Below, in pieces: positions 1 through 64,000 of a DNA stretch of 64,000 nucleotides (within the stretch, counting starts at the first letter, position 1; each line of letters begins with the position of its first letter). The DNA comes from Allomuricauda sp. (GTDB taxonomy: Bacteria; Bacteroidota; Bacteroidia; Flavobacteriales; Flavobacteriaceae), in contig NZ_JACESV010000006.1 in assembly GCF_013911645.1 (NCBI RefSeq), forward strand, positions 62,001 through 126,000, given 5' to 3'. Both the position numbers and the translations under genes were made by a program. The notes beneath the pieces were generated by a model that worked only from the letters and a program-made list of their open reading frames with translations, was not told the DNA's origin and ran no database searches.

Positions 1-2
1 TT

Positions 3-101
3 GAGACCAATGTGGTAAAGGCCGAACTTATGAACCACGCCGGAATTATTGGAGCTGCCGTATCTTGTTTACGTGAGCAGCACCATGGACATTTGCATTA
101 A
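3..101 (+). CDS. ROK-family kinase, C-terminal fragment (cut by window edge)
   Basis: Only the last 32 codons are present; the gene begins before the window. The readable tail contains ELMNHAGIIGAA, which resembles the C-terminal NDAGIIGAA signature of ROK sugar kinases such as glucokinase, and ends in a His-rich tail and TAA. The family call comes from this short motif only, so the substrate cannot be named. The next gene, typA, converges on it from the opposite strand. Confidence 0.55.
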   Translation, partial: ETNVVKAELMNHAGIIGAAVSCLREQHHGHLH

Positions 102-230
102 TTTTTAGGATTCGGGGCTTACGGTGTCAAGATTTTCACAGTTATTCGATGCAGAGCCAATGGTTTTGCACGAATTGCACGAATTTCTCCAATAATCTAT
201 TTTGTCAGGAAGATTCAATTGTTATTCTTA

Positions 231-345
231 GATTTCTCACGTTCGTTCGAAATGACGTCGCATTTGTCATTTCGAAATGAGGAACGCAGTGACGATTGAG
301 AAATCTATTTGTGTTTGGGATTTCTCATATTCATTCGAAATGACA
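231..345. repeat. Palindromic interspersed repeat (REP-like), three arms
   Basis: Arms built on TTCGAAATGAC and its complement GTCATTTCGAA occur three times, each flanked by GATTTCTCA or TGAGAAATC. The first arm lies at about 231-256, the inverted arm at about 265-305 and a second forward arm at about 318-345. Any two adjacent arms can fold into a long hairpin. Short palindromes of this kind are common between genes in Flavobacteriaceae genomes. No protein is supported here. Confidence 0.6.
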
Positions 346-375
346 CAAACCACCAAAAAGACAACCAAGAACTAT

Positions 376-419
376 CAAAAAAAAGAAAAGCGAATGAAGT
401 ATGCTACTCCATCCGCTTT
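376..419 (-). terminator. Rho-independent terminator of typA
   Basis: Read on the minus strand, a stem AAAGCGGATGGAGTA pairs across a 3-nt loop with TACTTCATTCGCTTT and is followed by a run of eight T. It lies 25 bases past the typA stop codon, where a terminator for that gene is expected. Confidence 0.7.
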
Positions 420-444
420 ATTCAAATGTCAAATTGAATTATAT

Positions 445-2244
445 CTAAACTACTTTGTTTCTTTTTCTGTCCACCTCTTTTAGGTATATTTTTCTAATCC
501 TCAAGTGGTTTGGTGTTACCTCAACGTATTCATCCTTTTGGATGTATTCCAAAGCTTCTTCCAAGGAAAATTTGATAGCTGGCACAATCTTGGCCTTATC
601 ATCGGCCCCGGAAGAACGGACATTGGATAGTTTTTTGGTCTTTGTAACGTTCACTGTCATATCATCTTGACGAGAGTTCTCACCGATTACCTGACCCTCA
701 TAAATATCCTCTCCTGGATCTACAAAGAATTTACCTCTATCCTGAAGTTTATCAATGGAATAAGGAATGGCTGTTCCGTTTTCCATAGACACCAAAGAAC
801 CATTCAATCGTTGTGGAATATCACCTTTTAAGGGTTGATACTCCAAAAATCGGTGCGCCATAATGGCCTCACCTGCCGTAGCTGTCAACAATTGGTTCCT
901 AAGACCGATGATTCCTCTGGAAGGGATAATGAATTCACAAACCATTCGGGAACCCCTTGCTTCCATACTGGTCATTTCACCTTTTCTGATGGATACCATC
1001 TCAACAGCTTTTCCCGATACTTCTTCCGGCAAATCAATGGTCAAGTTTTCCACAGGCTCACATTTTACACCATCAATCTCCTTGATAATTACTTGTGGCT
1101 GTCCAATCTGAAGCTCGTAACCTTCCCTACGCATGGTCTCGATCAATACGGAAAGGTGCAATACCCCACGTCCGAACACCAAGAATTTATCGGCACTATC
1201 GGTTTCTTGAACGCGAAGTGCCAAGTTTTTCTCCAATTCTTTTTCCAAACGCTCCTTGATGTGACGGGAAGTAACAAACTTTCCATCCTTACCAAAAAAC
1301 GGACTATCGTTAATGGTGAAAAGCATACTCATGGTAGGCTCATCAATGGCGATAGTCTTCAATTTCTCGGGATTTTCAATATCGGCAACGGTATCACCGA
1401 TTTCAAATCCTTCCATACCAACAATCGCACAAATATCTCCTGCAGCTACTTCCTCAACTTTTAAGCGACCAAGACCTTCGAACGTATAAAGTTCTTTGAT
1501 TCTGGTCTTCACAATGGAACCGTCTCTTTTTACCAAAGAAACCTGTTGTCCTTCGCGAAGGCTTCCTCTTTGCAATCTACCGATAGCTATTCGCCCCGTG
1601 AACGAAGAAAAGTCCAACGAGGTGATCAACATTTGGGTTGTACCTTCTTGTGGTTTAAATTCAGGAACATGCTCGATGACCATATCCAACAATGGCTCAA
1701 TGCTTTCGGTAGGCTCTTTCCAATCCTCGCCCATCCAGTTGTTCTTGGCGGAACCATAAACAGTTGGGAAGTCCAATTGCCATTCTTCTGCACCCAATTC
1801 AAACATCAAATCGAACACTTTTTCGTGCACTTCCTCCGGGGTACAGTTTTCTTTATCTACTTTGTTGATTACCACGCAGGGCTTCAGACCAAGGTCAATC
1901 GCTTTTTGAAGCACAAAACGGGTCTGTGGCATTGGGCCTTCGAAGGCATCTACCAGCAACAAAACCCCATCGGCCATGTTCAAAACACGCTCGACCTCTC
2001 CACCAAAATCGGCGTGACCAGGGGTATCTATAATATTGATTTTAGTGTCTTTGTAAACAACGGAAACGTTCTTGGAAACGATGGTAATGCCGCGTTCCCG
2101 TTCCAGGTCGTTGTTGTCCAATATCAGGTCGCCTTTGTTCTCGTTATCTCGGAACAACTGGCAATGGTACATAATTTTATCGACCAAGGTAGTCTTACCG
2201 TGGTCTACGTGCGCAATGATAGCAATGTTTTTGATTTTGGACAT
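445..2244 (-). CDS. typA: Translational GTPase TypA/BipA
   Basis: This is a ribosome-associated GTPase of the EF-G/LepA superfamily that helps 50S assembly and stress or cold adaptation. All G motifs are visible: AHVDHGKTT at residues 11-19, RGITI at 51-55, DTPGH at 73-77 and NKVD at 127-130. EF-G-like domains II, III and V follow, then the TypA-specific C-terminal domain. The 599-aa length is normal for the family. The start gives the canonical [17 protein letters not shown] opening. It is transcribed alone and ends in a hairpin plus T-run terminator at 376-419. Confidence 0.96.
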
Positions 2245-2343
2245 AACCTAAATTTTAAGCCCGCAAAGATACTGCTATTTTTTGTTGTGCAACACACCTT
2301 AATGTTATTTTTATCTTATTGATTTAGTGGGAGTTCCGAAATT

Positions 2344-2883
2344 CTATCCCCTGCTCACAACCCAGCCGAGCTTTAAGGCAAGAAAAATACCGAAGTTGCT
2401 TTCAAATTCATCAAAGAAATAACCGGGGCCAACCTCGAATCGAAATTGCAGTCCTTTCTGACCTGTACGCTGTAAGCCATAAACAGCACCTATAGCTCCA
2501 AAGTAATCGGAAACATGGTCCAAATCCCCGATTATTGCCTTACCTCCTTGTATGGCGATGGTGGGAGCAATATAGTTTCCCGTATTACCGGCAATGTTTT
2601 TTCCTTTTGCCAGTCGTCTAGCAAAATTATAGTAATGCCGGTATTGTAGCCTCCCGATGGGGTATATTCCAAATCCACTTTCCAAAAAGTCTGATTCCCG
2701 GTACGCAAAACCCATGGTGGCCTCTGCCACAATAGTCGAATTTTGAGAAAGTCCTTGTTCGTAAATAATGCCTGGCAGCAGTACATTTAGGGTAAGTTGA
2801 TGATTCTCAACATTCTTTCCAGATTGAGCGATTGCAGTGACTCCGATAGATAACAATAAAATTAAAGAAGAAATAGTTTTCAT
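2344..2883 (-). CDS. Secreted beta-rich protein, tandem paralogue 3 of 3
   Basis: The protein has 179 aa and a signal peptide (residues 1-19, ending in IAQ). The mature part alternates polar and aromatic residues as outer-membrane or periplasmic beta-barrel proteins do. It shares a skeleton with the two upstream genes: an HQLTLNVLLPGIIYE-type segment near the N-terminus, YRHYYNFARR and GNTGNYIAP in the middle, and YGLQRT then FEVGPGYF near the end. The three genes are consecutive on one strand and look like a tandem triplication. Function is unknown; I do not recognise a characterised family. Confidence 0.8.
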   Translation of the reverse strand: MKTISSLILLLSIGVTAIAQSGKNVENHQLTLNVLLPGIIYEQGLSQNSTIVAEATMGFAYRESDFLESGFGIYPIGRLQYRHYYNFARRLAKGKNIAGNTGNYIAPTIAIQGGKAIIGDLDHVSDYFGAIGAVYGLQRTGQKGLQFRFEVGPGYFFDEFESNFGIFLALKLGWVVSRG

Positions 2884-2937
2884 AAATGGTTAGTTTAAAT
2901 TGTTTCTGGTTGAATCAAATACCATACCGAAACAACT

Positions 2938-3495
2938 CTACAAACCAACACACCAGCGTTTTTCGCTTATAATCCAACCAATACTCAGGTTCACCACGGG
3001 TTGAATGGTTCCTTTGAACGGCCCCACATAATAGCCCGCACCCGCATCTATAGAGAAACTAAACCCCGAATCATAACTACGCTGAACCCCATAAACCAGT
3101 CCGCCGTAGCCGTGAATACCATCCACTATTTGCCCCTCCACCAAACGGTCTCCTGGAGAAAAGATGGCCGCAGTTGGTGCAATATAATTTCCCGAATTTC
3201 CATAAATGGATCTTCTGCGCCTTTCTCTACTATTTAAGTTGTGGTAATATCTGTTCTGAATGGTTATGGCGGGGAAAAAATCGAAATCTTCCAACGGTTG
3301 TGAGCTGGCAGGTTCCAAAGCCGCTTGGTACGCCACCCGAATATCCAAAGTACTGTTTACGCCCAGGGCCATTTCGTACTCGACACCAGGATTGATGGCA
3401 TTGAGCTTAAACTGACGGATTTCGCAGTTTGTACCGTATTGGGCATGCATAAAAAATCCAGATGACAGGAATGCCAAAAGTAGTAAGCGACGCAT
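2938..3495 (-). CDS. Secreted beta-rich protein, tandem paralogue 2 of 3
   Basis: The protein has 185 aa with a signal peptide ending about residue 18 (FFMHAQ). It carries the same markers as its neighbours: RQFKLNAINPGVEYE, NRYYHNLNSRERRRR, GNSGNYIAP and YGVQRSYDSGF, then a final aromatic beta strand region GAGYYVGPF. It lies 54 bp upstream of paralogue 3 and 65 bp downstream of paralogue 1. The extended Arg-rich RERRRR stretch sits where outer-membrane proteins often have a periplasmic turn. The role is unknown. Confidence 0.8.
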   Translation of the reverse strand: MRRLLLLAFLSSGFFMHAQYGTNCEIRQFKLNAINPGVEYEMALGVNSTLDIRVAYQAALEPASSQPLEDFDFFPAITIQNRYYHNLNSRERRRRSIYGNSGNYIAPTAAIFSPGDRLVEGQIVDGIHGYGGLVYGVQRSYDSGFSFSIDAGAGYYVGPFKGTIQPVVNLSIGWIISEKRWCVGL

Positions 3496-3560
3496 TGTAG
3501 GTTAATTTGGTAATAGTATAACCCCAACTTCATCAAAATAGTATGTTTATATGGCTTAAT

Positions 3561-4142
3561 TTAATCAAAGTATGAATCTTTTTTCTTTCTTTTGGTAGCT
3601 ACCCAGCCAAAAGTAAAGTTGATTAGGGGCCCATAGCCATCGGGTACACCATCCCCTTTATAATATCCAGCACCTATTTCCAAGTTAAAATTGAATCCTT
3701 TTTCGTAGGTACGTTGAATCCCGTAGACCATTCCGTAAAATCCAAGATTAAAATCGTCTGGACCTTTCACATCCGTAGAAATCCGTAATTGCGAAAAGAA
3801 GATAGCCTGTGCTGCAGCAATATAGTTGCCCGAGTTGCCCGAGGTATTTTTGTCCAGCCTCTCCCTCCTATTAAAATTATGGTAATAGCGGTAACGATTA
3901 TTGGATGCCAACCCGAACACGTAGCCTTCTTCATAAGTTGCAGTGGCCAAACCTAAGTTGGTAGAGATACTTTGGTTTTTAAAAATACCTAGCTCATACG
4001 TAAAACCGGGGCTCAACAAATTCAATTTAAATTGATGGCGCTCTAAATGCGCCAAATCAAAAGTACCGCCCCGTTCCTGCCATTGTGCATGGGAAAAAGA
4101 AGAAATAAAACATAGGATAATAAAAACGAATTTAAACTTCAT
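3561..4142 (-). CDS. Secreted beta-rich protein, tandem paralogue 1 of 3
   Basis: The protein has 193 aa with an N-terminal signal peptide (residues 1-19, SHAQ). Shared family segments are HQFKLNLLSPGFTYELG, RYRYYHNFNRRERLD, GNSGNYIA, YGIQRTYEKGF and EIGAGYYKG. It differs from the other two copies by a lysine-rich tail, RKKKDSYFD. It is first in the minus-strand trio and is divergent from kdsA, with only 73 bp between the start codons. No function can be assigned. Confidence 0.8.
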   Translation of the reverse strand: MKFKFVFIILCFISSFSHAQWQERGGTFDLAHLERHQFKLNLLSPGFTYELGIFKNQSISTNLGLATATYEEGYVFGLASNNRYRYYHNFNRRERLDKNTSGNSGNYIAAAQAIFFSQLRISTDVKGPDDFNLGFYGMVYGIQRTYEKGFNFNLEIGAGYYKGDGVPDGYGPLINFTFGWVATKRKKKDSYFD

Positions 4143-4215
4143 GGTTGATGGTTTATGTAGATAAATCTAAAAAGGATACCACCGTTTAATAGTATATTTG
4201 TGCAAACTTTAAGAA

Positions 4216-5034
4216 ATGGACATCACCAAAATTCCACAGATAAAACACACGGACAGCGATAATTTTTTCTTGCTGGCAGGCCCCTGCGCCATTGAGGGAG
4301 AAGATATGGCCATGCAAATTGCTGAAAAAGTGGTCGGTATTACGGACAAACTGAACATTCCGTATGTTTTTAAAGGGAGTTTTAAAAAGGCGAACCGAAG
4401 CCGGATTGATTCTTTTACTGGAATTGGCGATGAAAAGGCTCTTAAGATCTTGAGAAAGGTTTCTGAAACCTTCGAAGTTCCTACGATTACAGACATCCAT
4501 GAAATTTCTGATGCCACAATGGCCGCAGAATATGTGGATGTACTCCAAATCCCTGCCTTTTTGGTGAGACAAACGGATTTAGTGGTAGCTGCTGCCGAAA
4601 CAGGCAAAGTGGTCAACTTGAAAAAGGGTCAGTTTATGAGCCCTGAAAGCATGCAACACGCCGTAAAAAAAGTAACGGATTCCGGCAATGAACAGGTTTG
4701 GATCACCGATCGCGGAACCATGTTCGGATACCAAGACATGATCGTGGATTTTCGTGGTGTGCCCACCATGAAACAATACGCCCCGGTGGTACTGGACGTT
4801 ACACATTCCTTACAACAACCCAACCAATCTTCGGGAGTTACAGGTGGAAGACCTGCCTTGATCGGAACTATGGCACGAGCAGGAATCGCAGCAGGTGTTG
4901 ACGGACTTTTTATGGAAACCCATTTTGATTCAGCCAATGCCAAAAGTGATGGCGCCAATATGTTGGATTTAAGTTTGTTGGAGAAACTTCTCACGGATTT
5001 GACCGCCATCCGAAAGACCATCAATTCACTATAA
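4216..5034 (+). CDS. kdsA: 3-deoxy-8-phosphooctulonate synthase (KDO-8-P synthase)
   Basis: It condenses phosphoenolpyruvate with arabinose-5-phosphate to give KDO-8-P, the precursor of the lipopolysaccharide inner-core sugar KDO, in the cytosol. The 272-aa TIM-barrel carries the family blocks KGSFKKANRS, TDIHE, QIPAFLVRQTDL, NLKKGQF, DRGTMFGY and DVTHS. The AGPCAIE segment has Cys24 where the metal-independent E. coli enzyme has Asn, so this is expected to be the metal-dependent class. A normal-length, intact gene. It is monocistronic; a 10-bp inverted repeat follows the stop. Confidence 0.95.
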   Translation: MDITKIPQIKHTDSDNFFLLAGPCAIEGEDMAMQIAEKVVGITDKLNIPYVFKGSFKKANRSRIDSFTGIGDEKALKILRKVSETFEVPTITDIHEISDATMAAEYVDVLQIPAFLVRQTDLVVAAAETGKVVNLKKGQFMSPESMQHAVKKVTDSGNEQVWITDRGTMFGYQDMIVDFRGVPTMKQYAPVVLDVTHSLQQPNQSSGVTGGRPALIGTMARAGIAAGVDGLFMETHFDSANAKSDGANMLDLSLLEKLLTDLTAIRKTINSL

Positions 5035-5041
5035 CCACGCT

Positions 5042-5090
5042 TTAAATTGTTAAAATTTTGATTTCATAACTTTGAAAATCAACAATTTAA
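5042..5090. repeat. Inverted repeat after kdsA
   Basis: TTAAATTGTT at 5042-5051 pairs with AACAATTTAA at 5081-5090, with further partial pairing inside (GATTT / AAATC). There is no T-run, so it is a weak terminator candidate or an element of the downstream regulatory region. Confidence 0.35.
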
Positions 5091-5108
5091 ATCACTTACA
5101 AAAACTTT

Positions 5109-5127
5109 ATTTATAATTAGTCTAAAT
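5109..5127 (-). promoter_or_regulatory. 19-bp operator candidate, copy 1 (iron-regulator box?)
   Basis: Read on the minus strand this is ATTTAGACTAATTATAAAT, an imperfect palindrome with ATTTA/TAAAT ends. The second copy at 5176-5194 differs at only two positions and lies on the other strand. Copy 1 sits just upstream of the promoter of a siderophore-receptor operon, so binding by an iron regulator such as Fur is a reasonable inference. Confidence 0.5.
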
Positions 5128-5133
5128 ATTTTT

Positions 5134-5163
5134 TGCTTGATTTAGCAGTGGAACATACATTTG
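5134..5163 (+). promoter_or_regulatory. Bacteroidota-type promoter of the iron-uptake operon
   Basis: TACATTTG at 5156-5163 matches the Bacteroidota -7 consensus TAnnTTTG, and TTG-containing sequence around 5134-5139 is placed for the -33 element. It lies 34 bp before the receptor start codon and is bracketed by the two operator copies. Confidence 0.55.
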
Positions 5164-5175
5164 CAGCTCAAACTT

Positions 5176-5194
5176 ATTTAGACCAATTACAAAT
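5176..5194 (+). promoter_or_regulatory. 19-bp operator candidate, copy 2
   Basis: ATTTAGACCAATTACAAAT lies directly between the -7 element and the ATG at 5198. It is the same motif as 5109-5127 in the opposite orientation (two mismatches). A protein bound here would block initiation or the ribosome-binding region. Confidence 0.5.
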
Positions 5195-5197
5195 AAA

Positions 5198-7660
5198 ATG
5201 AAACATATATTACTCATTCTTAGTTTCGCTGCTTTTTTCACTTCTCAAGCACAAACTGGAAACTTAAAAGGAAAAGTAACCGATCAAAGAAACAACCCAC
5301 TTGGCAATGTCAATATTGCGGTGTCCAACACCAGCTTAGGTACAAATACAGACTATTCCGGGGAATATGAAATTTCCAACCTCGCTCCTGGCTCCTACAC
5401 CTTAACGTTTTCGATGGTAGGTTTTGGCACACAGAACAAAACCGTAACCGTTTACGCTAATCAAACCACCAACATACAGACCATCACTTTGGTGGAAAGG
5501 CAAGAACAGCTCAATGAGGTTGTAGTTGAGGGTAACCAAACCAACAAATTCTCGCGCAAAGCAAGTGTTTATGTCTCAAAAATGCCCCTCAAAGACATCG
5601 AAAACCCTCAGGTTTACAATTCCATCTCAACGGAGTTATTGCAAGATCAAGTAGTTACCAATTTTGATGACGCCCTTAAGAATGCCCCTGGCATCGATAA
5701 ACTTTGGGAATCTACGGGAAGAGGAAGCGACGGCGCTGGTTATTTTTCGTTGCGTGGTTTTGCTGTACAGCCCACAATGATCAACGGCTTGCCCGGTTTA
5801 ACCAACGGCAGCCCAGATCCAGCAAATATTGAATCCATCGAGGTAATCAAAGGTCCTTCCGGAACTTTGTACGGTAGCAGCCTTATTTCTTACGGAGGTT
5901 TGATCAACATCAACACCAAAAAGCCATATTACGGTTTTGGTGGGAATATCTCCTATACTTCTGGCAGCTACGGATTGAACCGTGTAAGTGCCGACGTAAA
6001 TACCACATTGGGCGACCAAAACAACATTGCGCTTCGTGTAAACACTTCATACCATACCCAAAACAGCTACCAAGATGCTGGATTTAGAAAGTCCTTCTTT
6101 TTTGCGCCATCCTTGGCGTTTCAGGCCAGTGATAGACTTTCTTTCAACATCAACACCGAATTTTATAATGGTAGGAGCACCAATCAAACCATGTTGTTCC
6201 TAGATCGTGGTTCGCCACTACGTGTGACCAACTTGGATGAATTGGGTTATGATTTTAAACGTTCCTACACCAGCAACGACTTGTATATCGATACACCAAC
6301 GTATAGTCTGCAAGGCCAGATGAACTATATTTTGAGTGATTCCTGGACCTCCCAGACGGTAATCTCAAGATCCAATGCAAAGTCAGACGGATACTACTCT
6401 TACTTGTACGAAGTAACCACAACGGCAGAAGGTCTTTCAGAAAACCCTATTTCCGATGGTATTATTTTGGCACGCTACACAAGCAACCAAAATTCCGAGA
6501 CGTTGGGAACCGACATCCAACAAAACTTTATCGGAGATTTTACTATCGGAACCATGCGCAACCGTTTGGTCGTAGGATTGGATTACCTTAAAACCAGAAC
6601 CATCAACAACAGTACGGGCTATGGGAACCAAGGTTTTGTCTACGTAGGAAGAAATGTAGATGAATTCCAAGCGGTGGTTCCAGCTCTTCACAATGCTTTT
6701 GGCACTCCCATGGGAACAGGTTTGTACGATTCCGGTGTGTTGACACAGGCAGGTGCCGACGCAGGGATAGCAACTTTGGCCAATCCGGGAGCACAATTTA
6801 GCGAGGCTGAACAGGAAATTTTCAGTGCCTATGCCTCCAACGTGATCAATCTATTGCCAGAATTGTCCGCAATGGCCAGTTTGCGTGTGGACCGTTTTTC
6901 CAATGACGGGTACAATCAGACCGCCTTTTCACCAAAGTTCGGATTGGTTTATCAGCCTATTTTAAACAAAGTATCCTTTTTTGCGAATTATATGAACGGG
7001 TTCAGCAACGTGGCCCCTGTTACTGAATTATCAAATGGAAATACATCCGTGAGAGCTTTGAACCCAGAGCACGCCAACCAGTTTGAGATGGGTACCAAGT
7101 TGAACTTGTTCAACGATAGGCTTTCCGCAACTTTCAGCTACTACGATATTAGCGTGAGTGATATGGCACAACGAATCGATACCGATGCCGACAACTATTT
7201 CTATACTCAAGATGGAGAACAGACCAGTAAAGGTTTTGAGGCCAGCATAACTGCCTCTCCCATTGATGGATTGAACATTGTGGCGGGATACAGCTACAAC
7301 GACAGCAAATTAGTAGAGGGAGACGCCAGCTTTACCGGTTTTAGATCAGAAAGCGCAGGCCCCATGAACTTGGCCAATATTTGGGCCAGCTACCGATTTA
7401 CACAAGGCACATTGGAAAACTTTGGCCTTGGATTTGGAGGTAACTACGCCAGCGAGAACAAAATCTTCAATAGATCCAATGGTACGTTCGCCATTGATGA
7501 GTACACCATTCTAAATGCATCAACCTTTTACGATGCAAGGGATTTCAGAATCACTTTGAAGTTGGACAACATAGCCAACAAGGACTATTATAAAGGTTGG
7601 TCCACCATCAGTCCGCAAAACTTGAGAAGTGTTTCTGCCAACTTCACTTATAAATTTTAA
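5198..7660 (+). CDS. TonB-dependent siderophore receptor
   Basis: An outer-membrane transporter for ferric siderophores. The 820-aa protein has a signal peptide (1-19), a carboxypeptidase-regulatory-like beta-sandwich at about 22-105 (LKGKVTDQRNNPLGNVNI), a plug at about 125-240 with ESIEVIKGPSGTLYGS, and a 22-strand-type barrel ending in the terminal aromatic NFTYKF. It heads a five-gene operon whose later members (DUF3325, DUF3649-like, PepSY reductase) are typical of siderophore-iron release, which is why iron rather than a carbohydrate is inferred as cargo. It lacks a SusD partner. The promoter and two operator-like boxes lie at 5109-5194. Confidence 0.88.
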   Translation: MKHILLILSFAAFFTSQAQTGNLKGKVTDQRNNPLGNVNIAVSNTSLGTNTDYSGEYEISNLAPGSYTLTFSMVGFGTQNKTVTVYANQTTNIQTITLVERQEQLNEVVVEGNQTNKFSRKASVYVSKMPLKDIENPQVYNSISTELLQDQVVTNFDDALKNAPGIDKLWESTGRGSDGAGYFSLRGFAVQPTMINGLPGLTNGSPDPANIESIEVIKGPSGTLYGSSLISYGGLININTKKPYYGFGGNISYTSGSYGLNRVSADVNTTLGDQNNIALRVNTSYHTQNSYQDAGFRKSFFFAPSLAFQASDRLSFNINTEFYNGRSTNQTMLFLDRGSPLRVTNLDELGYDFKRSYTSNDLYIDTPTYSLQGQMNYILSDSWTSQTVISRSNAKSDGYYSYLYEVTTTAEGLSENPISDGIILARYTSNQNSETLGTDIQQNFIGDFTIGTMRNRLVVGLDYLKTRTINNSTGYGNQGFVYVGRNVDEFQAVVPALHNAFGTPMGTGLYDSGVLTQAGADAGIATLANPGAQFSEAEQEIFSAYASNVINLLPELSAMASLRVDRFSNDGYNQTAFSPKFGLVYQPILNKVSFFANYMNGFSNVAPVTELSNGNTSVRALNPEHANQFEMGTKLNLFNDRLSATFSYYDISVSDMAQRIDTDADNYFYTQDGEQTSKGFEASITASPIDGLNIVAGYSYNDSKLVEGDASFTGFRSESAGPMNLANIWASYRFTQGTLENFGLGFGGNYASENKIFNRSNGTFAIDEYTILNASTFYDARDFRITLKLDNIANKDYYKGWSTISPQNLRSVSANFTYKF

Positions 7661-7669
7661 AAAAACAAG

Positions 7670-8386
7670 ATGAAAAAACTAATCGCAACCCTATTACTCA
7701 TCACTTTGCCCGTATTGTCGGCCTCCGCACATTACCTGTGGATTGAGACCAACGGCAACGGAAAACTTGGTCAAAAACAAGAAATCCGTGTACATTATGG
7801 CGAATACACCTATGGTGTGATTGAAAAAGTGAAGGGAGAAGCTTTTCCCTTGGTTTCAAAATTCACATTATGGGTCATTGCTCCGGATGGCACAAAAACT
7901 GAATTGAGCACCGAAGCTAAGGAAGACCATTACCTTGCCAGCTTTACACCATCACAAAACGGCGTGTACACCATCGCATTGAACAACAATGAGATTGATG
8001 TGATTGATTATACCGAATACGACTTCGGCATTTTCAAGACACACTATCATTCAACGGCCAAGGTTCTAGTAGGAACAGATGGTGACACAAAAACCGCAAA
8101 TCCTGAAGGAATTGTAGTGAAGCAATTGGAAAATGATGGGGAGGAAATCAAGCTTCAAGTAGTGTACAAAGGAAAGCCATTGGCCAAAAACGAACTTAAG
8201 GTCTATGTTTCCGACCTTTGGTCCAAAACATTGTACACCGACGACAATGGAGAGGTTTCCTTTGCCCTGCCATGGAACACCAAATACATCGTGGAAACCA
8301 CGACCAAGGAAGAAATTCCAGGCACTTATAATGGTGATGACTACGAATTTATTTGGCACTGCGCCACTTATTGTATAAAACGATAA
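7670..8386 (+). CDS. DUF4198-like periplasmic protein
   Basis: The protein has 238 aa with a signal peptide (residues 1-20) followed by the HYLWIE motif seen at the mature N-terminus of DUF4198/NikM-like metal-uptake proteins. The rest is an all-beta protein with two Ig-like halves, and the last residues carry a CATYC cysteine pair. It starts 9 bp after the receptor stop. DUF4198 proteins commonly accompany TonB receptors and metal transport genes; a periplasmic metal- or siderophore-handling role is inferred. Confidence 0.75.
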   Translation: MKKLIATLLLITLPVLSASAHYLWIETNGNGKLGQKQEIRVHYGEYTYGVIEKVKGEAFPLVSKFTLWVIAPDGTKTELSTEAKEDHYLASFTPSQNGVYTIALNNNEIDVIDYTEYDFGIFKTHYHSTAKVLVGTDGDTKTANPEGIVVKQLENDGEEIKLQVVYKGKPLAKNELKVYVSDLWSKTLYTDDNGEVSFALPWNTKYIVETTTKEEIPGTYNGDDYEFIWHCATYCIKR

Positions 8387-8389
8387 CCT

Positions 8390-8722
8390 ATGGCCACCGG
8401 GATTAGCTTTCTCACTTTTCTAGCTTTTTATCTACTGTACTGCACATCCCAAAAAATGGCTGCCGTAGATACACTAGGTTTGGAGAAATGGACTGGCACA
8501 CATAAAAGAGCATCTCAATATGCCAGTTTGGCCCTAATGATCTTATCATTGGGGCTTAGCTGTTTTTACTGGGGCATTGGTTCGGGCACGTTCACCTTTT
8601 TTATCCTTTTGATGACGGTTGCCAGTTTGGTGATACTCTTGGCACCCTTGAAGTTGTTGAATTATCGCTTTTTGGGCATCCTGTTTTTATGCTTCATACT
8701 ATTCGAAACGCTATTGTTTTAA
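8390..8722 (+). CDS. DUF3325-like small membrane protein
   Basis: A 110-aa integral membrane protein with three to four hydrophobic helices (about 2-20, 42-62, 66-84, 88-108). Size, topology and its place between a TonB receptor and a PepSY reductase fit DUF3325, a family found in siderophore-uptake operons. It starts 3 bp after the previous stop, so translation is probably coupled. No catalytic residues are evident. Confidence 0.65.
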   Translation: MATGISFLTFLAFYLLYCTSQKMAAVDTLGLEKWTGTHKRASQYASLALMILSLGLSCFYWGIGSGTFTFFILLMTVASLVILLAPLKLLNYRFLGILFLCFILFETLLF

Positions 8723-8725
8723 ACT

Positions 8726-9025
8726 ATGCCCGCCAATAAAAAATACCTGACTCCATCACCATGGCAACGATTTGCCAAAATATCCGCCGCCATATTTGGT
8801 GGATTTATTGTTGCGATTATGTTTCACATGGCTTTGGCCAGTTGGTTCAACCATGTAGCCGTGATCATTACCAGTACATTTTCGGCCTTTGTTTTATGGG
8901 CGGTTTTAATGGTAGTTGCCTTTATGGGCAAAAATGGCTGGAAAGTTTGGGGCATTTATCTTTTGGCCAGTATAGTACTCGGCGTCGCATGCTATTTCGG
9001 AAACCAAACCAACCCGATTATATAA
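8726..9025 (+). CDS. DUF3649-like small membrane protein of iron operon
   Basis: The 99-aa protein has a basic N-terminus (PSPWQRFAKISAAIFGG) and three predicted membrane helices. In other bacteria the PepSY iron reductase is encoded next to a small DUF3649 protein and a DUF3325 protein, and size and order match here. The family name is inferred from context and topology rather than from a diagnostic motif. Confidence 0.6.
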   Translation: MPANKKYLTPSPWQRFAKISAAIFGGFIVAIMFHMALASWFNHVAVIITSTFSAFVLWAVLMVVAFMGKNGWKVWGIYLLASIVLGVACYFGNQTNPII

Positions 9026-9029
9026 AACT

Positions 9030-10601
9030 ATGGGAAACCGTATCTACAATATATTGTTCCACACACATACCGTAAGCGGTATTGTAATCAGCGTTGCACT
9101 TTATGTAATTTTCTTTACAGGTTCTTTTTCCTTTTTTAGGGACGAGATCGCCAATTGGCAACGTGGGCACACCGTAAGCCAAGAAGATGCCTTGCCCAGT
9201 GACATCGACGGTCACCTTAATGATCTTTCCGAAGCATATAACCTGTACGGTCGTGATGTGGAACTACGCCATTATTACAACGAGAGAAGTATTTCTGTTA
9301 ACCTAGGTGCATCCAAAGATTCGTTGGCTTCGGAAGATGATCGGGCTCCTGTATTCTTTTATTTGGATCCCGTTGCCAAAACCAAAACGGAAACCTATGC
9401 GGACAACTATCATTTGGGGGAATTCCTGTACCGCCTGCACTTTTTAGATCAAATCCCCTACCCCTACGGGAGATATTTGTCGGGGTTGGTGGCATTCTTC
9501 TTTCTATTTGCCATCATCACGGGAATTTTGGTACATTGGAACAAGATCGTTTCCAAATTTTACACCTTCCGACCTTGGGCCAAGCTCAAAACCATGTGGA
9601 CCGATGCCCATACAGCCTTGGGAGTGATAGGGTTCCCGTTTCAGTTCGTATATGCGGTTACCGGAGCTTTCTTTTTGCTCAAAGGTATTTTGATTCTTCC
9701 GGTTGTGATGGGACTATATGATGGAGACCAGAACAAATTGTACGAAGACCTGGAATACAACCATCCAGTTTACGAATTTCAGAACGAAAAATTGGCCAAC
9801 ACCATCAATTTAGACCAATATGTGGATGAAATGAAGGCAGATTGGGGCGATTTTAGAGTGACGGAAACCCACATTTTTAACTACGGAGACAAAAATATGC
9901 ATGCCGCCATCAGCGGATATCTTGGTTACAAAACCAAACTGAATGGTTTGGGATATCGTATTTATAAAGTAGCAGATGGCTCTATTGCCCAAGAAAAGGT
10001 ACCCACCACCAACAATTCGTACTTGGATGGGGTAAAAAACATGATGTTCCGCCTACATTTTGGCGATTACGCCGGTTATGGGTTACGTGTAATGTCTTTT
10101 ATTCTTGGGTTGGTATCGTGCTTTGTTATACTCTCAGGAATTATGATATGGTTAGTGGCACGGGACAAAAAGAACATCCCGGAAAAGCGTCGTAAGTTCA
10201 ATAAACAAGTTGCCAATTGGTATATGGCGATATGCCTTAGCTTGCTTCCCGTTACCGCTTTGGAATTCATTATTGTAAAGTTTCCACCAGAAGTGAATAT
10301 GGGTTTTCTCTACCAAACGTATTTCCCCATCTGGTTGGTGGCCACGGTGTTCTTTATCCTTAAAAAGGATATCGCCTTCACCAACAAATGGACATTGATT
10401 TCAGGAGGAATTTTGGGTTTATTGGTTCCGATCGCTAACGGAATTGCCACGGGAAATTGGTTATGGACAGCCTATCAAAATGGACATCAGCAAATTCTTT
10501 TGGTGGATCTGCTATGGTTGCTTTTAGGTATTGTTTCCCTTTGGATTGCCTTCTTTAAACTGACAACCAAAAGGTCCGAACTGGTTCCGAGCAAAAGCTA
10601 G
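9030..10601 (+). CDS. PepSY-associated TM protein, probable ferric-siderophore reductase
   Basis: The 523-aa inner-membrane protein begins with a helix containing HTHTVSGIVISVALYVIFF, then a periplasmic loop. Further helices contain histidines suited to haem ligation (LHFLDQIPYPYGRYLSG, ILVHWNK, TDAHTALGV, RLHFGDYAGYG). This is the PepSY_TM (PiuB/FoxB-like) arrangement, thought to reduce ferric siderophore complexes so that iron is released in the periplasm. It is the last gene of the operon, starting 4 bp after its neighbour. Its stop overlaps by 4 bp the end of the convergent DUF1801 gene. Confidence 0.8.
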   Translation: MGNRIYNILFHTHTVSGIVISVALYVIFFTGSFSFFRDEIANWQRGHTVSQEDALPSDIDGHLNDLSEAYNLYGRDVELRHYYNERSISVNLGASKDSLASEDDRAPVFFYLDPVAKTKTETYADNYHLGEFLYRLHFLDQIPYPYGRYLSGLVAFFFLFAIITGILVHWNKIVSKFYTFRPWAKLKTMWTDAHTALGVIGFPFQFVYAVTGAFFLLKGILILPVVMGLYDGDQNKLYEDLEYNHPVYEFQNEKLANTINLDQYVDEMKADWGDFRVTETHIFNYGDKNMHAAISGYLGYKTKLNGLGYRIYKVADGSIAQEKVPTTNNSYLDGVKNMMFRLHFGDYAGYGLRVMSFILGLVSCFVILSGIMIWLVARDKKNIPEKRRKFNKQVANWYMAICLSLLPVTALEFIIVKFPPEVNMGFLYQTYFPIWLVATVFFILKKDIAFTNKWTLISGGILGLLVPIANGIATGNWLWTAYQNGHQQILLVDLLWLLLGIVSLWIAFFKLTTKRSELVPSKS

Positions 10602-10972
10602 CTCTTGTAAAATCCTTTGTGGTTAACGGATTTGGCTTCTTGTAATAGTTCAACAACAATCTTGCCGTCAATTTCGTCCATATTAAAATACCGTAGGGAC
10701 TTCATTACTTTTCTGCCATCGGTCACCAATTTATCCAAATGGACGGTAAGGTGTGCCGAATTCCAAAGGCACATATCCACATAGCCTTTTTTTCGGGAGG
10801 CGTTGAAGTAACAGAAGGGTTTATCGTTCAAGTAATAGAATGGCAACCTATATTTGAAGTCCAGCCTTACCTCGGGCACTGTGGTTTCTACCAACACTTG
10901 TAATTGGATCAAAATGCTTTTGAACGGTTCGGGTTGATTAAGAATGTAATCTTCTGCTGGGTTCATATACAA
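10598..10972 (-). CDS. DUF1801-family protein
   Basis: A 124-aa soluble protein with the YdhG/DUF1801 fold signatures: an N-terminal AEDYILNQPEPFKSILIQL helix, VPEVRLDFKYRLPFYYLNDKPFCYF, then GYVDMCLWN and a C-terminal helix. The family is widespread and its biochemical role is not established. It converges with the PepSY gene (4-bp overlap of ends) and follows the DUF808 gene by 16 bp, so the two may be co-transcribed. Confidence 0.8.
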   Translation of the reverse strand: MYMNPAEDYILNQPEPFKSILIQLQVLVETTVPEVRLDFKYRLPFYYLNDKPFCYFNASRKKGYVDMCLWNSAHLTVHLDKLVTDGRKVMKSLRYFNMDEIDGKIVVELLQEAKSVNHKGFYKS

Positions 10973-10988
10973 TTTCCGTAGCGGTATC

Positions 10989-11858
10989 CTATTTGCTTTT
11001 GAATAGTTTTTTTACCAATTTCATTAAAAAAACAGCTACAAAACCTATGACCAGCCCAACCAGAAAATCTTTCAATAAACTGGGGATACCAGGAAACAGA
11101 TGATGAAGATAATCTATGTTGTGATTGAATATTCCCCCAGACACCAATAGCAGGGCCAGGGTACCCACAATAGAAAGGCCCTTTATGATATGGGGCAGTG
11201 CATTCACCAATACCCCGCCCACTTTGTCAGAGAAACTATCGTCACGGTCATTGAGACGAATAAGTCTGTACCCATAATCGTCCATCCGAACGATCAAGGC
11301 CACAACGCCATACACACCAACGGTGGCCAACAGTGCCACCACGGAAACGGTTGCAATTCGAATGGTCAGCGTTTCGTTGACCACGGTGCTCAATGCAATG
11401 ATGACAATTTCAATGGAAAGGATAAAATCGGTAACAATGGCCTGCTTTATTTTTTTTTGCTCCAGTTCGGGCAATTCCTCTTCTGGAATATCAATAGGGT
11501 CTTCTGCATGGCCTTCCTCCTTACGATGAAAAAAGTACTCATATATTTTCTCCGCTCCTTCATACGCAAGGTACACCCCTCCTAAAATAAGTATGATTGT
11601 AATTGCTGTGGGGAGATAGGCACTCAATAAAAATGCGATGGGCAAAATAATTAACTTATTCAGAAAAGAGCCTTTGGTTATGGCCCAAAGCACCGGAATT
11701 TCCCTGTTGGACAAAAAACCAGTCGCTTTTTCGGCGTTTACCGCCAAATCATCACCCAAAATGCCTGCTGTTTTTTTTGTAGCAACTTTACTCATCGTTG
11801 CCACATCGTCCATAAGTGCAGAAATATCATCCAAAACAGCAAAAAAACCTGAAGCCAT
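10989..11858 (-). CDS. DUF808 (YedI-like) inner-membrane protein
   Basis: The 289-aa protein starts MASGFFAVLDDISALMDDVA and continues KVATKKTAGILGDDLAVNAEKA, the highly conserved N-terminal block of the DUF808/YedI family. Six or more hydrophobic segments follow, and the tail is Lys-rich. The molecular function is unknown. The gene is intact and of normal length. Confidence 0.88.
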   Translation of the reverse strand: MASGFFAVLDDISALMDDVATMSKVATKKTAGILGDDLAVNAEKATGFLSNREIPVLWAITKGSFLNKLIILPIAFLLSAYLPTAITIILILGGVYLAYEGAEKIYEYFFHRKEEGHAEDPIDIPEEELPELEQKKIKQAIVTDFILSIEIVIIALSTVVNETLTIRIATVSVVALLATVGVYGVVALIVRMDDYGYRLIRLNDRDDSFSDKVGGVLVNALPHIIKGLSIVGTLALLLVSGGIFNHNIDYLHHLFPGIPSLLKDFLVGLVIGFVAVFLMKLVKKLFKSK

Positions 11859-11961
11859 ATATGTGTTTTATGGTTAAAGAAACTTCATTGATCGGAAGCA
11901 AAATAAACAAATCGAAGCATATTGGTGTATTAAAAAATCTAAAAATACTTTGATTGCCATG

Positions 11962-12474
11962 TTATTTAACTCCTTCCAAGGACAATAAAGTGGTAACCCA
12001 AACAATTACAGAGGAAAAGAAGATTCCTATGGTATTGGCTGCAAAGGCCTCCCGTTTTTTCATTTTGAAAAGGTACGCCGCTATACTGCCCGCATACACC
12101 CCTGTGCCAGGCAAAGGAATCATCACGAACAGGACAATACCCAAAAAACCAAACCGCTGTACCTTTTTTCCAGACCCTTTCTTGGCCCTTTGGCCCACAT
12201 AAACAGCAGATTTCTTATAGAATCGCCATCTGATCAAATACCGATTGATGTGCTCCAAAAAAAACATCATAATAGGGAACACCAATACATTGGCCAAAAA
12301 ACAGGCTATAAAAACCATATACTCGTTCACCCCTTGGTACATGCCATAGGGTATGCCAACTTTGGCCTCCCCAAAAGGAGATAGGCTCCACAGTATTGCT
12401 ATGATCAAATCTTTATGCAAGGAATACCAATTTTTACAACCGACAAACCTAGTGAGGATTTTACTTATTTCCAC
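11962..12474 (-). CDS. Small multidrug export-family (PF06695) membrane protein
   Basis: The 170-aa membrane protein carries the COG2426/PF06695 features SPFGEAKVGIPYGM near residue 32 and MIPLPGTGVYAGSIAAYLFKM near 118, with four or five helices. The family name is historical and export of drugs is not demonstrated for most members. The protein lies on the same strand as DUF808, 103 bp apart. Confidence 0.75.
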   Translation of the reverse strand: MEISKILTRFVGCKNWYSLHKDLIIAILWSLSPFGEAKVGIPYGMYQGVNEYMVFIACFLANVLVFPIMMFFLEHINRYLIRWRFYKKSAVYVGQRAKKGSGKKVQRFGFLGIVLFVMIPLPGTGVYAGSIAAYLFKMKKREAFAANTIGIFFSSVIVWVTTLLSLEGVK

Positions 12475-12634
12475 TTTTGGAAACCTTAAATATTTATTAA
12501 TTGTGATTTCCGAACAATACCACCAATACCAAAAAACATGTAACTACTTTACCCTCAGGTTAACAGTTTGTAAAATATACTTCTTGCGATTGAAGCATAT
12601 TATATAGTTTTATAGTTTTGACAAAACCATCAAC

Positions 12635-13750
12635 ATGAAATTCCAAGCTTTTTTTGCCTTATTTCTCGTAACCTCCACTCTATTTGCACAAGAGCATTCG
12701 CACCAAAGTTCCAGAACCCTTGTTTTTCCTGATGTACCTGGATACAAAACCTTAAAGACAGACTTGCACCAGCACACTGTTTTTTCAGATGGCAATGTTT
12801 GGCCCAATATTAGGGTAATGGAAGCCCTTCGGGATAATTTGGATGTGATTTCGCTTACCGAACACCTTGAATACCAGCCCCACGCAGCAGATATTCCCCA
12901 CCCCAATAGGAACAGATCGTACGAAATTGCACTTAATGAGGCCAAAGACCATGATCTGCTAATTGTTCATGGGTCCGAAATTACCCGCCAGGCACCCATG
13001 GGGCATAGCAATGCCATTTTTATAGCAGATGCCAACAAACTTTTAAAAGACGAGGCCGAAGAATCGTTTGCAGAGGCCAAAAAGCAAGATGCCTTTGTAT
13101 TTTGGAACCATCCCGCATGGTATGCCCAATCGCCAAGTGGAAACCCTGTTTTAAGCGATTTTCAAAAAGAGCGGATTAAAAAGGGAGAGTTGCACGGTAT
13201 TGAGGTCATCAACACCGGGGATTATGCCGAAGAATCATTAGCCCTAGCCCTTGAAAATAATTTGACCATTATGGGCACCAGCGATATACATGGCCTTATT
13301 GATTGGGATTATGTAGAAAAGGGGCACGACCGCCCCATAACCTTGGTTTTTGCCAAAGAAAGGTCTATTGAATCCTTAAAAGAAGCCTTATTTGCAGGAA
13401 GAACGGTCGCTGTTTTTAATTCGCTTTTGGTTGGAAAAGAAGAAAATCTGGTTCCTTTACTCAATGCTTCATTACAATTTGAAGAAGCCAAATACATTGA
13501 CAACACTTCCATTTTAGGGATTACCTTAAAAAATGTGACCAGCAGCGATTTGATATTCGAAAACCAAATGCCTTACACCTTCTATTCCAGTTCGCCGGTT
13601 TTTACAGTACCGGCCGGGAGCACCAAAACCCTACAGATCAAAACGCTGGAAAAAAAGGCCGACCTAAAAATAAAGCTCAAAGCATTAGGGGCTTATACTG
13701 CTCCCAAAGAGCATCCGATCGTTACTTGGGATATTAGATTGGAGGAATAG
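12635..13750 (+). CDS. Secreted PHP-domain phosphodiesterase (Sb-PDE type)
   Basis: The protein has 371 aa with a signal peptide (1-19). The PHP metal site starts with DLHQHTVFSDG (His45, His47) and continues with TEHLEY (His77), HGSEI, FWNHPAW and GTSDIHG, so all expected metal ligands are visible. Flavobacterial homologues are annotated as Sb-PDE phosphodiesterases that hydrolyse phosphodiester bonds. A C-terminal beta domain (about 275-371) follows. Export suggests a role in scavenging phosphate from organic phosphodiesters; that is inference. Confidence 0.82.
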   Translation: MKFQAFFALFLVTSTLFAQEHSHQSSRTLVFPDVPGYKTLKTDLHQHTVFSDGNVWPNIRVMEALRDNLDVISLTEHLEYQPHAADIPHPNRNRSYEIALNEAKDHDLLIVHGSEITRQAPMGHSNAIFIADANKLLKDEAEESFAEAKKQDAFVFWNHPAWYAQSPSGNPVLSDFQKERIKKGELHGIEVINTGDYAEESLALALENNLTIMGTSDIHGLIDWDYVEKGHDRPITLVFAKERSIESLKEALFAGRTVAVFNSLLVGKEENLVPLLNASLQFEEAKYIDNTSILGITLKNVTSSDLIFENQMPYTFYSSSPVFTVPAGSTKTLQIKTLEKKADLKIKLKALGAYTAPKEHPIVTWDIRLEE

Positions 13751-13751
13751 T

Positions 13752-14021
13752 TTAAGCTACAGAGGAAAAAGAGGACCCGTTGATTACCTGGTCAAAGCCT
13801 GTCAATATTTTGCTGACGTACTCTTTTGGGGTTTTATCTGAGATAGACACCCATTTTTTGTCCACATCAACATTAAAGTGAAAACAGGAAAAGTCTGTAT
13901 CAACATCCAATCGGGACAACAGGAATCGCATGATTCTAGGTCTGAGGCTGTATTCCAAATCGATACAGATTCTTTGCATTGCTGGATTGTCATCTCCAGA
14001 AAACACCCAATTGAACGTCAC
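13752..14021 (-). CDS. Hypothetical 89-aa protein, GTG start
   Basis: An open frame of 89 codons downstream of the saccharopine-dehydrogenase-like gene on the same strand (80 bp gap). The only start upstream of the body is GTG at 14021; an in-frame TAA lies two codons before it, and no clear ribosome-binding site is seen. The translation is soluble, with a DVDTDFSCFHFNVDVDKKW core that alternates like beta strands and a helix EYVSKILTGFDQVI. No family is recognised. It stops 1 bp from the PHP gene stop on the other strand. Confidence 0.45.
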   Translation of the reverse strand: MTFNWVFSGDDNPAMQRICIDLEYSLRPRIMRFLLSRLDVDTDFSCFHFNVDVDKKWVSISDKTPKEYVSKILTGFDQVINGSSFSSVA

Positions 14022-14101
14022 AGGCTTTTAAGGATTAGGACATACAATATACTAAAAAGCAATGCATTACCAACCTCTGGAAGGTATTTTTGGCTAAAAG
14101 G

Positions 14102-15307
14102 CTATTCTTTTCCGTCAACATAATCTTGAAGATAGGCATACCGAGGGGTGAGCTTTCCATTTTGGGTCATGCGGGCCCGATCGAGAATCCCATCCTTATC
14201 GTTGTTAAAGAAGGACGGAATTACATGCTTGGAAAATGCTTCTCCAAAACCTACGCTTGCATCTCGGGGCAATTCACAAGGCAAGTTGTCCACGGCCATT
14301 ACGGCAATGGCACTTTCATTCTTAAAGTCGGTTTCCGTTTCGGATAAGGGGTCGTACCCATAAATGGGTTCTGCTATGGTAGACGGGCGAATGGTTGAAG
14401 CCACAGGACCATCGATATCGCAACTGATATCGGCCACTACTTTTATGTTAAAATCGGGGTGCTTAGCATCCTCACGAGTATATAAATAAGGGGCTCCATC
14501 CCCATAAAAATGACCTGCTATATAAAAATCGGTCACCTTGGCAAAGCGGAAAAAGTCGGATTCGTATAATTTTGGGTTTTGGAAAAAATCGGCTTTACTG
14601 CCTTTGGTTCCATCTTTACGTTTGGTGTAATGGGACACATCTATTTGGCAATAGACAGGTTCGTTGAATGTGTCGGATAAGTATTCGCCAGGAGCCACTT
14701 GCTTTACCCCCATGGCATCGAGCATTTCCTTCGCGCCATTGCCCACTCTCCCTTTACCTGTCAGCAATATTTTGATGCTGGGAAGTTCTATCTTTTTCAA
14801 TTCGACGATAAGTGCCTGTTGGTCCAGAAGTGACTCGGCCTTGGGCAATTGAAACAAATCGTATTTAAGACCGTACGCCCTGAATCCATTGTAGGCACCT
14901 ACGATGCCAGCATATCTGCCAAAGGCCACAAGTCTACTCCCTTTTTGGTTCGTTATCACTTCGTGATCGTACAATTCGATGTTCTTCTCCAAAATGGCTT
15001 GAAGGAGTTCGCGGTTATAGGGTTGTTTTTTAATGGTATGGGAAAAGAAAAAGTATTTTTTATGGGGAATCAATGCATCGATAGGTACTTCCTTGACACC
15101 GAGGAGTACTTCACATGTCCCCACATCCTTGACCACATTTAGGCCTTTATCGGCATATTCTTGGTCTGAAAATACCCGAATAGGTGATGATTCGACCAAA
15201 ATTTGGGCTTCCGGATATGTGGAAAGGACATTTTGGCATGCTTCTGGGGATAGCACTACCCTGCGATCGGGCGGATTTTTACGTTCCCTGATGATTCCGA
15301 ACTTCAT
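14102..15307 (-). CDS. Saccharopine-dehydrogenase / alanine-dehydrogenase-like NAD(P) oxidoreductase
   Basis: The 401-aa enzyme opens MKFGIIRERKNPPDRRVVLSP, the N-terminal AlaDH/PNT-like signature shared by saccharopine and alanine dehydrogenases. It has FFFSHTIKKQPYNRELL and ELYDHEVITN in the substrate domain and a nucleotide-binding ILLTGKGRVGNGAKEML near residue 200. The ADISCDIDGPVASTIRPST block matches lysine-forming saccharopine dehydrogenases. In bacteria lacking the fungal lysine pathway the physiological substrate is not clear. It is divergent from the tmRNA region. Confidence 0.82.
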   Translation of the reverse strand: MKFGIIRERKNPPDRRVVLSPEACQNVLSTYPEAQILVESSPIRVFSDQEYADKGLNVVKDVGTCEVLLGVKEVPIDALIPHKKYFFFSHTIKKQPYNRELLQAILEKNIELYDHEVITNQKGSRLVAFGRYAGIVGAYNGFRAYGLKYDLFQLPKAESLLDQQALIVELKKIELPSIKILLTGKGRVGNGAKEMLDAMGVKQVAPGEYLSDTFNEPVYCQIDVSHYTKRKDGTKGSKADFFQNPKLYESDFFRFAKVTDFYIAGHFYGDGAPYLYTREDAKHPDFNIKVVADISCDIDGPVASTIRPSTIAEPIYGYDPLSETETDFKNESAIAVMAVDNLPCELPRDASVGFGEAFSKHVIPSFFNNDKDGILDRARMTQNGKLTPRYAYLQDYVDGKE

Positions 15308-15370
15308 ATATGATTTTGGTATAATTGTTGACCAAAATAAGAGTAATAGGCAGGGTAAGCAAACTTTTTA

Positions 15371-15397
15371 TTGTTTGATGGATATAAGTTACCTTTG
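15371..15397 (+). promoter_or_regulatory. Promoter candidate for tmRNA
   Basis: TACCTTTG at 15390-15397 fits the Bacteroidota -7 element TAnnTTTG, with TTG or TTTG at 15371-15377 in -33 position. The only downstream transcript on this strand before the integrase is tmRNA, about 200 bp away with a REP-like repeat between, so assignment to ssrA is tentative. Confidence 0.35.
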
Positions 15398-15460
15398 CCG
15401 ACCGCGTTAGGCATTTCGACTGCGCTCAATGTGACAAAGGTGGTTTACAAACCAAAATTT

Positions 15461-15600
15461 GCGTTAGGGATAGAGGCAGGTACCTTGTACGGCCGATAGC
15501 CCGACCGAAATGTTGCGAAGCAATGTTTTGGTAACGCCCGTATTGCGAAAAGCGTTCTTTGATAAAAAAGTGAGAGATTCCTGCCTTCGCAGGAATGACA
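15461..15600. repeat. REP-like interspersed repeat before tmRNA
   Basis: The stretch starts GCGTTAGGGATAGAGGC, contains the hairpin-forming ACCGAAATGTTGC / GCAATGTTTTGGT, the spaced GCGAAAAGCG, and ends with the perfect hairpin ATTCCTGC-cttc-GCAGGAAT at about 15578-15597. These pieces resemble short interspersed repeats seen between genes of Flavobacteriia. No open frame in it is convincing. Confidence 0.5.
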
Positions 15601-15604
15601 TTAT

Positions 15605-16001
15605 GGGGCCGACCGGTTTTGACAGCAAGACCAATGGCGATGTAAGCATGTCGAGCGCTGGGATATAGCTCGTAAATCTCATGTTTCACACTTTTAATTG
15701 GCGAAAATAATTACGCTCTTGCCGCATAATCTGAATTATAGTAGGATGTGCCTCGTCCCTACAAGGTAGGGAAGCGAGATGTTCCTGAATAGCCCTTGTT
15801 GACGGCGATTCGTTTAGGAGCACCAAAAAAGTCAACACAAGGGTGTCCGTTCGCTTTGGCGACACCTCTAAAACCTAAAGAAGCTAAGTGTATATTAGGC
15901 CGTATCTGGTCAGGTATGCATCGAAAATTAAGCAGATACTAAGCATGTAGAAAGCATGGTTATTGCTTGTTTGGACGAGGGTTCGAATCCCTCCGGCTCC
16001 A
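15605..16001 (+). ncRNA. ssrA: tmRNA (ssrA)
   Basis: It rescues stalled ribosomes. The 5' end GGGGCCGACCGGTTTTGACAG and the 3' end with GGTTCGAATCCCTCC and CGGCTCC form the tRNA-like acceptor stem (GGGGCCG pairs with CGGCTCC, one G-U) and T-arm. The internal reading frame at 15700-15729 encodes GENNYALAA and a stop, the tag type of Flavobacteriia, so the resume codon is GGC. CCA is not encoded and must be added. The 3' end is the probable attachment site used by the adjacent integrase element. A hairpin terminator lies 26 bp downstream. Confidence 0.95.
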
Positions 16002-16027
16002 CTAGAACACCATCAAAACACAACAGC

Positions 16028-16064
16028 AAACCTGTAAAATACTGATTTACAGGTTTTTTTGTTT
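16028..16064 (+). terminator. Rho-independent terminator after tmRNA
   Basis: AAACCTGTAAA at 16028-16038 pairs perfectly with TTTACAGGTTT at 16046-16056 around a 7-nt loop and runs into T-rich sequence (eight T to 16060). If the element is inserted at the tmRNA 3' end, this terminator belongs to the element's left end. Confidence 0.8.
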
Positions 16065-16239
16065 TATTTAGTTTCATTTGATATCAAATAATAGCATTAA
16101 AAAAGTGACTTATTCGGTGAGTATATTTTAAATCAAAAAACACTCACCGATTTCCTTGTAATCAATTGATTTTGTGTTAAATATAAAAATGGTATTTTTC
16201 TTTTTTATATCTTTATTTCTGTTAAAAAAGAGACCAAAA

Positions 16240-17301
16240 ATGAGCCATTCTTTCTCACAGCTATTTTATCTTAAAGGAAAACATTTTGAAAAAGACGTAA
16301 AAGTCCCTATATACCTACGTTTAACGGTAAATGGACAACGAAGCGAATTAAGCGTTTCACGAAAAGTTGACCCACAAAAATGGAGTGCTAGGATGGGGAA
16401 AATGAAGGGAACGAACTTTGAAGCAAATGAATTGAACCAGTATTTGGATACTGTTAGAAGTAAAATAAATAGAATCCACCGTCAACTTGTAGAGGACAAC
16501 AAACCCTTCACCTCATCAGATGTGAAAAATTTGTATTTGGGCAAAGGTGAAAAACTTAAAATGCTCTTGGAGCTCTTTGATGAGCATAACCAACAAATGA
16601 AGAAGCTGATTGATATTGAATTTGCACTAGGTACTTACAAGCGATATAATACCACAAGAAACCACGTTGCCGAATTTATCAAAACCGAATCAGGTAAATC
16701 GGATATTCCCGTCAGGGATGTTGATTTAAAATTCATAAAGGGTTTTGAATTCTTTTTGAAGACAGTTAAAAAATGTAACCATAATTCCGCTTTAAAGTAC
16801 ATAAACAATTTCAAGAAAATCATTCGAATGGCCGTAGCCCATGAATGGATCAATAAGGATCCCTTCTTCATTGATGGAACCCTATGGATTAAGTCCAAGC
16901 GTACCAAGACAAAATCCAGATTGGGTATTCCCCTACTCCCAACCGCATTGGCTATTATCAAAAAATACAAAGAACACCCTAAAGTCATGAATGAAGATTG
17001 TGTGCTTCCTGTTTTGAGCAACCAGAAGTCCAATGCCTATTTAAAAGAAATTGCTGACCTATGTGGCATAAAAAAGAATCTCACCACCCATTTGGCCAGA
17101 CATACTTTTGCTACTACCGTGACCTTGTCCAATGGAGTACCCATAGAAACAGTGGGGCAAATGCTGGGACATAAAAATCTTCGCACTACTCAACATTATG
17201 CCAAGATTATTGATAGAAAGGTGAGTGAGGATATGGCAGCCTTGAAAGGAATTCTTGCAAAAGAGGGAAGTAGTATAACCAATAAACATGGCTTATCATA
17301 G
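16240..17301 (+). CDS. Tyrosine recombinase/integrase with internal deletion of catalytic domain
   Basis: This is a Bacteroidota-type site-specific integrase: N-terminal arm-type DNA-binding domain (YLKGKHFEKDVKVPIYLRLTVNG), SAM-like core-binding domain, then the C-terminal catalytic box with His284, Arg287 (HLARH), His311 (MLGHKNL) and Tyr320 (HYAKI). The start at 16240 (MSHSFSQLF) follows AAAAAGAGACC; a longer frame from 16174 would add a hydrophobic leader that these enzymes lack. At residues 208-212 DPF is joined directly to FIDGTLW, whereas relatives have about 70 residues there, including the first catalytic Arg. It is therefore probably inactive. Confidence 0.85.
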   Translation: MSHSFSQLFYLKGKHFEKDVKVPIYLRLTVNGQRSELSVSRKVDPQKWSARMGKMKGTNFEANELNQYLDTVRSKINRIHRQLVEDNKPFTSSDVKNLYLGKGEKLKMLLELFDEHNQQMKKLIDIEFALGTYKRYNTTRNHVAEFIKTESGKSDIPVRDVDLKFIKGFEFFLKTVKKCNHNSALKYINNFKKIIRMAVAHEWINKDPFFIDGTLWIKSKRTKTKSRLGIPLLPTALAIIKKYKEHPKVMNEDCVLPVLSNQKSNAYLKEIADLCGIKKNLTTHLARHTFATTVTLSNGVPIETVGQMLGHKNLRTTQHYAKIIDRKVSEDMAALKGILAKEGSSITNKHGLS

Positions 17302-17528
17302 TGGCAGACACATCCCGTTAAAAGTATTATAGTTGATTTTCATTTTTTTATACCGCTAACCCAGACTGGTTGACCGAACCCTGAACCGTGTTCAAATCGG
17401 CACATTCAGAGGTAAAACTTATGGGAGTTTTACACCAATAATTTAGGCATTTATTTGACAAACAAAAGTGATTGTACGATTTTTGTCATTCGTGGATTGT
17501 AATGGTGCATTCAAGTCTTCCTATAGGA

Positions 17529-18602
17529 TTATTCCCTTAAAATTTCAAATAGGTTCACATTTAAGAACAAATTCTCCACACCTACTTTTTGGGATTTCAG
17601 AACACCAATTTTTTCCAATTCCTGCAAATATTCAGCTGCGGTCTGTCTTTTTGCTATGCCTTTGTCCACAATGAACTTTACCTTACAGTAAGGTTGCTCA
17701 AACAATAACTCGATAAGTTCTTTGGAATAGACCCGAGCAGGCAATTTTTCCTTTGCAAATGAAATGGTTTCCTGCATTAGTACATTTATGGTGTTTATTT
17801 TATCCAACGTATAAACAGCTGTTTCTTCAATCCCCTTCAACATGAACAATATCCATTCCTCCCAATCATGATTTTCGGTGACCCTTCTAAGATTTTTGTA
17901 ATACTTGTTCTTATTGTCGATGATATATTTGCTCAAATATAGAATAGGCGCATCCAACAGTCCTTTTTCTACCAAGTAAAGGATGTTCAGAACACGGCCC
18001 GTCCTGCCATTCCCGTCTGGAAAAGGGTGTATAGCTTCAAACTGGTAGTGCATGACAGCCAATCTTACCAAATCATCCAATCCATCATCTGCGTGTATAA
18101 AATCCTCTAAATTTTTAAGTAAATCCCTGATTATTTTTTCGCCCTCCGGAGGAGTATAGATTGTTTTACCGTTGTTTGTAATACTGGTTCCTGTTGTTTT
18201 TCGTATACCTGCACTGTTTTCTTTAATGGTCTGTACAATTGAAATAAAAGTATTGGTCGACAGGGGACGCTTGCCCAGATTGTTATACCCTTCCCATAAG
18301 GCCTGTCTATATCTCAAAACTTCCTTTGTTTGGGCATCGGTAATATTTGTGTTGGCGGTAAAAGCCTGATATAAGTTGTCTTGGGTGGTAACTATGTTTT
18401 CAATCTCGGAACTATCCTTGGCCTCTTGTAAGGTAATAGCATTGACCAGCATTGACTGATTTGGAATTTCATTGGCCCTTCCCTTTAACTCTGCCAATAC
18501 TCGTGTTGCAGAAATGCCTTGCTTCAGAACCTTTTTGGTTTCAAGCTCATTTATGGGTGGCAACAGGGGTAAATCGTTATATGCTTCTTTTGGATTGTAC
18601 AT
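17529..18602 (-). CDS. Fic-family AMP-transferase with N-terminal inhibitory helix
   Basis: Fic proteins transfer AMP or other nucleotide monophosphates to target proteins. This 357-aa protein has the full active-site motif HPFPDGNGRTGR at 192-203, and an inhibitory motif of the S/T-x-x-x-E-G/N form (Ser64, Glu68, Asn69), so it is the self-inhibited class. A Fic_N region (1-90) precedes it and a winged-helix domain (about 285-357) ends it. The start at 18602 gives the usual MYNPKEAYNDLPLLPP opening. Inverted TGTCGAT repeats just upstream suggest autoregulation through the winged helix. Confidence 0.9.
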   Translation of the reverse strand: MYNPKEAYNDLPLLPPINELETKKVLKQGISATRVLAELKGRANEIPNQSMLVNAITLQEAKDSSEIENIVTTQDNLYQAFTANTNITDAQTKEVLRYRQALWEGYNNLGKRPLSTNTFISIVQTIKENSAGIRKTTGTSITNNGKTIYTPPEGEKIIRDLLKNLEDFIHADDGLDDLVRLAVMHYQFEAIHPFPDGNGRTGRVLNILYLVEKGLLDAPILYLSKYIIDNKNKYYKNLRRVTENHDWEEWILFMLKGIEETAVYTLDKINTINVLMQETISFAKEKLPARVYSKELIELLFEQPYCKVKFIVDKGIAKRQTAAEYLQELEKIGVLKSQKVGVENLFLNVNLFEILRE

Positions 18603-18625
18603 GATTTCGACAAATAGATAAAACA

Positions 18626-18686
18626 ATGTCGATGATATCGACATAATGCAAATATATGTCGATATTTTGTATTTTTATCGACATAT
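18626..18686. promoter_or_regulatory. Inverted-repeat operators upstream of fic
   Basis: ATGTCGATGATATCGACAT (18626-18644) is a near-perfect palindrome. ATATGTCGATA (18654-18664) and TATCGACATAT (18676-18686) form a second inverted pair with 11 bp between. Four half-sites of the same TGTCGAT core in 61 bp right before the fic start look like binding sites for one dimeric regulator. Confidence 0.6.
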
Positions 18687-18756
18687 GTTGTTTTTGTGAT
18701 AAAAATCTCCAATTCCGGAAGCCTCATTTAAAAATGAACATTGGGAATTAATTGGA

Positions 18757-18950
18757 TTAGCCGGGTAAACTGAGCCACCCACGCCGAATGAATGTGAGCA
18801 GTGTAAATCAACTAATTGGACTTGTGGATGGAACGGATGATTGAGACTACTAAAAACGGAAAAATTGAGACACCCAATATTCGGTTGTAGTGATTTGAAA
18901 GTTAAACTTTTGTATTAAATTGTGGTGTGCTCAAATTTATCCGGCGAGGG
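18757..18950. mobile_element. IS21-like end repeats without transposase (remnant or MITE)
   Basis: Four copies of a GGTGGCTCAATTT-n-CCGG-like motif are seen: on the minus strand at about 18757-18780, 18832-18850 and 18855-18875, and on the plus strand at 18922-18944 (GTGGTGTGCTCAAATTTATCCGG). Inward-repeated ends with this GGCTCA...CCGG core are a hallmark of IS21-family elements in Bacteroidota, to my knowledge. No IstA or IstB coding sequence lies between them. Confidence 0.35.
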
Positions 18951-19048
18951 CGGTATACTATGTCTGGCATCCCACCCAAACCATATTTTTTGAATTCACC
19001 GATTTGATTAAAGGATTGACTTGAACCCTATTGAAAAAATGGGGGGCA

Positions 19049-19655
19049 TCAGCTTTCAAATACGCCTACAGCTTCCTCAAAATCTTCCTTGATAAATTCC
19101 CAGTGCTTTCCTCGTAAACAAATTTGGTCAAAATCAAGTCCCTATCGTGACCATAGGGGTATCGTTGTTTATGTAACTCCAACATATTTCCGATTCCATA
19201 ATCGGGAAGGAGCTCGTGAAGGTCCCAAAAATCCTTTTTCGTCCTTCCCGTTGGATTACGTCCAGTTTCATGGCAATGATTTCTTCAATGGTGGCCATAC
19301 GAATTCCATCCTCAATCTTTACGGGCGCAATAAATGTGTCAGTGTAAAATACATCCAACTTGATGGCATGGTTCCTGTCCATGCCGATGAGATAAGATTT
19401 TCCCATTCCAGGAAACAAATCCCAAATGTCATCCACATATGCAAATTCGTTGTCCAAATAGGTATCGATAACCCCAAAATCAATGGATTCATAAGGACTA
19501 TCGGTAAAAAGGTCTAGATCCACCGATTCCCGATGACCCACCTGCAGACTAAGGGAAGTTCCGCCCACCAATCGAAAATCCCCAAATTCATTTGTGCTCA
19601 TCAATTTGACAAGGCTATCTTTAAGTAAATCATTTACGGTATTGTAGTACAGCAT
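19049..19655 (-). pseudogene. AbiEii-type nucleotidyltransferase toxin, frameshifted
   Basis: The first 130 codons give an intact AbiEii/MNT-like nucleotidyltransferase core: GGTSLSLQVGHRESVDLDLF is the nucleotide- and metal-binding signature. At the T5 run 19235-19239 (A5 on the coding strand) the frame is lost. In the next frame the conserved continuation reads KKDFWDLHELLPDYGIGNMLE and then YPYGHDRDLILTKFVYEE. A third frame gives HWEFIKEDFEEAV up to 19049. The unshifted frame runs on to a stop at 19134 with non-conserved sequence. The partner antitoxin-like gene is 15 bp upstream and intact. Confidence 0.75.
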
Positions 19656-19670
19656 TGTAAGGCCTTAACG

Positions 19671-20147
19671 CTAAGGTGAAGAATGGTTTTCTTTCAAAGA
19701 GTTGGCCACGGCGGCTACTTTTTTTGGACCGTAAAATCGGGATATTTCCTTTTTCTCCTGGACATTACCACGTTCGAGAACACGACGGATGACCGCTTTG
19801 TAACGCCCTTCCCAATCGATGCTCTCGATATCCGTATCCCAGAACAAGGATTTACGCAAAATCGAGAAATCAGGCTTCCTTCCAGGCATCCCTTCCTTCT
19901 CTTTTTTAATGTCGTAAAATGCCTGTAAAAGAACCAAACTGCCTTCCTGCAATTCCAGCTTATCCTCAATCTTAAGGGCCAATGCCGTGTTCAAGTCGCG
20001 CTTTCCCCTTATAATGGCATTGAGGGTCTGCGGATGCTCCCCTAGCCCTATGGCAAAGGGACGTTGTTTAAGGGACCGTTTTTTTAGCTCCCTCTTGAGT
20101 ACCCGACCCGGGTGAATTCCCTGATATTTTTCAGCATACGAGTTCAT
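19671..20147 (-). CDS. HigA-like XRE antitoxin with DUF6922-like C-terminus
   Basis: The 158-aa protein opens with IHPGRVLKRELKKRSLKQRPFA and HPQTLNAIIRGKRDLNTALALKIEDKL, an XRE helix-turn-helix of the HigA group (about 11-66). The C-terminal LFWDTDIESIDWEGRYKAVIRRVLERG ... ISRFYG segment (about 100-147) resembles DUF6922. It precedes the AbiEii-like gene in one operon, so it is most likely the antitoxin and operon repressor. A TAAACA/TGTTTA inverted repeat lies 10 bp upstream of the start. Confidence 0.78.
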   Translation of the reverse strand: MNSYAEKYQGIHPGRVLKRELKKRSLKQRPFAIGLGEHPQTLNAIIRGKRDLNTALALKIEDKLELQEGSLVLLQAFYDIKKEKEGMPGRKPDFSILRKSLFWDTDIESIDWEGRYKAVIRRVLERGNVQEKKEISRFYGPKKVAAVANSLKENHSSP

Positions 20148-20157
20148 ACAATAAATA

Positions 20158-20173
20158 TAAACAAAAATGTTTA
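20158..20173. promoter_or_regulatory. Operator candidate of the toxin-antitoxin operon
   Basis: TAAACA-AAAA-TGTTTA is a perfect inverted repeat located 10 bp upstream of the antitoxin start codon, the usual place for autoregulation by an XRE antitoxin. Confidence 0.5.
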
Positions 20174-20482
20174 CATTTTAACACGAAACATATCCTTCCA
20201 CGAATCTACTTCCAAGAGAATTCGACCTTCCTGCCCCATTTAGTTCCTTACAGTTACAGGACCAGTTTTTCATTATCTCCCAAAATATATTTCGGAAATA
20301 TATGCACAAACCGGTAGCTGTGGCAAGGCTTTATAGAAAAGGAGATCTTATATTTGTACAAACCGATTAATAGCCATTGTTGATAAGAAGCCTTTCTATT
20401 TGGATTTCCGTTATTCTCCATTTTGGGAGAGTTACAAAACAAAAAAAATCTGTTCAACAACCCCCAAACAGTAGGGCCCTTT
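20174..20482. other. Spacer without a supported gene
   Basis: A+T-rich spacer of about 300 bp. A 68-codon open frame on the minus strand (20254-20460) has no recognisable family, no good ribosome-binding site and a low-complexity translation, so it is not called. Nothing else is seen. Confidence 0.4.
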
Positions 20483-21217
20483 TTAAATCACCAACTTTTT
20501 GTAACGAAACCTTCCATAGAAAAAATCACGCATTTGCAAAACTTTGAACGTTTGTTTATCTATCCAAAATTCGCTCCATTGTTTTTCATTGTGGTCTATT
20601 TTCAGCACCCAACAGTTGAATTTTACAGCATTGAACTCTAAAACTTCTTCTCTCACTTTTTCATATACATAGTATTGAGGTGGTGTTTTAGAACCGGGAT
20701 GGTAAAAATTAAGCACAAATTTTTCCTGCTTTTTTAAAGGCAACATGCTCAGAATTTCCAGGTCTAATTCCCAATTGAAAGCTAAGCCTGTACCTTCCAT
20801 GCTAAAGGCTTCAACATTATGTTTTAAAGTGTCTGCATGAGAATGTATGCTGTTTTGTTCAAAGCTGTAATAGGTCTTTTCAGGCTGACGTTTTTCAAAT
20901 GAAGTTTTGATAATTTCTTCGGTTATCGGTTTAAAGTTTTGATCGACGTGAATACTATACTTGTAAACATCTTTTACACCATGTCTTGTCCAATCCAAAG
21001 TGTAGGATCCGTCAGGTTTTTGTTGAATTCTTCTATCCCAGATTTCAAAATTTTGCTTTGTAGTGCCGGATTCATTTTGAAAATAAACCGCATAGGTATT
21101 TTGTCCTAAGTAAAGTTGTTCAGACTTTAGTTTGTGGTTTTGGGTGTTGATGCTATCGGTTTGGCTGAAGGAAAAACAGCCTGTCAGCAAAATTATATAT
21201 TGTACTATTTTATTCAT
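20483..21217 (-). CDS. Secreted DUF3108-like protein
   Basis: The protein has 244 aa with a signal peptide (1-19, CFSFSQ). The rest is beta-rich and repeats the DUF3108 style: a central EGTGLAFNWELDLEILSMLPLK followed by KFNCWVLKID and a final EFWIDKQTFKVLQMRD, as in periplasmic proteins with a lipocalin-like or LolA-like fold. It is the last gene of a run with an amidohydrolase (30 bp upstream) and an esterase. The function is unknown. Confidence 0.72.
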   Translation of the reverse strand: MNKIVQYIILLTGCFSFSQTDSINTQNHKLKSEQLYLGQNTYAVYFQNESGTTKQNFEIWDRRIQQKPDGSYTLDWTRHGVKDVYKYSIHVDQNFKPITEEIIKTSFEKRQPEKTYYSFEQNSIHSHADTLKHNVEAFSMEGTGLAFNWELDLEILSMLPLKKQEKFVLNFYHPGSKTPPQYYVYEKVREEVLEFNAVKFNCWVLKIDHNEKQWSEFWIDKQTFKVLQMRDFFYGRFRYKKLVI

Positions 21218-21247
21218 GGCATTAACTTTTATACTAAATGATTTGTC

Positions 21248-22684
21248 TTACCTTGAGGAGGTACTCATTTGTTTTAAAACAGTATTGAGATAATTCAGTG
21301 TATTATTCTCGTAGGTCTTACGGCTTTGCTCCACTTTATCAGCTATTTGTTCAAAGCCTTGTTCTATATCATTTTGGTCTATTACGGCACCATTTCTGAG
21401 CACACTGTAAATGTTTGAAGTTTGGGTAATATCTTTCAAAGGGTTTTCGTTTAGAATCAATAAATCTGCATAATAACCTGGTTTTATCAATCCATATTCA
21501 TCTTGTAATCCCAGAATTTCAACAGCATTAATAGTAGATGATTTGACAGCATCTAATGGATTTAGACCCAATTCTTCAACTAATAACCTAAGTTCATCAT
21601 GTAATCCTGCTCCGGGTATAATTCCCGTTACTCCACAATCTGTACCTGAAATGACTGCACTATTTTCAGCAATTTTTTCTGCAAAAGACCGTAAAGGTGT
21701 GATGAGACTATCCCATTGTACGGGTTGCTCCAAAGCTTGTATAGCAAATTGAATATTCCATTGCTCTATAAGTGTTGGTGACAGGTATTTTCTATAGGTA
21801 GGTTTTTGATTTAAGGTATCATTAAGCAAGTCTATCAATTCTGATTTTGGCCTAAGCCTGTATTGATTTGTAGCTAAAAGCGTCGGTGAAAAAAAAGTTT
21901 TGCTCTGTTTGATGGCAACGAGTATATCTGTGACCTCTTTTTCATTGGCCTTTAAAGCTTGAAAGAAAACATCATGCTCTATAGACTTAATGTTTTGCTC
22001 AACAGCAAATTCAATTCCAATATTTTGATCAATATGTCCGGTAAATGGTAGGTCGTATTTAGCGCAGGCTTCAGATATGGCTTTAAATATTTCCTGTGAT
22101 TTTACAGTTCTTACTTTTATAAAATCTACACCGACTTTATGTAGCGAATCCACAACAGCATACGCCTGGTTTTCCGTATCAATCGCTATTCGGTCTTCAA
22201 CATAGTCAGGACCAAGGATTTGTTTGTAAAGCCCGTAAAATCGAGGAGATTCTAAAATTGGTCCTGCAGTTTTAATCTTTGGAAAACGAGTCTCTTCAGA
22301 ACTATTGCCTTTGCTTCTCCAGGCTTTCAGTTCTGGCCAGTTTCCACCCATATCTCTTACACCGGTAACGCCATTTAATACAAATAGGGGTATAGATTCC
22401 TCCCCTATCATAGAAAGATGTACGTGCATGTCCCAAAGTCCAGGTAAAATATATTTACCGGAATAATCTATCAATTTTGTGGCATCATATTTTCTGTTGT
22501 TATCGTGCGGAAGGATGCTATCAATCTTATGGTTCACAATAAGAATATCCATGGCATTATTTACTTTTCCTGTTTCAACATCAATGATATTGACATTGGA
22601 AACTACAAAATCAGCTTTCATTGTTTTAGTACATCCAATCAATGCGATAAGGCCTAAAAACAGCACTAACATTTTAGAATTCAT
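21248..22684 (-). CDS. Lipoprotein amidohydrolase (imidazolonepropionase/prolidase-like)
   Basis: A metal-dependent hydrolase of the amidohydrolase superfamily. The 478-aa precursor has a lipobox (ALIGC, Cys18). Metal ligands are His87 and His89 (DMHVHL), a probable carbamylated Lys in DFIKVR, His in FTGHI and EHDVF, and Asp in SGTDCG. Such extracellular enzymes hydrolyse dipeptides, hydantoins or organophosphates; the substrate is not deducible. It lies 27 bp after the esterase gene and 30 bp before the DUF3108-like gene, probably in one transcript. Confidence 0.85.
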   Translation of the reverse strand: MNSKMLVLFLGLIALIGCTKTMKADFVVSNVNIIDVETGKVNNAMDILIVNHKIDSILPHDNNRKYDATKLIDYSGKYILPGLWDMHVHLSMIGEESIPLFVLNGVTGVRDMGGNWPELKAWRSKGNSSEETRFPKIKTAGPILESPRFYGLYKQILGPDYVEDRIAIDTENQAYAVVDSLHKVGVDFIKVRTVKSQEIFKAISEACAKYDLPFTGHIDQNIGIEFAVEQNIKSIEHDVFFQALKANEKEVTDILVAIKQSKTFFSPTLLATNQYRLRPKSELIDLLNDTLNQKPTYRKYLSPTLIEQWNIQFAIQALEQPVQWDSLITPLRSFAEKIAENSAVISGTDCGVTGIIPGAGLHDELRLLVEELGLNPLDAVKSSTINAVEILGLQDEYGLIKPGYYADLLILNENPLKDITQTSNIYSVLRNGAVIDQNDIEQGFEQIADKVEQSRKTYENNTLNYLNTVLKQMSTSSR

Positions 22685-22711
22685 AAACTTATTTTTAATT
22701 GATTTTTTCAG

Positions 22712-23686
22712 TTAATGATGTTTTCTAAAGAATTCTGTAATTTCATCATTGATCTTTTTGTCTGTCCCATGACCTATGTTTTTGTATGTTTTCATAATTG
22801 CAGGAATGCCACTTTTCTCATAAATCTCAATTGAATTATGCCATCTTGTAGGCATCATTTCTTGACCAAGGACCTTATAAACTAAAGCTCTTTCTGTTAT
22901 ACTATACCCGTCATCATACAAAACAGCGTCATTTGTATCAAGTTCTCCCATAAACCATAATTGTGGAAGCTTTTTAAACGTATCAATACTAGGTTTTATG
23001 CCTGTAACACTATAAACATCGGCGATACCAATTGGGAATTTTAGTATATCATTTTCAATTTTATTTTTGGGCGCTATCAATAAGCCATTCAACCCACCAG
23101 CAGCAACAGCTTTCAGTTTTTCCGGATGTAACATAGAAAAACGATTTGCAAATGTGCCAGATGCAGAAAAACCAGTCATAAAAAAACGGTCATCAATATT
23201 AATTCCCATTTTAATCAGTTCCTTTCTAGCATTTTTAACCATATGTAATAGCTGTAAATCTATTCGTTCAATATTATTGTTCTTTTGATTAAATGTGTCG
23301 CTATCGAAAGCATGGGTATAAATTTTCCAGTTAGTTTTAGAACGTGGAAAAACAGGAACTAATAAAGGTGTTTTTAATTTTCTAGAAACATAGTTTCCTA
23401 GAGAACTTTTAGAGGCAGCTTGCTTAGCATTCCGTAGATGATCGAAAATTGAATCACTGGCTCCTGTATTTGAGGATTCAACTAGTAACGTATTAATATT
23501 ATTAAAATCTAAACCTTTTGGAAGGTAAATGTAATAACCAAAATTAAAGCCTTCTTTTGGGTTTGCTTTGAAAAAATAGGTTGAATCTAATTTAAATTCT
23601 GGGTTTGTTTGTTTTTCATAGGCTTCGCATTTATTAATACTAACTATGAAAAGAAGTAAAGCTGTGAATATTTTTACATATTTCAT
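22712..23686 (-). CDS. Secreted alpha/beta-hydrolase (PHB-depolymerase/esterase-like)
   Basis: The 324-aa protein has a signal peptide (1-22). A nucleophile elbow GFSASG places Ser174. A late Asp/Glu (GELDTND) and the C-terminal IGHGTD His complete a likely Ser-Asp-His triad. The arrangement resembles secreted polyhydroxybutyrate-depolymerase or feruloyl-esterase-like hydrolases. It begins a run with the amidohydrolase. A 169-bp spacer separates it from the upstream hydrolase. Confidence 0.75.
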   Translation of the reverse strand: MKYVKIFTALLLFIVSINKCEAYEKQTNPEFKLDSTYFFKANPKEGFNFGYYIYLPKGLDFNNINTLLVESSNTGASDSIFDHLRNAKQAASKSSLGNYVSRKLKTPLLVPVFPRSKTNWKIYTHAFDSDTFNQKNNNIERIDLQLLHMVKNARKELIKMGINIDDRFFMTGFSASGTFANRFSMLHPEKLKAVAAGGLNGLLIAPKNKIENDILKFPIGIADVYSVTGIKPSIDTFKKLPQLWFMGELDTNDAVLYDDGYSITERALVYKVLGQEMMPTRWHNSIEIYEKSGIPAIMKTYKNIGHGTDKKINDEITEFFRKHH

Positions 23687-23855
23687 TATGGAAAAGTTTA
23701 TTGTTTCTATTTGATGATTTTTTCTAATCGGTTGTCATTGTGGCAGTAACAGTTACTAAAAATGAAATGGCACTGTTTTAATAAATGCAAGGATTTAGTG
23801 ATAATCTGGATGTATTTGTGATGAATAGTAAACTTTTTGTTCCATTTGTAAATAA

Positions 23856-24905
23856 TCAACTTTTCTTCGATTGAATGAATTTCATAACAACTTCTCGAAA
23901 TTGCTCGGGCTGGTCCAAAAAGGACTCATGTGCCGCATTTTGAATAATTTCAAGTTTTGAATTCGCTATCAGTTTATGGGCATCTTCCATTTCATCCGGT
24001 ACTGATATCGCATCATATCTGCCGGTAATCAATAAAATAGGCTTTTGGATCTTAGGTAAAATAGCCCATAGTGGTGTTTGTTTATTTTCGTCCCATAACT
24101 TTTTTTCCGCATACCAAAGTTTATCACCTACAAACTTATTGTCCTTATTGTTCAAGTACTTGATGGGGTTATAGGGCCGAGCAAAAACAGTTTTGAAAAC
24201 CATACCTAAACCTATTTTACGCTTGGTCGGATCAAAAGCATAGTCAACATATGCATTCCACCTCTTGGAATCTTCTGCCGTGTGGATAGAATCCCTATCC
24301 ATCATCCACTCAAATGCCTCTTCCCAATAGCTTGTATTCATATTATGGGCCATTTTTTCCAGAGCTAAATTTTTGAGATATAGTGGACGGTAGTAATTGT
24401 ACCTTTTTGAAGAAAAATCTGTGGTAATGGGCGTATTAAAAGCTATACCTCCTGCGACAAAAGCACTTTCTTGGGGGTATCTACCCAATGTTTCCAGCAC
24501 ATGCCTACCCCCATTGCTGTGACCAAATAGATATATCCTGGCATTGAATCTTTCTTTCAAGGATTTCGCAATCGCTATGATATCCTTCAGGTTTTGAATT
24601 TGATTTATGCTAGCAGTATCTATTTTCTTTAGTGGTTTATTAAGACCTCTTTGATCAAAATATGCAATGGCAACTTGCTCTTCCAATGTTCTTTTCCATT
24701 TCGGATAATTGGAACGTCCAAAATCGATTCCATTTTCTGCATCACCCCCTTGTACATACAATAGAATGGTCTTATCATCTAAGTTTCCTCGAACAAATAC
24801 CGGTAAATTTTTAGAGGAAGGTTCCACATAGTAAAACGCTTTGATGTGTTGAGCTGTAGCTACATTACAAAGCAGGAATATTAGAAATGTCACTATACGT
24901 TTCAT
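23856..24905 (-). CDS. Secreted alpha/beta-hydrolase, prolyl-aminopeptidase-like
   Basis: The 349-aa protein has a signal peptide (1-19). Fold markers are YVQGGDAENG (oxyanion-hole region), YFDQRGLNKPL, a GHSNGG elbow with Ser130, LLITGRYDAISVPD with the acid residue and NAAHESF with the His. The YFDQRG motif is typical of proline iminopeptidase relatives. It is the last gene of a four-gene run (membrane protein, aspartyl protease, serine hydrolase, this gene) with gaps of 12, 3 and 18 bp. Confidence 0.82.
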   Translation of the reverse strand: MKRIVTFLIFLLCNVATAQHIKAFYYVEPSSKNLPVFVRGNLDDKTILLYVQGGDAENGIDFGRSNYPKWKRTLEEQVAIAYFDQRGLNKPLKKIDTASINQIQNLKDIIAIAKSLKERFNARIYLFGHSNGGRHVLETLGRYPQESAFVAGGIAFNTPITTDFSSKRYNYYRPLYLKNLALEKMAHNMNTSYWEEAFEWMMDRDSIHTAEDSKRWNAYVDYAFDPTKRKIGLGMVFKTVFARPYNPIKYLNNKDNKFVGDKLWYAEKKLWDENKQTPLWAILPKIQKPILLITGRYDAISVPDEMEDAHKLIANSKLEIIQNAAHESFLDQPEQFREVVMKFIQSKKS

Positions 24906-24923
24906 GTTATTTAATTAGGGTTG

Positions 24924-26360
24924 TTAATGATCAATTTTAATTCCGTCAATTTTTCTAGGTTTCCAGTAAGGATCTTTTTCCGGTATCCCTTTTGTATTAA
25001 AATCGTGCAGCCAATAACCTGTAAATGCATTGTCTTTTAGGGTTACATACAAGTCAATGAACATTGGGGAAACTGCTATTAAGTGCACTTTATCTCCTTT
25101 AATAGTTGAAACTGTAATGGGACATGTTATCTTTTTTTTGCTTCTTTTAAATGTAAGTGAGCCAGAGATGATGGCATTGCTGTCCAACGTAAGCTGCAAC
25201 ATGCCCTTAGTGTCCTTATTTCGTAATGAACTTGTTTCTATTTGCCATGAACCCAATAGATTTTCTGTTTGCGTTTTCGTGAACTCCTTTTCTTCCAAAA
25301 ACAATTCGGCAATACTTTGTGCCTCCCTGGCATTAAAAAAAACATGATCGCCCGTATTGGCCAGATAGGCAAAGACCAATTCTTCTTCGGGGTACATAAT
25401 GAGATGGGCTACGCTTGTTGGCAAAGATCCACTATGAAAGACCACTTTACTTCCCAGCCGATTCACACCGGTTTCCCAACCCAAGCCGTAATAGGTTTTG
25501 GTTCCATTGTTAAGTTGGCATGTACTGGTCAACAGTTCTCGTGTTTCTTGGTTTACATACTTATCGCTAATTAACATATCGCCCATCTGTACTAAATCAT
25601 TAGCGGTTGATAAATAGCCTCCGCCGGCATACATAAAGCTTCTATTTTCAGCGGGGGCAAGCTTTCTCTTCTTATCGTACACGTAGAATTTGGAGGTGTT
25701 ATCAACGCTTTTGTCTGGATAATCAAAAGTTGTATTGCCCATTCCCAGTTCACTCCATGTATTTTCCATCAGGGTAAAGAACGATGTATCCGATGCCTTC
25801 TCCATCACTGCACTTAAAAGCACCCAACCATAACTTGAGTATAGATATTGACTGCCAGGTTCAAATAGTAAATCATCATTTTGAAAGTTTTCCAATGACG
25901 CCATTACAGTATTATAGTGCTTAGTGTTAAACTCAGGGTCACTCTCATTATAGTGCCTAATACCTGAAGTGGATGACGCTAAGTGCCTTGCCGTTATCAC
26001 AAAATTTTTATCCGGGAAAGTGGGCAAATACGTTCTTATATCTTTATCCATGTCCAATTGATCTGATTCGATCAGTTTGCCCAAAGCCATAGCTGTCATC
26101 GGCTTTGAGACACTGGCCACCCTAAACTTTGTAACGGCAGTTACCTTTACCTTATTTTCCAAATCGCTTACCCCAAAACCTTCGGACCATACCAACTGAC
26201 CTTCGACCATCACGGCTACTTGGCAACCAGGTATATTGGTTTGCTCTCGATGGGCTTCAATTAAAAAGCGTGCCTTATCTATTGCTTTCGTATAGTTTTG
26301 TGCTACAATGGCGTGTAGCCCCAGCAGCAATAGGCCAATGATCGTTAAGGTTGTTTTCAT
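24924..26360 (-). CDS. Secreted serine hydrolase, beta-lactamase family (class C-like)
   Basis: The 478-aa precursor has a signal peptide (1-20). Penicillin-binding-fold motifs are Ser83-V-S-Lys86 (SxxK), YSSYGW in place of the usual YxN, and HSGSLPTS as the third motif. A C-terminal lipocalin-like domain (about 365-478) follows, as in many flavobacterial serine hydrolases. It probably acts on D-amino-acid peptides or esters; beta-lactam resistance should not be assumed. The stop of the aspartyl-protease gene lies 3 bp upstream of its start. Confidence 0.88.
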   Translation of the reverse strand: MKTTLTIIGLLLLGLHAIVAQNYTKAIDKARFLIEAHREQTNIPGCQVAVMVEGQLVWSEGFGVSDLENKVKVTAVTKFRVASVSKPMTAMALGKLIESDQLDMDKDIRTYLPTFPDKNFVITARHLASSTSGIRHYNESDPEFNTKHYNTVMASLENFQNDDLLFEPGSQYLYSSYGWVLLSAVMEKASDTSFFTLMENTWSELGMGNTTFDYPDKSVDNTSKFYVYDKKRKLAPAENRSFMYAGGGYLSTANDLVQMGDMLISDKYVNQETRELLTSTCQLNNGTKTYYGLGWETGVNRLGSKVVFHSGSLPTSVAHLIMYPEEELVFAYLANTGDHVFFNAREAQSIAELFLEEKEFTKTQTENLLGSWQIETSSLRNKDTKGMLQLTLDSNAIISGSLTFKRSKKKITCPITVSTIKGDKVHLIAVSPMFIDLYVTLKDNAFTGYWLHDFNTKGIPEKDPYWKPRKIDGIKIDH

Positions 26361-26363
26361 ACT

Positions 26364-27521
26364 TTAAAGACTGCTTTTTATGAGGGTGTCGTTCAACAAT
26401 CCAATGGTGATACTATCTTGGTCCATAAATTTGGAAGCATTCAAAAAATAGTCACAATGCGATTTGAAGAGCTCTTTGGGCGTGAATCCATTAATGGATT
26501 TCAGGGTATCCCCTATTTTTAGGGGTATGTCTTGATGTATACGATTGACCGTCCAAAGGGAATCATTGAGTATGCCCGGTATAAACTTTTTGGGTTCATC
26601 CAATGTAATGGGTGACATTGGAACCAAGGTGATCTTTTCATCAGTGTAGTTGAGGTAAACTGTAAAATGCTCAAGTACATCATTGCCTAAAAGGGCCTTG
26701 TTTAAAGAAGAAAACTCCACTGGAATTTTACTTTTACTATTTCCTAAAGTGACCTCTAAGGTTTTTAACTCCAGGGTGTCCAGATTACTGCCAAAAATCC
26801 CTGAAATGGATTTGTCCAAGAATATTTCAGACCTGGTATTATCAAAAAGTTTAGCATACTTTTTAGGTAATACCAGCCCACCATTGTAACCTACATCGAA
26901 CAATACATTTTCAATAGTTTTTCCATCAATATTGATTTCAATTTCTGGTATGCCCGATAGAAAGCCCGTACTAAAGTTGATTGCGCTATTTATCCCTGCT
27001 TCTTCCCCTTCAAACGTTTCATTTGAAAAATAAAGTCGCTGTTTTTGATAATCGATTTTCCAGTTCTGGAGTTTTATAAGATTGGCACCTATAATACCAT
27101 GCTCCGCCAAACAAGGACTATAAGATTCTTTGGCATAACGTAATTTTCCGGCAGCTATGTTTTGGTATGTTGTATTGGCCAATCTGATTTTATTTGCAGA
27201 AGTCATCTCTACCTTCCGTGTAATGCCCTGAGCAGTACTATTGCTCTTAGTAAAAACCGTTGGCAACTTTAAATCATTGGCCAAGTGTTTTTCAATTTTC
27301 GTGTAAAACGCTCCTGTATCAAAAATGAATTGATGCGGCTCTTGGTTATCCTCCAAAGAAGCATCGACCACAATGATTTTTTTCTTGTATGTAAAACTTA
27401 TACTATCCACATGGTTGCTTATCACATCGGATTTTGCGTTCATGTTTATTTGGGTTACCGTGTTGCAGCTAAGACAAAAAGCAACAAGTAATACGAAAAG
27501 GATTCTGACTTGATGTTTCAT
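26364..27521 (-). CDS. Retropepsin-like aspartyl protease, lipoprotein
   Basis: The 385-aa protein has a lipoprotein-type leader (FCLSC). The first active site is FIFDTGAFYTK (Asp68-Thr-Gly70) and a second lobe has VLFDVGYNGGLVLPK, so both halves of a pepsin/retropepsin-like fold are present in one chain. A C-terminal PDZ-like segment (IPLKIGDTLKSINGFTP) suggests substrate or partner binding. It lies within a tight run of hydrolases. Confidence 0.78.
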   Translation of the reverse strand: MKHQVRILFVLLVAFCLSCNTVTQINMNAKSDVISNHVDSISFTYKKKIIVVDASLEDNQEPHQFIFDTGAFYTKIEKHLANDLKLPTVFTKSNSTAQGITRKVEMTSANKIRLANTTYQNIAAGKLRYAKESYSPCLAEHGIIGANLIKLQNWKIDYQKQRLYFSNETFEGEEAGINSAINFSTGFLSGIPEIEINIDGKTIENVLFDVGYNGGLVLPKKYAKLFDNTRSEIFLDKSISGIFGSNLDTLELKTLEVTLGNSKSKIPVEFSSLNKALLGNDVLEHFTVYLNYTDEKITLVPMSPITLDEPKKFIPGILNDSLWTVNRIHQDIPLKIGDTLKSINGFTPKELFKSHCDYFLNASKFMDQDSITIGLLNDTLIKSSL

Positions 27522-27533
27522 TCTTTATCAGGG

Positions 27534-28214
27534 TTACTTTATGCTATTGAAATGTTTTCGTTCTATTTTCCTTTGCCAAAAAATCAACATGGGAACACCG
27601 ATCAGGGATGGCAGTGCAAAGGCCAGGAAGGGATTCATGACATCGTACCGGGTAACAACCGTGGATAAAAAGGCCGTGAGGGTGGCAATATAGCCCCCCA
27701 TCATGTTTCCAATATGGGATAAATACCAATGATAAGCCTTCTTTGGCTTTATAATGAATGGGTGCAGGTTAACATAGGAAATCAATAGCCCGCCAATTCC
27801 AAAACCCATGGATAGCAGGGCACCACCCGAAAAGGGACCGTTCTTTGATAGATAATAAATACCCAAGCCAACAAAAACAAGGTTTGCAATCGTATTTACA
27901 ATCCCTGCAAACCAATCGAACCATTTTGGTCTTTGGCCTTTGTGGAGCTTTTTTAACCGAAGTATACGTACCCCACAAAAAACACTGTAGTAGCTTAGAA
28001 ATGCGATTAAAAACAGAAATCTATTGAATTTATAACTCGCTACCGCGATACCGGTCACAAAAACCATCGTCATTGCCAGAACATAAATCCTTCCCGATTT
28101 TAGGTGAACGGATTTTCCCTTTTCACTTGCAATGGCAACTCCGCCAGTGACCAAAGCAATGGCACCAACAGTAATGTGTAAATACAAAACAAAATCCATC
28201 AGGGGCGCTATCAT
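27534..28214 (-). CDS. DUF2306-like integral membrane protein
   Basis: A 226-aa protein with about seven hydrophobic helices, including LYLHITVGAIALVTGGVA and a LSHIGNMMGGYIATLTAF segment with the His typical of DUF2306-type proteins. The start at 28214 (MIAPLMDF) was chosen because a possible promoter (CATATTTG near 28232-28240) lies just upstream and would overlap the longer frame that opens at 28244. It is the first gene of the run with the aspartyl protease. The function is unknown. Confidence 0.68.
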   Translation of the reverse strand: MIAPLMDFVLYLHITVGAIALVTGGVAIASEKGKSVHLKSGRIYVLAMTMVFVTGIAVASYKFNRFLFLIAFLSYYSVFCGVRILRLKKLHKGQRPKWFDWFAGIVNTIANLVFVGLGIYYLSKNGPFSGGALLSMGFGIGGLLISYVNLHPFIIKPKKAYHWYLSHIGNMMGGYIATLTAFLSTVVTRYDVMNPFLAFALPSLIGVPMLIFWQRKIERKHFNSIK

Positions 28215-28324
28215 AAATTTGCAGATTTTACGCAAATATGACATCCAAGTTTAAGAATGGTGCAATGGTTTTAGGGGTATGGTAAGGTTGGGAAGTATAT
28301 GTTATGAATGGGAAGGTAATTTTC

Positions 28325-29212
28325 CTATTGAACCAAAAATGATTCAAGCGCTTTAATTTTTGTTCGAGATACATTAATGGTTTCATCACTGTTTGCAAGC
28401 TCTAAACTTAAACCTCTCGCATTACCATTTATGTTGGTGATGAAACTTTTATTAACGATAAATCTGTTGTGACATCTAAAAAAGTTTTCCTTGGGCAAAG
28501 AGGTCTCAATATTTTTTATCCTTTGCCGTATTACTTTTTTAGCAACATTATGTTTATTCTGATAGTGGACTTCGATATAATTCCCTTCAGATTTGATAAA
28601 CATGATATCCTCGAATTTTAGCTGTAGTTCGATATCGTTATTGTCCGATCTGAACAAGATTTTTTCTTCGCCTTTTGATTTCCCCTTTTTAATGATAGAG
28701 ATTTCCTTTTTTAATTTTTCGGACAGTTGGTTTGCTTTAAGGAATTGTCTCTTTTGATAATTTTTTTGCTCTATAAGAATAGAAACAACTATAGGAATAA
28801 TGCAAATCCCAAAGGTTATTTTCGCTGTTCTAAAGAACACGTTCAGAAATATTTTAGAGGGGTTTATACTATCGTATTGATACATCACTACGGCAATAAA
28901 GACGCATGATATGGTCAAAATGATCACTGATAGTACAAAAACATACAATAGGAACTCTTTGCCTATGGTCCAGGTGTCTTCGCTCATATGGCTTGGCAAC
29001 AGTTTTTTTAGGCCGATGATACCAAAATGAATTGAACCGGCTATAATTACGGATATCACCAGAGCAATGACAACCCTTTCAAGAAAGTCAATCGTTGAGA
29101 ATCCCAAAGGGGCCAAAAAAATAATTAATATAAATGTGATGATGGAAGGAACCCAAACACTATAGCGATTAAATATAAAGGGGTATGGCTTTTTTAAAAA
29201 CTCAGGTATCAT
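28325..29212 (-). CDS. Membrane-anchored LytTR-family transcription regulator
   Basis: The 295-aa protein has four N-terminal membrane helices (about 17-38, 45-67, 88-112, 128-150), a Lys-rich linker and a C-terminal LytTR DNA-binding domain (about 192-293) with IMFIKSEGNYIEVHY and ENFFRCHNRFIVNKSFI. LytTR domains bind short direct repeats and act as activators or repressors. It lies about 110 bp upstream of the hydrolase run on the same strand and is the natural candidate for its regulator. Confidence 0.85.
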   Translation of the reverse strand: MIPEFLKKPYPFIFNRYSVWVPSIITFILIIFLAPLGFSTIDFLERVVIALVISVIIAGSIHFGIIGLKKLLPSHMSEDTWTIGKEFLLYVFVLSVIILTISCVFIAVVMYQYDSINPSKIFLNVFFRTAKITFGICIIPIVVSILIEQKNYQKRQFLKANQLSEKLKKEISIIKKGKSKGEEKILFRSDNNDIELQLKFEDIMFIKSEGNYIEVHYQNKHNVAKKVIRQRIKNIETSLPKENFFRCHNRFIVNKSFITNINGNARGLSLELANSDETINVSRTKIKALESFLVQ

Positions 29213-29310
29213 AATGATTCAAAATTATCAATATAATTTTTATCGTTTCATCATTTACCTTTTCAGCTTTCTGAATTGTTCCCACCTGTATCGATCCCAA
29301 CTTTATAGGT

Positions 29311-29513
29311 TTACGTTTTCCCTTCAATCACTCCATCCTGAGTAGTTATCCGGGATTTCCGGACATGCAACCTTTCATCGGGTTCACCTTCTTTAAAAAT
29401 GGTTACCCCATTTGCCCATGTGTTAACCATACGGTATCTCGCTCAAATTGAACAGTAATTTGAGTGGAACCATCAATAGCTTGGTAAATCTCTATATGCT
29501 TATCCGTAAACAT
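29311..29513 (-). pseudogene. RhuM-family protein remnant
   Basis: From the ATG at 29513 the frame reads IEIYQAIDGSTQITVQFERDTVWLTHGQM, the N-terminal signature of RhuM/virulence-associated proteins, then stops. A second frame continues with TIFKEGEP and ITTQDGVIEGKT, which matches a later RhuM segment. The residues between, and the whole C-terminal domain, are missing. RhuM proteins are common passengers of mobile elements. Confidence 0.7.
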
Positions 29514-29607
29514 ATAGTTTTTAAAGGATACAATCAGCTTTAAATATTTTTTTTAAACACTATCAGTAGTAAGTTATCGTTTATTTGAACTTTTGTTGGA
29601 CATCTTT

Positions 29608-29817
29608 CTAATCACACTCTCCCATGGTGTAATCACCTATGTTATTACATAGCACAGTTGAAGGATTAGGGGTAAGTTACCCCATTACATCCACAAACCG
29701 GATTGAGCTGCAGTTTTCTTTTCCAAGTTCTTCACAGTCTTCTTTACCGCACCCAAAAGTCGAGATTACAAACAGAAAAAGAATTGTAATTGTTTTATGT
29801 AGTTTAAAGATTTTCAT
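29608..29817 (-). pseudogene. Small Cys-rich lipoprotein interrupted by TAA
   Basis: The ATG at 29817 opens a lipoprotein leader (FLFVISTFGC) followed by GKEDCEELGKENCSS and a TAA at 29677. The same frame is open beyond it for 22 codons (LTPNPSTVL ... GDYTMGECD) to a TAG at 29608. Either the protein ends at 46 aa or one nonsense codon has truncated a 69-aa lipoprotein. No family is recognised. Confidence 0.35.
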
Positions 29818-29940
29818 TTATAATCTTTAAGTGTATTCTAATTCATAAATTGGTCTTCATCAATGTCCATCGAACCCTTATAAGCTATAATCAATCCATC
29901 TATTTACTGTTACTTGGAAGGGTCTATTGACATGAGCCAG

Positions 29941-30321
29941 CTAGTTTTCAATGAGATTAATTCGTGTGAACTCAAAAAACTGAGCGCATATGTTCTCGGT
30001 TTCAAAGGTCTCGAAAGCATAGCCATCAAACACAACCCTGTTTCCATCTTTTTTCAATTTCTCGGGGAAGTTACAGGCCCACAAAAGCCCGATGGTCAAA
30101 CCCTCAATCTCACCATCATACGCTATAACATATATAGAGTTACAAGCCAAGGGCTTGCCCGAATCGGGAGCTATTACAGTGCCAGTACTATTGGAAACGG
30201 TCGTTGTCACCCTTCTGTCTTCCTCTTGAAAACACGTTGGTCGTATATCATCATCACTGGAACATGCATAAAAACCGCCAAAAATAAATACAACCAAAAA
30301 GACCAGTCGTATAGTAAACAT
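29941..30321 (-). CDS. Hypothetical lipoprotein
   Basis: The 126-aa protein has a lipobox leader (FGGFYACSSDDD, Cys20) followed by the acidic SSDDD motif, which in Bacteroidota usually sends lipoproteins to the outer membrane or cell surface. The mature domain has three more Cys (ACNS, WACNF, ICAQF) and is probably a small disulfide-stabilised beta protein. No family is recognised. The 300 bp between this gene and the coupling-protein gene (30322-30621) hold no supported feature. Confidence 0.65.
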   Translation of the reverse strand: MFTIRLVFLVVFIFGGFYACSSDDDIRPTCFQEEDRRVTTTVSNSTGTVIAPDSGKPLACNSIYVIAYDGEIEGLTIGLLWACNFPEKLKKDGNRVVFDGYAFETFETENICAQFFEFTRINLIEN

Positions 30322-30621
30322 AGCTCAAGAATTTATCTAATTGTAAGCATTTAACAAGATTATGGGTCAATCGCCAAAATAGTCCCCGAAAAAAAATCCA
30401 TCAAGAAAAGAAACGGTTTTTCCATACCCTGTTTCCATTCAAATTTCTGTCCACACCGGTATTCCATTTACCTTGTATCGATGCAATTCCACTAGACGAG
30501 TAATCTTCTTCTATAAAACTATAAGCCCAATCTTACTCCTGATAAAGGATGGTTAAAAAACTCGCTTAATGGAAACAATTTTAATGTAATTCGAGTTAAA
30601 ATCAAAATTTTTTTATTGTTG

Positions 30622-32211
30622 TTATATCAGTTTCATTGACTGTACCTCGCTATGAATTCGGTCAAAGTTCGACTTTAATTCTTGAGGTGTTTTTGGCATC
30701 GGTTCAGGTAGGCTTTGTACCATCCTAGGCTTTTTAAAGCATACTTTTTTATCCTTGCCATCAAAAAACACCACAAATTCCCCCTGCCTCAATCCATAGA
30801 AAGCATCTGCTCGTGTCTTGGCCACTTCCCGTTCACTTTGCGTCACCCGGGTATCGAAATTAAGGTTATAGCCTTTGTTCACGCTCTTGGACTGCTTTTT
30901 TACGATTTCAAAGAAGCGTTCATAGTATTTAGCGGTATCCGGGTCATTGGCCTTGCCAAAAAATTGGTAGGACAGATTGCTCAATATGGCCTTACTGGCC
31001 TTGTCCCCGTATAGCATATCATTTTGGATCTTGTCCTGGAGCACATAGACCGTTGCTATATCATAGCTCCGCAGTGTGGCCGGTATCCGATGCATATTTA
31101 ATAGACGTATAGTGGAAGCCTCTTCGATAATAAAAAAAGAGGTCAATCGGTTCCGCTCGCTCATCTGTTTGGAAATAGTATGAATGACTGTGGCTATCAC
31201 GGGAGACAGGGAGGTTTCTGTTTTTGGGTTGTTCACTATGGAAATGACCGAGGGGTTTTGGGGATTATTGATATCCAGAGGGACCTCATCCGCAGAGAGC
31301 GCCATAAATATTTTCCGGGTACTGATTTTTTTAAAGGCATTGGCCAGGGTACTTTTCACCCCTGCGGTCTGCCTATCGGAATCGACCCCGCTTATAAAGG
31401 CGTCGGCCATGGCCTTGGAAGTCAGGTCGGCACTTAAGAAACGTATCAACTGCTCCGTATCGAGGTGTTGGTAGAGTGCAATCATATGGGGAATGGTACA
31501 ATAGTCCTCAAAGTCCTCCTTCAAGCGCCAGATCAACCCTCCTATCAATCCCTCCACCGCATCCTGAAAGAATTTGGAAGTACCGCTGCTACCACTTTCC
31601 TTGAGCTCCAGAAGGTTTTCCAGAAGGACGCGGGAGATTTCATGGACACTTTCCTCATCGGGCAAATAACGGGGCGCAATGGGATTGACCCGATGGTAAA
31701 TGGGGTCAAAGGAAACGATATGGAATTTCCGATCGGTGCCCTTAAACAACGGATAGGCCATCTCGGTAATCTCAAAATTCTTGTAATCGTGCATCACTCC
31801 ACAAAAGCGATGGGCCGCAAAATGTTGAAAGAGGTTGTGGACGATGCTTTCGGTCTTTCCGCTGCCCGCTGCCCCGATAATGGAAATACCCCTTCGGATA
31901 TTGGACAGTACCAACTTGGTTCCCTTCGTCTGCAACACCAATCGATATTTTTTATCAAGGGTATTGGCTTCCTTGTTTGGGATGAAAACATAACATAGCA
32001 AATTGATAAACGCCCAAGGCAACAATAGGTAGAGCATTACCCTTAGGAAAACGTTCATTTCCAATAGAAAGAAAAGAGCTGTCACCACTCCAAGGACCAA
32101 CAGCCAAGACCCGATAAACCCATAACGGAAGTACTTGACCAAAAGAAAAGAGATCAAGCTTCCCAATGGAAGCACCAGCAAAACCATATGTATAATGGAA
32201 GCAGTCAACAT
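30622..32211 (-). CDS. TraG/VirD4-like coupling protein of mobilization module (BfmC-type)
   Basis: A type IV coupling ATPase that links relaxase-DNA to a secretion channel. Two or three N-terminal helices (about 5-80) precede a Walker A motif GAAGSGKTES at 113-122 and a Walker B-like FFIIEEAST. The 529-aa form starts at 32211 directly after the relaxase stop; a 15-codon longer frame from 32256 would overlap the relaxase end. The gene order BfmA, relaxase, coupling protein is the standard mobilization cassette of Flavobacteria elements. No mating-pair (Tra) genes are present, so it must use a helper's channel. Confidence 0.85.
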   Translation of the reverse strand: MLTASIIHMVLLVLPLGSLISFLLVKYFRYGFIGSWLLVLGVVTALFFLLEMNVFLRVMLYLLLPWAFINLLCYVFIPNKEANTLDKKYRLVLQTKGTKLVLSNIRRGISIIGAAGSGKTESIVHNLFQHFAAHRFCGVMHDYKNFEITEMAYPLFKGTDRKFHIVSFDPIYHRVNPIAPRYLPDEESVHEISRVLLENLLELKESGSSGTSKFFQDAVEGLIGGLIWRLKEDFEDYCTIPHMIALYQHLDTEQLIRFLSADLTSKAMADAFISGVDSDRQTAGVKSTLANAFKKISTRKIFMALSADEVPLDINNPQNPSVISIVNNPKTETSLSPVIATVIHTISKQMSERNRLTSFFIIEEASTIRLLNMHRIPATLRSYDIATVYVLQDKIQNDMLYGDKASKAILSNLSYQFFGKANDPDTAKYYERFFEIVKKQSKSVNKGYNLNFDTRVTQSEREVAKTRADAFYGLRQGEFVVFFDGKDKKVCFKKPRMVQSLPEPMPKTPQELKSNFDRIHSEVQSMKLI

Positions 32212-32215
32212 CCTC

Positions 32216-33250
32216 TTAGATTTCAATGCCCCCTGATCGGATGGCCCGTTCGACACCTTGTTTGAGCTTCATCAGGGTCTTATAGGCCAACTGCACCTTG
32301 TTGGTTGGGATGTTGGGGATGGTTACTCCCCCTTTGCGCAATAGTTTTAGGGCCAGTTCCTTTTCGTTGTTGGGCAATCCCATCAAAAGGGTCACAAACT
32401 TTTTGGGATCCTGTCGGTATAGCTTTTTCGTACCATATTTTTCCATGAAGTTTCGGTCATAGGCGAACATGCGGTCAAAGGTCTTTTCCGCAGCTTGGTA
32501 GAATTGATCACGGTGGAAGCCCTGTTTGACCTTTTTGCCGTGGAGGATGGTTTCGGAGGCCTTGAACTTGCTCCCCGGGGACAGGCTGTAGGTATTGGTC
32601 ACATCCTTTCGGCTGACGATGATATGGATATGGGACTGTGCCCCTTCCTTTTTCATCCCTTCTACAATCATTTGGCCGTTGATCTTATGGGGAGCCTCTT
32701 GGGTCAAGCGATGGATTTCCTGTTGAATGGTCTTTGGGTTGCCTTGTAGTGCACCCCGTTCCACCTTGGCCAGGTCATTACGAAGTTTGGCGATCTGTTT
32801 GCGGTACGGGGCATTTTCCTGCACCTGTTTTTCAAAGCCCCGAAAGCTGCGTTCGTGTTCGATTTTCGCGTAATATTTGATGTCATCGACAGTGACCGTT
32901 CTATCCCGATAAAAGGAAGCGGCATAATCCTTCATGATTTCCCGGGTGTATTTTCGCAGCGCTTTTGCATCATTGCTGATCTGTTTGAGTTCCCGTTGGC
33001 TTGGACTTACCACAAGGGAATAGAACTTGGGTTCGTGCTTCTTGAGTTTGGCGGTATTGCCATCGATTTCCGATATGACCTTTTCTGGTGGTATAGCATT
33101 TTCGGTTTGGTCAAAAAAGGTCTCCTGCGCCCCTGGTTCCACCTCTAGGTTTTCTTTCTCCAAATAGGCCACATAGTCCTTTACGCTACCGTGATAGGTC
33201 TCAAAGCCTTTTCCGATTTTCTGTGCCGTGATAGTGATGTACATGGTCAT
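32216..33250 (-). CDS. Relaxase, DUF5712/MobB-like
   Basis: The enzyme nicks the transfer origin and leads the strand into the recipient. The 344-aa protein has an N-terminal KDYVAYLEKEN region and a HUH-type SHIHIIVSRKD motif with His207 and His209. Tyrosines at about 19, 28, 77 and 110-127 are candidates for the nicking residue. DUF5712 is the usual annotation of such Flavobacteria relaxases. Its start ATG overlaps the BfmA stop (ATGA), so the two are translationally coupled. Confidence 0.82.
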   Translation of the reverse strand: MTMYITITAQKIGKGFETYHGSVKDYVAYLEKENLEVEPGAQETFFDQTENAIPPEKVISEIDGNTAKLKKHEPKFYSLVVSPSQRELKQISNDAKALRKYTREIMKDYAASFYRDRTVTVDDIKYYAKIEHERSFRGFEKQVQENAPYRKQIAKLRNDLAKVERGALQGNPKTIQQEIHRLTQEAPHKINGQMIVEGMKKEGAQSHIHIIVSRKDVTNTYSLSPGSKFKASETILHGKKVKQGFHRDQFYQAAEKTFDRMFAYDRNFMEKYGTKKLYRQDPKKFVTLLMGLPNNEKELALKLLRKGGVTIPNIPTNKVQLAYKTLMKLKQGVERAIRSGGIEI

Positions 33251-33810
33251 AGATTTTTAAGGGTTCGTTTATAGTTTTCCAGTTCCCCTTCGGTGATGTC
33301 CAAACGGAGATAGGGTTTTCCAAAAGCGGGTTTTATTAGGGTTGTGTTTTCGATGAGATACTGGCTTTCCCTTTGGAGCATTTTCAATTTGTCCTGGAGG
33401 TGCTCGTAGCGGATTTTGGGAACGCTTATCTCAATTGGGGTTTCCTGTTTAGAGGAAGGTGGTTCCACCCGTGGTTTTTCCTGCTTGACCTTTTGTTCGA
33501 GCAGGGCTTCCAGAATGGCATTGGTGGGCTTGGTCTGTGTGATCTCGATATCCCGGATAATGGCGATGGATGCCTCGGTACGTTTGATGGAAGTCTCTGT
33601 AAGTTTTTGGTTTTTGATGATTTCCTGCAAGACACTTTGATCCATGCGGTCCGTAGGAACAAAGCCATGCCACTCAAAAAAGTCCATGACAGCTATAAGC
33701 GTTTCCGTGTGGGATTTTGCCGTTTTTTTAGAGAAACTGCGGAACCTTGTGGCCACCGCACTTTTAATATTGATGGCCGAAAATCGATATGTTTTTCTGT
33801 TCCGTTTCAT
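33247..33810 (-). CDS. BfmA/BtgA-family mobilization protein
   Basis: The 187-aa protein is the first gene of the mobilization operon. The N-terminus (INIKSAVATRFRSFSKKTAKSHTETL, about 12-40) is ribbon-helix-helix-like and is expected to bind the transfer origin. It is followed by a coiled-coil-like linker and a C-terminal helix pair. BfmA/BtgA proteins act as relaxosome accessory factors. The candidate oriT lies 130-190 bp upstream. Confidence 0.82.
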   Translation of the reverse strand: MKRNRKTYRFSAINIKSAVATRFRSFSKKTAKSHTETLIAVMDFFEWHGFVPTDRMDQSVLQEIIKNQKLTETSIKRTEASIAIIRDIEITQTKPTNAILEALLEQKVKQEKPRVEPPSSKQETPIEISVPKIRYEHLQDKLKMLQRESQYLIENTTLIKPAFGKPYLRLDITEGELENYKRTLKNL

Positions 33811-33941
33811 GTTTTACAGCAACTTTTTTCAATCTTTTCAAGGGTTTCAAGAGGGTTTACAGCAAACAAGGGATGTCGAATACATCATCCCATCCTTGAA
33901 TCCTCCAGTATCTATGGGCTTTGCGGAGCAAATGGGACTTG

Positions 33942-34000
33942 TAGCACCGCCTTGGCGTGCTACCCTCTCGCTATTCCGTTTCCCCGCGCGCTCGGGGAAA
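33942..34000. other. Candidate origin of transfer (oriT)
   Basis: Two adjacent hairpins lie in the non-coding stretch directly upstream of the mobilization operon: TAGCACCGCC/GGCGTGCTA at 33942-33962 and the perfect TTTCCCCG-cgcgct-CGGGGAAA at 33979-34000. They are G+C-rich against an A+T-rich background. Inverted repeats close to the first mob gene are the usual form of oriT in mobilizable Bacteroidota elements. The surrounding spacer 33811-34183 has no supported gene. Confidence 0.45.
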
Positions 34001-34183
34001 TCGCCCTACCTATCCCAAGGTATAGGCCTTGACAGCTAAGGAAACACCAATACGGAATTTTAAGAGGTTGAAGAGGCTGGTTTTGGAAAAAATTCAAGGA
34101 AAGCGTCCAAGGGCTGTATATTTTCAATGAAAAAGGGAACCTATGTAGTTCCCTTTGCTAAAATAGTGGTGCGGCTCTTTTAG

Positions 34184-34633
34184 CTACAACAGCCCTTGAT
34201 CGGCAAAACTGAAGTAGTCCCCATTGGGGGCGATGATGATATGATCGAGGACCTTGACATCGAAGAGCTGGGCGGCTTTTTGAATCTTTTGGGTAATGTC
34301 CCGATCCGGTTGGCTGGCCTGCAGTTTCCCACTGGGGTGGTTATGGGCCAGCAGGATTCCTACGGAAAGGGTCTTGAGCACTACGGCAAAGAGGATCCGC
34401 AGATCCACCAAAGTTCCCGTGATCCCGCCCTGTGAGATTTGGTAGATGCCCTTGACCTTGTTGCTATTGTTGAGCAGGACGATCTTAAAGGATTCGTGTA
34501 CGGCGATTGTATCGGTATTCCATGTTTGGTAAAGCAGTTCCGCAGCATCCTTGGAGGATTTTATCTGTTTCCAAAAGGGGGCGGGGATGCGTTCTTTGTA
34601 TCGGATATGGATTTCATTGACTTGTGTTCCCAT
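34184..34633 (-). CDS. RadC-type JAB domain protein
   Basis: The 149-aa protein consists almost only of the JAB/MPN metalloprotease-like domain: HNHPSG with His97 and His99 and Asp110 ten residues on complete the JAMM motif. The N-terminal helix-hairpin-helix half of chromosomal RadC is absent. Short RadC proteins are typical of mobile elements; their role is unresolved. It lies 81 bp downstream of ssb on the same strand. Confidence 0.85.
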   Translation of the reverse strand: MGTQVNEIHIRYKERIPAPFWKQIKSSKDAAELLYQTWNTDTIAVHESFKIVLLNNSNKVKGIYQISQGGITGTLVDLRILFAVVLKTLSVGILLAHNHPSGKLQASQPDRDITQKIQKAAQLFDVKVLDHIIIAPNGDYFSFADQGLL

Positions 34634-34714
34634 GATGATGGTATTAGGGTGATAAAAAAAGAGGGCGGAACTGGGTTGATTGCCCCACCCTCTTAAGGCA
34701 TCGACCTGACCGCA

Positions 34715-35140
34715 TTAGGCGGTCTTGGCCGTTTTGGAGCTCTTGGCCTTGGCAGGCGTTTTAGGCGTATTTCCCTTTTGGGGAGTTGGCTCGGCTTCTT
34801 GGGATTCCTTGCCTCCCAAGAGCAGGATCTCGGTGGCCACGATCTCGGTCACATAGACCTTGACATCCATCTCATTGGTATAGCTTCGGGAGACCAATTT
34901 CCCCTCGATGGCAATTTCCTTCCCTTTGTGGGCGTACTGTTCGATGACCTCCGCCCTTTTGTCCCAGGCCACCACGTTGTGCCACTGGGTGGATTGTACC
35001 TTTTCCCCTTGGGCGTTCTTGTAATACTCGTTGGTGGCCATGGCAAAGCGTACGGTCTTGCTACCGCTTTCCAGTACGGCCACTTTGGGATCGTTTCCGA
35101 TGTTCCCGATCAATTGGACTTTGTTTCTCAATGTACTCAT
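34715..35140 (-). CDS. ssb: Single-stranded DNA-binding protein, element-encoded
   Basis: The 141-aa OB-fold protein begins MSTLRNKVQLIGNIGNDPKV and has FAMATNEYYKNAQGEKVQSTQWHNVVAW and GKEIAIEGKLVSRSYT, all standard SSB blocks. The C-terminal tail is Lys/Thr/Pro-rich and ends KSSKTAKTA instead of the acidic DDDIPF-type tip used to recruit host partners. Together with the JAB and mob genes this marks it as the mobile element's own SSB. Confidence 0.9.
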   Translation of the reverse strand: MSTLRNKVQLIGNIGNDPKVAVLESGSKTVRFAMATNEYYKNAQGEKVQSTQWHNVVAWDKRAEVIEQYAHKGKEIAIEGKLVSRSYTNEMDVKVYVTEIVATEILLLGGKESQEAEPTPQKGNTPKTPAKAKSSKTAKTA

Positions 35141-35151
35141 GATTAAAAAAT

Positions 35152-35319
35152 TTAAAGATTAGAATTATATGAAGCCCTATCCGTCAGGGCGTTGAAAACT
35201 GATTTACTTATTATATCCAGAGCGTTTTCCTTTTTGTTCGTTTTTAACTTTTGAAGTGCTCCCGTTTTATTGTTTTCGTATGATTTCATCGTTCTTGGTT
35301 TAAATGATTTACTTCCCAT
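35152..35319 (-). CDS. Small Lys-rich hypothetical protein
   Basis: A 55-codon frame (MGSKSFKPRTMKSYENNKTGALQ...) ends 11 bp before the ssb start on the same strand. It is basic, without a signal peptide or membrane helix. A second Met at codon 11 could be the true start. It is the kind of small gene often found upstream of ssb in mobile elements, but no family is recognised. Confidence 0.35.
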   Translation of the reverse strand: MGSKSFKPRTMKSYENNKTGALQKLKTNKKENALDIISKSVFNALTDRASYNSNL

Positions 35320-36173
35320 AGGGCCGTCACGTATCCTTTTTGTTGCTGATCGTGGTACAACCTCCAGGCTTGTACAAGGGCGTATAAAAAGCGAAGCGGC
35401 TTTATGCCGCCCGCAAGGCTGGATGTTGTTGTTTTGCCGTCAAAAAGGAAGCACGGACGGCTTGGGCAAGGGAATCAAGAACGGGAAATGCGAAAGGAAT
35501 GGGAGCCACGGAAAAAACAATGGAAATACACGGAATTTAATGCTTATTCCCAACAACAAACACAGCGAAGATTTGATAGAAATGAGACCTATTGGGATGT
35601 ATGTACCCCAAACACCCTTTAGCCATTAAGTAGGGTATCAAGTGGGCATTGGGCTAAGGAGTGTGGAATATGAGGGTAGATTTTCAATAGCACGAACCTA
35701 AAAATGTACTACTCTAGCATCTGTAATGGTAATAAAAGCCATCAAAGTCAAATTTGGACAACCTTTATCTGAGCAGAACGATTTAGAAAAAGGTATCCTT
35801 CCTTTTAAAGTTTTTAGATGCATTTCACGATTTAAAAACCCTCCCTTTTCATATTATCATATCGCGTTGGAAATAGATCAATATGATTCAGGAAAGATCG
35901 AAAAAATGGTATTACATACGGAAGCTACCTTTGATTATTTGGTTTACAGACCATTTTTTCAGCTACCGATACCGAGCCTCAGTTTAATTCGAGGGAGCAC
36001 TTTAATTATTAATGATACAATGAACATGATATGAGAAAAAGATAAGGCAGTCTAAGCCGTAAGGTAATTATATGAAGACTTCGAAAGTAAAAAATATTCT
36101 TTTACCATTTATGTTGCCCAACCATACTCGGACAATTAATATTTGGTCCCGTTCTGATAAGTTCAAATCGTTT
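35320..36173. other. Spacer at the probable right end of the mobile element
   Basis: About 850 bp with no convincing gene. Two short plus-strand frames exist. One at 35404-35622 ends with KEWEPRKKQWKYTEFNAYSQQQ, which has protein-like composition and may be the tail of a lost gene. The other, at 35726-36034 (102 codons), has no family and no ribosome-binding site. No copy of the tmRNA 3' end was seen. Confidence 0.35.
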
Positions 36174-37175
36174 CTAATCCAATTCATTTTTAAAAGATCG
36201 CGAAACCGGAATACTGGTTTTCTCCATAAGCGTCAATGAATTGTAACTTCTTTGTTTAATAAAATTTATATTCACAAGATAGGATCTGTGGCATTGTATA
36301 AAATTTGGGGGCAGCTCTTCCTTAATTTGGTGAAGTTTCCCCCTCACATAATGGTTTTTACCATCACTGGTAAAGATATTTAAGTAGTGGTCATCGGCTT
36401 TGATATACATCAAGTCACTTATATATACTCTAGCCTTATCCTTGAGGACAATATGATTTTTAATGACTATTCTTTTTAATTCATCAATCTTTTTTGAGGA
36501 CTCTCTTTGGTCTATTTCAAGGTTCTTGAAGCGGACACCCAAAATGGCAGCAAAAACTACGGCTTCCAATAAGGCACCTACATACAAAAAGAAGGATGCA
36601 TGAAGGCCAAATCGGTCCTCAAAACCATCGAAGCCATAAAAAATCTGAGCCAAGTAGGACAAATTAGCGAAACAGAAGAATAATAGGGAACCAAAAACAA
36701 ATAGGGTAGCCACCTTTGTTTTCAACCTCAAAAACTTGACATAACTGACTAGAGCAAAAACTGAAAAAAGAGGGGATAATAACATGAATGCATGTTTTTG
36801 CGCACCATGTCCCCAAATACCCAACAGGAAAACCAGAATAAAGATTCCTAAAACTAAAATATTCCTAGCCCAAACCAATACCTTATCCCATTGCGGTATC
36901 TTTTTAGGGGTATCAAGCAGTGCCCGCGCAAAGGATATATAAAAAATATAGGTGGCCAGATGAACACTGGGGCTGCTCATGATATGTATGTTCCTGTACG
37001 GACCAGGCAAAAGGCCTTGACCCAAAAAAAAGAGAAATAAGAAAAAAAAATAAAGGGAATAATATAAAAATTGCTGGTTCCTATTAATCAGGAAGATAAT
37101 TAAATGGTAAAAACTAAGGATAAAAATTGATCCTCTGAGGTAGTTATAAAAATTCGAGTAAATATCCCCTAGCAT
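36174..37175 (-). CDS. Seven-helix membrane LytTR transcription regulator
   Basis: The 333-aa protein has about seven membrane helices in its first 215 residues, of the 7TMR-DISM kind without the extracellular sensor domain. A short coiled-coil linker (NLEIDQRESSKKIDELKR) leads to a C-terminal LytTR domain (about 248-333) with LMYIKADDHYLNIF and NFIQCHRSYLVNINFI. It lies 25 bp downstream of the FN3 lipoprotein gene on the same strand, so it may be co-transcribed with the surface-protein operon. Confidence 0.85.
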   Translation of the reverse strand: MLGDIYSNFYNYLRGSIFILSFYHLIIFLINRNQQFLYYSLYFFFLFLFFLGQGLLPGPYRNIHIMSSPSVHLATYIFYISFARALLDTPKKIPQWDKVLVWARNILVLGIFILVFLLGIWGHGAQKHAFMLLSPLFSVFALVSYVKFLRLKTKVATLFVFGSLLFFCFANLSYLAQIFYGFDGFEDRFGLHASFFLYVGALLEAVVFAAILGVRFKNLEIDQRESSKKIDELKRIVIKNHIVLKDKARVYISDLMYIKADDHYLNIFTSDGKNHYVRGKLHQIKEELPPNFIQCHRSYLVNINFIKQRSYNSLTLMEKTSIPVSRSFKNELD

Positions 37176-37200
37176 CCTTACAAATCAGAAATTTTGTTCC

Positions 37201-37863
37201 TTAAAATTCCACAGATATACTATTGCTTGAAAAGTTACCGTTTTTATCATAGGCGATAACCTTGAAATAATACATGGTATTTGGTTCAATAGCTGTAGTG
37301 GCGGATGTTTGGTCGGTTTCTGAGATTAATTCATCAGGTGGGTCATTTAGTGAAAAGAACACGTTATAGTAATTAATGTCATTATCCAAATCCGTGCTCT
37401 GCCAAGAAAGTGTAACAGTATTGTCTCCATTGTTATTTACTCCCAAGTTGGGTGGAAACGGAACATGGTTCTCTTCGGACAACCCTTCAGTATAAAAGGT
37501 GAATTCCTCACTGGTTTTGGAATTGCCGAACCCATCGGCTACAGTTATCTTCCACCGATATAATGTTCCAGGCTCTAAATCTAAGATAGTCGAAGACGCC
37601 CCTGTCAATTCTGTAAATTGTGTCCCTGCTACAACATCCTCATATTCCAATAAAAATGAGTTTACACCTTCCACATCTTCCCAGTCTAGTTGCACACTTA
37701 TCAGCCCCGAAGCCAATTCTGTACCCAAACATTGGGAGTTGTTTTCCGGTAAAAGCAGGGTAACTGCTTGCAAATCTACATTGGTTTCGAACTTTCCTTC
37801 ACAACCTGTCAAAAGGATGAAGAATAAACTAACGATGATAGTATTCCTATAATATGAACCCAT
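37201..37863 (-). CDS. Fibronectin type III-like lipoprotein
   Basis: The 220-aa protein has a lipobox leader (FFILLTGC, Cys20). Two FN3-like beta-sandwich repeats follow, each with the LYRWKITVAD / MYYFKVIAYD type strand and an N-terminal VTLSWQ or VQLDWE strand. The start at 37863 was chosen because it lies after the stop of the upstream giant gene and leaves a proper lipoprotein signal. It is the last structural gene of the surface operon. Confidence 0.78.
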   Translation of the reverse strand: MGSYYRNTIIVSLFFILLTGCEGKFETNVDLQAVTLLLPENNSQCLGTELASGLISVQLDWEDVEGVNSFLLEYEDVVAGTQFTELTGASSTILDLEPGTLYRWKITVADGFGNSKTSEEFTFYTEGLSEENHVPFPPNLGVNNNGDNTVTLSWQSTDLDNDINYYNVFFSLNDPPDELISETDQTSATTAIEPNTMYYFKVIAYDKNGNFSSNSISVEF

Positions 37864-37867
37864 GAAT

Positions 37868-40800
37868 TTATTCTTTAACAATTTTAAACGACTTTATAGC
37901 ATCCAAGCTATTTGATTGGATTAAGTAAACACCACTTGGTAGGGTTGACAGGTCGATGGACGCCTTTCCTGAAATTATCTCCAACTCAACTTGTTTGACC
38001 ATTTGACCACTCAGCGAGTAGATATTTAGTCTCCCTTTTTCATCTGAAGTAAACCCTTGGAAATTCAGTATGTCAACCACTGGATTTGGATAAATAGAAA
38101 TATCTCCTATCTGGATTATTTCTGCATAAATCCCTTGACAATCGGAAGAACCCGATATACTAATTTCATTTTTACCTTTCTCCACCGGCACCGTTAGAAT
38201 TTCTTTCCCAGTGCTTTCCATACTGAAACTATATTGTTTTTGGTTTACATAAACTTCATATTCCTTACTTCCATCTACTATAAATCGGGCCTTCAGGTTC
38301 CTTGAATCTATACCTTGGGTCGTGGCCGATATACGATCGTATGTTTTAATCTCAACTCCAAAGCAACGTTCAAAATCTGGGAGTTCACCAGTTGTAATAC
38401 ACACTTGATAACTTCCTTGGGCCAAATTGGTCGCGACATAGTCATTGCTAAAATTCGCTGTGCCCACTGGATTACCATCCAAACTTACTTCGAATGTATA
38501 CTGCTCGTTATCGACGCTTACTTCAAAACTACCATTGCTCCTGTCAGGACAAGTTTCACTCAGTACCAAAACGGAAATATCTTCCAGCCCAATGTCCAAT
38601 CCAGTTTCTGGACAACCATTTTCATTCGATATACCTGCCTCAAGTGGGCAATTATCCATACTGTCGGGAACACCATCATTATCATCATCCAAATCAGCAT
38701 TATTTCCTGTTCCATCGCCATCGGTATCCGTGTCCTCACTGTCATCCCTAGGAAAAGCATCCTCCGTGTCTGGTATGCCATCACCATCATCATCCGTATC
38801 ACAGAGATCTCCAATACCGTCACCATCCAAATCAGCTTGGTCAGCATTTGCCGTGTTAGGACAGTTATCTACTACGTCAAGAACGCCATCGTTATCAGAA
38901 TCCGAACCATTTGCAGCGTTATTATCGATTATCTGCCCCTTTACTTGTGACACCGGAATAGTAATATCCGATTCGTTGGTTGTTATTTCAACAATAAAGG
39001 TCTCAACTTCTTCCTCAACAGTGTCGTCTATAATCTCAATCTCAAAAGTTGCCGATGATTGTCCAGGTTCAATAAATACGGTATTGCCGATTTGGTTTTT
39101 TAGCCCATTTATAAAATCAGTTCCCAATTCCGCAGATGTCCCACTTGCACTTTCAGACAAAGACACATCAAACCCAAGACTATTTTGTGTGCCATTAGTT
39201 GCACTATTTCCATTATCATCTCCCAAGCCCAAAGCGAATATGGCATCTTGAAGACCTTCTGCCCCATCTTGGATTTTCGTCAAGATAATATGGTTGTCAT
39301 TATCGGCTATCCCCAATTGGGCACTCGGCAGTAACCCATTTATGTCCACAAAATAGCCATCCCCTTCTTGTATTTCCAATCCAACCGATTCCAGACCTTC
39401 AAAAATCATGTCATCTATTGCACTGATTGAAATTTCCGTGGAAGACTGCCCATTGGGAATAATCCTATTTCCACTTAGGCTGAAATCGGTTCCTTGCTGA
39501 GCTGTACCGATGTCCAACCAATTCAATTGGATGTCCTGCCCGCTAGTATTGGTCAAGGCATTCCCATTCCCGTCAGTGAGCGAAATGGTAAAAACTGAAG
39601 GAATGCCATTTTCATCGATGTTGTTTCCAGCGGCTACCTCAATTCGGAAATCATCTTCAATAACATTGTAAGTGTAAGTGAAGGACAAATCCCCTGGAAC
39701 TAATGGGAGTTCAGTAGAATTCGATGTCACTTCCAACACAATGGATTCATTTCCTTCTATTTCGGTGTCGGCTAATATAACCAGACCCGGAACAGGAATT
39801 GGATTGTTGCCATCATAGGTTTGTGCAGGTATTTGAATGGTAAGTGGTTGCCCATTATTAAATTCATAGTCTGAACCTGCAACGGCAGGATTACTGAAAG
39901 AAGCATTGCTGGTCACATCCGTAATTTGAATAGTTGTTGGAATGGTCACGGTACCATTTAGTACCAATTGTGGATTTGGAAAAGCAAGGTCTTCGAGCAT
40001 CGACTCACTTGAAACCAAAAATGCTACACTAACTTGGTTGGGGGCAGCAGAACAATCTTCCAAAAATTGTGTCCCCGCATCATACTGCCAAGTTGATGAG
40101 ACATTGCCCACGGTGGCCCCATCAACTTCAACGCATGATAAATCCGGGAAATTGCCCGTAATGATAACATCACTGATGTTTCCATTATTTCCATTTTTTA
40201 AATTTAATGAGGTTAATGGTACACCTCCGTTCGTACCATTGTATGCCAAAAATATTCTGTCAATATTTGGACAAGCGGAAAAATCCAACGAAGTAATCCC
40301 TGTGTTCTCGCCCTCATATGTAGATAGACTACTGGATGTTCCACCGTCTTGCAAACTTGTAAGGTCTAAGGTAGTAAGGTTGGGGTTATTTCTAACGCTC
40401 AGCGTTTCTAAGGTTGTAAGATTCGTGATGTCCAGACTTGTCAAATCATTGTCCACTACGGAAAGCCGTTCCAAGTCTCTTAAAAAAACAGACAAGGGCA
40501 AATTTTGCAAGTTGGGATTCCCTTCGATCTCAACATTGACCAAAGCCCTATTGTTCAACTGTAAACCATTAAAGGTACCAAGTGACGTCCCTGCGACTCT
40601 CAGGGTTTTGAGAAGAATATTTTCATCCAATTGAAAACTGGTAAGTTTTGGTAAATTCTCTACAATCAAATCAGTTGCCCTGATATCAAAAATCGTCAAA
40701 TCTTCAAGGTTGGACCTATTTTCCACGGCAAAAATAGTTAGGTCCTCCCCTGCCACTTCCATGGAGGTCAGTGGAGAATCATCTGCCGGTAATACCAGGT

Positions 40801-43800
40801 TCGAAATAGTATTGAATCTAAGGGAAAGGTTTTCTAAAAAATCATTGGTCGATAGGTCCAAAGAAGTCAATTGGGTTCCCTCAATTGCCAGAAACCTGAT
40901 ACCGGTATCAGAAACATTGAGACTGCTCAAGTCAGGATGGTTCAAAAGGAACAATGATGCCAGAGGATTTGAACTCACATCCACGCGTTGAAGCCTTGTA
41001 TTGAACTCCAAGTTTAAATCAACAATACCATTTCCAAAGACCTCCAGTACCTCCAATGCCACATTGTTGACCAGATTTAATGCATTTAGACTACAGGCAT
41101 TGGCGTATAGTTCCCTGAGTTGAAGGTTTTGGCTCAAATCTATGGTGCCCAGATTGATTTGGTTAACGTTCAGAACCTCCAAATCGACAAAATCCTGAAT
41201 TCCCTCCATGGAATTGATGAACAAGCGCTCCACATTGACATTGGTCACCCCAACTAGGGCCGAAGTGAGCACCCTGCCATCGTTCGGGGTGGCATCAATC
41301 CCTTGATCGACCAGATACTGTTCAAAAACAGTATCCGGAATCAAGGTGTACTCGGATGTACAATTGGCTTGGTACGAGGCCATATTATCTTTCACCCAAC
41401 CCGTGGGCGATGTTCCAACTATTGAAGCATCGACCTGTATACAACTCAAATTGGGGTTGTTCTCCAGTTGAAGGCTTGTTATCGAGCCATTGAAGCCATT
41501 TTGAACATTGGCCTCTGTTAATGCACCATTATAACTGTTGTACGCGCTTAGCCTTGTCATATTTGGATTATTGGAAATATCAATTGTTGTTAAACCAGAC
41601 CCATAGGTTTCCAATATCTCTAGAGCAGTTAAACTGCTCACATCGATATTCGAGAGCGATTCATTCAGTTGCACCCCTAAATAAGTTAAATTAGGCACGC
41701 TGCTTAAATCCAAATTGGAGATACCGGAATCGGCCAAAAGCAAGGATGTCACATTTTGTTTTCCCGTAAGGTCTAAGGAAGTAAATTGGGTTCCCCTTGG
41801 TACCAGGGTTATATCCTCTAAAAGATTATTAGTACTTATGTCCACCCCACTCAATTGGGGAGCATTTATAATGGATAGACGTACCAGGTTTGGATTTCCC
41901 GAAAAATTGATTTGTGGCAAGGAGGCCGCTTGATCGTTAATTAAGCTGAAATCTTCCAGTGCCGTAAAGTCCTGTATTCCTGCAAAACTGGATATATTGT
42001 AATCAGAGATATCCAATGTCGTTACTGTATTGATGGATGCCGTAGGTACCCTACCGTCAATGGTAGGGTTTGTGTCAATTCCTTGATCGATTAGGTATTG
42101 CTCAAATATAGGATTTGGAATTTCAGTATATTCAGTAATGGATGTATCCACGAATATCTCTGAGGACAAGGAAACCCTATTTCCGTTTTCAATGCCCGTA
42201 CCACTAACCAATAGTTTTGAAGAATCAACTAATTGAACCGAGTTGAGCTCTACATCATTGAGTCCAAAGCTTTGCTCCAAAATACCGTTGTTGGCAAATG
42301 AGGCGTCCATTGTTCCTGTATCATCAAATACAGCAACAAAACCATTGGTGCCGCTTGTACCTACGACGGCGAATTTATTTCCTGCCAAATATTGAATTTC
42401 ATAGGCGCTCAAGTTTGCATTGGCAAGCCCCAGATAGAGGTATGAGTTGGTGCCAAAGGAATTGTCCGGTGTGCCATCTGAATTGTATTTTCTCACCTTT
42501 ACCCTATTGCCCGATATATTCTCATTACCCAAAACCAAAAAACTACCGTCATCGTAAATGATGAAATCCATTGCATTGTTGGAACTTGCGGTATAGATAT
42601 CCGATGCCAAAAAATTGGTATCTTCAACACCATTGGGATTAAACTTTTTGAGAGCAAAAGTTCTGGATGTACCATTGATCAATTCACCACTCACATAGAT
42701 GTTCCCATCATTTCCCGTTTTAATTTTTGAGGGAACAAAGCGCCCACCGGAAATAGTTGGCCTTACTATGCCATTAGTGCCAAAACCAGTATCCAGAAGC
42801 CCTGCATTTGTTCCCTGTCCCAAATAACGGGCGATAACAAATTCCGAATCACTGGTTCCTGCCACCACTAATTTTGTTTGGCCATTATCTTCCATGGCCG
42901 TAACGGATGAGGCAATATCATTGCTTCCATTGTTGATATCAGTCTGGACGATATCATTTATTGACCCACCAAAATCTATACGTGTGAATGCCCCGTTTAT
43001 GTTTTCCGTAAGTCGGGCCAACATAAAATCATTGTCACCATTGGTGTTGATCACGCCGACACCTATTAAATGTTCATCAGAAGATGCACTACCAGAGTTA
43101 TCTTGGTAATATGCACCATGGTTCAGCTCCAAATCGACCAGGGTGGTCGCGATTTCGCCTATGTTCCCAATTCCACCTACACTAGGATTTACTGCTTGGA
43201 TGTATTTATATCCGGTCAACGGTTGCTCACTCACTGCTATTACAGGAAATGGGTATGGAGTACTTCCTCCGGATCTCTTGGTCAGAATACTTTTGATAAT
43301 CTTATGTTTAGGTTCCAGTATATATCTTCCAGAACGGTTGCCAAAATTTGGATCGGGCTGGGTATTGGATTGCAACCTGATCATAGTCAATGTGAACGTA
43401 TACCCACTTGTGGAGTCATAAAAGTCAGCTGTACTACTGTAACCTACCCCAAGCACTTCGGCATTATCCATTTTGAATCCCTTGACCAAAAAATCTTGGT
43501 GGCCTAAAAAATCAAAAGGCTCTGATACGCCATCAGGGCTAAAGGTATTGACCAACCCACCATTAGGCCCTACTTTTCGAAAATGAAAATCATTCCATCT
43601 GTTATCAGAACCATAGTATAAAATTTCTCCGTTGGCATAATCCAGAAAATTGTCTTGAATACTGTTAATGGAACTTCTGAAAATAGAAAAACCGGAGTTA
43701 AATCTCCCAAAATCGCCATAGCTCATATCATAATCTCCAAGATTTGTATTGTACCGTCTTAAAGTCCCGCCATAACCGACCATGATACCATTTGGGCTAT

Positions 43801-44581
43801 AAATCGCTGCTCGTTCACCAATATCAAAAGGACCGGAAAATAAATCGCCTGTATGTTCAATTATTGATAATTTCCAATTTCTTATACCAGATGGTTTATG
43901 CACAACTGCGTAGCCACCTACTCCGTTAAAAGTTTGCTTGTCAACTGAGCTTATAGATCCTACTAATTGGTCGGTAAGGCCATCATCCGAAAAGGTAGGG
44001 TCAAACTCACCATTTGCAGTCAGCTTTAAAAGATAGCTGCCACCTCCGCCTCTTCTATTTAGCGGAACAACAATCTTATAATTTGTAGGAAAGGCAATGG
44101 GACTCAGAGCCAATCGGACGTCCTCGGCCAAATCTATTGTAGTCGTACCATTTACCCCAAAGGAAGTATCCAACTTGCCTTGTGGGTTATATTTTACAAT
44201 TTGTGGGTTGTTCGCCTGATCTTGTATTCCAACCACAAAAGAGCCATCGGGAAAAGCATCGAGATATTGTGCTGTAAGTCCATTGGCGATATCGACGTCA
44301 TTAACCACAACCATACCATTGATTCCGAAATTTTGATCTAAGGTACCGTTATTATTAAATCTTAAAACAACTTCAAGGTCTCTGTTGAAATCATTAAATT
44401 GACCAAGCACGGTTATCATATAATTTTCATAGGCAGCATCATAGGTGGTGAACCTAATTTCTTTTAAAAATTTGGTGACCACTCCATTAGCACCATAATT
44501 GGGGTTCAGTTCCCCAGGGGTCTGGCTGCTTCCTGTGTAGGAAACAAAAATCAATAGGATAAATAGTAGTTGTTTTTTCAT
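37868..44581 (-). CDS. Giant T9SS-exported surface protein: delta-60, LRR, Calx-beta-like, TSP3 repeats
   Basis: A 2237-aa secreted protein with a signal peptide (1-19). In order it carries delta-60-type repeats (about 25-830; DxxFGxNG motifs such as LDTSFGVNG), and two leucine-rich-repeat blocks (about 840-1500), each opened by FEQYLIDQGIDT or FEQYLVDQGIDA. Then come Calx-beta-like modules (about 1540-1900), Asp-rich thrombospondin type 3 repeats (about 1910-2000, DSDNDGVLDVVDNCP) and a final SprB-like region. A C-terminal type A sorting domain ends it (NPVVDILNF ... LPSGVYLIQS). It is expected to be exported by T9SS and attached to the cell surface, as an adhesin or glycan/protein binder. 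Confidence 0.88.
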   Translation of the reverse strand: MKKQLLFILLIFVSYTGSSQTPGELNPNYGANGVVTKFLKEIRFTTYDAAYENYMITVLGQFNDFNRDLEVVLRFNNNGTLDQNFGINGMVVVNDVDIANGLTAQYLDAFPDGSFVVGIQDQANNPQIVKYNPQGKLDTSFGVNGTTTIDLAEDVRLALSPIAFPTNYKIVVPLNRRGGGGSYLLKLTANGEFDPTFSDDGLTDQLVGSISSVDKQTFNGVGGYAVVHKPSGIRNWKLSIIEHTGDLFSGPFDIGERAAIYSPNGIMVGYGGTLRRYNTNLGDYDMSYGDFGRFNSGFSIFRSSINSIQDNFLDYANGEILYYGSDNRWNDFHFRKVGPNGGLVNTFSPDGVSEPFDFLGHQDFLVKGFKMDNAEVLGVGYSSTADFYDSTSGYTFTLTMIRLQSNTQPDPNFGNRSGRYILEPKHKIIKSILTKRSGGSTPYPFPVIAVSEQPLTGYKYIQAVNPSVGGIGNIGEIATTLVDLELNHGAYYQDNSGSASSDEHLIGVGVINTNGDNDFMLARLTENINGAFTRIDFGGSINDIVQTDINNGSNDIASSVTAMEDNGQTKLVVAGTSDSEFVIARYLGQGTNAGLLDTGFGTNGIVRPTISGGRFVPSKIKTGNDGNIYVSGELINGTSRTFALKKFNPNGVEDTNFLASDIYTASSNNAMDFIIYDDGSFLVLGNENISGNRVKVRKYNSDGTPDNSFGTNSYLYLGLANANLSAYEIQYLAGNKFAVVGTSGTNGFVAVFDDTGTMDASFANNGILEQSFGLNDVELNSVQLVDSSKLLVSGTGIENGNRVSLSSEIFVDTSITEYTEIPNPIFEQYLIDQGIDTNPTIDGRVPTASINTVTTLDISDYNISSFAGIQDFTALEDFSLINDQAASLPQINFSGNPNLVRLSIINAPQLSGVDISTNNLLEDITLVPRGTQFTSLDLTGKQNVTSLLLADSGISNLDLSSVPNLTYLGVQLNESLSNIDVSSLTALEILETYGSGLTTIDISNNPNMTRLSAYNSYNGALTEANVQNGFNGSITSLQLENNPNLSCIQVDASIVGTSPTGWVKDNMASYQANCTSEYTLIPDTVFEQYLVDQGIDATPNDGRVLTSALVGVTNVNVERLFINSMEGIQDFVDLEVLNVNQINLGTIDLSQNLQLRELYANACSLNALNLVNNVALEVLEVFGNGIVDLNLEFNTRLQRVDVSSNPLASLFLLNHPDLSSLNVSDTGIRFLAIEGTQLTSLDLSTNDFLENLSLRFNTISNLVLPADDSPLTSMEVAGEDLTIFAVENRSNLEDLTIFDIRATDLIVENLPKLTSFQLDENILLKTLRVAGTSLGTFNGLQLNNRALVNVEIEGNPNLQNLPLSVFLRDLERLSVVDNDLTSLDITNLTTLETLSVRNNPNLTTLDLTSLQDGGTSSSLSTYEGENTGITSLDFSACPNIDRIFLAYNGTNGGVPLTSLNLKNGNNGNISDVIITGNFPDLSCVEVDGATVGNVSSTWQYDAGTQFLEDCSAAPNQVSVAFLVSSESMLEDLAFPNPQLVLNGTVTIPTTIQITDVTSNASFSNPAVAGSDYEFNNGQPLTIQIPAQTYDGNNPIPVPGLVILADTEIEGNESIVLEVTSNSTELPLVPGDLSFTYTYNVIEDDFRIEVAAGNNIDENGIPSVFTISLTDGNGNALTNTSGQDIQLNWLDIGTAQQGTDFSLSGNRIIPNGQSSTEISISAIDDMIFEGLESVGLEIQEGDGYFVDINGLLPSAQLGIADNDNHIILTKIQDGAEGLQDAIFALGLGDDNGNSATNGTQNSLGFDVSLSESASGTSAELGTDFINGLKNQIGNTVFIEPGQSSATFEIEIIDDTVEEEVETFIVEITTNESDITIPVSQVKGQIIDNNAANGSDSDNDGVLDVVDNCPNTANADQADLDGDGIGDLCDTDDDGDGIPDTEDAFPRDDSEDTDTDGDGTGNNADLDDDNDGVPDSMDNCPLEAGISNENGCPETGLDIGLEDISVLVLSETCPDRSNGSFEVSVDNEQYTFEVSLDGNPVGTANFSNDYVATNLAQGSYQVCITTGELPDFERCFGVEIKTYDRISATTQGIDSRNLKARFIVDGSKEYEVYVNQKQYSFSMESTGKEILTVPVEKGKNEISISGSSDCQGIYAEIIQIGDISIYPNPVVDILNFQGFTSDEKGRLNIYSLSGQMVKQVELEIISGKASIDLSTLPSGVYLIQSNSLDAIKSFKIVKE

Positions 44582-44592
44582 TTCGACTTGAT

Positions 44593-45594
44593 TTATTGAC
44601 TACAGTCAGTATCTCCTTGGTTAAAGTCAGTTCTTACAACGGTCCCCGTTGTTCTTAGGTTCCATACCTCTTGGGGCAAACATTTCAAAACATTGTTTCC
44701 AGAAAGGTTTAAAAGTGAAAGATTATTCAGGCTTGCGTATTCAGAGGGTACACTTCCAAAGAAATTGACTTGTAAGGCCAGCGTCCCCAATTTTTGTAAA
44801 TTTCCAATTCCTACTGGAAGCGTCTCCAATTCATTAAAAGGTATAGTTAGAAATTCGAGGTTTTGTAAGAGGCCGATACTTTCAGGAATAGTGGTGAGTT
44901 CATTTTTTTCAAGTGTTAACCATTGTAAAGAACTTAGGTTTCCGATGGTTTGTGGAAGCTTAAGCAAATTGTTGGAATTAAGATCCAAATATTCCAAACG
45001 GGCCAAATTGCCAATGGATTGAGGAAGTTCAGTTAGTAGATTGTTTTGAAGGGTAAGTCGAGTAAGGTTTTCCCAGTTGCCAATGTCGGCAGGTATGTCA
45101 ACAAGTTGGTTCTCAGTTGAACTGAACTCTTCAATTAAGGTCCAATTACCAATACTTTCCGGTAAACTGGATAAGTTATTTCTATCCAAATAAGCTGTTT
45201 TAATTTTTGTTAGCTTTCCTATTTCATCAGAAATGTATGTTAACTGATTGTCGGCTAAGTCCAATAACTCCACTTCAGTAAGAACTCCTATGGATGAGGG
45301 AATGATGGACAAATCTTTAAAAGACAGATCAAGAACTACAACTCTATATGCTGTTATGTCTGCGCCTGAACCACTTGCGGTTGCTCCAACGGATATTAAA
45401 AATTGAAATATTGAAGAATCTATGTTATCCCACCTCGGATCGGAAACATATAGGTTATTGGCTTCATAAATTGCCTTTAATGCTTGAACATCTTCAAATA
45501 GCCCTGCATTTTCAGAGGGTGGTGAATCATCATTTGCAGTATCACAAGAGATAGCTATTAATAAAAGGACAAAAAATAGTTGTATTTTTTTCAT
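44593..45594 (-). CDS. Leucine-rich-repeat lipoprotein
   Basis: The 333-aa protein has a lipobox (LLLIAISC, Cys17). About eight to nine typical 23-residue LRRs (consensus LPxSIGNLxxLxxLxLxxNxL) span residues 100-310 and resemble the bacterial/plant-type LRR horseshoe. The N-terminal part has an LRR-cap helix (DVQALKAIYEANNL). Such lipoproteins usually bind proteins at the cell surface. It lies 11 bp upstream of the giant gene. Confidence 0.85.
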   Translation of the reverse strand: MKKIQLFFVLLLIAISCDTANDDSPPSENAGLFEDVQALKAIYEANNLYVSDPRWDNIDSSIFQFLISVGATASGSGADITAYRVVVLDLSFKDLSIIPSSIGVLTEVELLDLADNQLTYISDEIGKLTKIKTAYLDRNNLSSLPESIGNWTLIEEFSSTENQLVDIPADIGNWENLTRLTLQNNLLTELPQSIGNLARLEYLDLNSNNLLKLPQTIGNLSSLQWLTLEKNELTTIPESIGLLQNLEFLTIPFNELETLPVGIGNLQKLGTLALQVNFFGSVPSEYASLNNLSLLNLSGNNVLKCLPQEVWNLRTTGTVVRTDFNQGDTDCSQ

Positions 45595-45605
45595 AGTTTA
45601 GTTTT

Positions 45606-46094
45606 TTAATCAATTCTTATCAACCCTTCAGCATTACCTATGAAGAATTCCAAATCATTGGCGTTCAATTTGAAAACACGCCCGGAAAATTCGAACACGG
45701 TCGCATTCTCGCTAACATTAACAGTACCTTCTTTGAAATAGGCGTCTTCGTTAATGCTCAATAGGTCCGCATGGAAAAAAGAAATATCCACATACTCACA
45801 TTCCCCATTTACAATACTATAACGGTCATCCTGTAAGTTTTCATTGTCCGATGCAATTTCCAATTTCATTGAATTTTCTCCATCAAAACCATTGTAGTTA
45901 AAACCAACAGTGCTGAAATATCTGAAACAATCTGTGTCGAAAGTGGATTCATAAGACTGGAACAGGTCATCAAACTCGAGAATCTGGGAAGTTGCTGTGA
46001 TTTCAATATAGTTGACAAGGTCTACTTCGGTGCTTTCTGTACAAAGCGATAGAAAGAAAGTAGTGGATAAAATGGCTATAGATGAGAGTTTCAT
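45606..46094 (-). CDS. Secreted hypothetical protein of surface operon
   Basis: The 162-aa protein has a signal peptide with a Cys at its end (FFLSLCTES), so it may be a lipoprotein. The rest is acidic and beta-rich. The start at 46094 follows the stop of the upstream gene (46106) and gives a clean leader; a longer frame would overlap that gene. No family is recognised. It lies between two LRR-protein genes in the operon. Confidence 0.7.
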   Translation of the reverse strand: MKLSSIAILSTTFFLSLCTESTEVDLVNYIEITATSQILEFDDLFQSYESTFDTDCFRYFSTVGFNYNGFDGENSMKLEIASDNENLQDDRYSIVNGECEYVDISFFHADLLSINEDAYFKEGTVNVSENATVFEFSGRVFKLNANDLEFFIGNAEGLIRID

Positions 46095-46105
46095 GAATGT
46101 GATTG

Positions 46106-49100
46106 TTATTGTTTGCAATTGCCGCTTGTCAGTTCTTCAAAAGTTGGATTGTATAGATTATTAGTAATTATTGAATTATTACTTAGGTTTGTGAAATCAG
46201 TTTTTAAATCACAGTAATCATTGAGCAGTGGATTACGATACAACAGTAATGTTGTTAAATTTAGATTGCTCATTCCATCTCCTAGTCCTTTTAAGGAGGT
46301 AAGATTAGAATTGTCGTTTAGAGCTAAATATTCAATGTTCCTAATGGAATTTAGTCCCTCTAGATTAACAACCTTTCCGCAATTGGCTAGTCTAAATATT
46401 TCTAATTCTGACAGGTTTGATAGTGCTCCTAAATCATTAAAACTTTCACAATTTTGAACGCTAATAATATTAGGGCTCAGATTACCAATACCTACTAGAT
46501 TTTTGATTTTTGAGCAATCACGGATAGATAAACTACCCAAATCAGATATACGGTCTAAGCCATCAATTGTTTCAAGTTCAGTACTGTTAATAATAACAAG
46601 TGAATTTAGGTTCGAAAGACTATTGAAAAATGAAATGTTGAGATCCCTTTGTTGTATTTCGACTAAACTTATACTTTCCAGAGAAGTAATTGAGTTGGAA
46701 TTTAATATAGAGTTAATTCCATTAAAAGCTTCGTAATTAGGAGAATCAAGGCGTAATGAGTTAAATGACGCTTTGTTATTGAAAAGTAGGTTTTCTAAAT
46801 TTCCTTCAACCCAAAAAGAATCGAAGTTAATAGTGTTGTTTGTATTAATAAATAGTTTGTTCACATTGGCCAGTCTGATTCGATCTATACTTTCTATGCC
46901 ACTTAAAAAATTAATATTTAAATCAGAAATATGGTTTTCTATCCATACTGAGGTTAATTTAAAATTTGTTAGTTCTCCATAAACAGAAATATCCTCTAAA
47001 ACTGGATTTTCAGTAACGTGTATAGATGATTCTGAGACTATGGAATTATTATATGCTGTTTTTAGAATACTAATGTTATTGAGACTATTGAAAATTTTTA
47101 ATTTAGGATTATTGTGAAGGTTAAGGCTTCCAACAGCTATTGCCGGATAGTTTTCTAAGGAATTGAAAGCATTGAAAATTTCTAAATTAGGTTGATTTTC
47201 GATTTTGAAACTTATAAATGGGGTAGATGCGTTGTTAGCGTTATTTGAAGAAGTTTCAAAACTCATAAATGTTTTTATCTCTTTGACATTGTTGAATGAA
47301 TTGATTTCAACGATTTTAGGATTATGGCTTCCATATAAAAAGCCATCTATAACTTCTCCTCCTGGCAGGTCACCAATAATTCTCTTAAGATTTTCATTAT
47401 TATCAATTAATACTATCCCTTTGAATTCTTCAAGTGAATATAAATTTTCAAAATTTAAGACCCCTCCATTATACCCTGATACAATGATTTCATCTAATTG
47501 CTCAAGACTTGCCAATGCACTTGTTGGAGTCCAATTTGAAGGCAAATAATTTTGAATTTTTAGTGAACCTATTTCCTTAATTGAGTTTAATGGCGTAAGG
47601 TCTACATTTTCTGTACTGGTAAAGGCTAATAACAAATTGCCAACCTTATTAATAGAGCTACAAGACAAGTCAGTAATATTCTCGTTGGTCACAATTAGGT
47701 TTTGGATTATTCCTTCTGTTATTTCGAATTCACCTAATTCACTCTCAGCATATAAGTCATCACTGTCATTATCATTTGTCTTAACCTTCCAATAATATTT
47801 TTTCCCTACTTCTACTGGTGTGTTATTGACAAAGGTGATTTCATCTGGATTATCAGAATAATTGTATTCAATTGAAGCATCCATCTTCATTTCCTCAGGA
47901 CTCTCTCCTATAAATAATTCATAAACTATTATGTCCTCATTTTCGGAATCGGAATCTATGCTTTTTCCAATTTGAAATTCAATTTGACAGATTGTTGGAT
48001 TGATTGATAAAAGGCCATTGGTTATGCCATCATTTATATTCGGACTTATTAAAGTTGCTGCACTGGGCGCCACAGGCTCATAGAACCCAGTAGAGGTAAA
48101 CTCACCCACGGCATATTGATCCGTCTCTTCATTGCTGTTTTCCTTGTGGTAAACCTTAAGGTAATGGTTGTTGTCTCCTCTTTTTGGGGTCTCATAATTC
48201 AATAAATAAATGCTATTGGCGTAATTTTCAATTTCGGTTTGTATCAACCCAAAGTTTTCATTGACACTTCCAATAGTTTCAGATGGGAAATAGAAGTACT
48301 CACCAAAAAGATTTTTGATATTGTCTTCATCCAAATCTGCACTACTTAAACCTACGACATAAGCGTTTTTATCGATAAGTGCTTCTTTGGCTGCTGTGAA
48401 GGTATTGCTCGCCTGGGTATCATCCCCATCGGTGAATATGATTAGATTACCAACAGTCACTTCATTCTCAACAAAACCATTAGTGAAGGAATTTGCAGCG
48501 GTCACCACAGCTCCATAAAAATCGGTGGAACCAGTTCCCAATTGTAGATTGTCAATAGTACCTTTCAGCTGTTCCTTATCTGTTGAATAATCCTGTACCA
48601 GCTCGGTTGTGGAGGAGAAAGTATAAATGGCTATTTCCTGGAAAGGCAAAGCCCCATCAATTAAAGTCTTAAGTTCTTCTTTTAGCGTTACAAAGTCAGT
48701 TTGTATGGAATTTGAAACATCTATCAAGAGTGCCGTTCTCATTTCTAATTCAAAGGAATTTCTATCGAACAAGGTCGCCTTGGATTCATCGATCGGACTT
48801 TCTTCATCATTTTCGGTAATACGCAAATCTTCAATCATTAAATTGGGCACACCTCTGAACATACTATCAGAAACTTGAAATAGCACGTTCACATCAAAAG
48901 GGTCAGCAGTAGAAGTTTGATAGGTTGTGAACCGATAAAAATCCGTAGGAGCAACTTCTTCACCCGAGTCACTGTTATTGCCTGAATCATCTGGGTTATC
49001 TATTACTGTTTCTTCGTCATCATCCAATACATTTTCATCAATAGGGGTTTCTGTTGTAGAACATCCTATTATTAAAAACAATGTCAAAAACGGTATCAAT

Positions 49101-49132
49101 TTGTGCAATGGGGCGCAGTAATTTTTTTTCAT
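46106..49132 (-). CDS. VWA-domain lipoprotein with leucine-rich repeats
   Basis: The 1008-aa lipoprotein (LIIGC, Cys24) has an acidic linker and a von Willebrand A domain (about 130-310). Its metal-binding MIDAS is complete: Asp138-V-Ser140-N-Ser142, Thr in GTGSTDFY and Asp in IIFTDGDD. An FN3-like region follows, then irregular leucine-rich repeats of the receptor L-domain type (about 490-1000). VWA domains bind ligands through a metal ion, so this is a probable two-domain surface adhesion or recognition protein. Confidence 0.85.
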   Translation of the reverse strand: MKKNYCAPLHKLIPFLTLFLIIGCSTTETPIDENVLDDDEETVIDNPDDSGNNSDSGEEVAPTDFYRFTTYQTSTADPFDVNVLFQVSDSMFRGVPNLMIEDLRITENDEESPIDESKATLFDRNSFELEMRTALLIDVSNSIQTDFVTLKEELKTLIDGALPFQEIAIYTFSSTTELVQDYSTDKEQLKGTIDNLQLGTGSTDFYGAVVTAANSFTNGFVENEVTVGNLIIFTDGDDTQASNTFTAAKEALIDKNAYVVGLSSADLDEDNIKNLFGEYFYFPSETIGSVNENFGLIQTEIENYANSIYLLNYETPKRGDNNHYLKVYHKENSNEETDQYAVGEFTSTGFYEPVAPSAATLISPNINDGITNGLLSINPTICQIEFQIGKSIDSDSENEDIIVYELFIGESPEEMKMDASIEYNYSDNPDEITFVNNTPVEVGKKYYWKVKTNDNDSDDLYAESELGEFEITEGIIQNLIVTNENITDLSCSSINKVGNLLLAFTSTENVDLTPLNSIKEIGSLKIQNYLPSNWTPTSALASLEQLDEIIVSGYNGGVLNFENLYSLEEFKGIVLIDNNENLKRIIGDLPGGEVIDGFLYGSHNPKIVEINSFNNVKEIKTFMSFETSSNNANNASTPFISFKIENQPNLEIFNAFNSLENYPAIAVGSLNLHNNPKLKIFNSLNNISILKTAYNNSIVSESSIHVTENPVLEDISVYGELTNFKLTSVWIENHISDLNINFLSGIESIDRIRLANVNKLFINTNNTINFDSFWVEGNLENLLFNNKASFNSLRLDSPNYEAFNGINSILNSNSITSLESISLVEIQQRDLNISFFNSLSNLNSLVIINSTELETIDGLDRISDLGSLSIRDCSKIKNLVGIGNLSPNIISVQNCESFNDLGALSNLSELEIFRLANCGKVVNLEGLNSIRNIEYLALNDNSNLTSLKGLGDGMSNLNLTTLLLYRNPLLNDYCDLKTDFTNLSNNSIITNNLYNPTFEELTSGNCKQ

Positions 49133-49134
49133 AA

Positions 49135-50484
49135 TTATTTTCTTTTGTAATGTAGAGGCGCCTTAAACCCCATATAAAAATTCGCTGTTTGGGTACTTGT
49201 TGTCAATACGTTTCCTAGAATACTTCCTGAACCTAATATCAAGGGGCCGAGTTTTACCCCAACGCCCATACTGTACTTGCCCAAAGTGCTATAGCCAATG
49301 GGCAAATAAAATCCCAGTTTTCTTCGTTCAAAACGTGGTGTTAGGGAGATTAGGTTTAATCTATTGTTATTAAAGAATTTGTCTTTGTTGACCAAAGTTT
49401 GGTTTACATCCAAATTCAAATACAGGTCCGAGGTGAATTTATAGTCAATGTTCACATTGAGGGATGTGGGCAATGCCGTGGTAACATCTCCTGAATCGCG
49501 TATTTCCGGAAAGTTGTCCTCAATGGCCAAGATGATGTCATCTTCGGCAGCTGCTACATCAATTGCACCATTCAAAACGTAACGTTCTAGCACAATATCT
49601 CTATAGGTAATCGCGCCAAAATCCAAAAGGGAAACTCCTAACTTAAACCTGTAGTTGTTTACGGCATCTGGATTTTCCCGGCCATTGAAGGATTGGGAAG
49701 AGCGTGTCCTAAATTCATATACAAACCCAATATCAAAACCAATGCCTGGAGCCAAATTTCTAAAGAGGTCATGATTCTCCAGCGTATCTTCAACATTGGA
49801 AGTATTTGAAAAATCACCGTTAAGCTCAACGGTTTGATTGTCCATATTAAGACTTCCTGATAATTGTGTAGAGTATACTTGTGAAAAACCAAAACCTGCC
49901 AAGAATTTTACGGTTATTCCACCTTTTAAAAAATTCCTGTTGCGGTCATCAAACAAAATTCTCCCATAACTCACACCGATTTCGGCCCAAACGTGTGAAG
50001 TACCATCAAAATCATTTTGTTGGAAATCGAATTCGGTATCCGGAAACCCATCAAGCAAGGCTTCAAAAAATTCTCCATTGAAATTAAGATAGTTGTTTAT
50101 GGCCCTTACTCTTGTGATCAAACCAATGCTTTGGTTTTGTTTGAACTTGAACATAAAGGAGGGTCCCAAAACCTCTAAGTTCGCCAGGAGGTTGTTGCTG
50201 TCGGAAGGATTTTTATCCAGCCCCAAGAAATCACTGCCCTCCACGAACTCGCTGATGTTGTCCAAGGATAGGCTTACATAATCATTGGCCCCGAGGACAC
50301 TCAGTGAAAATAAATTGATGTCGGCCCTGATTCTTGCATCTGCAATGTTCCCGGGATTGCTCAGAACCCCGTGAAGGCCACTATAATTGTCGGTATTGAA
50401 ACCTAAATACGATTGGCCATATGTTGCAAGACTTATGCCACCTATCAAGAAAAATAGTTTCATCCTAAGGACCGCTGTATTCAT
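49135..50484 (-). CDS. DUF5723-family outer-membrane protein
   Basis: The 449-aa protein has a signal peptide (1-23). It begins with the family-typical SYLGFNTDNYSGLHGVLSNPGNIADAR and continues as a beta-barrel of PorV/FadL type to the C-terminus (FYMGFKAPLHYKRK). DUF5723 proteins are outer-membrane barrels linked to surface-protein loci in Bacteroidota. It is the first gene of the surface operon, 2 bp before the VWA gene, and may anchor or help display the secreted partners. Confidence 0.85.
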   Translation of the reverse strand: MNTAVLRMKLFFLIGGISLATYGQSYLGFNTDNYSGLHGVLSNPGNIADARIRADINLFSLSVLGANDYVSLSLDNISEFVEGSDFLGLDKNPSDSNNLLANLEVLGPSFMFKFKQNQSIGLITRVRAINNYLNFNGEFFEALLDGFPDTEFDFQQNDFDGTSHVWAEIGVSYGRILFDDRNRNFLKGGITVKFLAGFGFSQVYSTQLSGSLNMDNQTVELNGDFSNTSNVEDTLENHDLFRNLAPGIGFDIGFVYEFRTRSSQSFNGRENPDAVNNYRFKLGVSLLDFGAITYRDIVLERYVLNGAIDVAAAEDDIILAIEDNFPEIRDSGDVTTALPTSLNVNIDYKFTSDLYLNLDVNQTLVNKDKFFNNNRLNLISLTPRFERRKLGFYLPIGYSTLGKYSMGVGVKLGPLILGSGSILGNVLTTSTQTANFYMGFKAPLHYKRK

Positions 50485-50647
50485 TTGTTTGGTATGAGGT
50501 TACGGAAACCAAACTAACTGAATATCAATGTGTTTTTATGAAAAATGTCGTGAATGACAGGTTTTTTATCGTGAAATACAGTTAGCCGATTCTATGGATG
50601 TAAGCTAACAGTAAAGGGAAAAGGGGTCAATACGCCAAAAGGCCTAT

Positions 50648-51340
50648 TTATAGGAGTAGAAAAGCCCTAGCCACTTTCTCAAGGTCGGTTCTTTTAGTTG
50701 TGCCCAACTTTAAAAATATGTTTTCGCAGTGTTTTTTGACGGTCTTTTCCGATATGAAGAGCGAATGCGAAATCTCCTTCCTTGTTTTTTCCTTGCCCAG
50801 TTCAGCCAAAATTTCCTTCTCCCTGGACGTAAGCGTATTAAATTGGGTGAAGTATTTGTTGATAATCTTATTGATACCAAATAACTGGTTTACCTTGTTG
50901 GTCAAGTATTCAATATCATTGGGGAAAAGTGAGATGGAAATAAGTTGGTTTTCATTTAAAATCTTGGTCGAAGTAAAATGGTATATATGGTTATCGTCCT
51001 TATGGTATTGCCAATCTTGAAAGAAAGGGACAACCTGGTGAAAATCATCCTTCGCCAGTTCGGTCATTAATTTTGGATAAACGATTTCACGCGTATGTTT
51101 ACTTTGATGTTTTTCAAAAATTGAAGCGCCCATTTCCTCCAATTCCTCAAGGGAGTAGCGTAAGATTTCTTGTCCCCTTTTGGAAATATACTCTATGGCT
51201 AAATCCTCTTTAGAATTAACATGCATTATTCCCGGAATTATATCCGAAAGGTCATCCAGCGATATCGTTCCATTATTGATGAGTTTACTTAACTTGAATA
51301 ATTGTTTCGGTTGATCGTTTAAAAATTCCTTTTCAGTCAT
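50648..51340 (-). CDS. PAS-like/LuxR-type transcription regulator, copy B
   Basis: The 230-aa protein has an N-terminal PAS-like sensing domain (about 25-140) with DLSDIIPGIMHVNSKEDLAIEYIS, and a LuxR helix-turn-helix (about 165-230) with LTSREKEILAELGKEKTRKEIS and the DNA-recognition helix ISEKTVKKHCENIFLKLG. It is very similar along its whole length to the next gene upstream. Both lie upstream of the surface operon on the same strand and are likely regulators of it. Confidence 0.85.
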   Translation of the reverse strand: MTEKEFLNDQPKQLFKLSKLINNGTISLDDLSDIIPGIMHVNSKEDLAIEYISKRGQEILRYSLEELEEMGASIFEKHQSKHTREIVYPKLMTELAKDDFHQVVPFFQDWQYHKDDNHIYHFTSTKILNENQLISISLFPNDIEYLTNKVNQLFGINKIINKYFTQFNTLTSREKEILAELGKEKTRKEISHSLFISEKTVKKHCENIFLKLGTTKRTDLEKVARAFLLL

Positions 51341-51406
51341 TTACTAAAAAAATTATGAATTATGAGATACAATTCGGTTATGATGTACTTATCAAAAAAG
51401 TTGTTT

Positions 51407-52096
51407 TTAAAGTAACCGAAAGGCATCAGCGATTTTCTTGATTTCAGTTCGTTTACTTGTACCCAATTTCTTGAAAATATTTTCACAGTGTTTTTTAACT
51501 GTTTTTGGGTCTATGAAAAGCATTTGGGAAATTTCCTTTCTCGTAAACTCTCTACCGAGATAATTAACTATTTCCTTTTCTCTTTTAGTGAGGAACAAAT
51601 ATTGCTGATAATACCGCTCAAATATTGCATTGATTCCAATAATAGCGTTTACATTTTTAGATAATTCTTTTATTTTTTGAGGAAATAGAGTAATGGAAAT
51701 CAATTGATTATCATTAAGTATCTTACTGGTGGTATAGACTAAAAAAGGATTGTCGTCTTTATCATGTCTCCAATCTTGGAAAAAAGAAACTGAATTATCA
51801 TTTTCATCCCTTGATATCTGTTCAAAGAGCTTGGGATAGGTAACATTCAAAGTATAGTCACTTTGATGTCTTTGAAGCACCTCTGCACCCAACATATCCA
51901 ATTCTTCCATTGAATACCTTATGATATCTTGTCCCGTTTTGGACATATACTCCAATGCCAAATCATCACGGGAATTAATATGTAACATACCTGGAACTAT
52001 TTCAGATAGGTCATCTAAGTCCAACAGACCTTTCTGAATCAATTGACTTATTTTATAGAGTTGTTTGGGCTGGTCGCTCAGTTCTTTGTGAATCAT
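51407..52096 (-). CDS. PAS-like/LuxR-type transcription regulator, copy A
   Basis: The 229-aa protein is a paralogue of the following gene: the same DLSEIVPGMLHINSRDDLALEYMS sensing region, the same LTKREKEIV...LGREFTRKEIS and IDPKTVKKHCENIFKKLG helix-turn-helix, and the same C-terminus AFRLL. The sensing domain contains no obvious cofactor-binding residue. An inverted repeat TACTCA/TGAGTA at 52147-52163 lies about 50 bp upstream of the start and may be an operator. Confidence 0.85.
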   Translation of the reverse strand: MIHKELSDQPKQLYKISQLIQKGLLDLDDLSEIVPGMLHINSRDDLALEYMSKTGQDIIRYSMEELDMLGAEVLQRHQSDYTLNVTYPKLFEQISRDENDNSVSFFQDWRHDKDDNPFLVYTTSKILNDNQLISITLFPQKIKELSKNVNAIIGINAIFERYYQQYLFLTKREKEIVNYLGREFTRKEISQMLFIDPKTVKKHCENIFKKLGTSKRTEIKKIADAFRLL

Positions 52097-52620
52097 GAAG
52101 TTAATGGTTAGTTTTTACTTTTTGAATTTAAGGATTTTTTATAATATACTCAAAATGTGAGTATTGCGGTATATTGACGCGTTATTTTGGATGCCCAAGG
52201 TCATCAAAATCAATAACCTTTCCGACTATATAATTTCTTCGAGGAGTTACTGATTTAAGGAGAATGTTTCTTAGAGACAGTAGCGGTAAAGTGAAATTTC
52301 TTAAACCCATGAAATTCAAAAATAGAATCATAATAAGCCCGAATCTTCACATCACTTTTGCATTTACCACGAATTGATTTTCTAGTTTTTGACAAACAAG
52401 TATCAACAAAGCGCAATATGATATTTATTGAGGTTTTTCGGGATGTTCGTGCTTTTTGGCGTTACCTTTTATGTTACAAAGAATGCTAATTATTAGGGTC
52501 TATTGTTACACGGATGGTATGGTTGGGTAAGGGCTTATAAACTTCATGCTGAAGAATAAAAATATGTTCATTTTACCGCTTTTAGGGCACTACTGTTTTC
52601 TTGTTGGTCATCCAAGATGT
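52097..52620. other. Spacer with a palindrome near the regulator start
   Basis: No gene is supported in this 524-bp stretch. TACTCA-aaatg-TGAGTA (52147-52163) is a perfect 6-bp inverted repeat upstream of the LuxR-type gene. The rest is A+T-rich with no hairpin terminator seen. Confidence 0.4.
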
Positions 52621-53109
52621 TTAAGGAGCTTCCATTAGGGTTCCCTTAAACCTGCCCTCGGTAATTCTTAGAACATATTCAATGCTCTTGCCAACCTCGG
52701 CCTCGGGAAACAGTTCCAGCTCAAAGCTTCCGGTCAAGGATTTACTGGATTGGTCATAGGACTCCACCACAAAGGTGGCTGTTTCGGGTTCCTGCAGGGT
52801 ATATTGCGCCACAATGGCATCCCCACCTAGGGTATCGTAGTATAGACCATTTTCCTTGGCCAAGGTATAGCTGCCCTCACCCTCAAACTTCACCTTGACC
52901 ATCAAAACCCCATTGTCGAGCCCTTCCCCTATGGCCAAAAAGACCAGGGTACCGTTCTCCATCAGCTGCAGTTCAGTCCTGCCTTTCCAGAGGACATCGT
53001 CCTTTTGGGCCACGAACGTGTTCTCGGTCAAGGTAATTTCGGAACCATCATCGGTATCGCATCCAAGAATGAACAACAAGATAAATGGAAGCAGGTATAG
53101 CAATCGCAT
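52621..53109 (-). CDS. Hypothetical lipoprotein
   Basis: The 162-aa protein has a classic lipobox leader (LLPFILLFILGC, Cys16) followed by the DTDDGSE surface-sorting-like acidic segment. The mature part is a beta-rich domain of the type in flavobacterial DUF6252-like lipoproteins (FEGEGSYTL, SLTGSFELELF). The start at 53109 was chosen over an in-frame longer one (53310) because only the former places the signal at the N-terminus. No function is known. Confidence 0.7.
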   Translation of the reverse strand: MRLLYLLPFILLFILGCDTDDGSEITLTENTFVAQKDDVLWKGRTELQLMENGTLVFLAIGEGLDNGVLMVKVKFEGEGSYTLAKENGLYYDTLGGDAIVAQYTLQEPETATFVVESYDQSSKSLTGSFELELFPEAEVGKSIEYVLRITEGRFKGTLMEAP

Positions 53110-53659
53110 GCGTATCATTGGGCTTTTTACTATTAGATGGTGGGATGGTGGATGGGTTGCTTCTATTTCGGTACGACTATCTGTAGCTTGTCCAACGACA
53201 AAGTTGTCTTGAAAATTCTCAGCCAGCAATGTAACCAGTAGGTCCATGGGGTTAACCAAGTTCTCCCTGACAACCTGCCCATCTGGTTTTCCTTTGATGG
53301 GTTCTTTCATCGCATTTAAGCTGGTTAAGTTGCAGAATCGTCACTATCCTTTTAGTTTCGGGGTGCCTTCCTATGGGAGCGGATCATATCCACTACAAGA
53401 TTCCTTGAGGTTTTAATAATATGGCAGCCTGCCATCCCATAACCGGAAAAACGAATTCATTTACCGGGTCAGTTGTCGGGTGCAAAAAACGGGCATGGCA
53501 TACCACCTTCGCCGGGAAAAAATGAGCATAGCATAGTAACCAAAATAATGACCTACAACCTAGTACAACGAAATATTGGGTGGTTCAATTTTGCCATTTT
53601 TTGTGACCTCAACCATCCGTCTCATCCAGACCGTATTTGTTTTAAACAAATATTTTCCA
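53110..53659. other. Spacer without a supported gene
   Basis: About 550 bp between the lipoprotein start and the histidine-kinase stop. The first 200 bp are an open in-frame extension of the lipoprotein gene but lack a suitable start. The remainder holds no protein, RNA or repeat that I can support. Confidence 0.35.
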
Positions 53660-54379
53660 TCAATCCCTTCCCAATGGTACAATTATTTCCACATTTGTTC
53701 CTTTGCCCACTTCCGAATCTATGTTCAAGTTTCCATCGATACTTTCAACCATTTCAGCCACAAGTCTGAGACCCAATCCATATCCCTTCTCATCGGCTGT
53801 GCCACGGTCTTCTTCCAACCCAAGACTCCTTAAGTTTTCCAATCGGTTTTTTTGTATCCCCTTTCCGTTATCCTGCACCTCTATGAAAAGATTTACCGCT
53901 TCTTGTTTCTGTACAATATCAAGATTAACCTTTATGCACCCTTTCGATGGTGTAAACTTTATGGCATTGGATATTAGGTTCCCTGCAATGGGGAGCAACT
54001 TCTTCCTTGGAAACCTGCGGTTGTCTTTTGCTTGGTTGAAAATAACTTCGAAATCAATATCCTTGTTATGGGCTGAAAGTGCATAAAATTCTTCCAGATG
54101 CGTTTTTAATTCGGGAAGGGTGAAATAGTTTTCTCTTGAATGCTGCTTTGCTCTTTCCAATATATCATCGGTCAAATCCAATAGCTTGGAAGCGGAGCCT
54201 TTGATCATTTCCATATATGTCTTGAATTCATCCTCATCCAAACTTACATTTTCAGTGCTAACGGCAAGGGAAAGGATTCCTCCCACTGGCCCCCTTAGAT
54301 CATGGGCCAATTGATTACGCTGTGTTTTCGCTTTTCTAAGTTCCTCATGGAGTGCCTCCAATTCTAATTTGGCTTCCAT
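53660..54379 (-). CDS. Histidine kinase, C-terminal part of an amber-split GAF kinase
   Basis: This is the kinase half: a DHp helix with QLAHDLRGPVGG (phospho-acceptor His26) and a HATPase domain with N-box NLISNAIKFT, G1 VQDNGKGI and G2 GYGLGLRL, ending IIVPLGRD. The reading frame continues upstream without another stop to a TAG at 54449-54451, beyond which lies the GAF half in the same frame. The Met used here (54379) is internal to that longer protein, so independent translation is uncertain. Confidence 0.7.
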   Translation of the reverse strand: MEAKLELEALHEELRKAKTQRNQLAHDLRGPVGGILSLAVSTENVSLDEDEFKTYMEMIKGSASKLLDLTDDILERAKQHSRENYFTLPELKTHLEEFYALSAHNKDIDFEVIFNQAKDNRRFPRKKLLPIAGNLISNAIKFTPSKGCIKVNLDIVQKQEAVNLFIEVQDNGKGIQKNRLENLRSLGLEEDRGTADEKGYGLGLRLVAEMVESIDGNLNIDSEVGKGTNVEIIVPLGRD

Positions 54380-54448
54380 TTTTTTTACGATTTCATCGGC
54401 AATGAGTTGAAGTAATCTTTTCCCGTTTTCTGAAATTGTCTTTTTCTC

Positions 54449-54838
54449 CTAATCCAACACACAAAGGGCCCCGATATTCTCACCTGTCCCCACCTTTAAT
54501 GGAATGCCGAGATAGTAGCGAAATCCATTATCTTGCTTCACATAAGGCTTGTCGCTGAACCGTTCATCTTGGTCAAGACGTGGTACTTCCATTAGGTTGT
54601 CCGACCCAATCGTATATTGACAAATGGATGCTTCCCGATCCATTTTAAATATCTCCGCATTATACCGTGATACGCTCCATTGCGAATGGTTGTCGATTAT
54701 ATTAATAAGAGAAATATCTGTGCCAGCAATGTTAGCCGCCAGCTCAACAAAATTCTTGAACTCTTCCTGAAGGCTCGCATAATCAAAGTCAAATTCACTT
54801 AGTTTTTTAATCCGCTTATATTCATCAACATTTTTCAT
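54449..54838 (-). CDS. GAF-domain protein, N-terminal part of an amber-split GAF kinase
   Basis: The 129-aa fragment starts MKNVDEYKRIKKLSEFDFDY (54838 chosen; an upstream extension to 55009 is not protein-like). It is a GAF sensor domain with DISLINIIDNHSQWSV, ICQYTIGSDNLMEVPRL and a final GIPLKVGTGENIGALCVLD. It ends exactly at the point where GAF-kinase proteins run on with a KEKKTIS-type linker. The linker EKKTISENGKRLLQLIADEIVKKM is encoded directly after the stop in the same frame, followed by the kinase. Confidence 0.7.
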   Translation of the reverse strand: MKNVDEYKRIKKLSEFDFDYASLQEEFKNFVELAANIAGTDISLINIIDNHSQWSVSRYNAEIFKMDREASICQYTIGSDNLMEVPRLDQDERFSDKPYVKQDNGFRYYLGIPLKVGTGENIGALCVLD

Positions 54839-55036
54839 ATTTCCAATGATTGGTCCATTCTTAATTCTGGGCAAAAATAAAAGAATAGATATTGACTTCC
54901 AATTGGACGTATAGCCTTCATAAGAATAATTAAAGGGCGGTCGTAACTGTGAACATCGATGGATTGGAATACATAGCATTGGATAAGTAACGGTCCTTCT
55001 CCAACCCATCGATAGGTAAGATGCTGAGAAAGTGAA

Positions 55037-55420
55037 TCAAGAAAGGATTTGAACCATTAAATCATAGTTCAATGGCTTTTCCAGGTAATCTTTTATCAAC
55101 CTATGGGACTTCGCGGTTTCCTTATCGCTTGGGTCCGTCGATGAAGTCACAATATAGACCTCAATTGAATAACTTCGAGCCAAATCATTTTCTTCAAGGG
55201 CATCCATGAACTCCCATCCGTTCATTATAGGCATATTGATATCCAAAAATATGATGTAGTGGATTTTCTCCTCGGCATTGCCCTTGAGAAAAAAGTCCAA
55301 GGCAGTTTTTCCATTGGCATAGGTATTGACCTTGAGGTCCGGGGCGGCCTTTTCTATCAATTTTGAAGAAACCCAGTTAAAGGTGGGGTCATCATCGACC
55401 AGTATAATGATTTTTTCCAT
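55037..55420 (-). CDS. Single-domain response regulator
   Basis: The 127-aa receiver domain has VDDDPTF (acidic pocket), FLDINMPIMNG with the phospho-Asp, VTSSTDP (Thr/Ser switch) and YLEKPL (Lys). There is no output domain. It overlaps by 29 bp the gene for the receiver-PAS-DHp protein upstream and lies about 200 bp from the GAF kinase, suggesting a local phosphorelay. Confidence 0.82.
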   Translation of the reverse strand: MEKIIILVDDDPTFNWVSSKLIEKAAPDLKVNTYANGKTALDFFLKGNAEEKIHYIIFLDINMPIMNGWEFMDALEENDLARSYSIEVYIVTSSTDPSDKETAKSHRLIKDYLEKPLNYDLMVQILS

Positions 55421-56438
55421 GTTCAAAATTATTCAAATTCATGGTCGTATTGGTTTCCTCCACGATTTTTTGGATGATATGGTCCAATTCATCGCCCGAC
55501 GCCTTTATTTGTTCGAGCAGGGCCGGTAATTCCTCCTTTTCGGCACAATCCAGCTCCAGCATATGTATGATGGACAACAGTCGTGCCAATGGTGCCCGGA
55601 CGACATGGGATTGGGTCCAGGCAATTTTTCTCAATCTGTCGTTCTGATTTTCTATGGTACTTATATAATTGTGTTTTTCCGTTACATCATTGGAAAGGAC
55701 CAATAGTACACTCCTTCCTTTATATTCTATATCACTGCTAAAAATCTCGACGGAAATTTCCTCTCCCGATTTCAATCGATGAACAAAAATTCCAGCGTAG
55801 TAGTTGCTCCCCCTAACATCGCGATTTTTCAAACTTTTTTTTAAGTGGTCCACATGCTCCTTTGGACGTATATCCATTATGGTCATTTTCATAAACTCGT
55901 CGAAGGAAAACCCATACTTGATCAATGCGGCTTGGTTGACGTCCAAAAAAGCAAGGTTTTGAGGGTCATAGATCCACATGGGCTGGGGGCTAAAATTGAA
56001 CAAATCCTGATATACCTTTTTGTTTTGCTTTAATCGGGCGATATACCCTTTTCGTTCAATGGCGTAGACAATGGCTTTATAGAGTACCTCTGGATTGATC
56101 TCGTCCTTGATCAAAAAATCGGTCACCCCTTTGGCCAATAGCTTTCGGGCCATATCAATATCCGAATATCCGGTAAGTATGATGATTGGTATGCCCGTGG
56201 AGCGTTTTTGCAATTTGGACACCAATTTTTCCCCGCTGCCATCCGGCAATACCAGGTCTAAAAGAATAACATCCGGTGTTTCCACATTGCTGAGCCCCAC
56301 TTTTGCCTCTTGGTAGGATTTTATTTGTGTGACCTTAATAGCACTGAATTTTTCTAGCAAATAGTCATCAATCAACAAAAAGTCCCCGGGATTGTCCTCG
56401 ATGACCATAATAGAAATCGGATGGTTGTCCTTTCTCAT
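55392..56438 (-). CDS. Receiver-PAS-DHp protein without ATPase domain
   Basis: The 348-aa protein has a receiver (about 8-125; VIEDNPGDF, LLDLVLPDGSG, ILTGYSD, FLIKDE), a PAS domain (about 140-260; FNFSPQPMWIYDPQNLAFLDVNQAALIKYG) and a DHp helix pair (about 268-335) with WTQSHVVRAPLARLLS, where His is the candidate phospho-acceptor. No HATPase follows; the protein ends within 15 residues. It could pass phosphate between partners rather than make it. It lies 21 bp downstream of the Rcp1-like receiver gene. Confidence 0.8.
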   Translation of the reverse strand: MRKDNHPISIMVIEDNPGDFLLIDDYLLEKFSAIKVTQIKSYQEAKVGLSNVETPDVILLDLVLPDGSGEKLVSKLQKRSTGIPIIILTGYSDIDMARKLLAKGVTDFLIKDEINPEVLYKAIVYAIERKGYIARLKQNKKVYQDLFNFSPQPMWIYDPQNLAFLDVNQAALIKYGFSFDEFMKMTIMDIRPKEHVDHLKKSLKNRDVRGSNYYAGIFVHRLKSGEEISVEIFSSDIEYKGRSVLLVLSNDVTEKHNYISTIENQNDRLRKIAWTQSHVVRAPLARLLSIIHMLELDCAEKEELPALLEQIKASGDELDHIIQKIVEETNTTMNLNNFEHGKNHYTGR

Positions 56439-56459
56439 GAAAACTCGGTTTATGGGCTC

Positions 56460-56885
56460 CTATAGCGCCAACTTGGCCAATTGGAGCCAAAATTCCTCAA
56501 TTTTTAATATGACCTTCAAAAAATTCTCCATGTCGATCGGTTTGGTCACAAAGCAGTTCGCATGTTTCGCATAGGCCTGATCAATATCCTTTTGTCTCGA
56601 GGATGTAGAAAGCATAATGACCGGAATTTTTTTTAGTTCTGAATCGCTCTTTATCCAATCGAGCACCTCTATTCCATTCAAAATGGGAAGATTGATGTCC
56701 AAAAGTATGAGATTGGGGAGCTCCACCTCTTGGTAGATACCTTCCCTTGATAAAAATTCCAAAGCTTCCTTGCCATCCCGCACCACACTGATGTCAGTAT
56801 TAATGTTGCTTTCTTCAAAGGCTTCCACGGTAAGGACAATATCGCCCTCATTGTCTTCCACCAGCAGTATATGTATACTTTCCAT
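56460..56885 (-). CDS. Rcp1-like response regulator
   Basis: The 141-aa stand-alone receiver of the type found beside multi-PAS or phytochrome kinases: HILLVEDNEGDIVL, ILLDINLPILNGIE, MLSTSSRQKDI and FVTKPIDMENF hold all the functional residues. It starts 1 bp after the stop of the giant kinase, so it is translationally coupled and the obvious phospho-acceptor partner for it. Confidence 0.88.
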   Translation of the reverse strand: MESIHILLVEDNEGDIVLTVEAFEESNINTDISVVRDGKEALEFLSREGIYQEVELPNLILLDINLPILNGIEVLDWIKSDSELKKIPVIMLSTSSRQKDIDQAYAKHANCFVTKPIDMENFLKVILKIEEFWLQLAKLAL

Positions 56886-56886
56886 T

Positions 56887-59800
56887 TCATTTGTTTATTG
56901 TAAAGTAAAAACTGCTGCCTTTTCCGATTTCGGACTCCACCCAGATTTTACCTCCCCATGATTCCACATTTTTTTTGGAAATGGCCAACCCCATTCCCGT
57001 TCCACCATAAGCCTCCCTACCGTGCAACCGTTGAAATATAACAAAAACTTTTTCAAAGTACTTGGAATCGATTCCTATTCCGTTGTCCTGTACCCTTACC
57101 TCCCAGTGACATTCCCTGTCCATAACGGATATCTTGACCTCTGGGGGGACACCCTCGCGGGAGTATTTTATCGCATTGTCCATCAAACAGTGAATTGTCT
57201 GAACCAATGGAGCCCCGTAACAAGTGACTTGGGGAAGGCCTTCGGTGTTGATAGTAACAGTCCTTTGCTCAATGAGCCTGGCCCGTAATACCTTGTACTC
57301 ATCCATTACTTTGTTAAGATCTATCGTCTCCGCAGACAATTCCCCCCGCCCGGCACGGGAATAGTCAAGCAGGTCCAAAATGATCTGCTTCATCCTGCTT
57401 GCTCCATCGGTGGCAAAATGGATATATTGATGGGCTTTTTCATCCAATTGGTCGCCGTACTTGCGCTGCAATTGATTCAGGAAACTACTGATCATCCGCA
57501 AGGGTTCCTGAAGGTCATGGGAGGCCACGAAAGCAAACTGTTCCAATTGGTCGTTGGTCCGTTCAAGATCCGAGATGTTTTTTTGGAGGGTTCCATTGAG
57601 TTCTTCAAGTTCCTGCTCGTATTTGATCCTATCGCTAATATCGGTCGTTGCCCCTACCATCCGTACCGCATCCCCTTTGCTGTCCCTAATGATAGCCGCC
57701 TTATCAATTACAGTTTTGATGTTCCCTTCATGATCTAGAATCCGATAGTCCATTTCCCAAAATTCCCTGGAGGTATCATGCAGTGCCTCACGGACACTGG
57801 AACGTACCATGGGAAGATCTTCTTTAAAAACCGCTTCATCCCAAACCTCTTCCACTCCCAATTTTCCCACAGTTTCCGAGCTGAACAACTTCTTAAGACC
57901 GTTGCCCCTGAAAATGACGTTTTCTTCTATGTCCCAATCCCAAATGGCATCCTTGCTGGCCAGGGTCACTTTTTCAAAACGTTCATTGGCCCGTAAGACT
58001 TTGATCTCAGCTGTCTTTTTCTCACTGACATCTTTGAAATAGACCGAAAGCCCATTAGGACTAGGGTAAGCAGTCACTTCGAGCCATTTTCCCAAGGGCG
58101 GATAAAACTCCTCGAACGATACTTTTTTCCCGGTCTCCATAGCCCTTTGGTGTTGTCTGTAAAATTCAAGGTTGACCGCATCCGTAAATTCCTCCCAAAG
58201 GTTCTTGCCCAAGATTACTTTTCGCTTTTTTTTCAGTATCCGTTCGGCCTGTCTGTTCCAGTAGGTTACAATCCAATGCTTATCCACTGTATAAAAGGCA
58301 TCCCCGATGCTGTCGAGAATTTCGTCCTTCTCTTCATAGGCTTTTTTTAGCTTTCGGTTGGCCTCAGAAGTTTCTATGGCACTTGACACGTCGGATGATA
58401 TGGTCTTAAGGAAGGAAATGTCATCACCACTCCATGTTCTTTCTATGGTACAATCATCAAACCCTACAAAGCCCCAGAATTTTTTATCAACCTTTATAGG
58501 GAAAACCAAAATGGATTTAATGCCCTGTTCAAGTAGCAACCTTTTCGTATCGCTATCCTGCATCTCCCTGACAATGGCCTTAAAAGGATTGTTTTGTGAG
58601 AGTGGTTGCATAAAATCCTGCACCAAACTAAAGGGAACGTTCTGAAGCAAAGGATTATTGATTTGTGAGGACATCCCTTCCTTGCTCCATTCCAGGCGCT
58701 GACTGGTCTCAAGTTCCCCGGTTTCCTCATTGAAGGAGTTTTGGAAATAATATATGCGATCCACATTCACACATCGCCCTACCCTGGCAAAGGTTTTGTC
58801 GATCACCTTGAACCAATCTTCATAATTGAGCAATTCACTGTTCATCTCGGCCAAGATATCCAGTTGTTTGGTCTTGTACAGGATTTTTTCATCGGCCCTT
58901 TTTCTTTCGTCTATATTTTTGAAATAGACCGAAAGACCACCGTCATTGGAGGGATAGGCGTTGACCTCGTACCAAGACCCGTTTTCTGGATAATGGTATT
59001 CAAAGCTCTCCGCTTTGCCCTTTTTGGCGACCCTTTTATATACAGTTTCCAATTCGGTTCCCAAGGCAGGTGAAAACAGCTTCCAAAGGTTTTTGCCCAA
59101 TACATCATTCCTTTTCCTACCCAACAAATTTTCAGATTCCTTGTTGAAATAGGTAAAGTTCCAATCGTTGTCCACAGCATAGAACGCATCCGAAATACTG
59201 CCGAGAATTTCCTGGAGACGTAATTGGGTGGTTTTCATGGTATGGATGTCTTGGATACTTCCGTATATTTTGGTGCATACCCCTTTGATACGCTCACTTT
59301 TTCCAATGATCCTAACCCATTTTTCCCTTCCCGTCCCTGTTATTAAAATGACCTCCGCATCAAACTCTTTCCCTTGACCTATGAGGTCATTTATGGATTG
59401 TTCCAATCCATCCCGATACTTTTTGTGACAATACCCCAGACCCTTGGACAATGAGGCATCTTCCGTATCCTCGATTTCCATGATTTCTTTGGTCATGGGC
59501 GACCAATACATCCGTTCGGTGTTCCTTTGTTCCAAAAAGTCAAGCTCCCAACTCCCTATTCTCGCCAGTTCAGAGGTTTCTTCCAAGAGATAGGAAAGTT
59601 TCATCTCCTCGGTAATGTCAAAGATCATGGAATTGAAAACAACTGTCCCATCAGGGAGCCGGTGAGGAGTACCATAGCCTTCATGCCAGCGAATCTGTCC
59701 ATCCGGAAGTACGCTTCTCCAACGACTGTGCCATTGGGTAAGTGTTTTGATGCAGTCTCGGATTTCCCCTTGGAGCTTTTCATAGGCACCGCCCTCCCTA

Positions 59801-62289
59801 ATCTGGTTCCAAATGGGTTCGGTATCCATCTCGCATGCTTCGGGGGGCAATCCCCACACTTCCATGGATTTTTGGCTGACTGAATTCAGTCTATCTGTAC
59901 CATCGGGATAAACAATATATTGGAAGGCAACGCCCGGTAGATCATTGGTGATGCTCTGGAGCCTTTGCTCTGTTTTCTTTAAGTTGGTGATGTCTTGAAA
60001 ACTCCCAAATAAACGAATGTACCTATCCCCTATCATCTCGGCCCTTCCGATGGCCCTCACCCATTTTTCGTTGCCTTCCGCCGAGATAAATGCGGCTTCA
60101 TAATCAAAGGGGGCTCCTGTATTTAGTACCTGTTCAATTATCCTACTGACCTTTTCCCGGTAATCTTCCCTATAGAAACCGATGGCCTCCTTTAATTTCG
60201 GCTCGTAGCTTTCCGGATCCGTCTCATAGATCTGATGCACCCCTTCGGACCAAATTATTCTATCACTGACCAGATCGATCTCCCAACCCCCAATTTTGGC
60301 CAAATGGGAAGCATCGTCGACCAAATGGGCCAATCGTTTGGAATCTGTAATGTTTTTGGCCGTGGCATAGACCACACCGTCCTCTACCAGCACTTTCCAA
60401 TGCCAATGCAACCAAATGACATTTCCCTCCTTTGTGATGTAACGACTTTCGTTTTGTTTGATATTTTGCCCATTCATTATTTGCTCTCTCATCGCATCTG
60501 AGGATGTGCGGTCCTCGGGATGGACAAAATCCATATAGTTCGATTTCTGGATTTCGGAAAGCTCATAACCCAGCATTTCACATCCAACCTTGTTCATTTC
60601 AAGGAAACGTCCCTTAAAGTCAAGGGTACACACCAAATCGGGCAGGGTATCCTTCAAATGTTGAAGATCATCCTCGATTCGTTTTCGATACACCTCAAAA
60701 CCGATATGGGATTCCAATTTGGCCAATGCTGGATACTGAAGTTTGATATCCTTCTCTCCCTGCTCGCTCCCAATGATCAATACCCCTACAATGGAATCCC
60801 CGTGCTTTAATGGAATCCCCAAGGCAGACTTTATGCCCGAAAGTCGAGCAGCTTCATTTCTTATAAATTGCTTGTTACTGCCCAGGTTGCCCCAAAGTAC
60901 CATTTGCTTGGTGCGCCAAACATCCCCGACCAGTCCACCATCAAAGGAGGTTTCGGTAAAGCTACCGGTATGTTCGTAGAATTTTTGGCCCGCCGAGATC
61001 CGTGAATAGGATGAACATAACCTCAGATTTGCTTTGTTCAAATTGGGCAACCAAATTTCACAAAAGGAATATCTCCCATAGGACGTTATTAACTGGCAGC
61101 TAGACCGCAATGCAGCTTGCAAATCAAGTTTGGTTCTGAAGGCCCCGCTGATTTTATCCAAAAGCTCCTTTTCCAAGCGCTCGTTCACTCGGGAGGTCAC
61201 ATCTCTTTGAATCGCAATATAATGTGAAACGGTTCCATTATTATCTTTAACCGGCGAAACAGCAATATTGATATAAAAAGGTGTTCCGTTCTTTCGGTAA
61301 TTGGTAAGGACGACCTCTGATGATTCCCCTAGGAGCAATGCGCTGTTGAGCTGTTCCAATTCATTTTTATCGGTCTTGGGACCTCTTAGGATATCGGGTG
61401 TTTTCCCGATAAGTTCCACCTCCCTGTAACCTGTCATTTGGGCAAACGCCCTGTTGACATATAATATCTTTGGGCCGGGCCCTTCCAAAGGCCCCGCTTC
61501 GGTGATCATGATGCCATCTGTGGAGTGTGTCACTGCACTTTGAAGCAGTCTCAAGTGCTCCTCTTCGTTTTTGATAAATGTAATGTCCTGAATGGAACCT
61601 TCAAAAGATACGGGCTTGCCCTCAGGTGTCCGGTTCAATTTACCACGCTCACGAATCCATCGCATCCCTCCCTCTGGAAGCATGACACGGTGGACAAAAT
61701 CCATTTGTCTTTCCCCGTAAAACAAAGCATTTAACTCATCATTAAAAATCTTTTGGTCCTCTATGGGCAAACAGTTGAATATATTTTCAACCGTCAGTTC
61801 AAATTCGTCCCGCTTTCTTCCCCAAATGTCAAAAACACTATCGGAGAGGGTAAGGGACGATTTTTCAATATCATATTTCCAATATCCCACTTTGGCGATT
61901 TGGGAGGCTCGCATTTCCTTAACATCGTTGGGCGAGTATAGTGTTCCCTCCCCCTGGTCCTCGTTGATTTCCTTGCCCGTTACCATGATACAATTCCTGT
62001 TGCCGAAAACAACGCGCTGAAAAAAAACTCCAAGTTGCAGGAGCTCTCCGGATTTTCCTTTGACGCAAGTCCTCCGTAGACCGGAGCAGTCTTCCATTCC
62101 ATTGGAATTCAAATCATGACCCACATCACCTTGCACTATATCCTGAACCTTCAGGGACAACAATTCTTCCCGCTCATATCCAAGGAGTTCCAATGCCCTG
62201 CGGTTGGCCTCCAAAATTTTATTGTTCTCAACGGCATAGATCCATGTAGGGCAAGGTCCTAGGTGGAACAGTGTGCTGTAATCGTTCAT
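56887..62289 (-). CDS. Giant multi-PAS/GAF sensor histidine kinase
   Basis: An 1800-aa cytoplasmic kinase with no membrane segment. From the N-terminus I read about ten PAS/PAC units (roughly 1-110, 130-235, 245-370, 545-660, 665-785, 785-910, 915-1035, 1035-1145, 1320-1430, 1440-1560), with GAF domains at about 375-540 and 1150-1315. A DHp domain (FVASHDLQEPLR, about 1585-1655) and a HATPase (NAIKYS, DNGIGID, GTGMGLAI, to 1800) complete it. Pairs of PAS domains resemble each other (RLQEILGSISDAFYAVD and DEILDSIGDAFYTVD), so internal duplication is likely. It heads the signalling cluster. Confidence 0.88.
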   Translation of the reverse strand: MNDYSTLFHLGPCPTWIYAVENNKILEANRRALELLGYEREELLSLKVQDIVQGDVGHDLNSNGMEDCSGLRRTCVKGKSGELLQLGVFFQRVVFGNRNCIMVTGKEINEDQGEGTLYSPNDVKEMRASQIAKVGYWKYDIEKSSLTLSDSVFDIWGRKRDEFELTVENIFNCLPIEDQKIFNDELNALFYGERQMDFVHRVMLPEGGMRWIRERGKLNRTPEGKPVSFEGSIQDITFIKNEEEHLRLLQSAVTHSTDGIMITEAGPLEGPGPKILYVNRAFAQMTGYREVELIGKTPDILRGPKTDKNELEQLNSALLLGESSEVVLTNYRKNGTPFYINIAVSPVKDNNGTVSHYIAIQRDVTSRVNERLEKELLDKISGAFRTKLDLQAALRSSCQLITSYGRYSFCEIWLPNLNKANLRLCSSYSRISAGQKFYEHTGSFTETSFDGGLVGDVWRTKQMVLWGNLGSNKQFIRNEAARLSGIKSALGIPLKHGDSIVGVLIIGSEQGEKDIKLQYPALAKLESHIGFEVYRKRIEDDLQHLKDTLPDLVCTLDFKGRFLEMNKVGCEMLGYELSEIQKSNYMDFVHPEDRTSSDAMREQIMNGQNIKQNESRYITKEGNVIWLHWHWKVLVEDGVVYATAKNITDSKRLAHLVDDASHLAKIGGWEIDLVSDRIIWSEGVHQIYETDPESYEPKLKEAIGFYREDYREKVSRIIEQVLNTGAPFDYEAAFISAEGNEKWVRAIGRAEMIGDRYIRLFGSFQDITNLKKTEQRLQSITNDLPGVAFQYIVYPDGTDRLNSVSQKSMEVWGLPPEACEMDTEPIWNQIREGGAYEKLQGEIRDCIKTLTQWHSRWRSVLPDGQIRWHEGYGTPHRLPDGTVVFNSMIFDITEEMKLSYLLEETSELARIGSWELDFLEQRNTERMYWSPMTKEIMEIEDTEDASLSKGLGYCHKKYRDGLEQSINDLIGQGKEFDAEVILITGTGREKWVRIIGKSERIKGVCTKIYGSIQDIHTMKTTQLRLQEILGSISDAFYAVDNDWNFTYFNKESENLLGRKRNDVLGKNLWKLFSPALGTELETVYKRVAKKGKAESFEYHYPENGSWYEVNAYPSNDGGLSVYFKNIDERKRADEKILYKTKQLDILAEMNSELLNYEDWFKVIDKTFARVGRCVNVDRIYYFQNSFNEETGELETSQRLEWSKEGMSSQINNPLLQNVPFSLVQDFMQPLSQNNPFKAIVREMQDSDTKRLLLEQGIKSILVFPIKVDKKFWGFVGFDDCTIERTWSGDDISFLKTISSDVSSAIETSEANRKLKKAYEEKDEILDSIGDAFYTVDKHWIVTYWNRQAERILKKKRKVILGKNLWEEFTDAVNLEFYRQHQRAMETGKKVSFEEFYPPLGKWLEVTAYPSPNGLSVYFKDVSEKKTAEIKVLRANERFEKVTLASKDAIWDWDIEENVIFRGNGLKKLFSSETVGKLGVEEVWDEAVFKEDLPMVRSSVREALHDTSREFWEMDYRILDHEGNIKTVIDKAAIIRDSKGDAVRMVGATTDISDRIKYEQELEELNGTLQKNISDLERTNDQLEQFAFVASHDLQEPLRMISSFLNQLQRKYGDQLDEKAHQYIHFATDGASRMKQIILDLLDYSRAGRGELSAETIDLNKVMDEYKVLRARLIEQRTVTINTEGLPQVTCYGAPLVQTIHCLMDNAIKYSREGVPPEVKISVMDRECHWEVRVQDNGIGIDSKYFEKVFVIFQRLHGREAYGGTGMGLAISKKNVESWGGKIWVESEIGKGSSFYFTINK

Positions 62290-62835
62290 TTATGTCAAGG
62301 TCGGTTTTGGTTGATTTTTGTTGAAAATACACATTATTTTATATTGTTTCAGAACAATCAAGTTCCAAAAAACATAGCAGGTTCGCGGCTTTGCCTGTAA
62401 TTCACTATGAACCATCGGTTTATCGATAGTTTGCGCTCACACCACTTCGGAACCATATTTCATTCTTAAATCGATGATTATTTTAACAGCTGAAAATAGC
62501 TATCCAATCGGTTGCTATTGTATTATTTTTCTTACCATTGTTATATGGAAAACGATAGCGCGACAAATTTATTTTTATGACTTAACCGAATTTTAGATGT
62601 CATTTTTGAGGGATTCCAGCTATGAAATGCATAGGCTTGATATGCTTTTCTGTCCAATAGCCAGAGAGCTGTTGGGACTATCGTATTTACGCCACCATAT
62701 ATGCAGTAAAACAAATTTCCCCGAATCATGAAACAAAGGCCTCTCCCTACAAAAAGTTCACTGAATTTTGGACAAAGACCGTAGCACCATGGTTAAATCC
62801 TATTTTTAAATATTTTTGCTTCCCAAATGCTAACG
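62290..62835. other. Spacer upstream of the giant kinase
   Basis: About 550 bp, A+T-rich. It must hold the kinase promoter, but I see no convincing TAnnTTTG element close to the start and no operator. Short minus-strand frames at 62541-62729 and 62747-62941 have unconvincing translations. Confidence 0.3.
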
Positions 62836-62928
62836 ATGAAAAAAACCTGCTTACTGTTTCTGTTTTGTTTGACTTCAATTGGTAACACCCAACATATTGA
62901 GGTTCGATTAACGAAAGTTGACCAATGA
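62836..62928 (+). pseudogene. N-terminal remnant of a secreted protein
   Basis: An ATG opens a 30-codon frame that reads as a clean signal peptide (MKKTCLLFLFCLTSIGNTQ) and then 11 residues before a stop. Nothing recognisable follows in other frames. It looks like the start of a decayed exported-protein gene. Confidence 0.3.
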
Positions 62929-63100
62929 TATTCTTACCCATGACTTAGTAAAAGCTGATACTTAGGATTTTTCATCGGTCTCAATTCCATGTCTATTTAT
63001 CCGATTTGATATTTGATAGGAAAAGGATAAGGAACCATTCCATTATCCATCTGCTTACCCAATAGAGTGGACATTGAAATTTAAATGCATTAAATCCGGA

Positions 63101-63991
63101 CTATATCCTCAACCGCATAAAAAGCTCATGGGTATTGTTGTCCAGGCCATCAATGGGGTTTTGGATGGAGGTCTCATAGGCATAACCCAAATTGAACCCG
63201 TTGCTGATATTGAACAGGAACAGTCCACTGATGCTCTCGTCATACCTATAGCTGGCACCGAACTCAAAGCGCTCGCCGAAGTCCAGGATTCCCGTCACTT
63301 CGACGGATATGGGGGAAGCATCGACGTAGCGCAACATCCCCATGGTCTTCAAATCCAATGTTTTCCCCAAGAGAAAGGTGTAGCCGCCACTTAGGTAGGC
63401 ATGCATACTGTCCACGCCAAGATAGGCGTTGCCATCGCGTTCTTTTAGACGTTCCGGGGTCAACAACTTTGGTGCGGACAGGGATGCAAAGTACCTGTCG
63501 TGCTTTAAATAGACCCCGGCACCAACGTTCGGCGTAAAACGGCTATCGTAATCCACTAGTGCACCATCCTGTCCCACACCGTAAGTTACCAATCCCTGGG
63601 TATTGGCATCGTAGGAGTTTGCACTTCCTTTGATTCCAAAATATAGGGTGTGTTCCTCATCGAGTTGTATGTTGTAGGACACATCGATGGCCATCCATGT
63701 TTGCTGTTCTATAAAAGTTTTATCGTTGAGAATGGAAACCCCCAGACCGACATTTTTTCCGACCGGCATCCCAAATATGGCACTTTGGCTTTCTGGGGCC
63801 CCTTCTATTCCGGCCCATTGGCTGCGAATTCCCAAGGAGAATTCGGCAGCCTCTGAGCTTCCCGCAAAAGCAGGGTTGTAAATATTCATGTTATAGCGGT
63901 AAAAGGTATAGTTGGGGTCCTGTTGAGCGCTTGCTTTAAAGGAAAGCAGAAGAAACAGGGCCACTAGTTGTATATAATTAAAAAGTCTCAT
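63101..63991 (-). CDS. PorP/SprF-family type IX secretion outer-membrane protein
   Basis: The 296-aa protein has a signal peptide (1-22, SFKASA) and the family signature QDPNYTFYRYNMNIYNPAFAGS at the mature N-terminus. A barrel of about fourteen strands ends in LFMRLRI. SprF-type proteins help secrete and anchor a giant adhesin usually encoded directly upstream, which here would be outside the window. A start at 63991 gives a normal leader and lies within 10 bp of the window edge. Confidence 0.92.
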   Translation of the reverse strand: MRLFNYIQLVALFLLLSFKASAQQDPNYTFYRYNMNIYNPAFAGSSEAAEFSLGIRSQWAGIEGAPESQSAIFGMPVGKNVGLGVSILNDKTFIEQQTWMAIDVSYNIQLDEEHTLYFGIKGSANSYDANTQGLVTYGVGQDGALVDYDSRFTPNVGAGVYLKHDRYFASLSAPKLLTPERLKERDGNAYLGVDSMHAYLSGGYTFLLGKTLDLKTMGMLRYVDASPISVEVTGILDFGERFEFGASYRYDESISGLFLFNISNGFNLGYAYETSIQNPIDGLDNNTHELFMRLRI

Positions 63992-64000
63992 CGTTTTGTA

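What the first reader, a model, noticed from the sequence alone, without database searches (positions are those of the whole stretch)
37201..50484. Six-gene surface operon combining VWA, LRR and T9SS proteins
A DUF5723 barrel, a VWA-LRR lipoprotein, a small secreted protein, an LRR lipoprotein, a 2237-aa T9SS cargo (delta-60, LRR, Calx-beta-like, TSP3) and an FN3 lipoprotein are packed with gaps of 2-25 bp. LRR modules recur in three of them, and the VWA has an intact metal site. This suggests a multi-protein surface complex for recognising another cell, a host or a polymer. I know of no described system with this set.
Basis: inference. Interest (0 to 1): 0.55.

Follow-up and report, generated by a model that had tools for sequence, protein, structure and literature searches.

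The report
Secreted proteins paired with anchor lipoproteins
The operon is one local version of a two-gene kit found across a family of mostly marine bacteria, in which very different secreted proteins carry the same tail module and are almost always encoded next to a matching lipoprotein that probably holds them on the cell surface.

Summary
The operon is real; a seventh gene (LytTR regulator) probably belongs to it. The six-gene set is not conserved: the VWA-LRR protein has no full-length relative, and the small lipoprotein no relative, in the genomes searched. The conserved part is smaller. The giant protein carries an unnamed ~160-residue module ("Cmod") just before its type A T9SS sorting signal, and the next gene encodes a lipoprotein with two FN3 domains. 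This pair recurs across Flavobacteriaceae on unrelated cargos (metalloprotease, amylase, GH123, haloperoxidase-like, propellers, LRR giants): 107 of 114 unique Cmod sequences have the lipoprotein directly downstream. Relatives of one metalloprotease give a natural experiment: with Cmod, 63 of 63 have the lipoprotein; without it, 0 of 13 whose downstream DNA is held (2 more are truncated). Of the 13, seven carry a type B signal plus PorP/SprF, the partner reported to anchor type B cargo; six have a plain type A signal and no partner. I infer a third T9SS "address": surface retention by a dedicated lipoprotein. Binding is not shown: an AlphaFold2 chain holding both gave pTM 0.50. The papers searched hold no description of the pair.

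The parts
49135..50484 (-). DUF5723 protein (449 aa), first gene; modelled as a FadL-like outer-membrane barrel
   Evidence: PF18990 1.5e-33; AF2 pLDDT 75.7, pTM 0.74; Foldseek best TodX/TbuX/FadL, TM about 0.47
46106..49132 (-). VWA - LRR-like lipoprotein (1008 aa), only in this genome in full length among the sets searched
   Evidence: A middle stretch resembles one FN3 lipoprotein (1.4e-6) but does not match the FN3-lipoprotein profile at E 1
45606..46094 (-). small protein with a lipoprotein-type start (LSLC); no relative found
   Evidence: start re-assigned by eye
44593..45594 (-). LRR lipoprotein (333 aa)
   Evidence: LRR_14 2.3e-25, LRR_8 6.3e-19
37868..44581 (-). 2237-aa T9SS type A cargo: delta-60, LRR-like, Calx-beta, TSP3, Cmod, sorting signal
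38105..38596 (-). Cmod: unnamed ~160-aa module before the signal, cargo half of the pair
   Evidence: no Pfam family over cut-off in its own scan
37871..38104 (-). type A T9SS sorting signal of the cargo
   Evidence: TIGR04183 4.4e-14
37201..37863 (-). FN3 lipoprotein (two FN3 domains, lipobox LTGC), partner half of the pair
36174..37175 (-). 7TMR-DISM + LytTR membrane regulator, probable last gene of the operon
   Evidence: LytTR 1.7e-19, 7TMR-DISM_7TM 2.1e-14; 49% relative in the same place in L054

Best explanation
The operon builds a surface-displayed giant protein by means of a general two-gene cassette. Shown by sequence: the giant is a type A T9SS cargo with a conserved module (Cmod) just before its signal, and the next gene encodes a lipoprotein with two FN3 domains; this pair is widespread in Flavobacteriaceae and goes with unrelated cargo bodies. 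Inferred: the T9SS exports the cargo and the signal is cut off; Cmod stays on the mature protein and binds the FN3 lipoprotein, which sits in the outer face of the outer membrane, so that the cargo stays on the cell instead of being released. The DUF5723 barrel is inferred to be a membrane partner of the assembly. The VWA-LRR, small and LRR lipoproteins look like later additions, probably binding modules of the same surface structure.
For: 107 of 114 unique Cmod sequences have the FN3 lipoprotein directly downstream (105 by ORF calling, gaps -14 to 34 bases, 72 of them a 4-base overlap; two more). In 30 loci from 30 other genera fetched by Cmod alone, 30 of 30 have it (29, the thirtieth). Own genome: 3 of 3 Cmod cargos with a type A signal, 0 of 8 other matches to the signal model. 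One metalloprotease family: with Cmod 63 of 63; without Cmod 0 of 13 with downstream DNA held. Of those 13, 7 have a type B signal and PorP/SprF next (7 of 7); 6 have a plain type A signal and an opposite-strand gene next. PorP-like proteins are reported to anchor type B cargo (PMC9143113, abstract and passages), so the lipoprotein takes the place of a known anchor. Cargo bodies differ: reprolysin, amylase, GH123, haloperoxidase-like, propeller, FG-GAP. Divergence of Cmod tracks that of the lipoprotein: rho 0.88 over 103 pairs, at most 0.23 in 500 shuffles. 105 of 106 unique lipoproteins have a lipobox by my pattern.
Against: The AF2 model of a chain holding Cmod, signal and lipoprotein was confident within domains (pLDDT 91.3) but not on their placement (pTM 0.50), so binding is not supported by structure. 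Correlated divergence also follows from close linkage; the control, the sorting signal (rho 0.34), is weak because its own two halves agree at only 0.12. Acidic residues after the lipid cysteine lie mostly at +4 to +8, further out than in the published surface-export signals, so surface exposure of the lipoprotein is not certain. L076, a type A cargo with a strong Cmod, has no such gene in the 1.5 kb held downstream. Divergent Cmod matches also occur on type B cargos (L045, L128), L045 with PorP/SprF instead of the lipoprotein.
Confidence: 0.58

Rival explanations
1. The FN3 lipoprotein is a periplasmic escort: it holds Cmod while the cargo waits for the T9SS and is needed for export, not for anchoring.
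For: Same pairing facts. Its acidic residues are not at the positions of the published surface-export signals. The frequent 4-base overlap suggests coupled synthesis.
Against: Other type A cargos, including relatives of the same metalloprotease, have a plain type A signal and no such gene. The alternative partner in the same position, PorP/SprF, is reported to stay with the cargo at the surface; but PorP/SprF is also needed for secretion (passages), so it does not fully separate the two.
Confidence: 0.22
2. The pair is only a linked gene pair with separate jobs: the FN3 lipoprotein is an independent binding protein under the same regulation.
For: No complex was predicted with confidence. Close linkage alone gives correlated divergence.
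Against: Cargo bodies change completely while Cmod and the lipoprotein stay. In one protein family the lipoprotein is present exactly when Cmod is (63 of 63 against 0 of 13).
Confidence: 0.1
3. One reading: all six products form one complex whose VWA and LRR parts recognise another cell, a host or a polymer. This can be true beside the cassette.
For: One strand, gaps of 2-25 bases; several lipoproteins with binding-type domains.
Against: The VWA-LRR and small proteins are not kept with the rest; in G221 a different 468-aa protein takes their place and in G242 nothing does. The three variable genes have G+C 0.336-0.372 against 0.392-0.413 for barrel, cargo and FN3 lipoprotein.
Confidence: 0.15

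Closest known systems
Type B T9SS cargo with its PorP/SprF partner (SprB-SprF, PG1035-PorP)
   Same: Cargo gene directly followed by the gene of a dedicated outer-membrane partner that goes with the cargo's C-terminal part; takes the same position in relatives of one metalloprotease
   Different: Here the signal is type A, the marker is a separate module before the signal, and the partner is an FN3 lipoprotein, not a beta-barrel
Type A cargo linked to A-LPS by PorU/PorV/PorQ/PorZ (gingipains)
   Same: Same type A signal TIGR04183
   Different: The type A cargos without Cmod examined here lack the lipoprotein; whether the sugar linkage is used here was not tested
SprB repeat (PF13573)
   Same: 13 of 27 Cmod sequences match weakly, best 3.8e-6
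   Different: No match over cut-off was seen for the window's Cmod; the model shows further strands beyond one repeat and Cmod has its own partner gene
Neighbourhoods of TANFOR polymorphic toxin genes (PMC7073777, passages)
   Same: Reported as enriched in SprB-repeat, FN3 and TIGR04183 domains, so some may contain this pair
   Different: The passages seen describe enrichment only, no cargo/lipoprotein pair; TANFOR was not looked for here
FadL-like outer-membrane proteins (TodX, FadL; PorV is recalled as one)
   Same: Predicted fold of the DUF5723 protein; a chain of a T9SS complex, 8gl6_F, is also hit at 2.5e-4
   Different: TM about 0.47 or less; no sequence match in the PDB at 0.01; function unknown

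Membership tests
T9SS type A cargo | C-terminal TIGR04183 signal over cut-off | tested here: met
   52.2 bits against 23 for the window's giant
T9SS type A cargo | N-terminal Sec signal | tested here: inconclusive
   hydrophobic start read by eye; no predictor available
Type B cargo with PorP/SprF | TIGR04131 signal and TIGR03519 partner next door | tested here: not met
   neither is listed at 0.1 for the nine window proteins scanned
Cmod/FN3-lipoprotein pair (proposed here) | Cmod before the type A signal | tested here: met
   residues 2001-2160, 4.5e-46 to my profile, which was built with this locus in it
Cmod/FN3-lipoprotein pair (proposed here) | two-FN3 lipoprotein encoded directly downstream | tested here: met
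   gap of 4 bases, profile 2.7e-61
Cmod/FN3-lipoprotein pair (proposed here) | physical binding of the two | tested here: inconclusive
   pTM 0.50
Surface-exposed lipoprotein (LES) | polar or K residue followed by D/E close to the lipid cysteine | tested here: inconclusive
   two or more acidic residues in +2..+8 in 66 of 105, mostly further out than published
FadL-like barrel (DUF5723) | FadL fold | tested here: inconclusive
   E 3.3e-8, TM about 0.47, from a model with pLDDT 75.7
Anti-phage defence systems in PADLOC | profile match at 0.01 | tested here: not met
   0 matches for 6 proteins

The most novel reading that the evidence does not exclude
[quoted passage not shown] Because the mature lipoprotein mostly has exactly one further cysteine (95 of 105; invariant in 26) and Cmod has two invariant ones (27 sequences), the hold could even be a disulfide bond between cargo and lipoprotein; that last part is a guess.
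Probability: 0.5. Interest if true: 0.8.

Novelty: new variant of a known kind. Interest (0 to 1): 0.67.

Why it matters
A review says that how PorU selects effectors to be released or attached "remains to be unravelled" (PMC10202324, passages), and recent work concludes that the type A signal supports either static anchoring or release (PMC12618676, passages). A module readable in the sequence with a matching lipoprotein would answer this for many Flavobacteriaceae cargos, predict which enzymes stay on the cell, and offer a surface-display tag. It also suggests a role for a widespread group of FN3 lipoproteins (71 of 71 genomes of the genus have a match).

Tried and rejected
Rejected: a conserved six-gene system. 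Rejected: a defence system known to PADLOC. Led nowhere: a genome-contig scan with the VWA-LRR protein (34 pattern matches, none a relative); papers on DUF5723 (0); promoter, terminator and TAnnTTTG scans, no more sites than in shuffles; a first mixed alignment in which MAFFT split the cargo rows (A3), replaced by A4; the Foldseek search of the chain model, whose top 50 rows are Ig/FN3-type and complement-type proteins at TM about 0.3 or less. PMC6414381 looked relevant in a listing but concerns another lipoprotein (outline and passages). Control weakened: the sorting signal as a yardstick of divergence is saturated.

Rows dropped: the divergence test used 103 unique pairs after removing lipoproteins outside 200-270 aa or signals outside 55-110 aa. 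Two Cmod loci first counted as lacking the lipoprotein (L170, L200) had it; my ORF pruning had dropped it. I therefore searched all frames of the 15 metalloprotease loci without Cmod and of the 8 own-genome controls as well: only single-domain FN3 matches, none downstream of the cargo. The seven of 114 left without it: L045 and L128 (type B signal), L057 (followed by a 314-aa gene; signal not tested), L189 and L191 (Cmod at 1e-16; L189 has no downstream DNA), L126 second cargo (a lipoprotein lies upstream of it), L076 (none). In the own genome the Cmod search lists 6 matches at 1e-8, of which I examined the three strong ones and L045; the other places were not listed. Part of the 114 loci were fetched by lipoprotein matches, so the sets fetched by Cmod or by the metalloprotease are the fairer counts.
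Full report
OBSERVATION. The six genes lie on the minus strand as described. With the better start codons, chosen by eye, the gaps are 2, 11, 11, 11 and 4 bases. A seventh gene (36174-37175, 7TMR-DISM + LytTR) follows after 25 bases. The small protein has a lipoprotein-type start. LRR matches are strong only in the 333-aa lipoprotein, and the three proteins do not resemble each other by BLAST.

CONSERVATION OF THE SET. The VWA-LRR protein has no full-length relative. In the genus 6 of 71 genomes match, its own included; the other five match only in the C-terminal part at 24-36% identity. In the family 5 of 199 match, its own included: three in the VWA part, one in the C-terminal part. The small protein matches in 1 of 249 genomes, its own. 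The giant's best relative is a 2047-aa protein of G221, 43% over residues 1382-2236. That locus (L054) reads LytTR 49%, FN3 lipoprotein 53%, giant 41% over 854 residues, a 468-aa protein without Pfam match, DUF5723 50%. G242 (L111) has FN3 lipoprotein 27%, an 1812-aa cargo and DUF5723 30% directly together. So a frame (barrel - cargo - FN3 lipoprotein) is kept in these three genomes and what lies between is exchanged; I did not test all 71 for it. G+C agrees: 0.336-0.372 for the three variable genes, 0.392-0.413 for the frame.

THE PAIR. The region of the giant just before the signal (Cmod, residues 2001-2160) has relatives on many cargos. An iterative profile found it in 85 ORFs of the loci then held, mostly with the FN3 lipoprotein as the next gene. 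Over all loci held (fetched), 141 ORFs carry it, 114 unique in sequence. 105 unique ones had the lipoprotein downstream by ORF calling and two more when all frames were searched: 107 of 114. In 72 the genes overlap by four bases. Some of these loci were fetched by lipoprotein matches, so sets fetched otherwise count more: 30 of 30 loci from 30 other genera fetched by Cmod alone. In the own genome the lipoprotein follows 3 of 3 Cmod cargos with a type A signal and 0 of 8 other matches to the signal model, two of which are below its cut-off. A divergent Cmod match on a type B cargo of the same genome (L045) has PorP/SprF instead.

DISTRIBUTION. Cmod is found at E <= 1e-8 in 131 of 199 family genomes; by hand count of that table 100 have a best match below 1e-24. 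In a phylum sample, with fewer candidates scored per genome, 21 of 345 match at 1e-12: the own genome, 19 others of the family and one of the same class. The loci of that search were included. A lipoprotein match at 1e-6 occurs in 71 of 71 genomes of the genus. Named relatives (Flagellimonas, Allomuricauda, [Muricauda], Maribacter, Cellulophaga, Robiginitalea and others) come; from them I take the window's genus to be Flagellimonas/Allomuricauda and the family Flavobacteriaceae.

CARGOS. Of ten proteins scanned, nine are Cmod cargos: reprolysin metalloprotease, Vps10/BNR propeller, alpha-amylase with CBM48, GH123, FG-GAP with SprB repeats, haloperoxidase-like, two with TSP3 and little else, one with the signal alone. 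What all nine share is Cmod and the signal.

NATURAL EXPERIMENT. Relatives of the own genome's Cmod metalloprotease (95 found, best 80 kept, 78 loci) split cleanly. With Cmod: 63 of 63 have the FN3 lipoprotein next, 62 by a 4-base overlap, one after 2 bases. Without Cmod: 15, of which two (L304, L306) are cut by a contig or locus end; 0 of the other 13 have it. Seven of the 13 have a type B signal (TIGR04131, 4e-17 to 5e-21) and a PorP/SprF gene next (TIGR03519, 7 of 7). Six have a plain type A signal and a gene on the opposite strand next. In the own genome a DUF5723-OmpA protein stands 364 bases upstream of a type B cargo with PorP/SprF (L045).

MOLECULES. Exactly one further cysteine is present in 95 of 105, and two or more acidic residues in +2..+8 in 66 of 105. 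Cmod has four cysteines in 82 of 105, two in 21 and five in 2; C16, G109 and C153 are invariant in 27. The two-cysteine form of Cmod goes with a GEPC-type lipoprotein in 13 of 21 and with other forms by my crude rule in 8. Divergence: rho 0.88 for Cmod and lipoprotein over 103 pairs, at most 0.23 in 500 shuffles; half-modules reach 0.80 with the lipoprotein and 0.67 with each other. The sorting signal gives 0.34, but its own halves agree at only 0.12, so it is a poor control. Cmod has no Pfam family over cut-off for the window's copy, a weak SprB-repeat match in 13 of 27 and no convincing solved relative (best 7e-4). AF2 of the read-through chain of L154 (83 rows, 7 with both halves): pLDDT 91.3, pTM 0.50. 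DUF5723: pLDDT 75.7, barrel-like, nearest to the FadL family.

MECHANISM. Shown: gene pairing, its dependence on Cmod, its independence of the cargo body, and exchange with type B/PorP-SprF. Inferred: binding, and anchoring rather than escort. I lean to anchoring because PorP-like proteins, which take the same place, are reported to hold their cargo at the surface (PMC9143113, abstract and passages), and because plain type A cargos do without the lipoprotein. Against this, PorP/SprF partners are also needed for secretion of their cargo (PMC12618676, passages). The export-signal paper (PMC5080379, passages) leaves surface exposure of the lipoprotein open.

NOVELTY. Searches for DUF5723, for T9SS with FN3 lipoproteins, partner proteins or downstream genes, for SprF/PorP with signal types, and for reprolysin showed no description of this pair in their listings; long listings were not opened in full. 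The word 'fibronectin' is counted 0 times in the main text of four T9SS papers (PMC12618676, PMC9143113, PMC10202324, PMC10994853). Three further listed papers were checked by passages: PMC11674741 (FN3 domains inside a cargo, no partner gene), PMC7712824 (one FN3 protein in a table) and PMC7073777 (TANFOR gene neighbourhoods enriched in SprB-repeat, FN3 and TIGR04183 domains). The last may have met the pair without describing it. Subscription papers and preprints are not held, so absence from print is not proven.

Noticed in passing
window 50648-52096: Two tandem LuxR-type regulators, 56.5% identical to each other, directly upstream of the operon; G221 has a shorter (113 aa) LuxR-type protein there, alike only over about 43 residues.
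   Followed up: partly
L045:1121-9253: In the same genome a DUF5723-OmpA protein stands upstream of a type B cargo with PorP/SprF. By hand count's list, 41 of 71 genomes of the genus have a 710-775 aa DUF5723 form; a ~490-aa form is also widespread there.
   Followed up: partly
L126:5456-12993: Two Cmod cargos with one FN3 lipoprotein between them, which may serve both.
   Followed up: no
L131:6291-16395: Two Cmod cargo/FN3-lipoprotein pairs in a row; the first lipoprotein is enlarged to 626 aa.
   Followed up: no
L054:1-3506 and window 34184-35140: The G221 locus and the window operon have different genes downstream, so the cassette may move as a unit.
   Followed up: no
window 15605-16002: tmRNA gene with tag GENNYALAA.
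   Followed up: no
window 56887-62289: An 1800-aa ORF on the minus strand, not examined.
   Followed up: no
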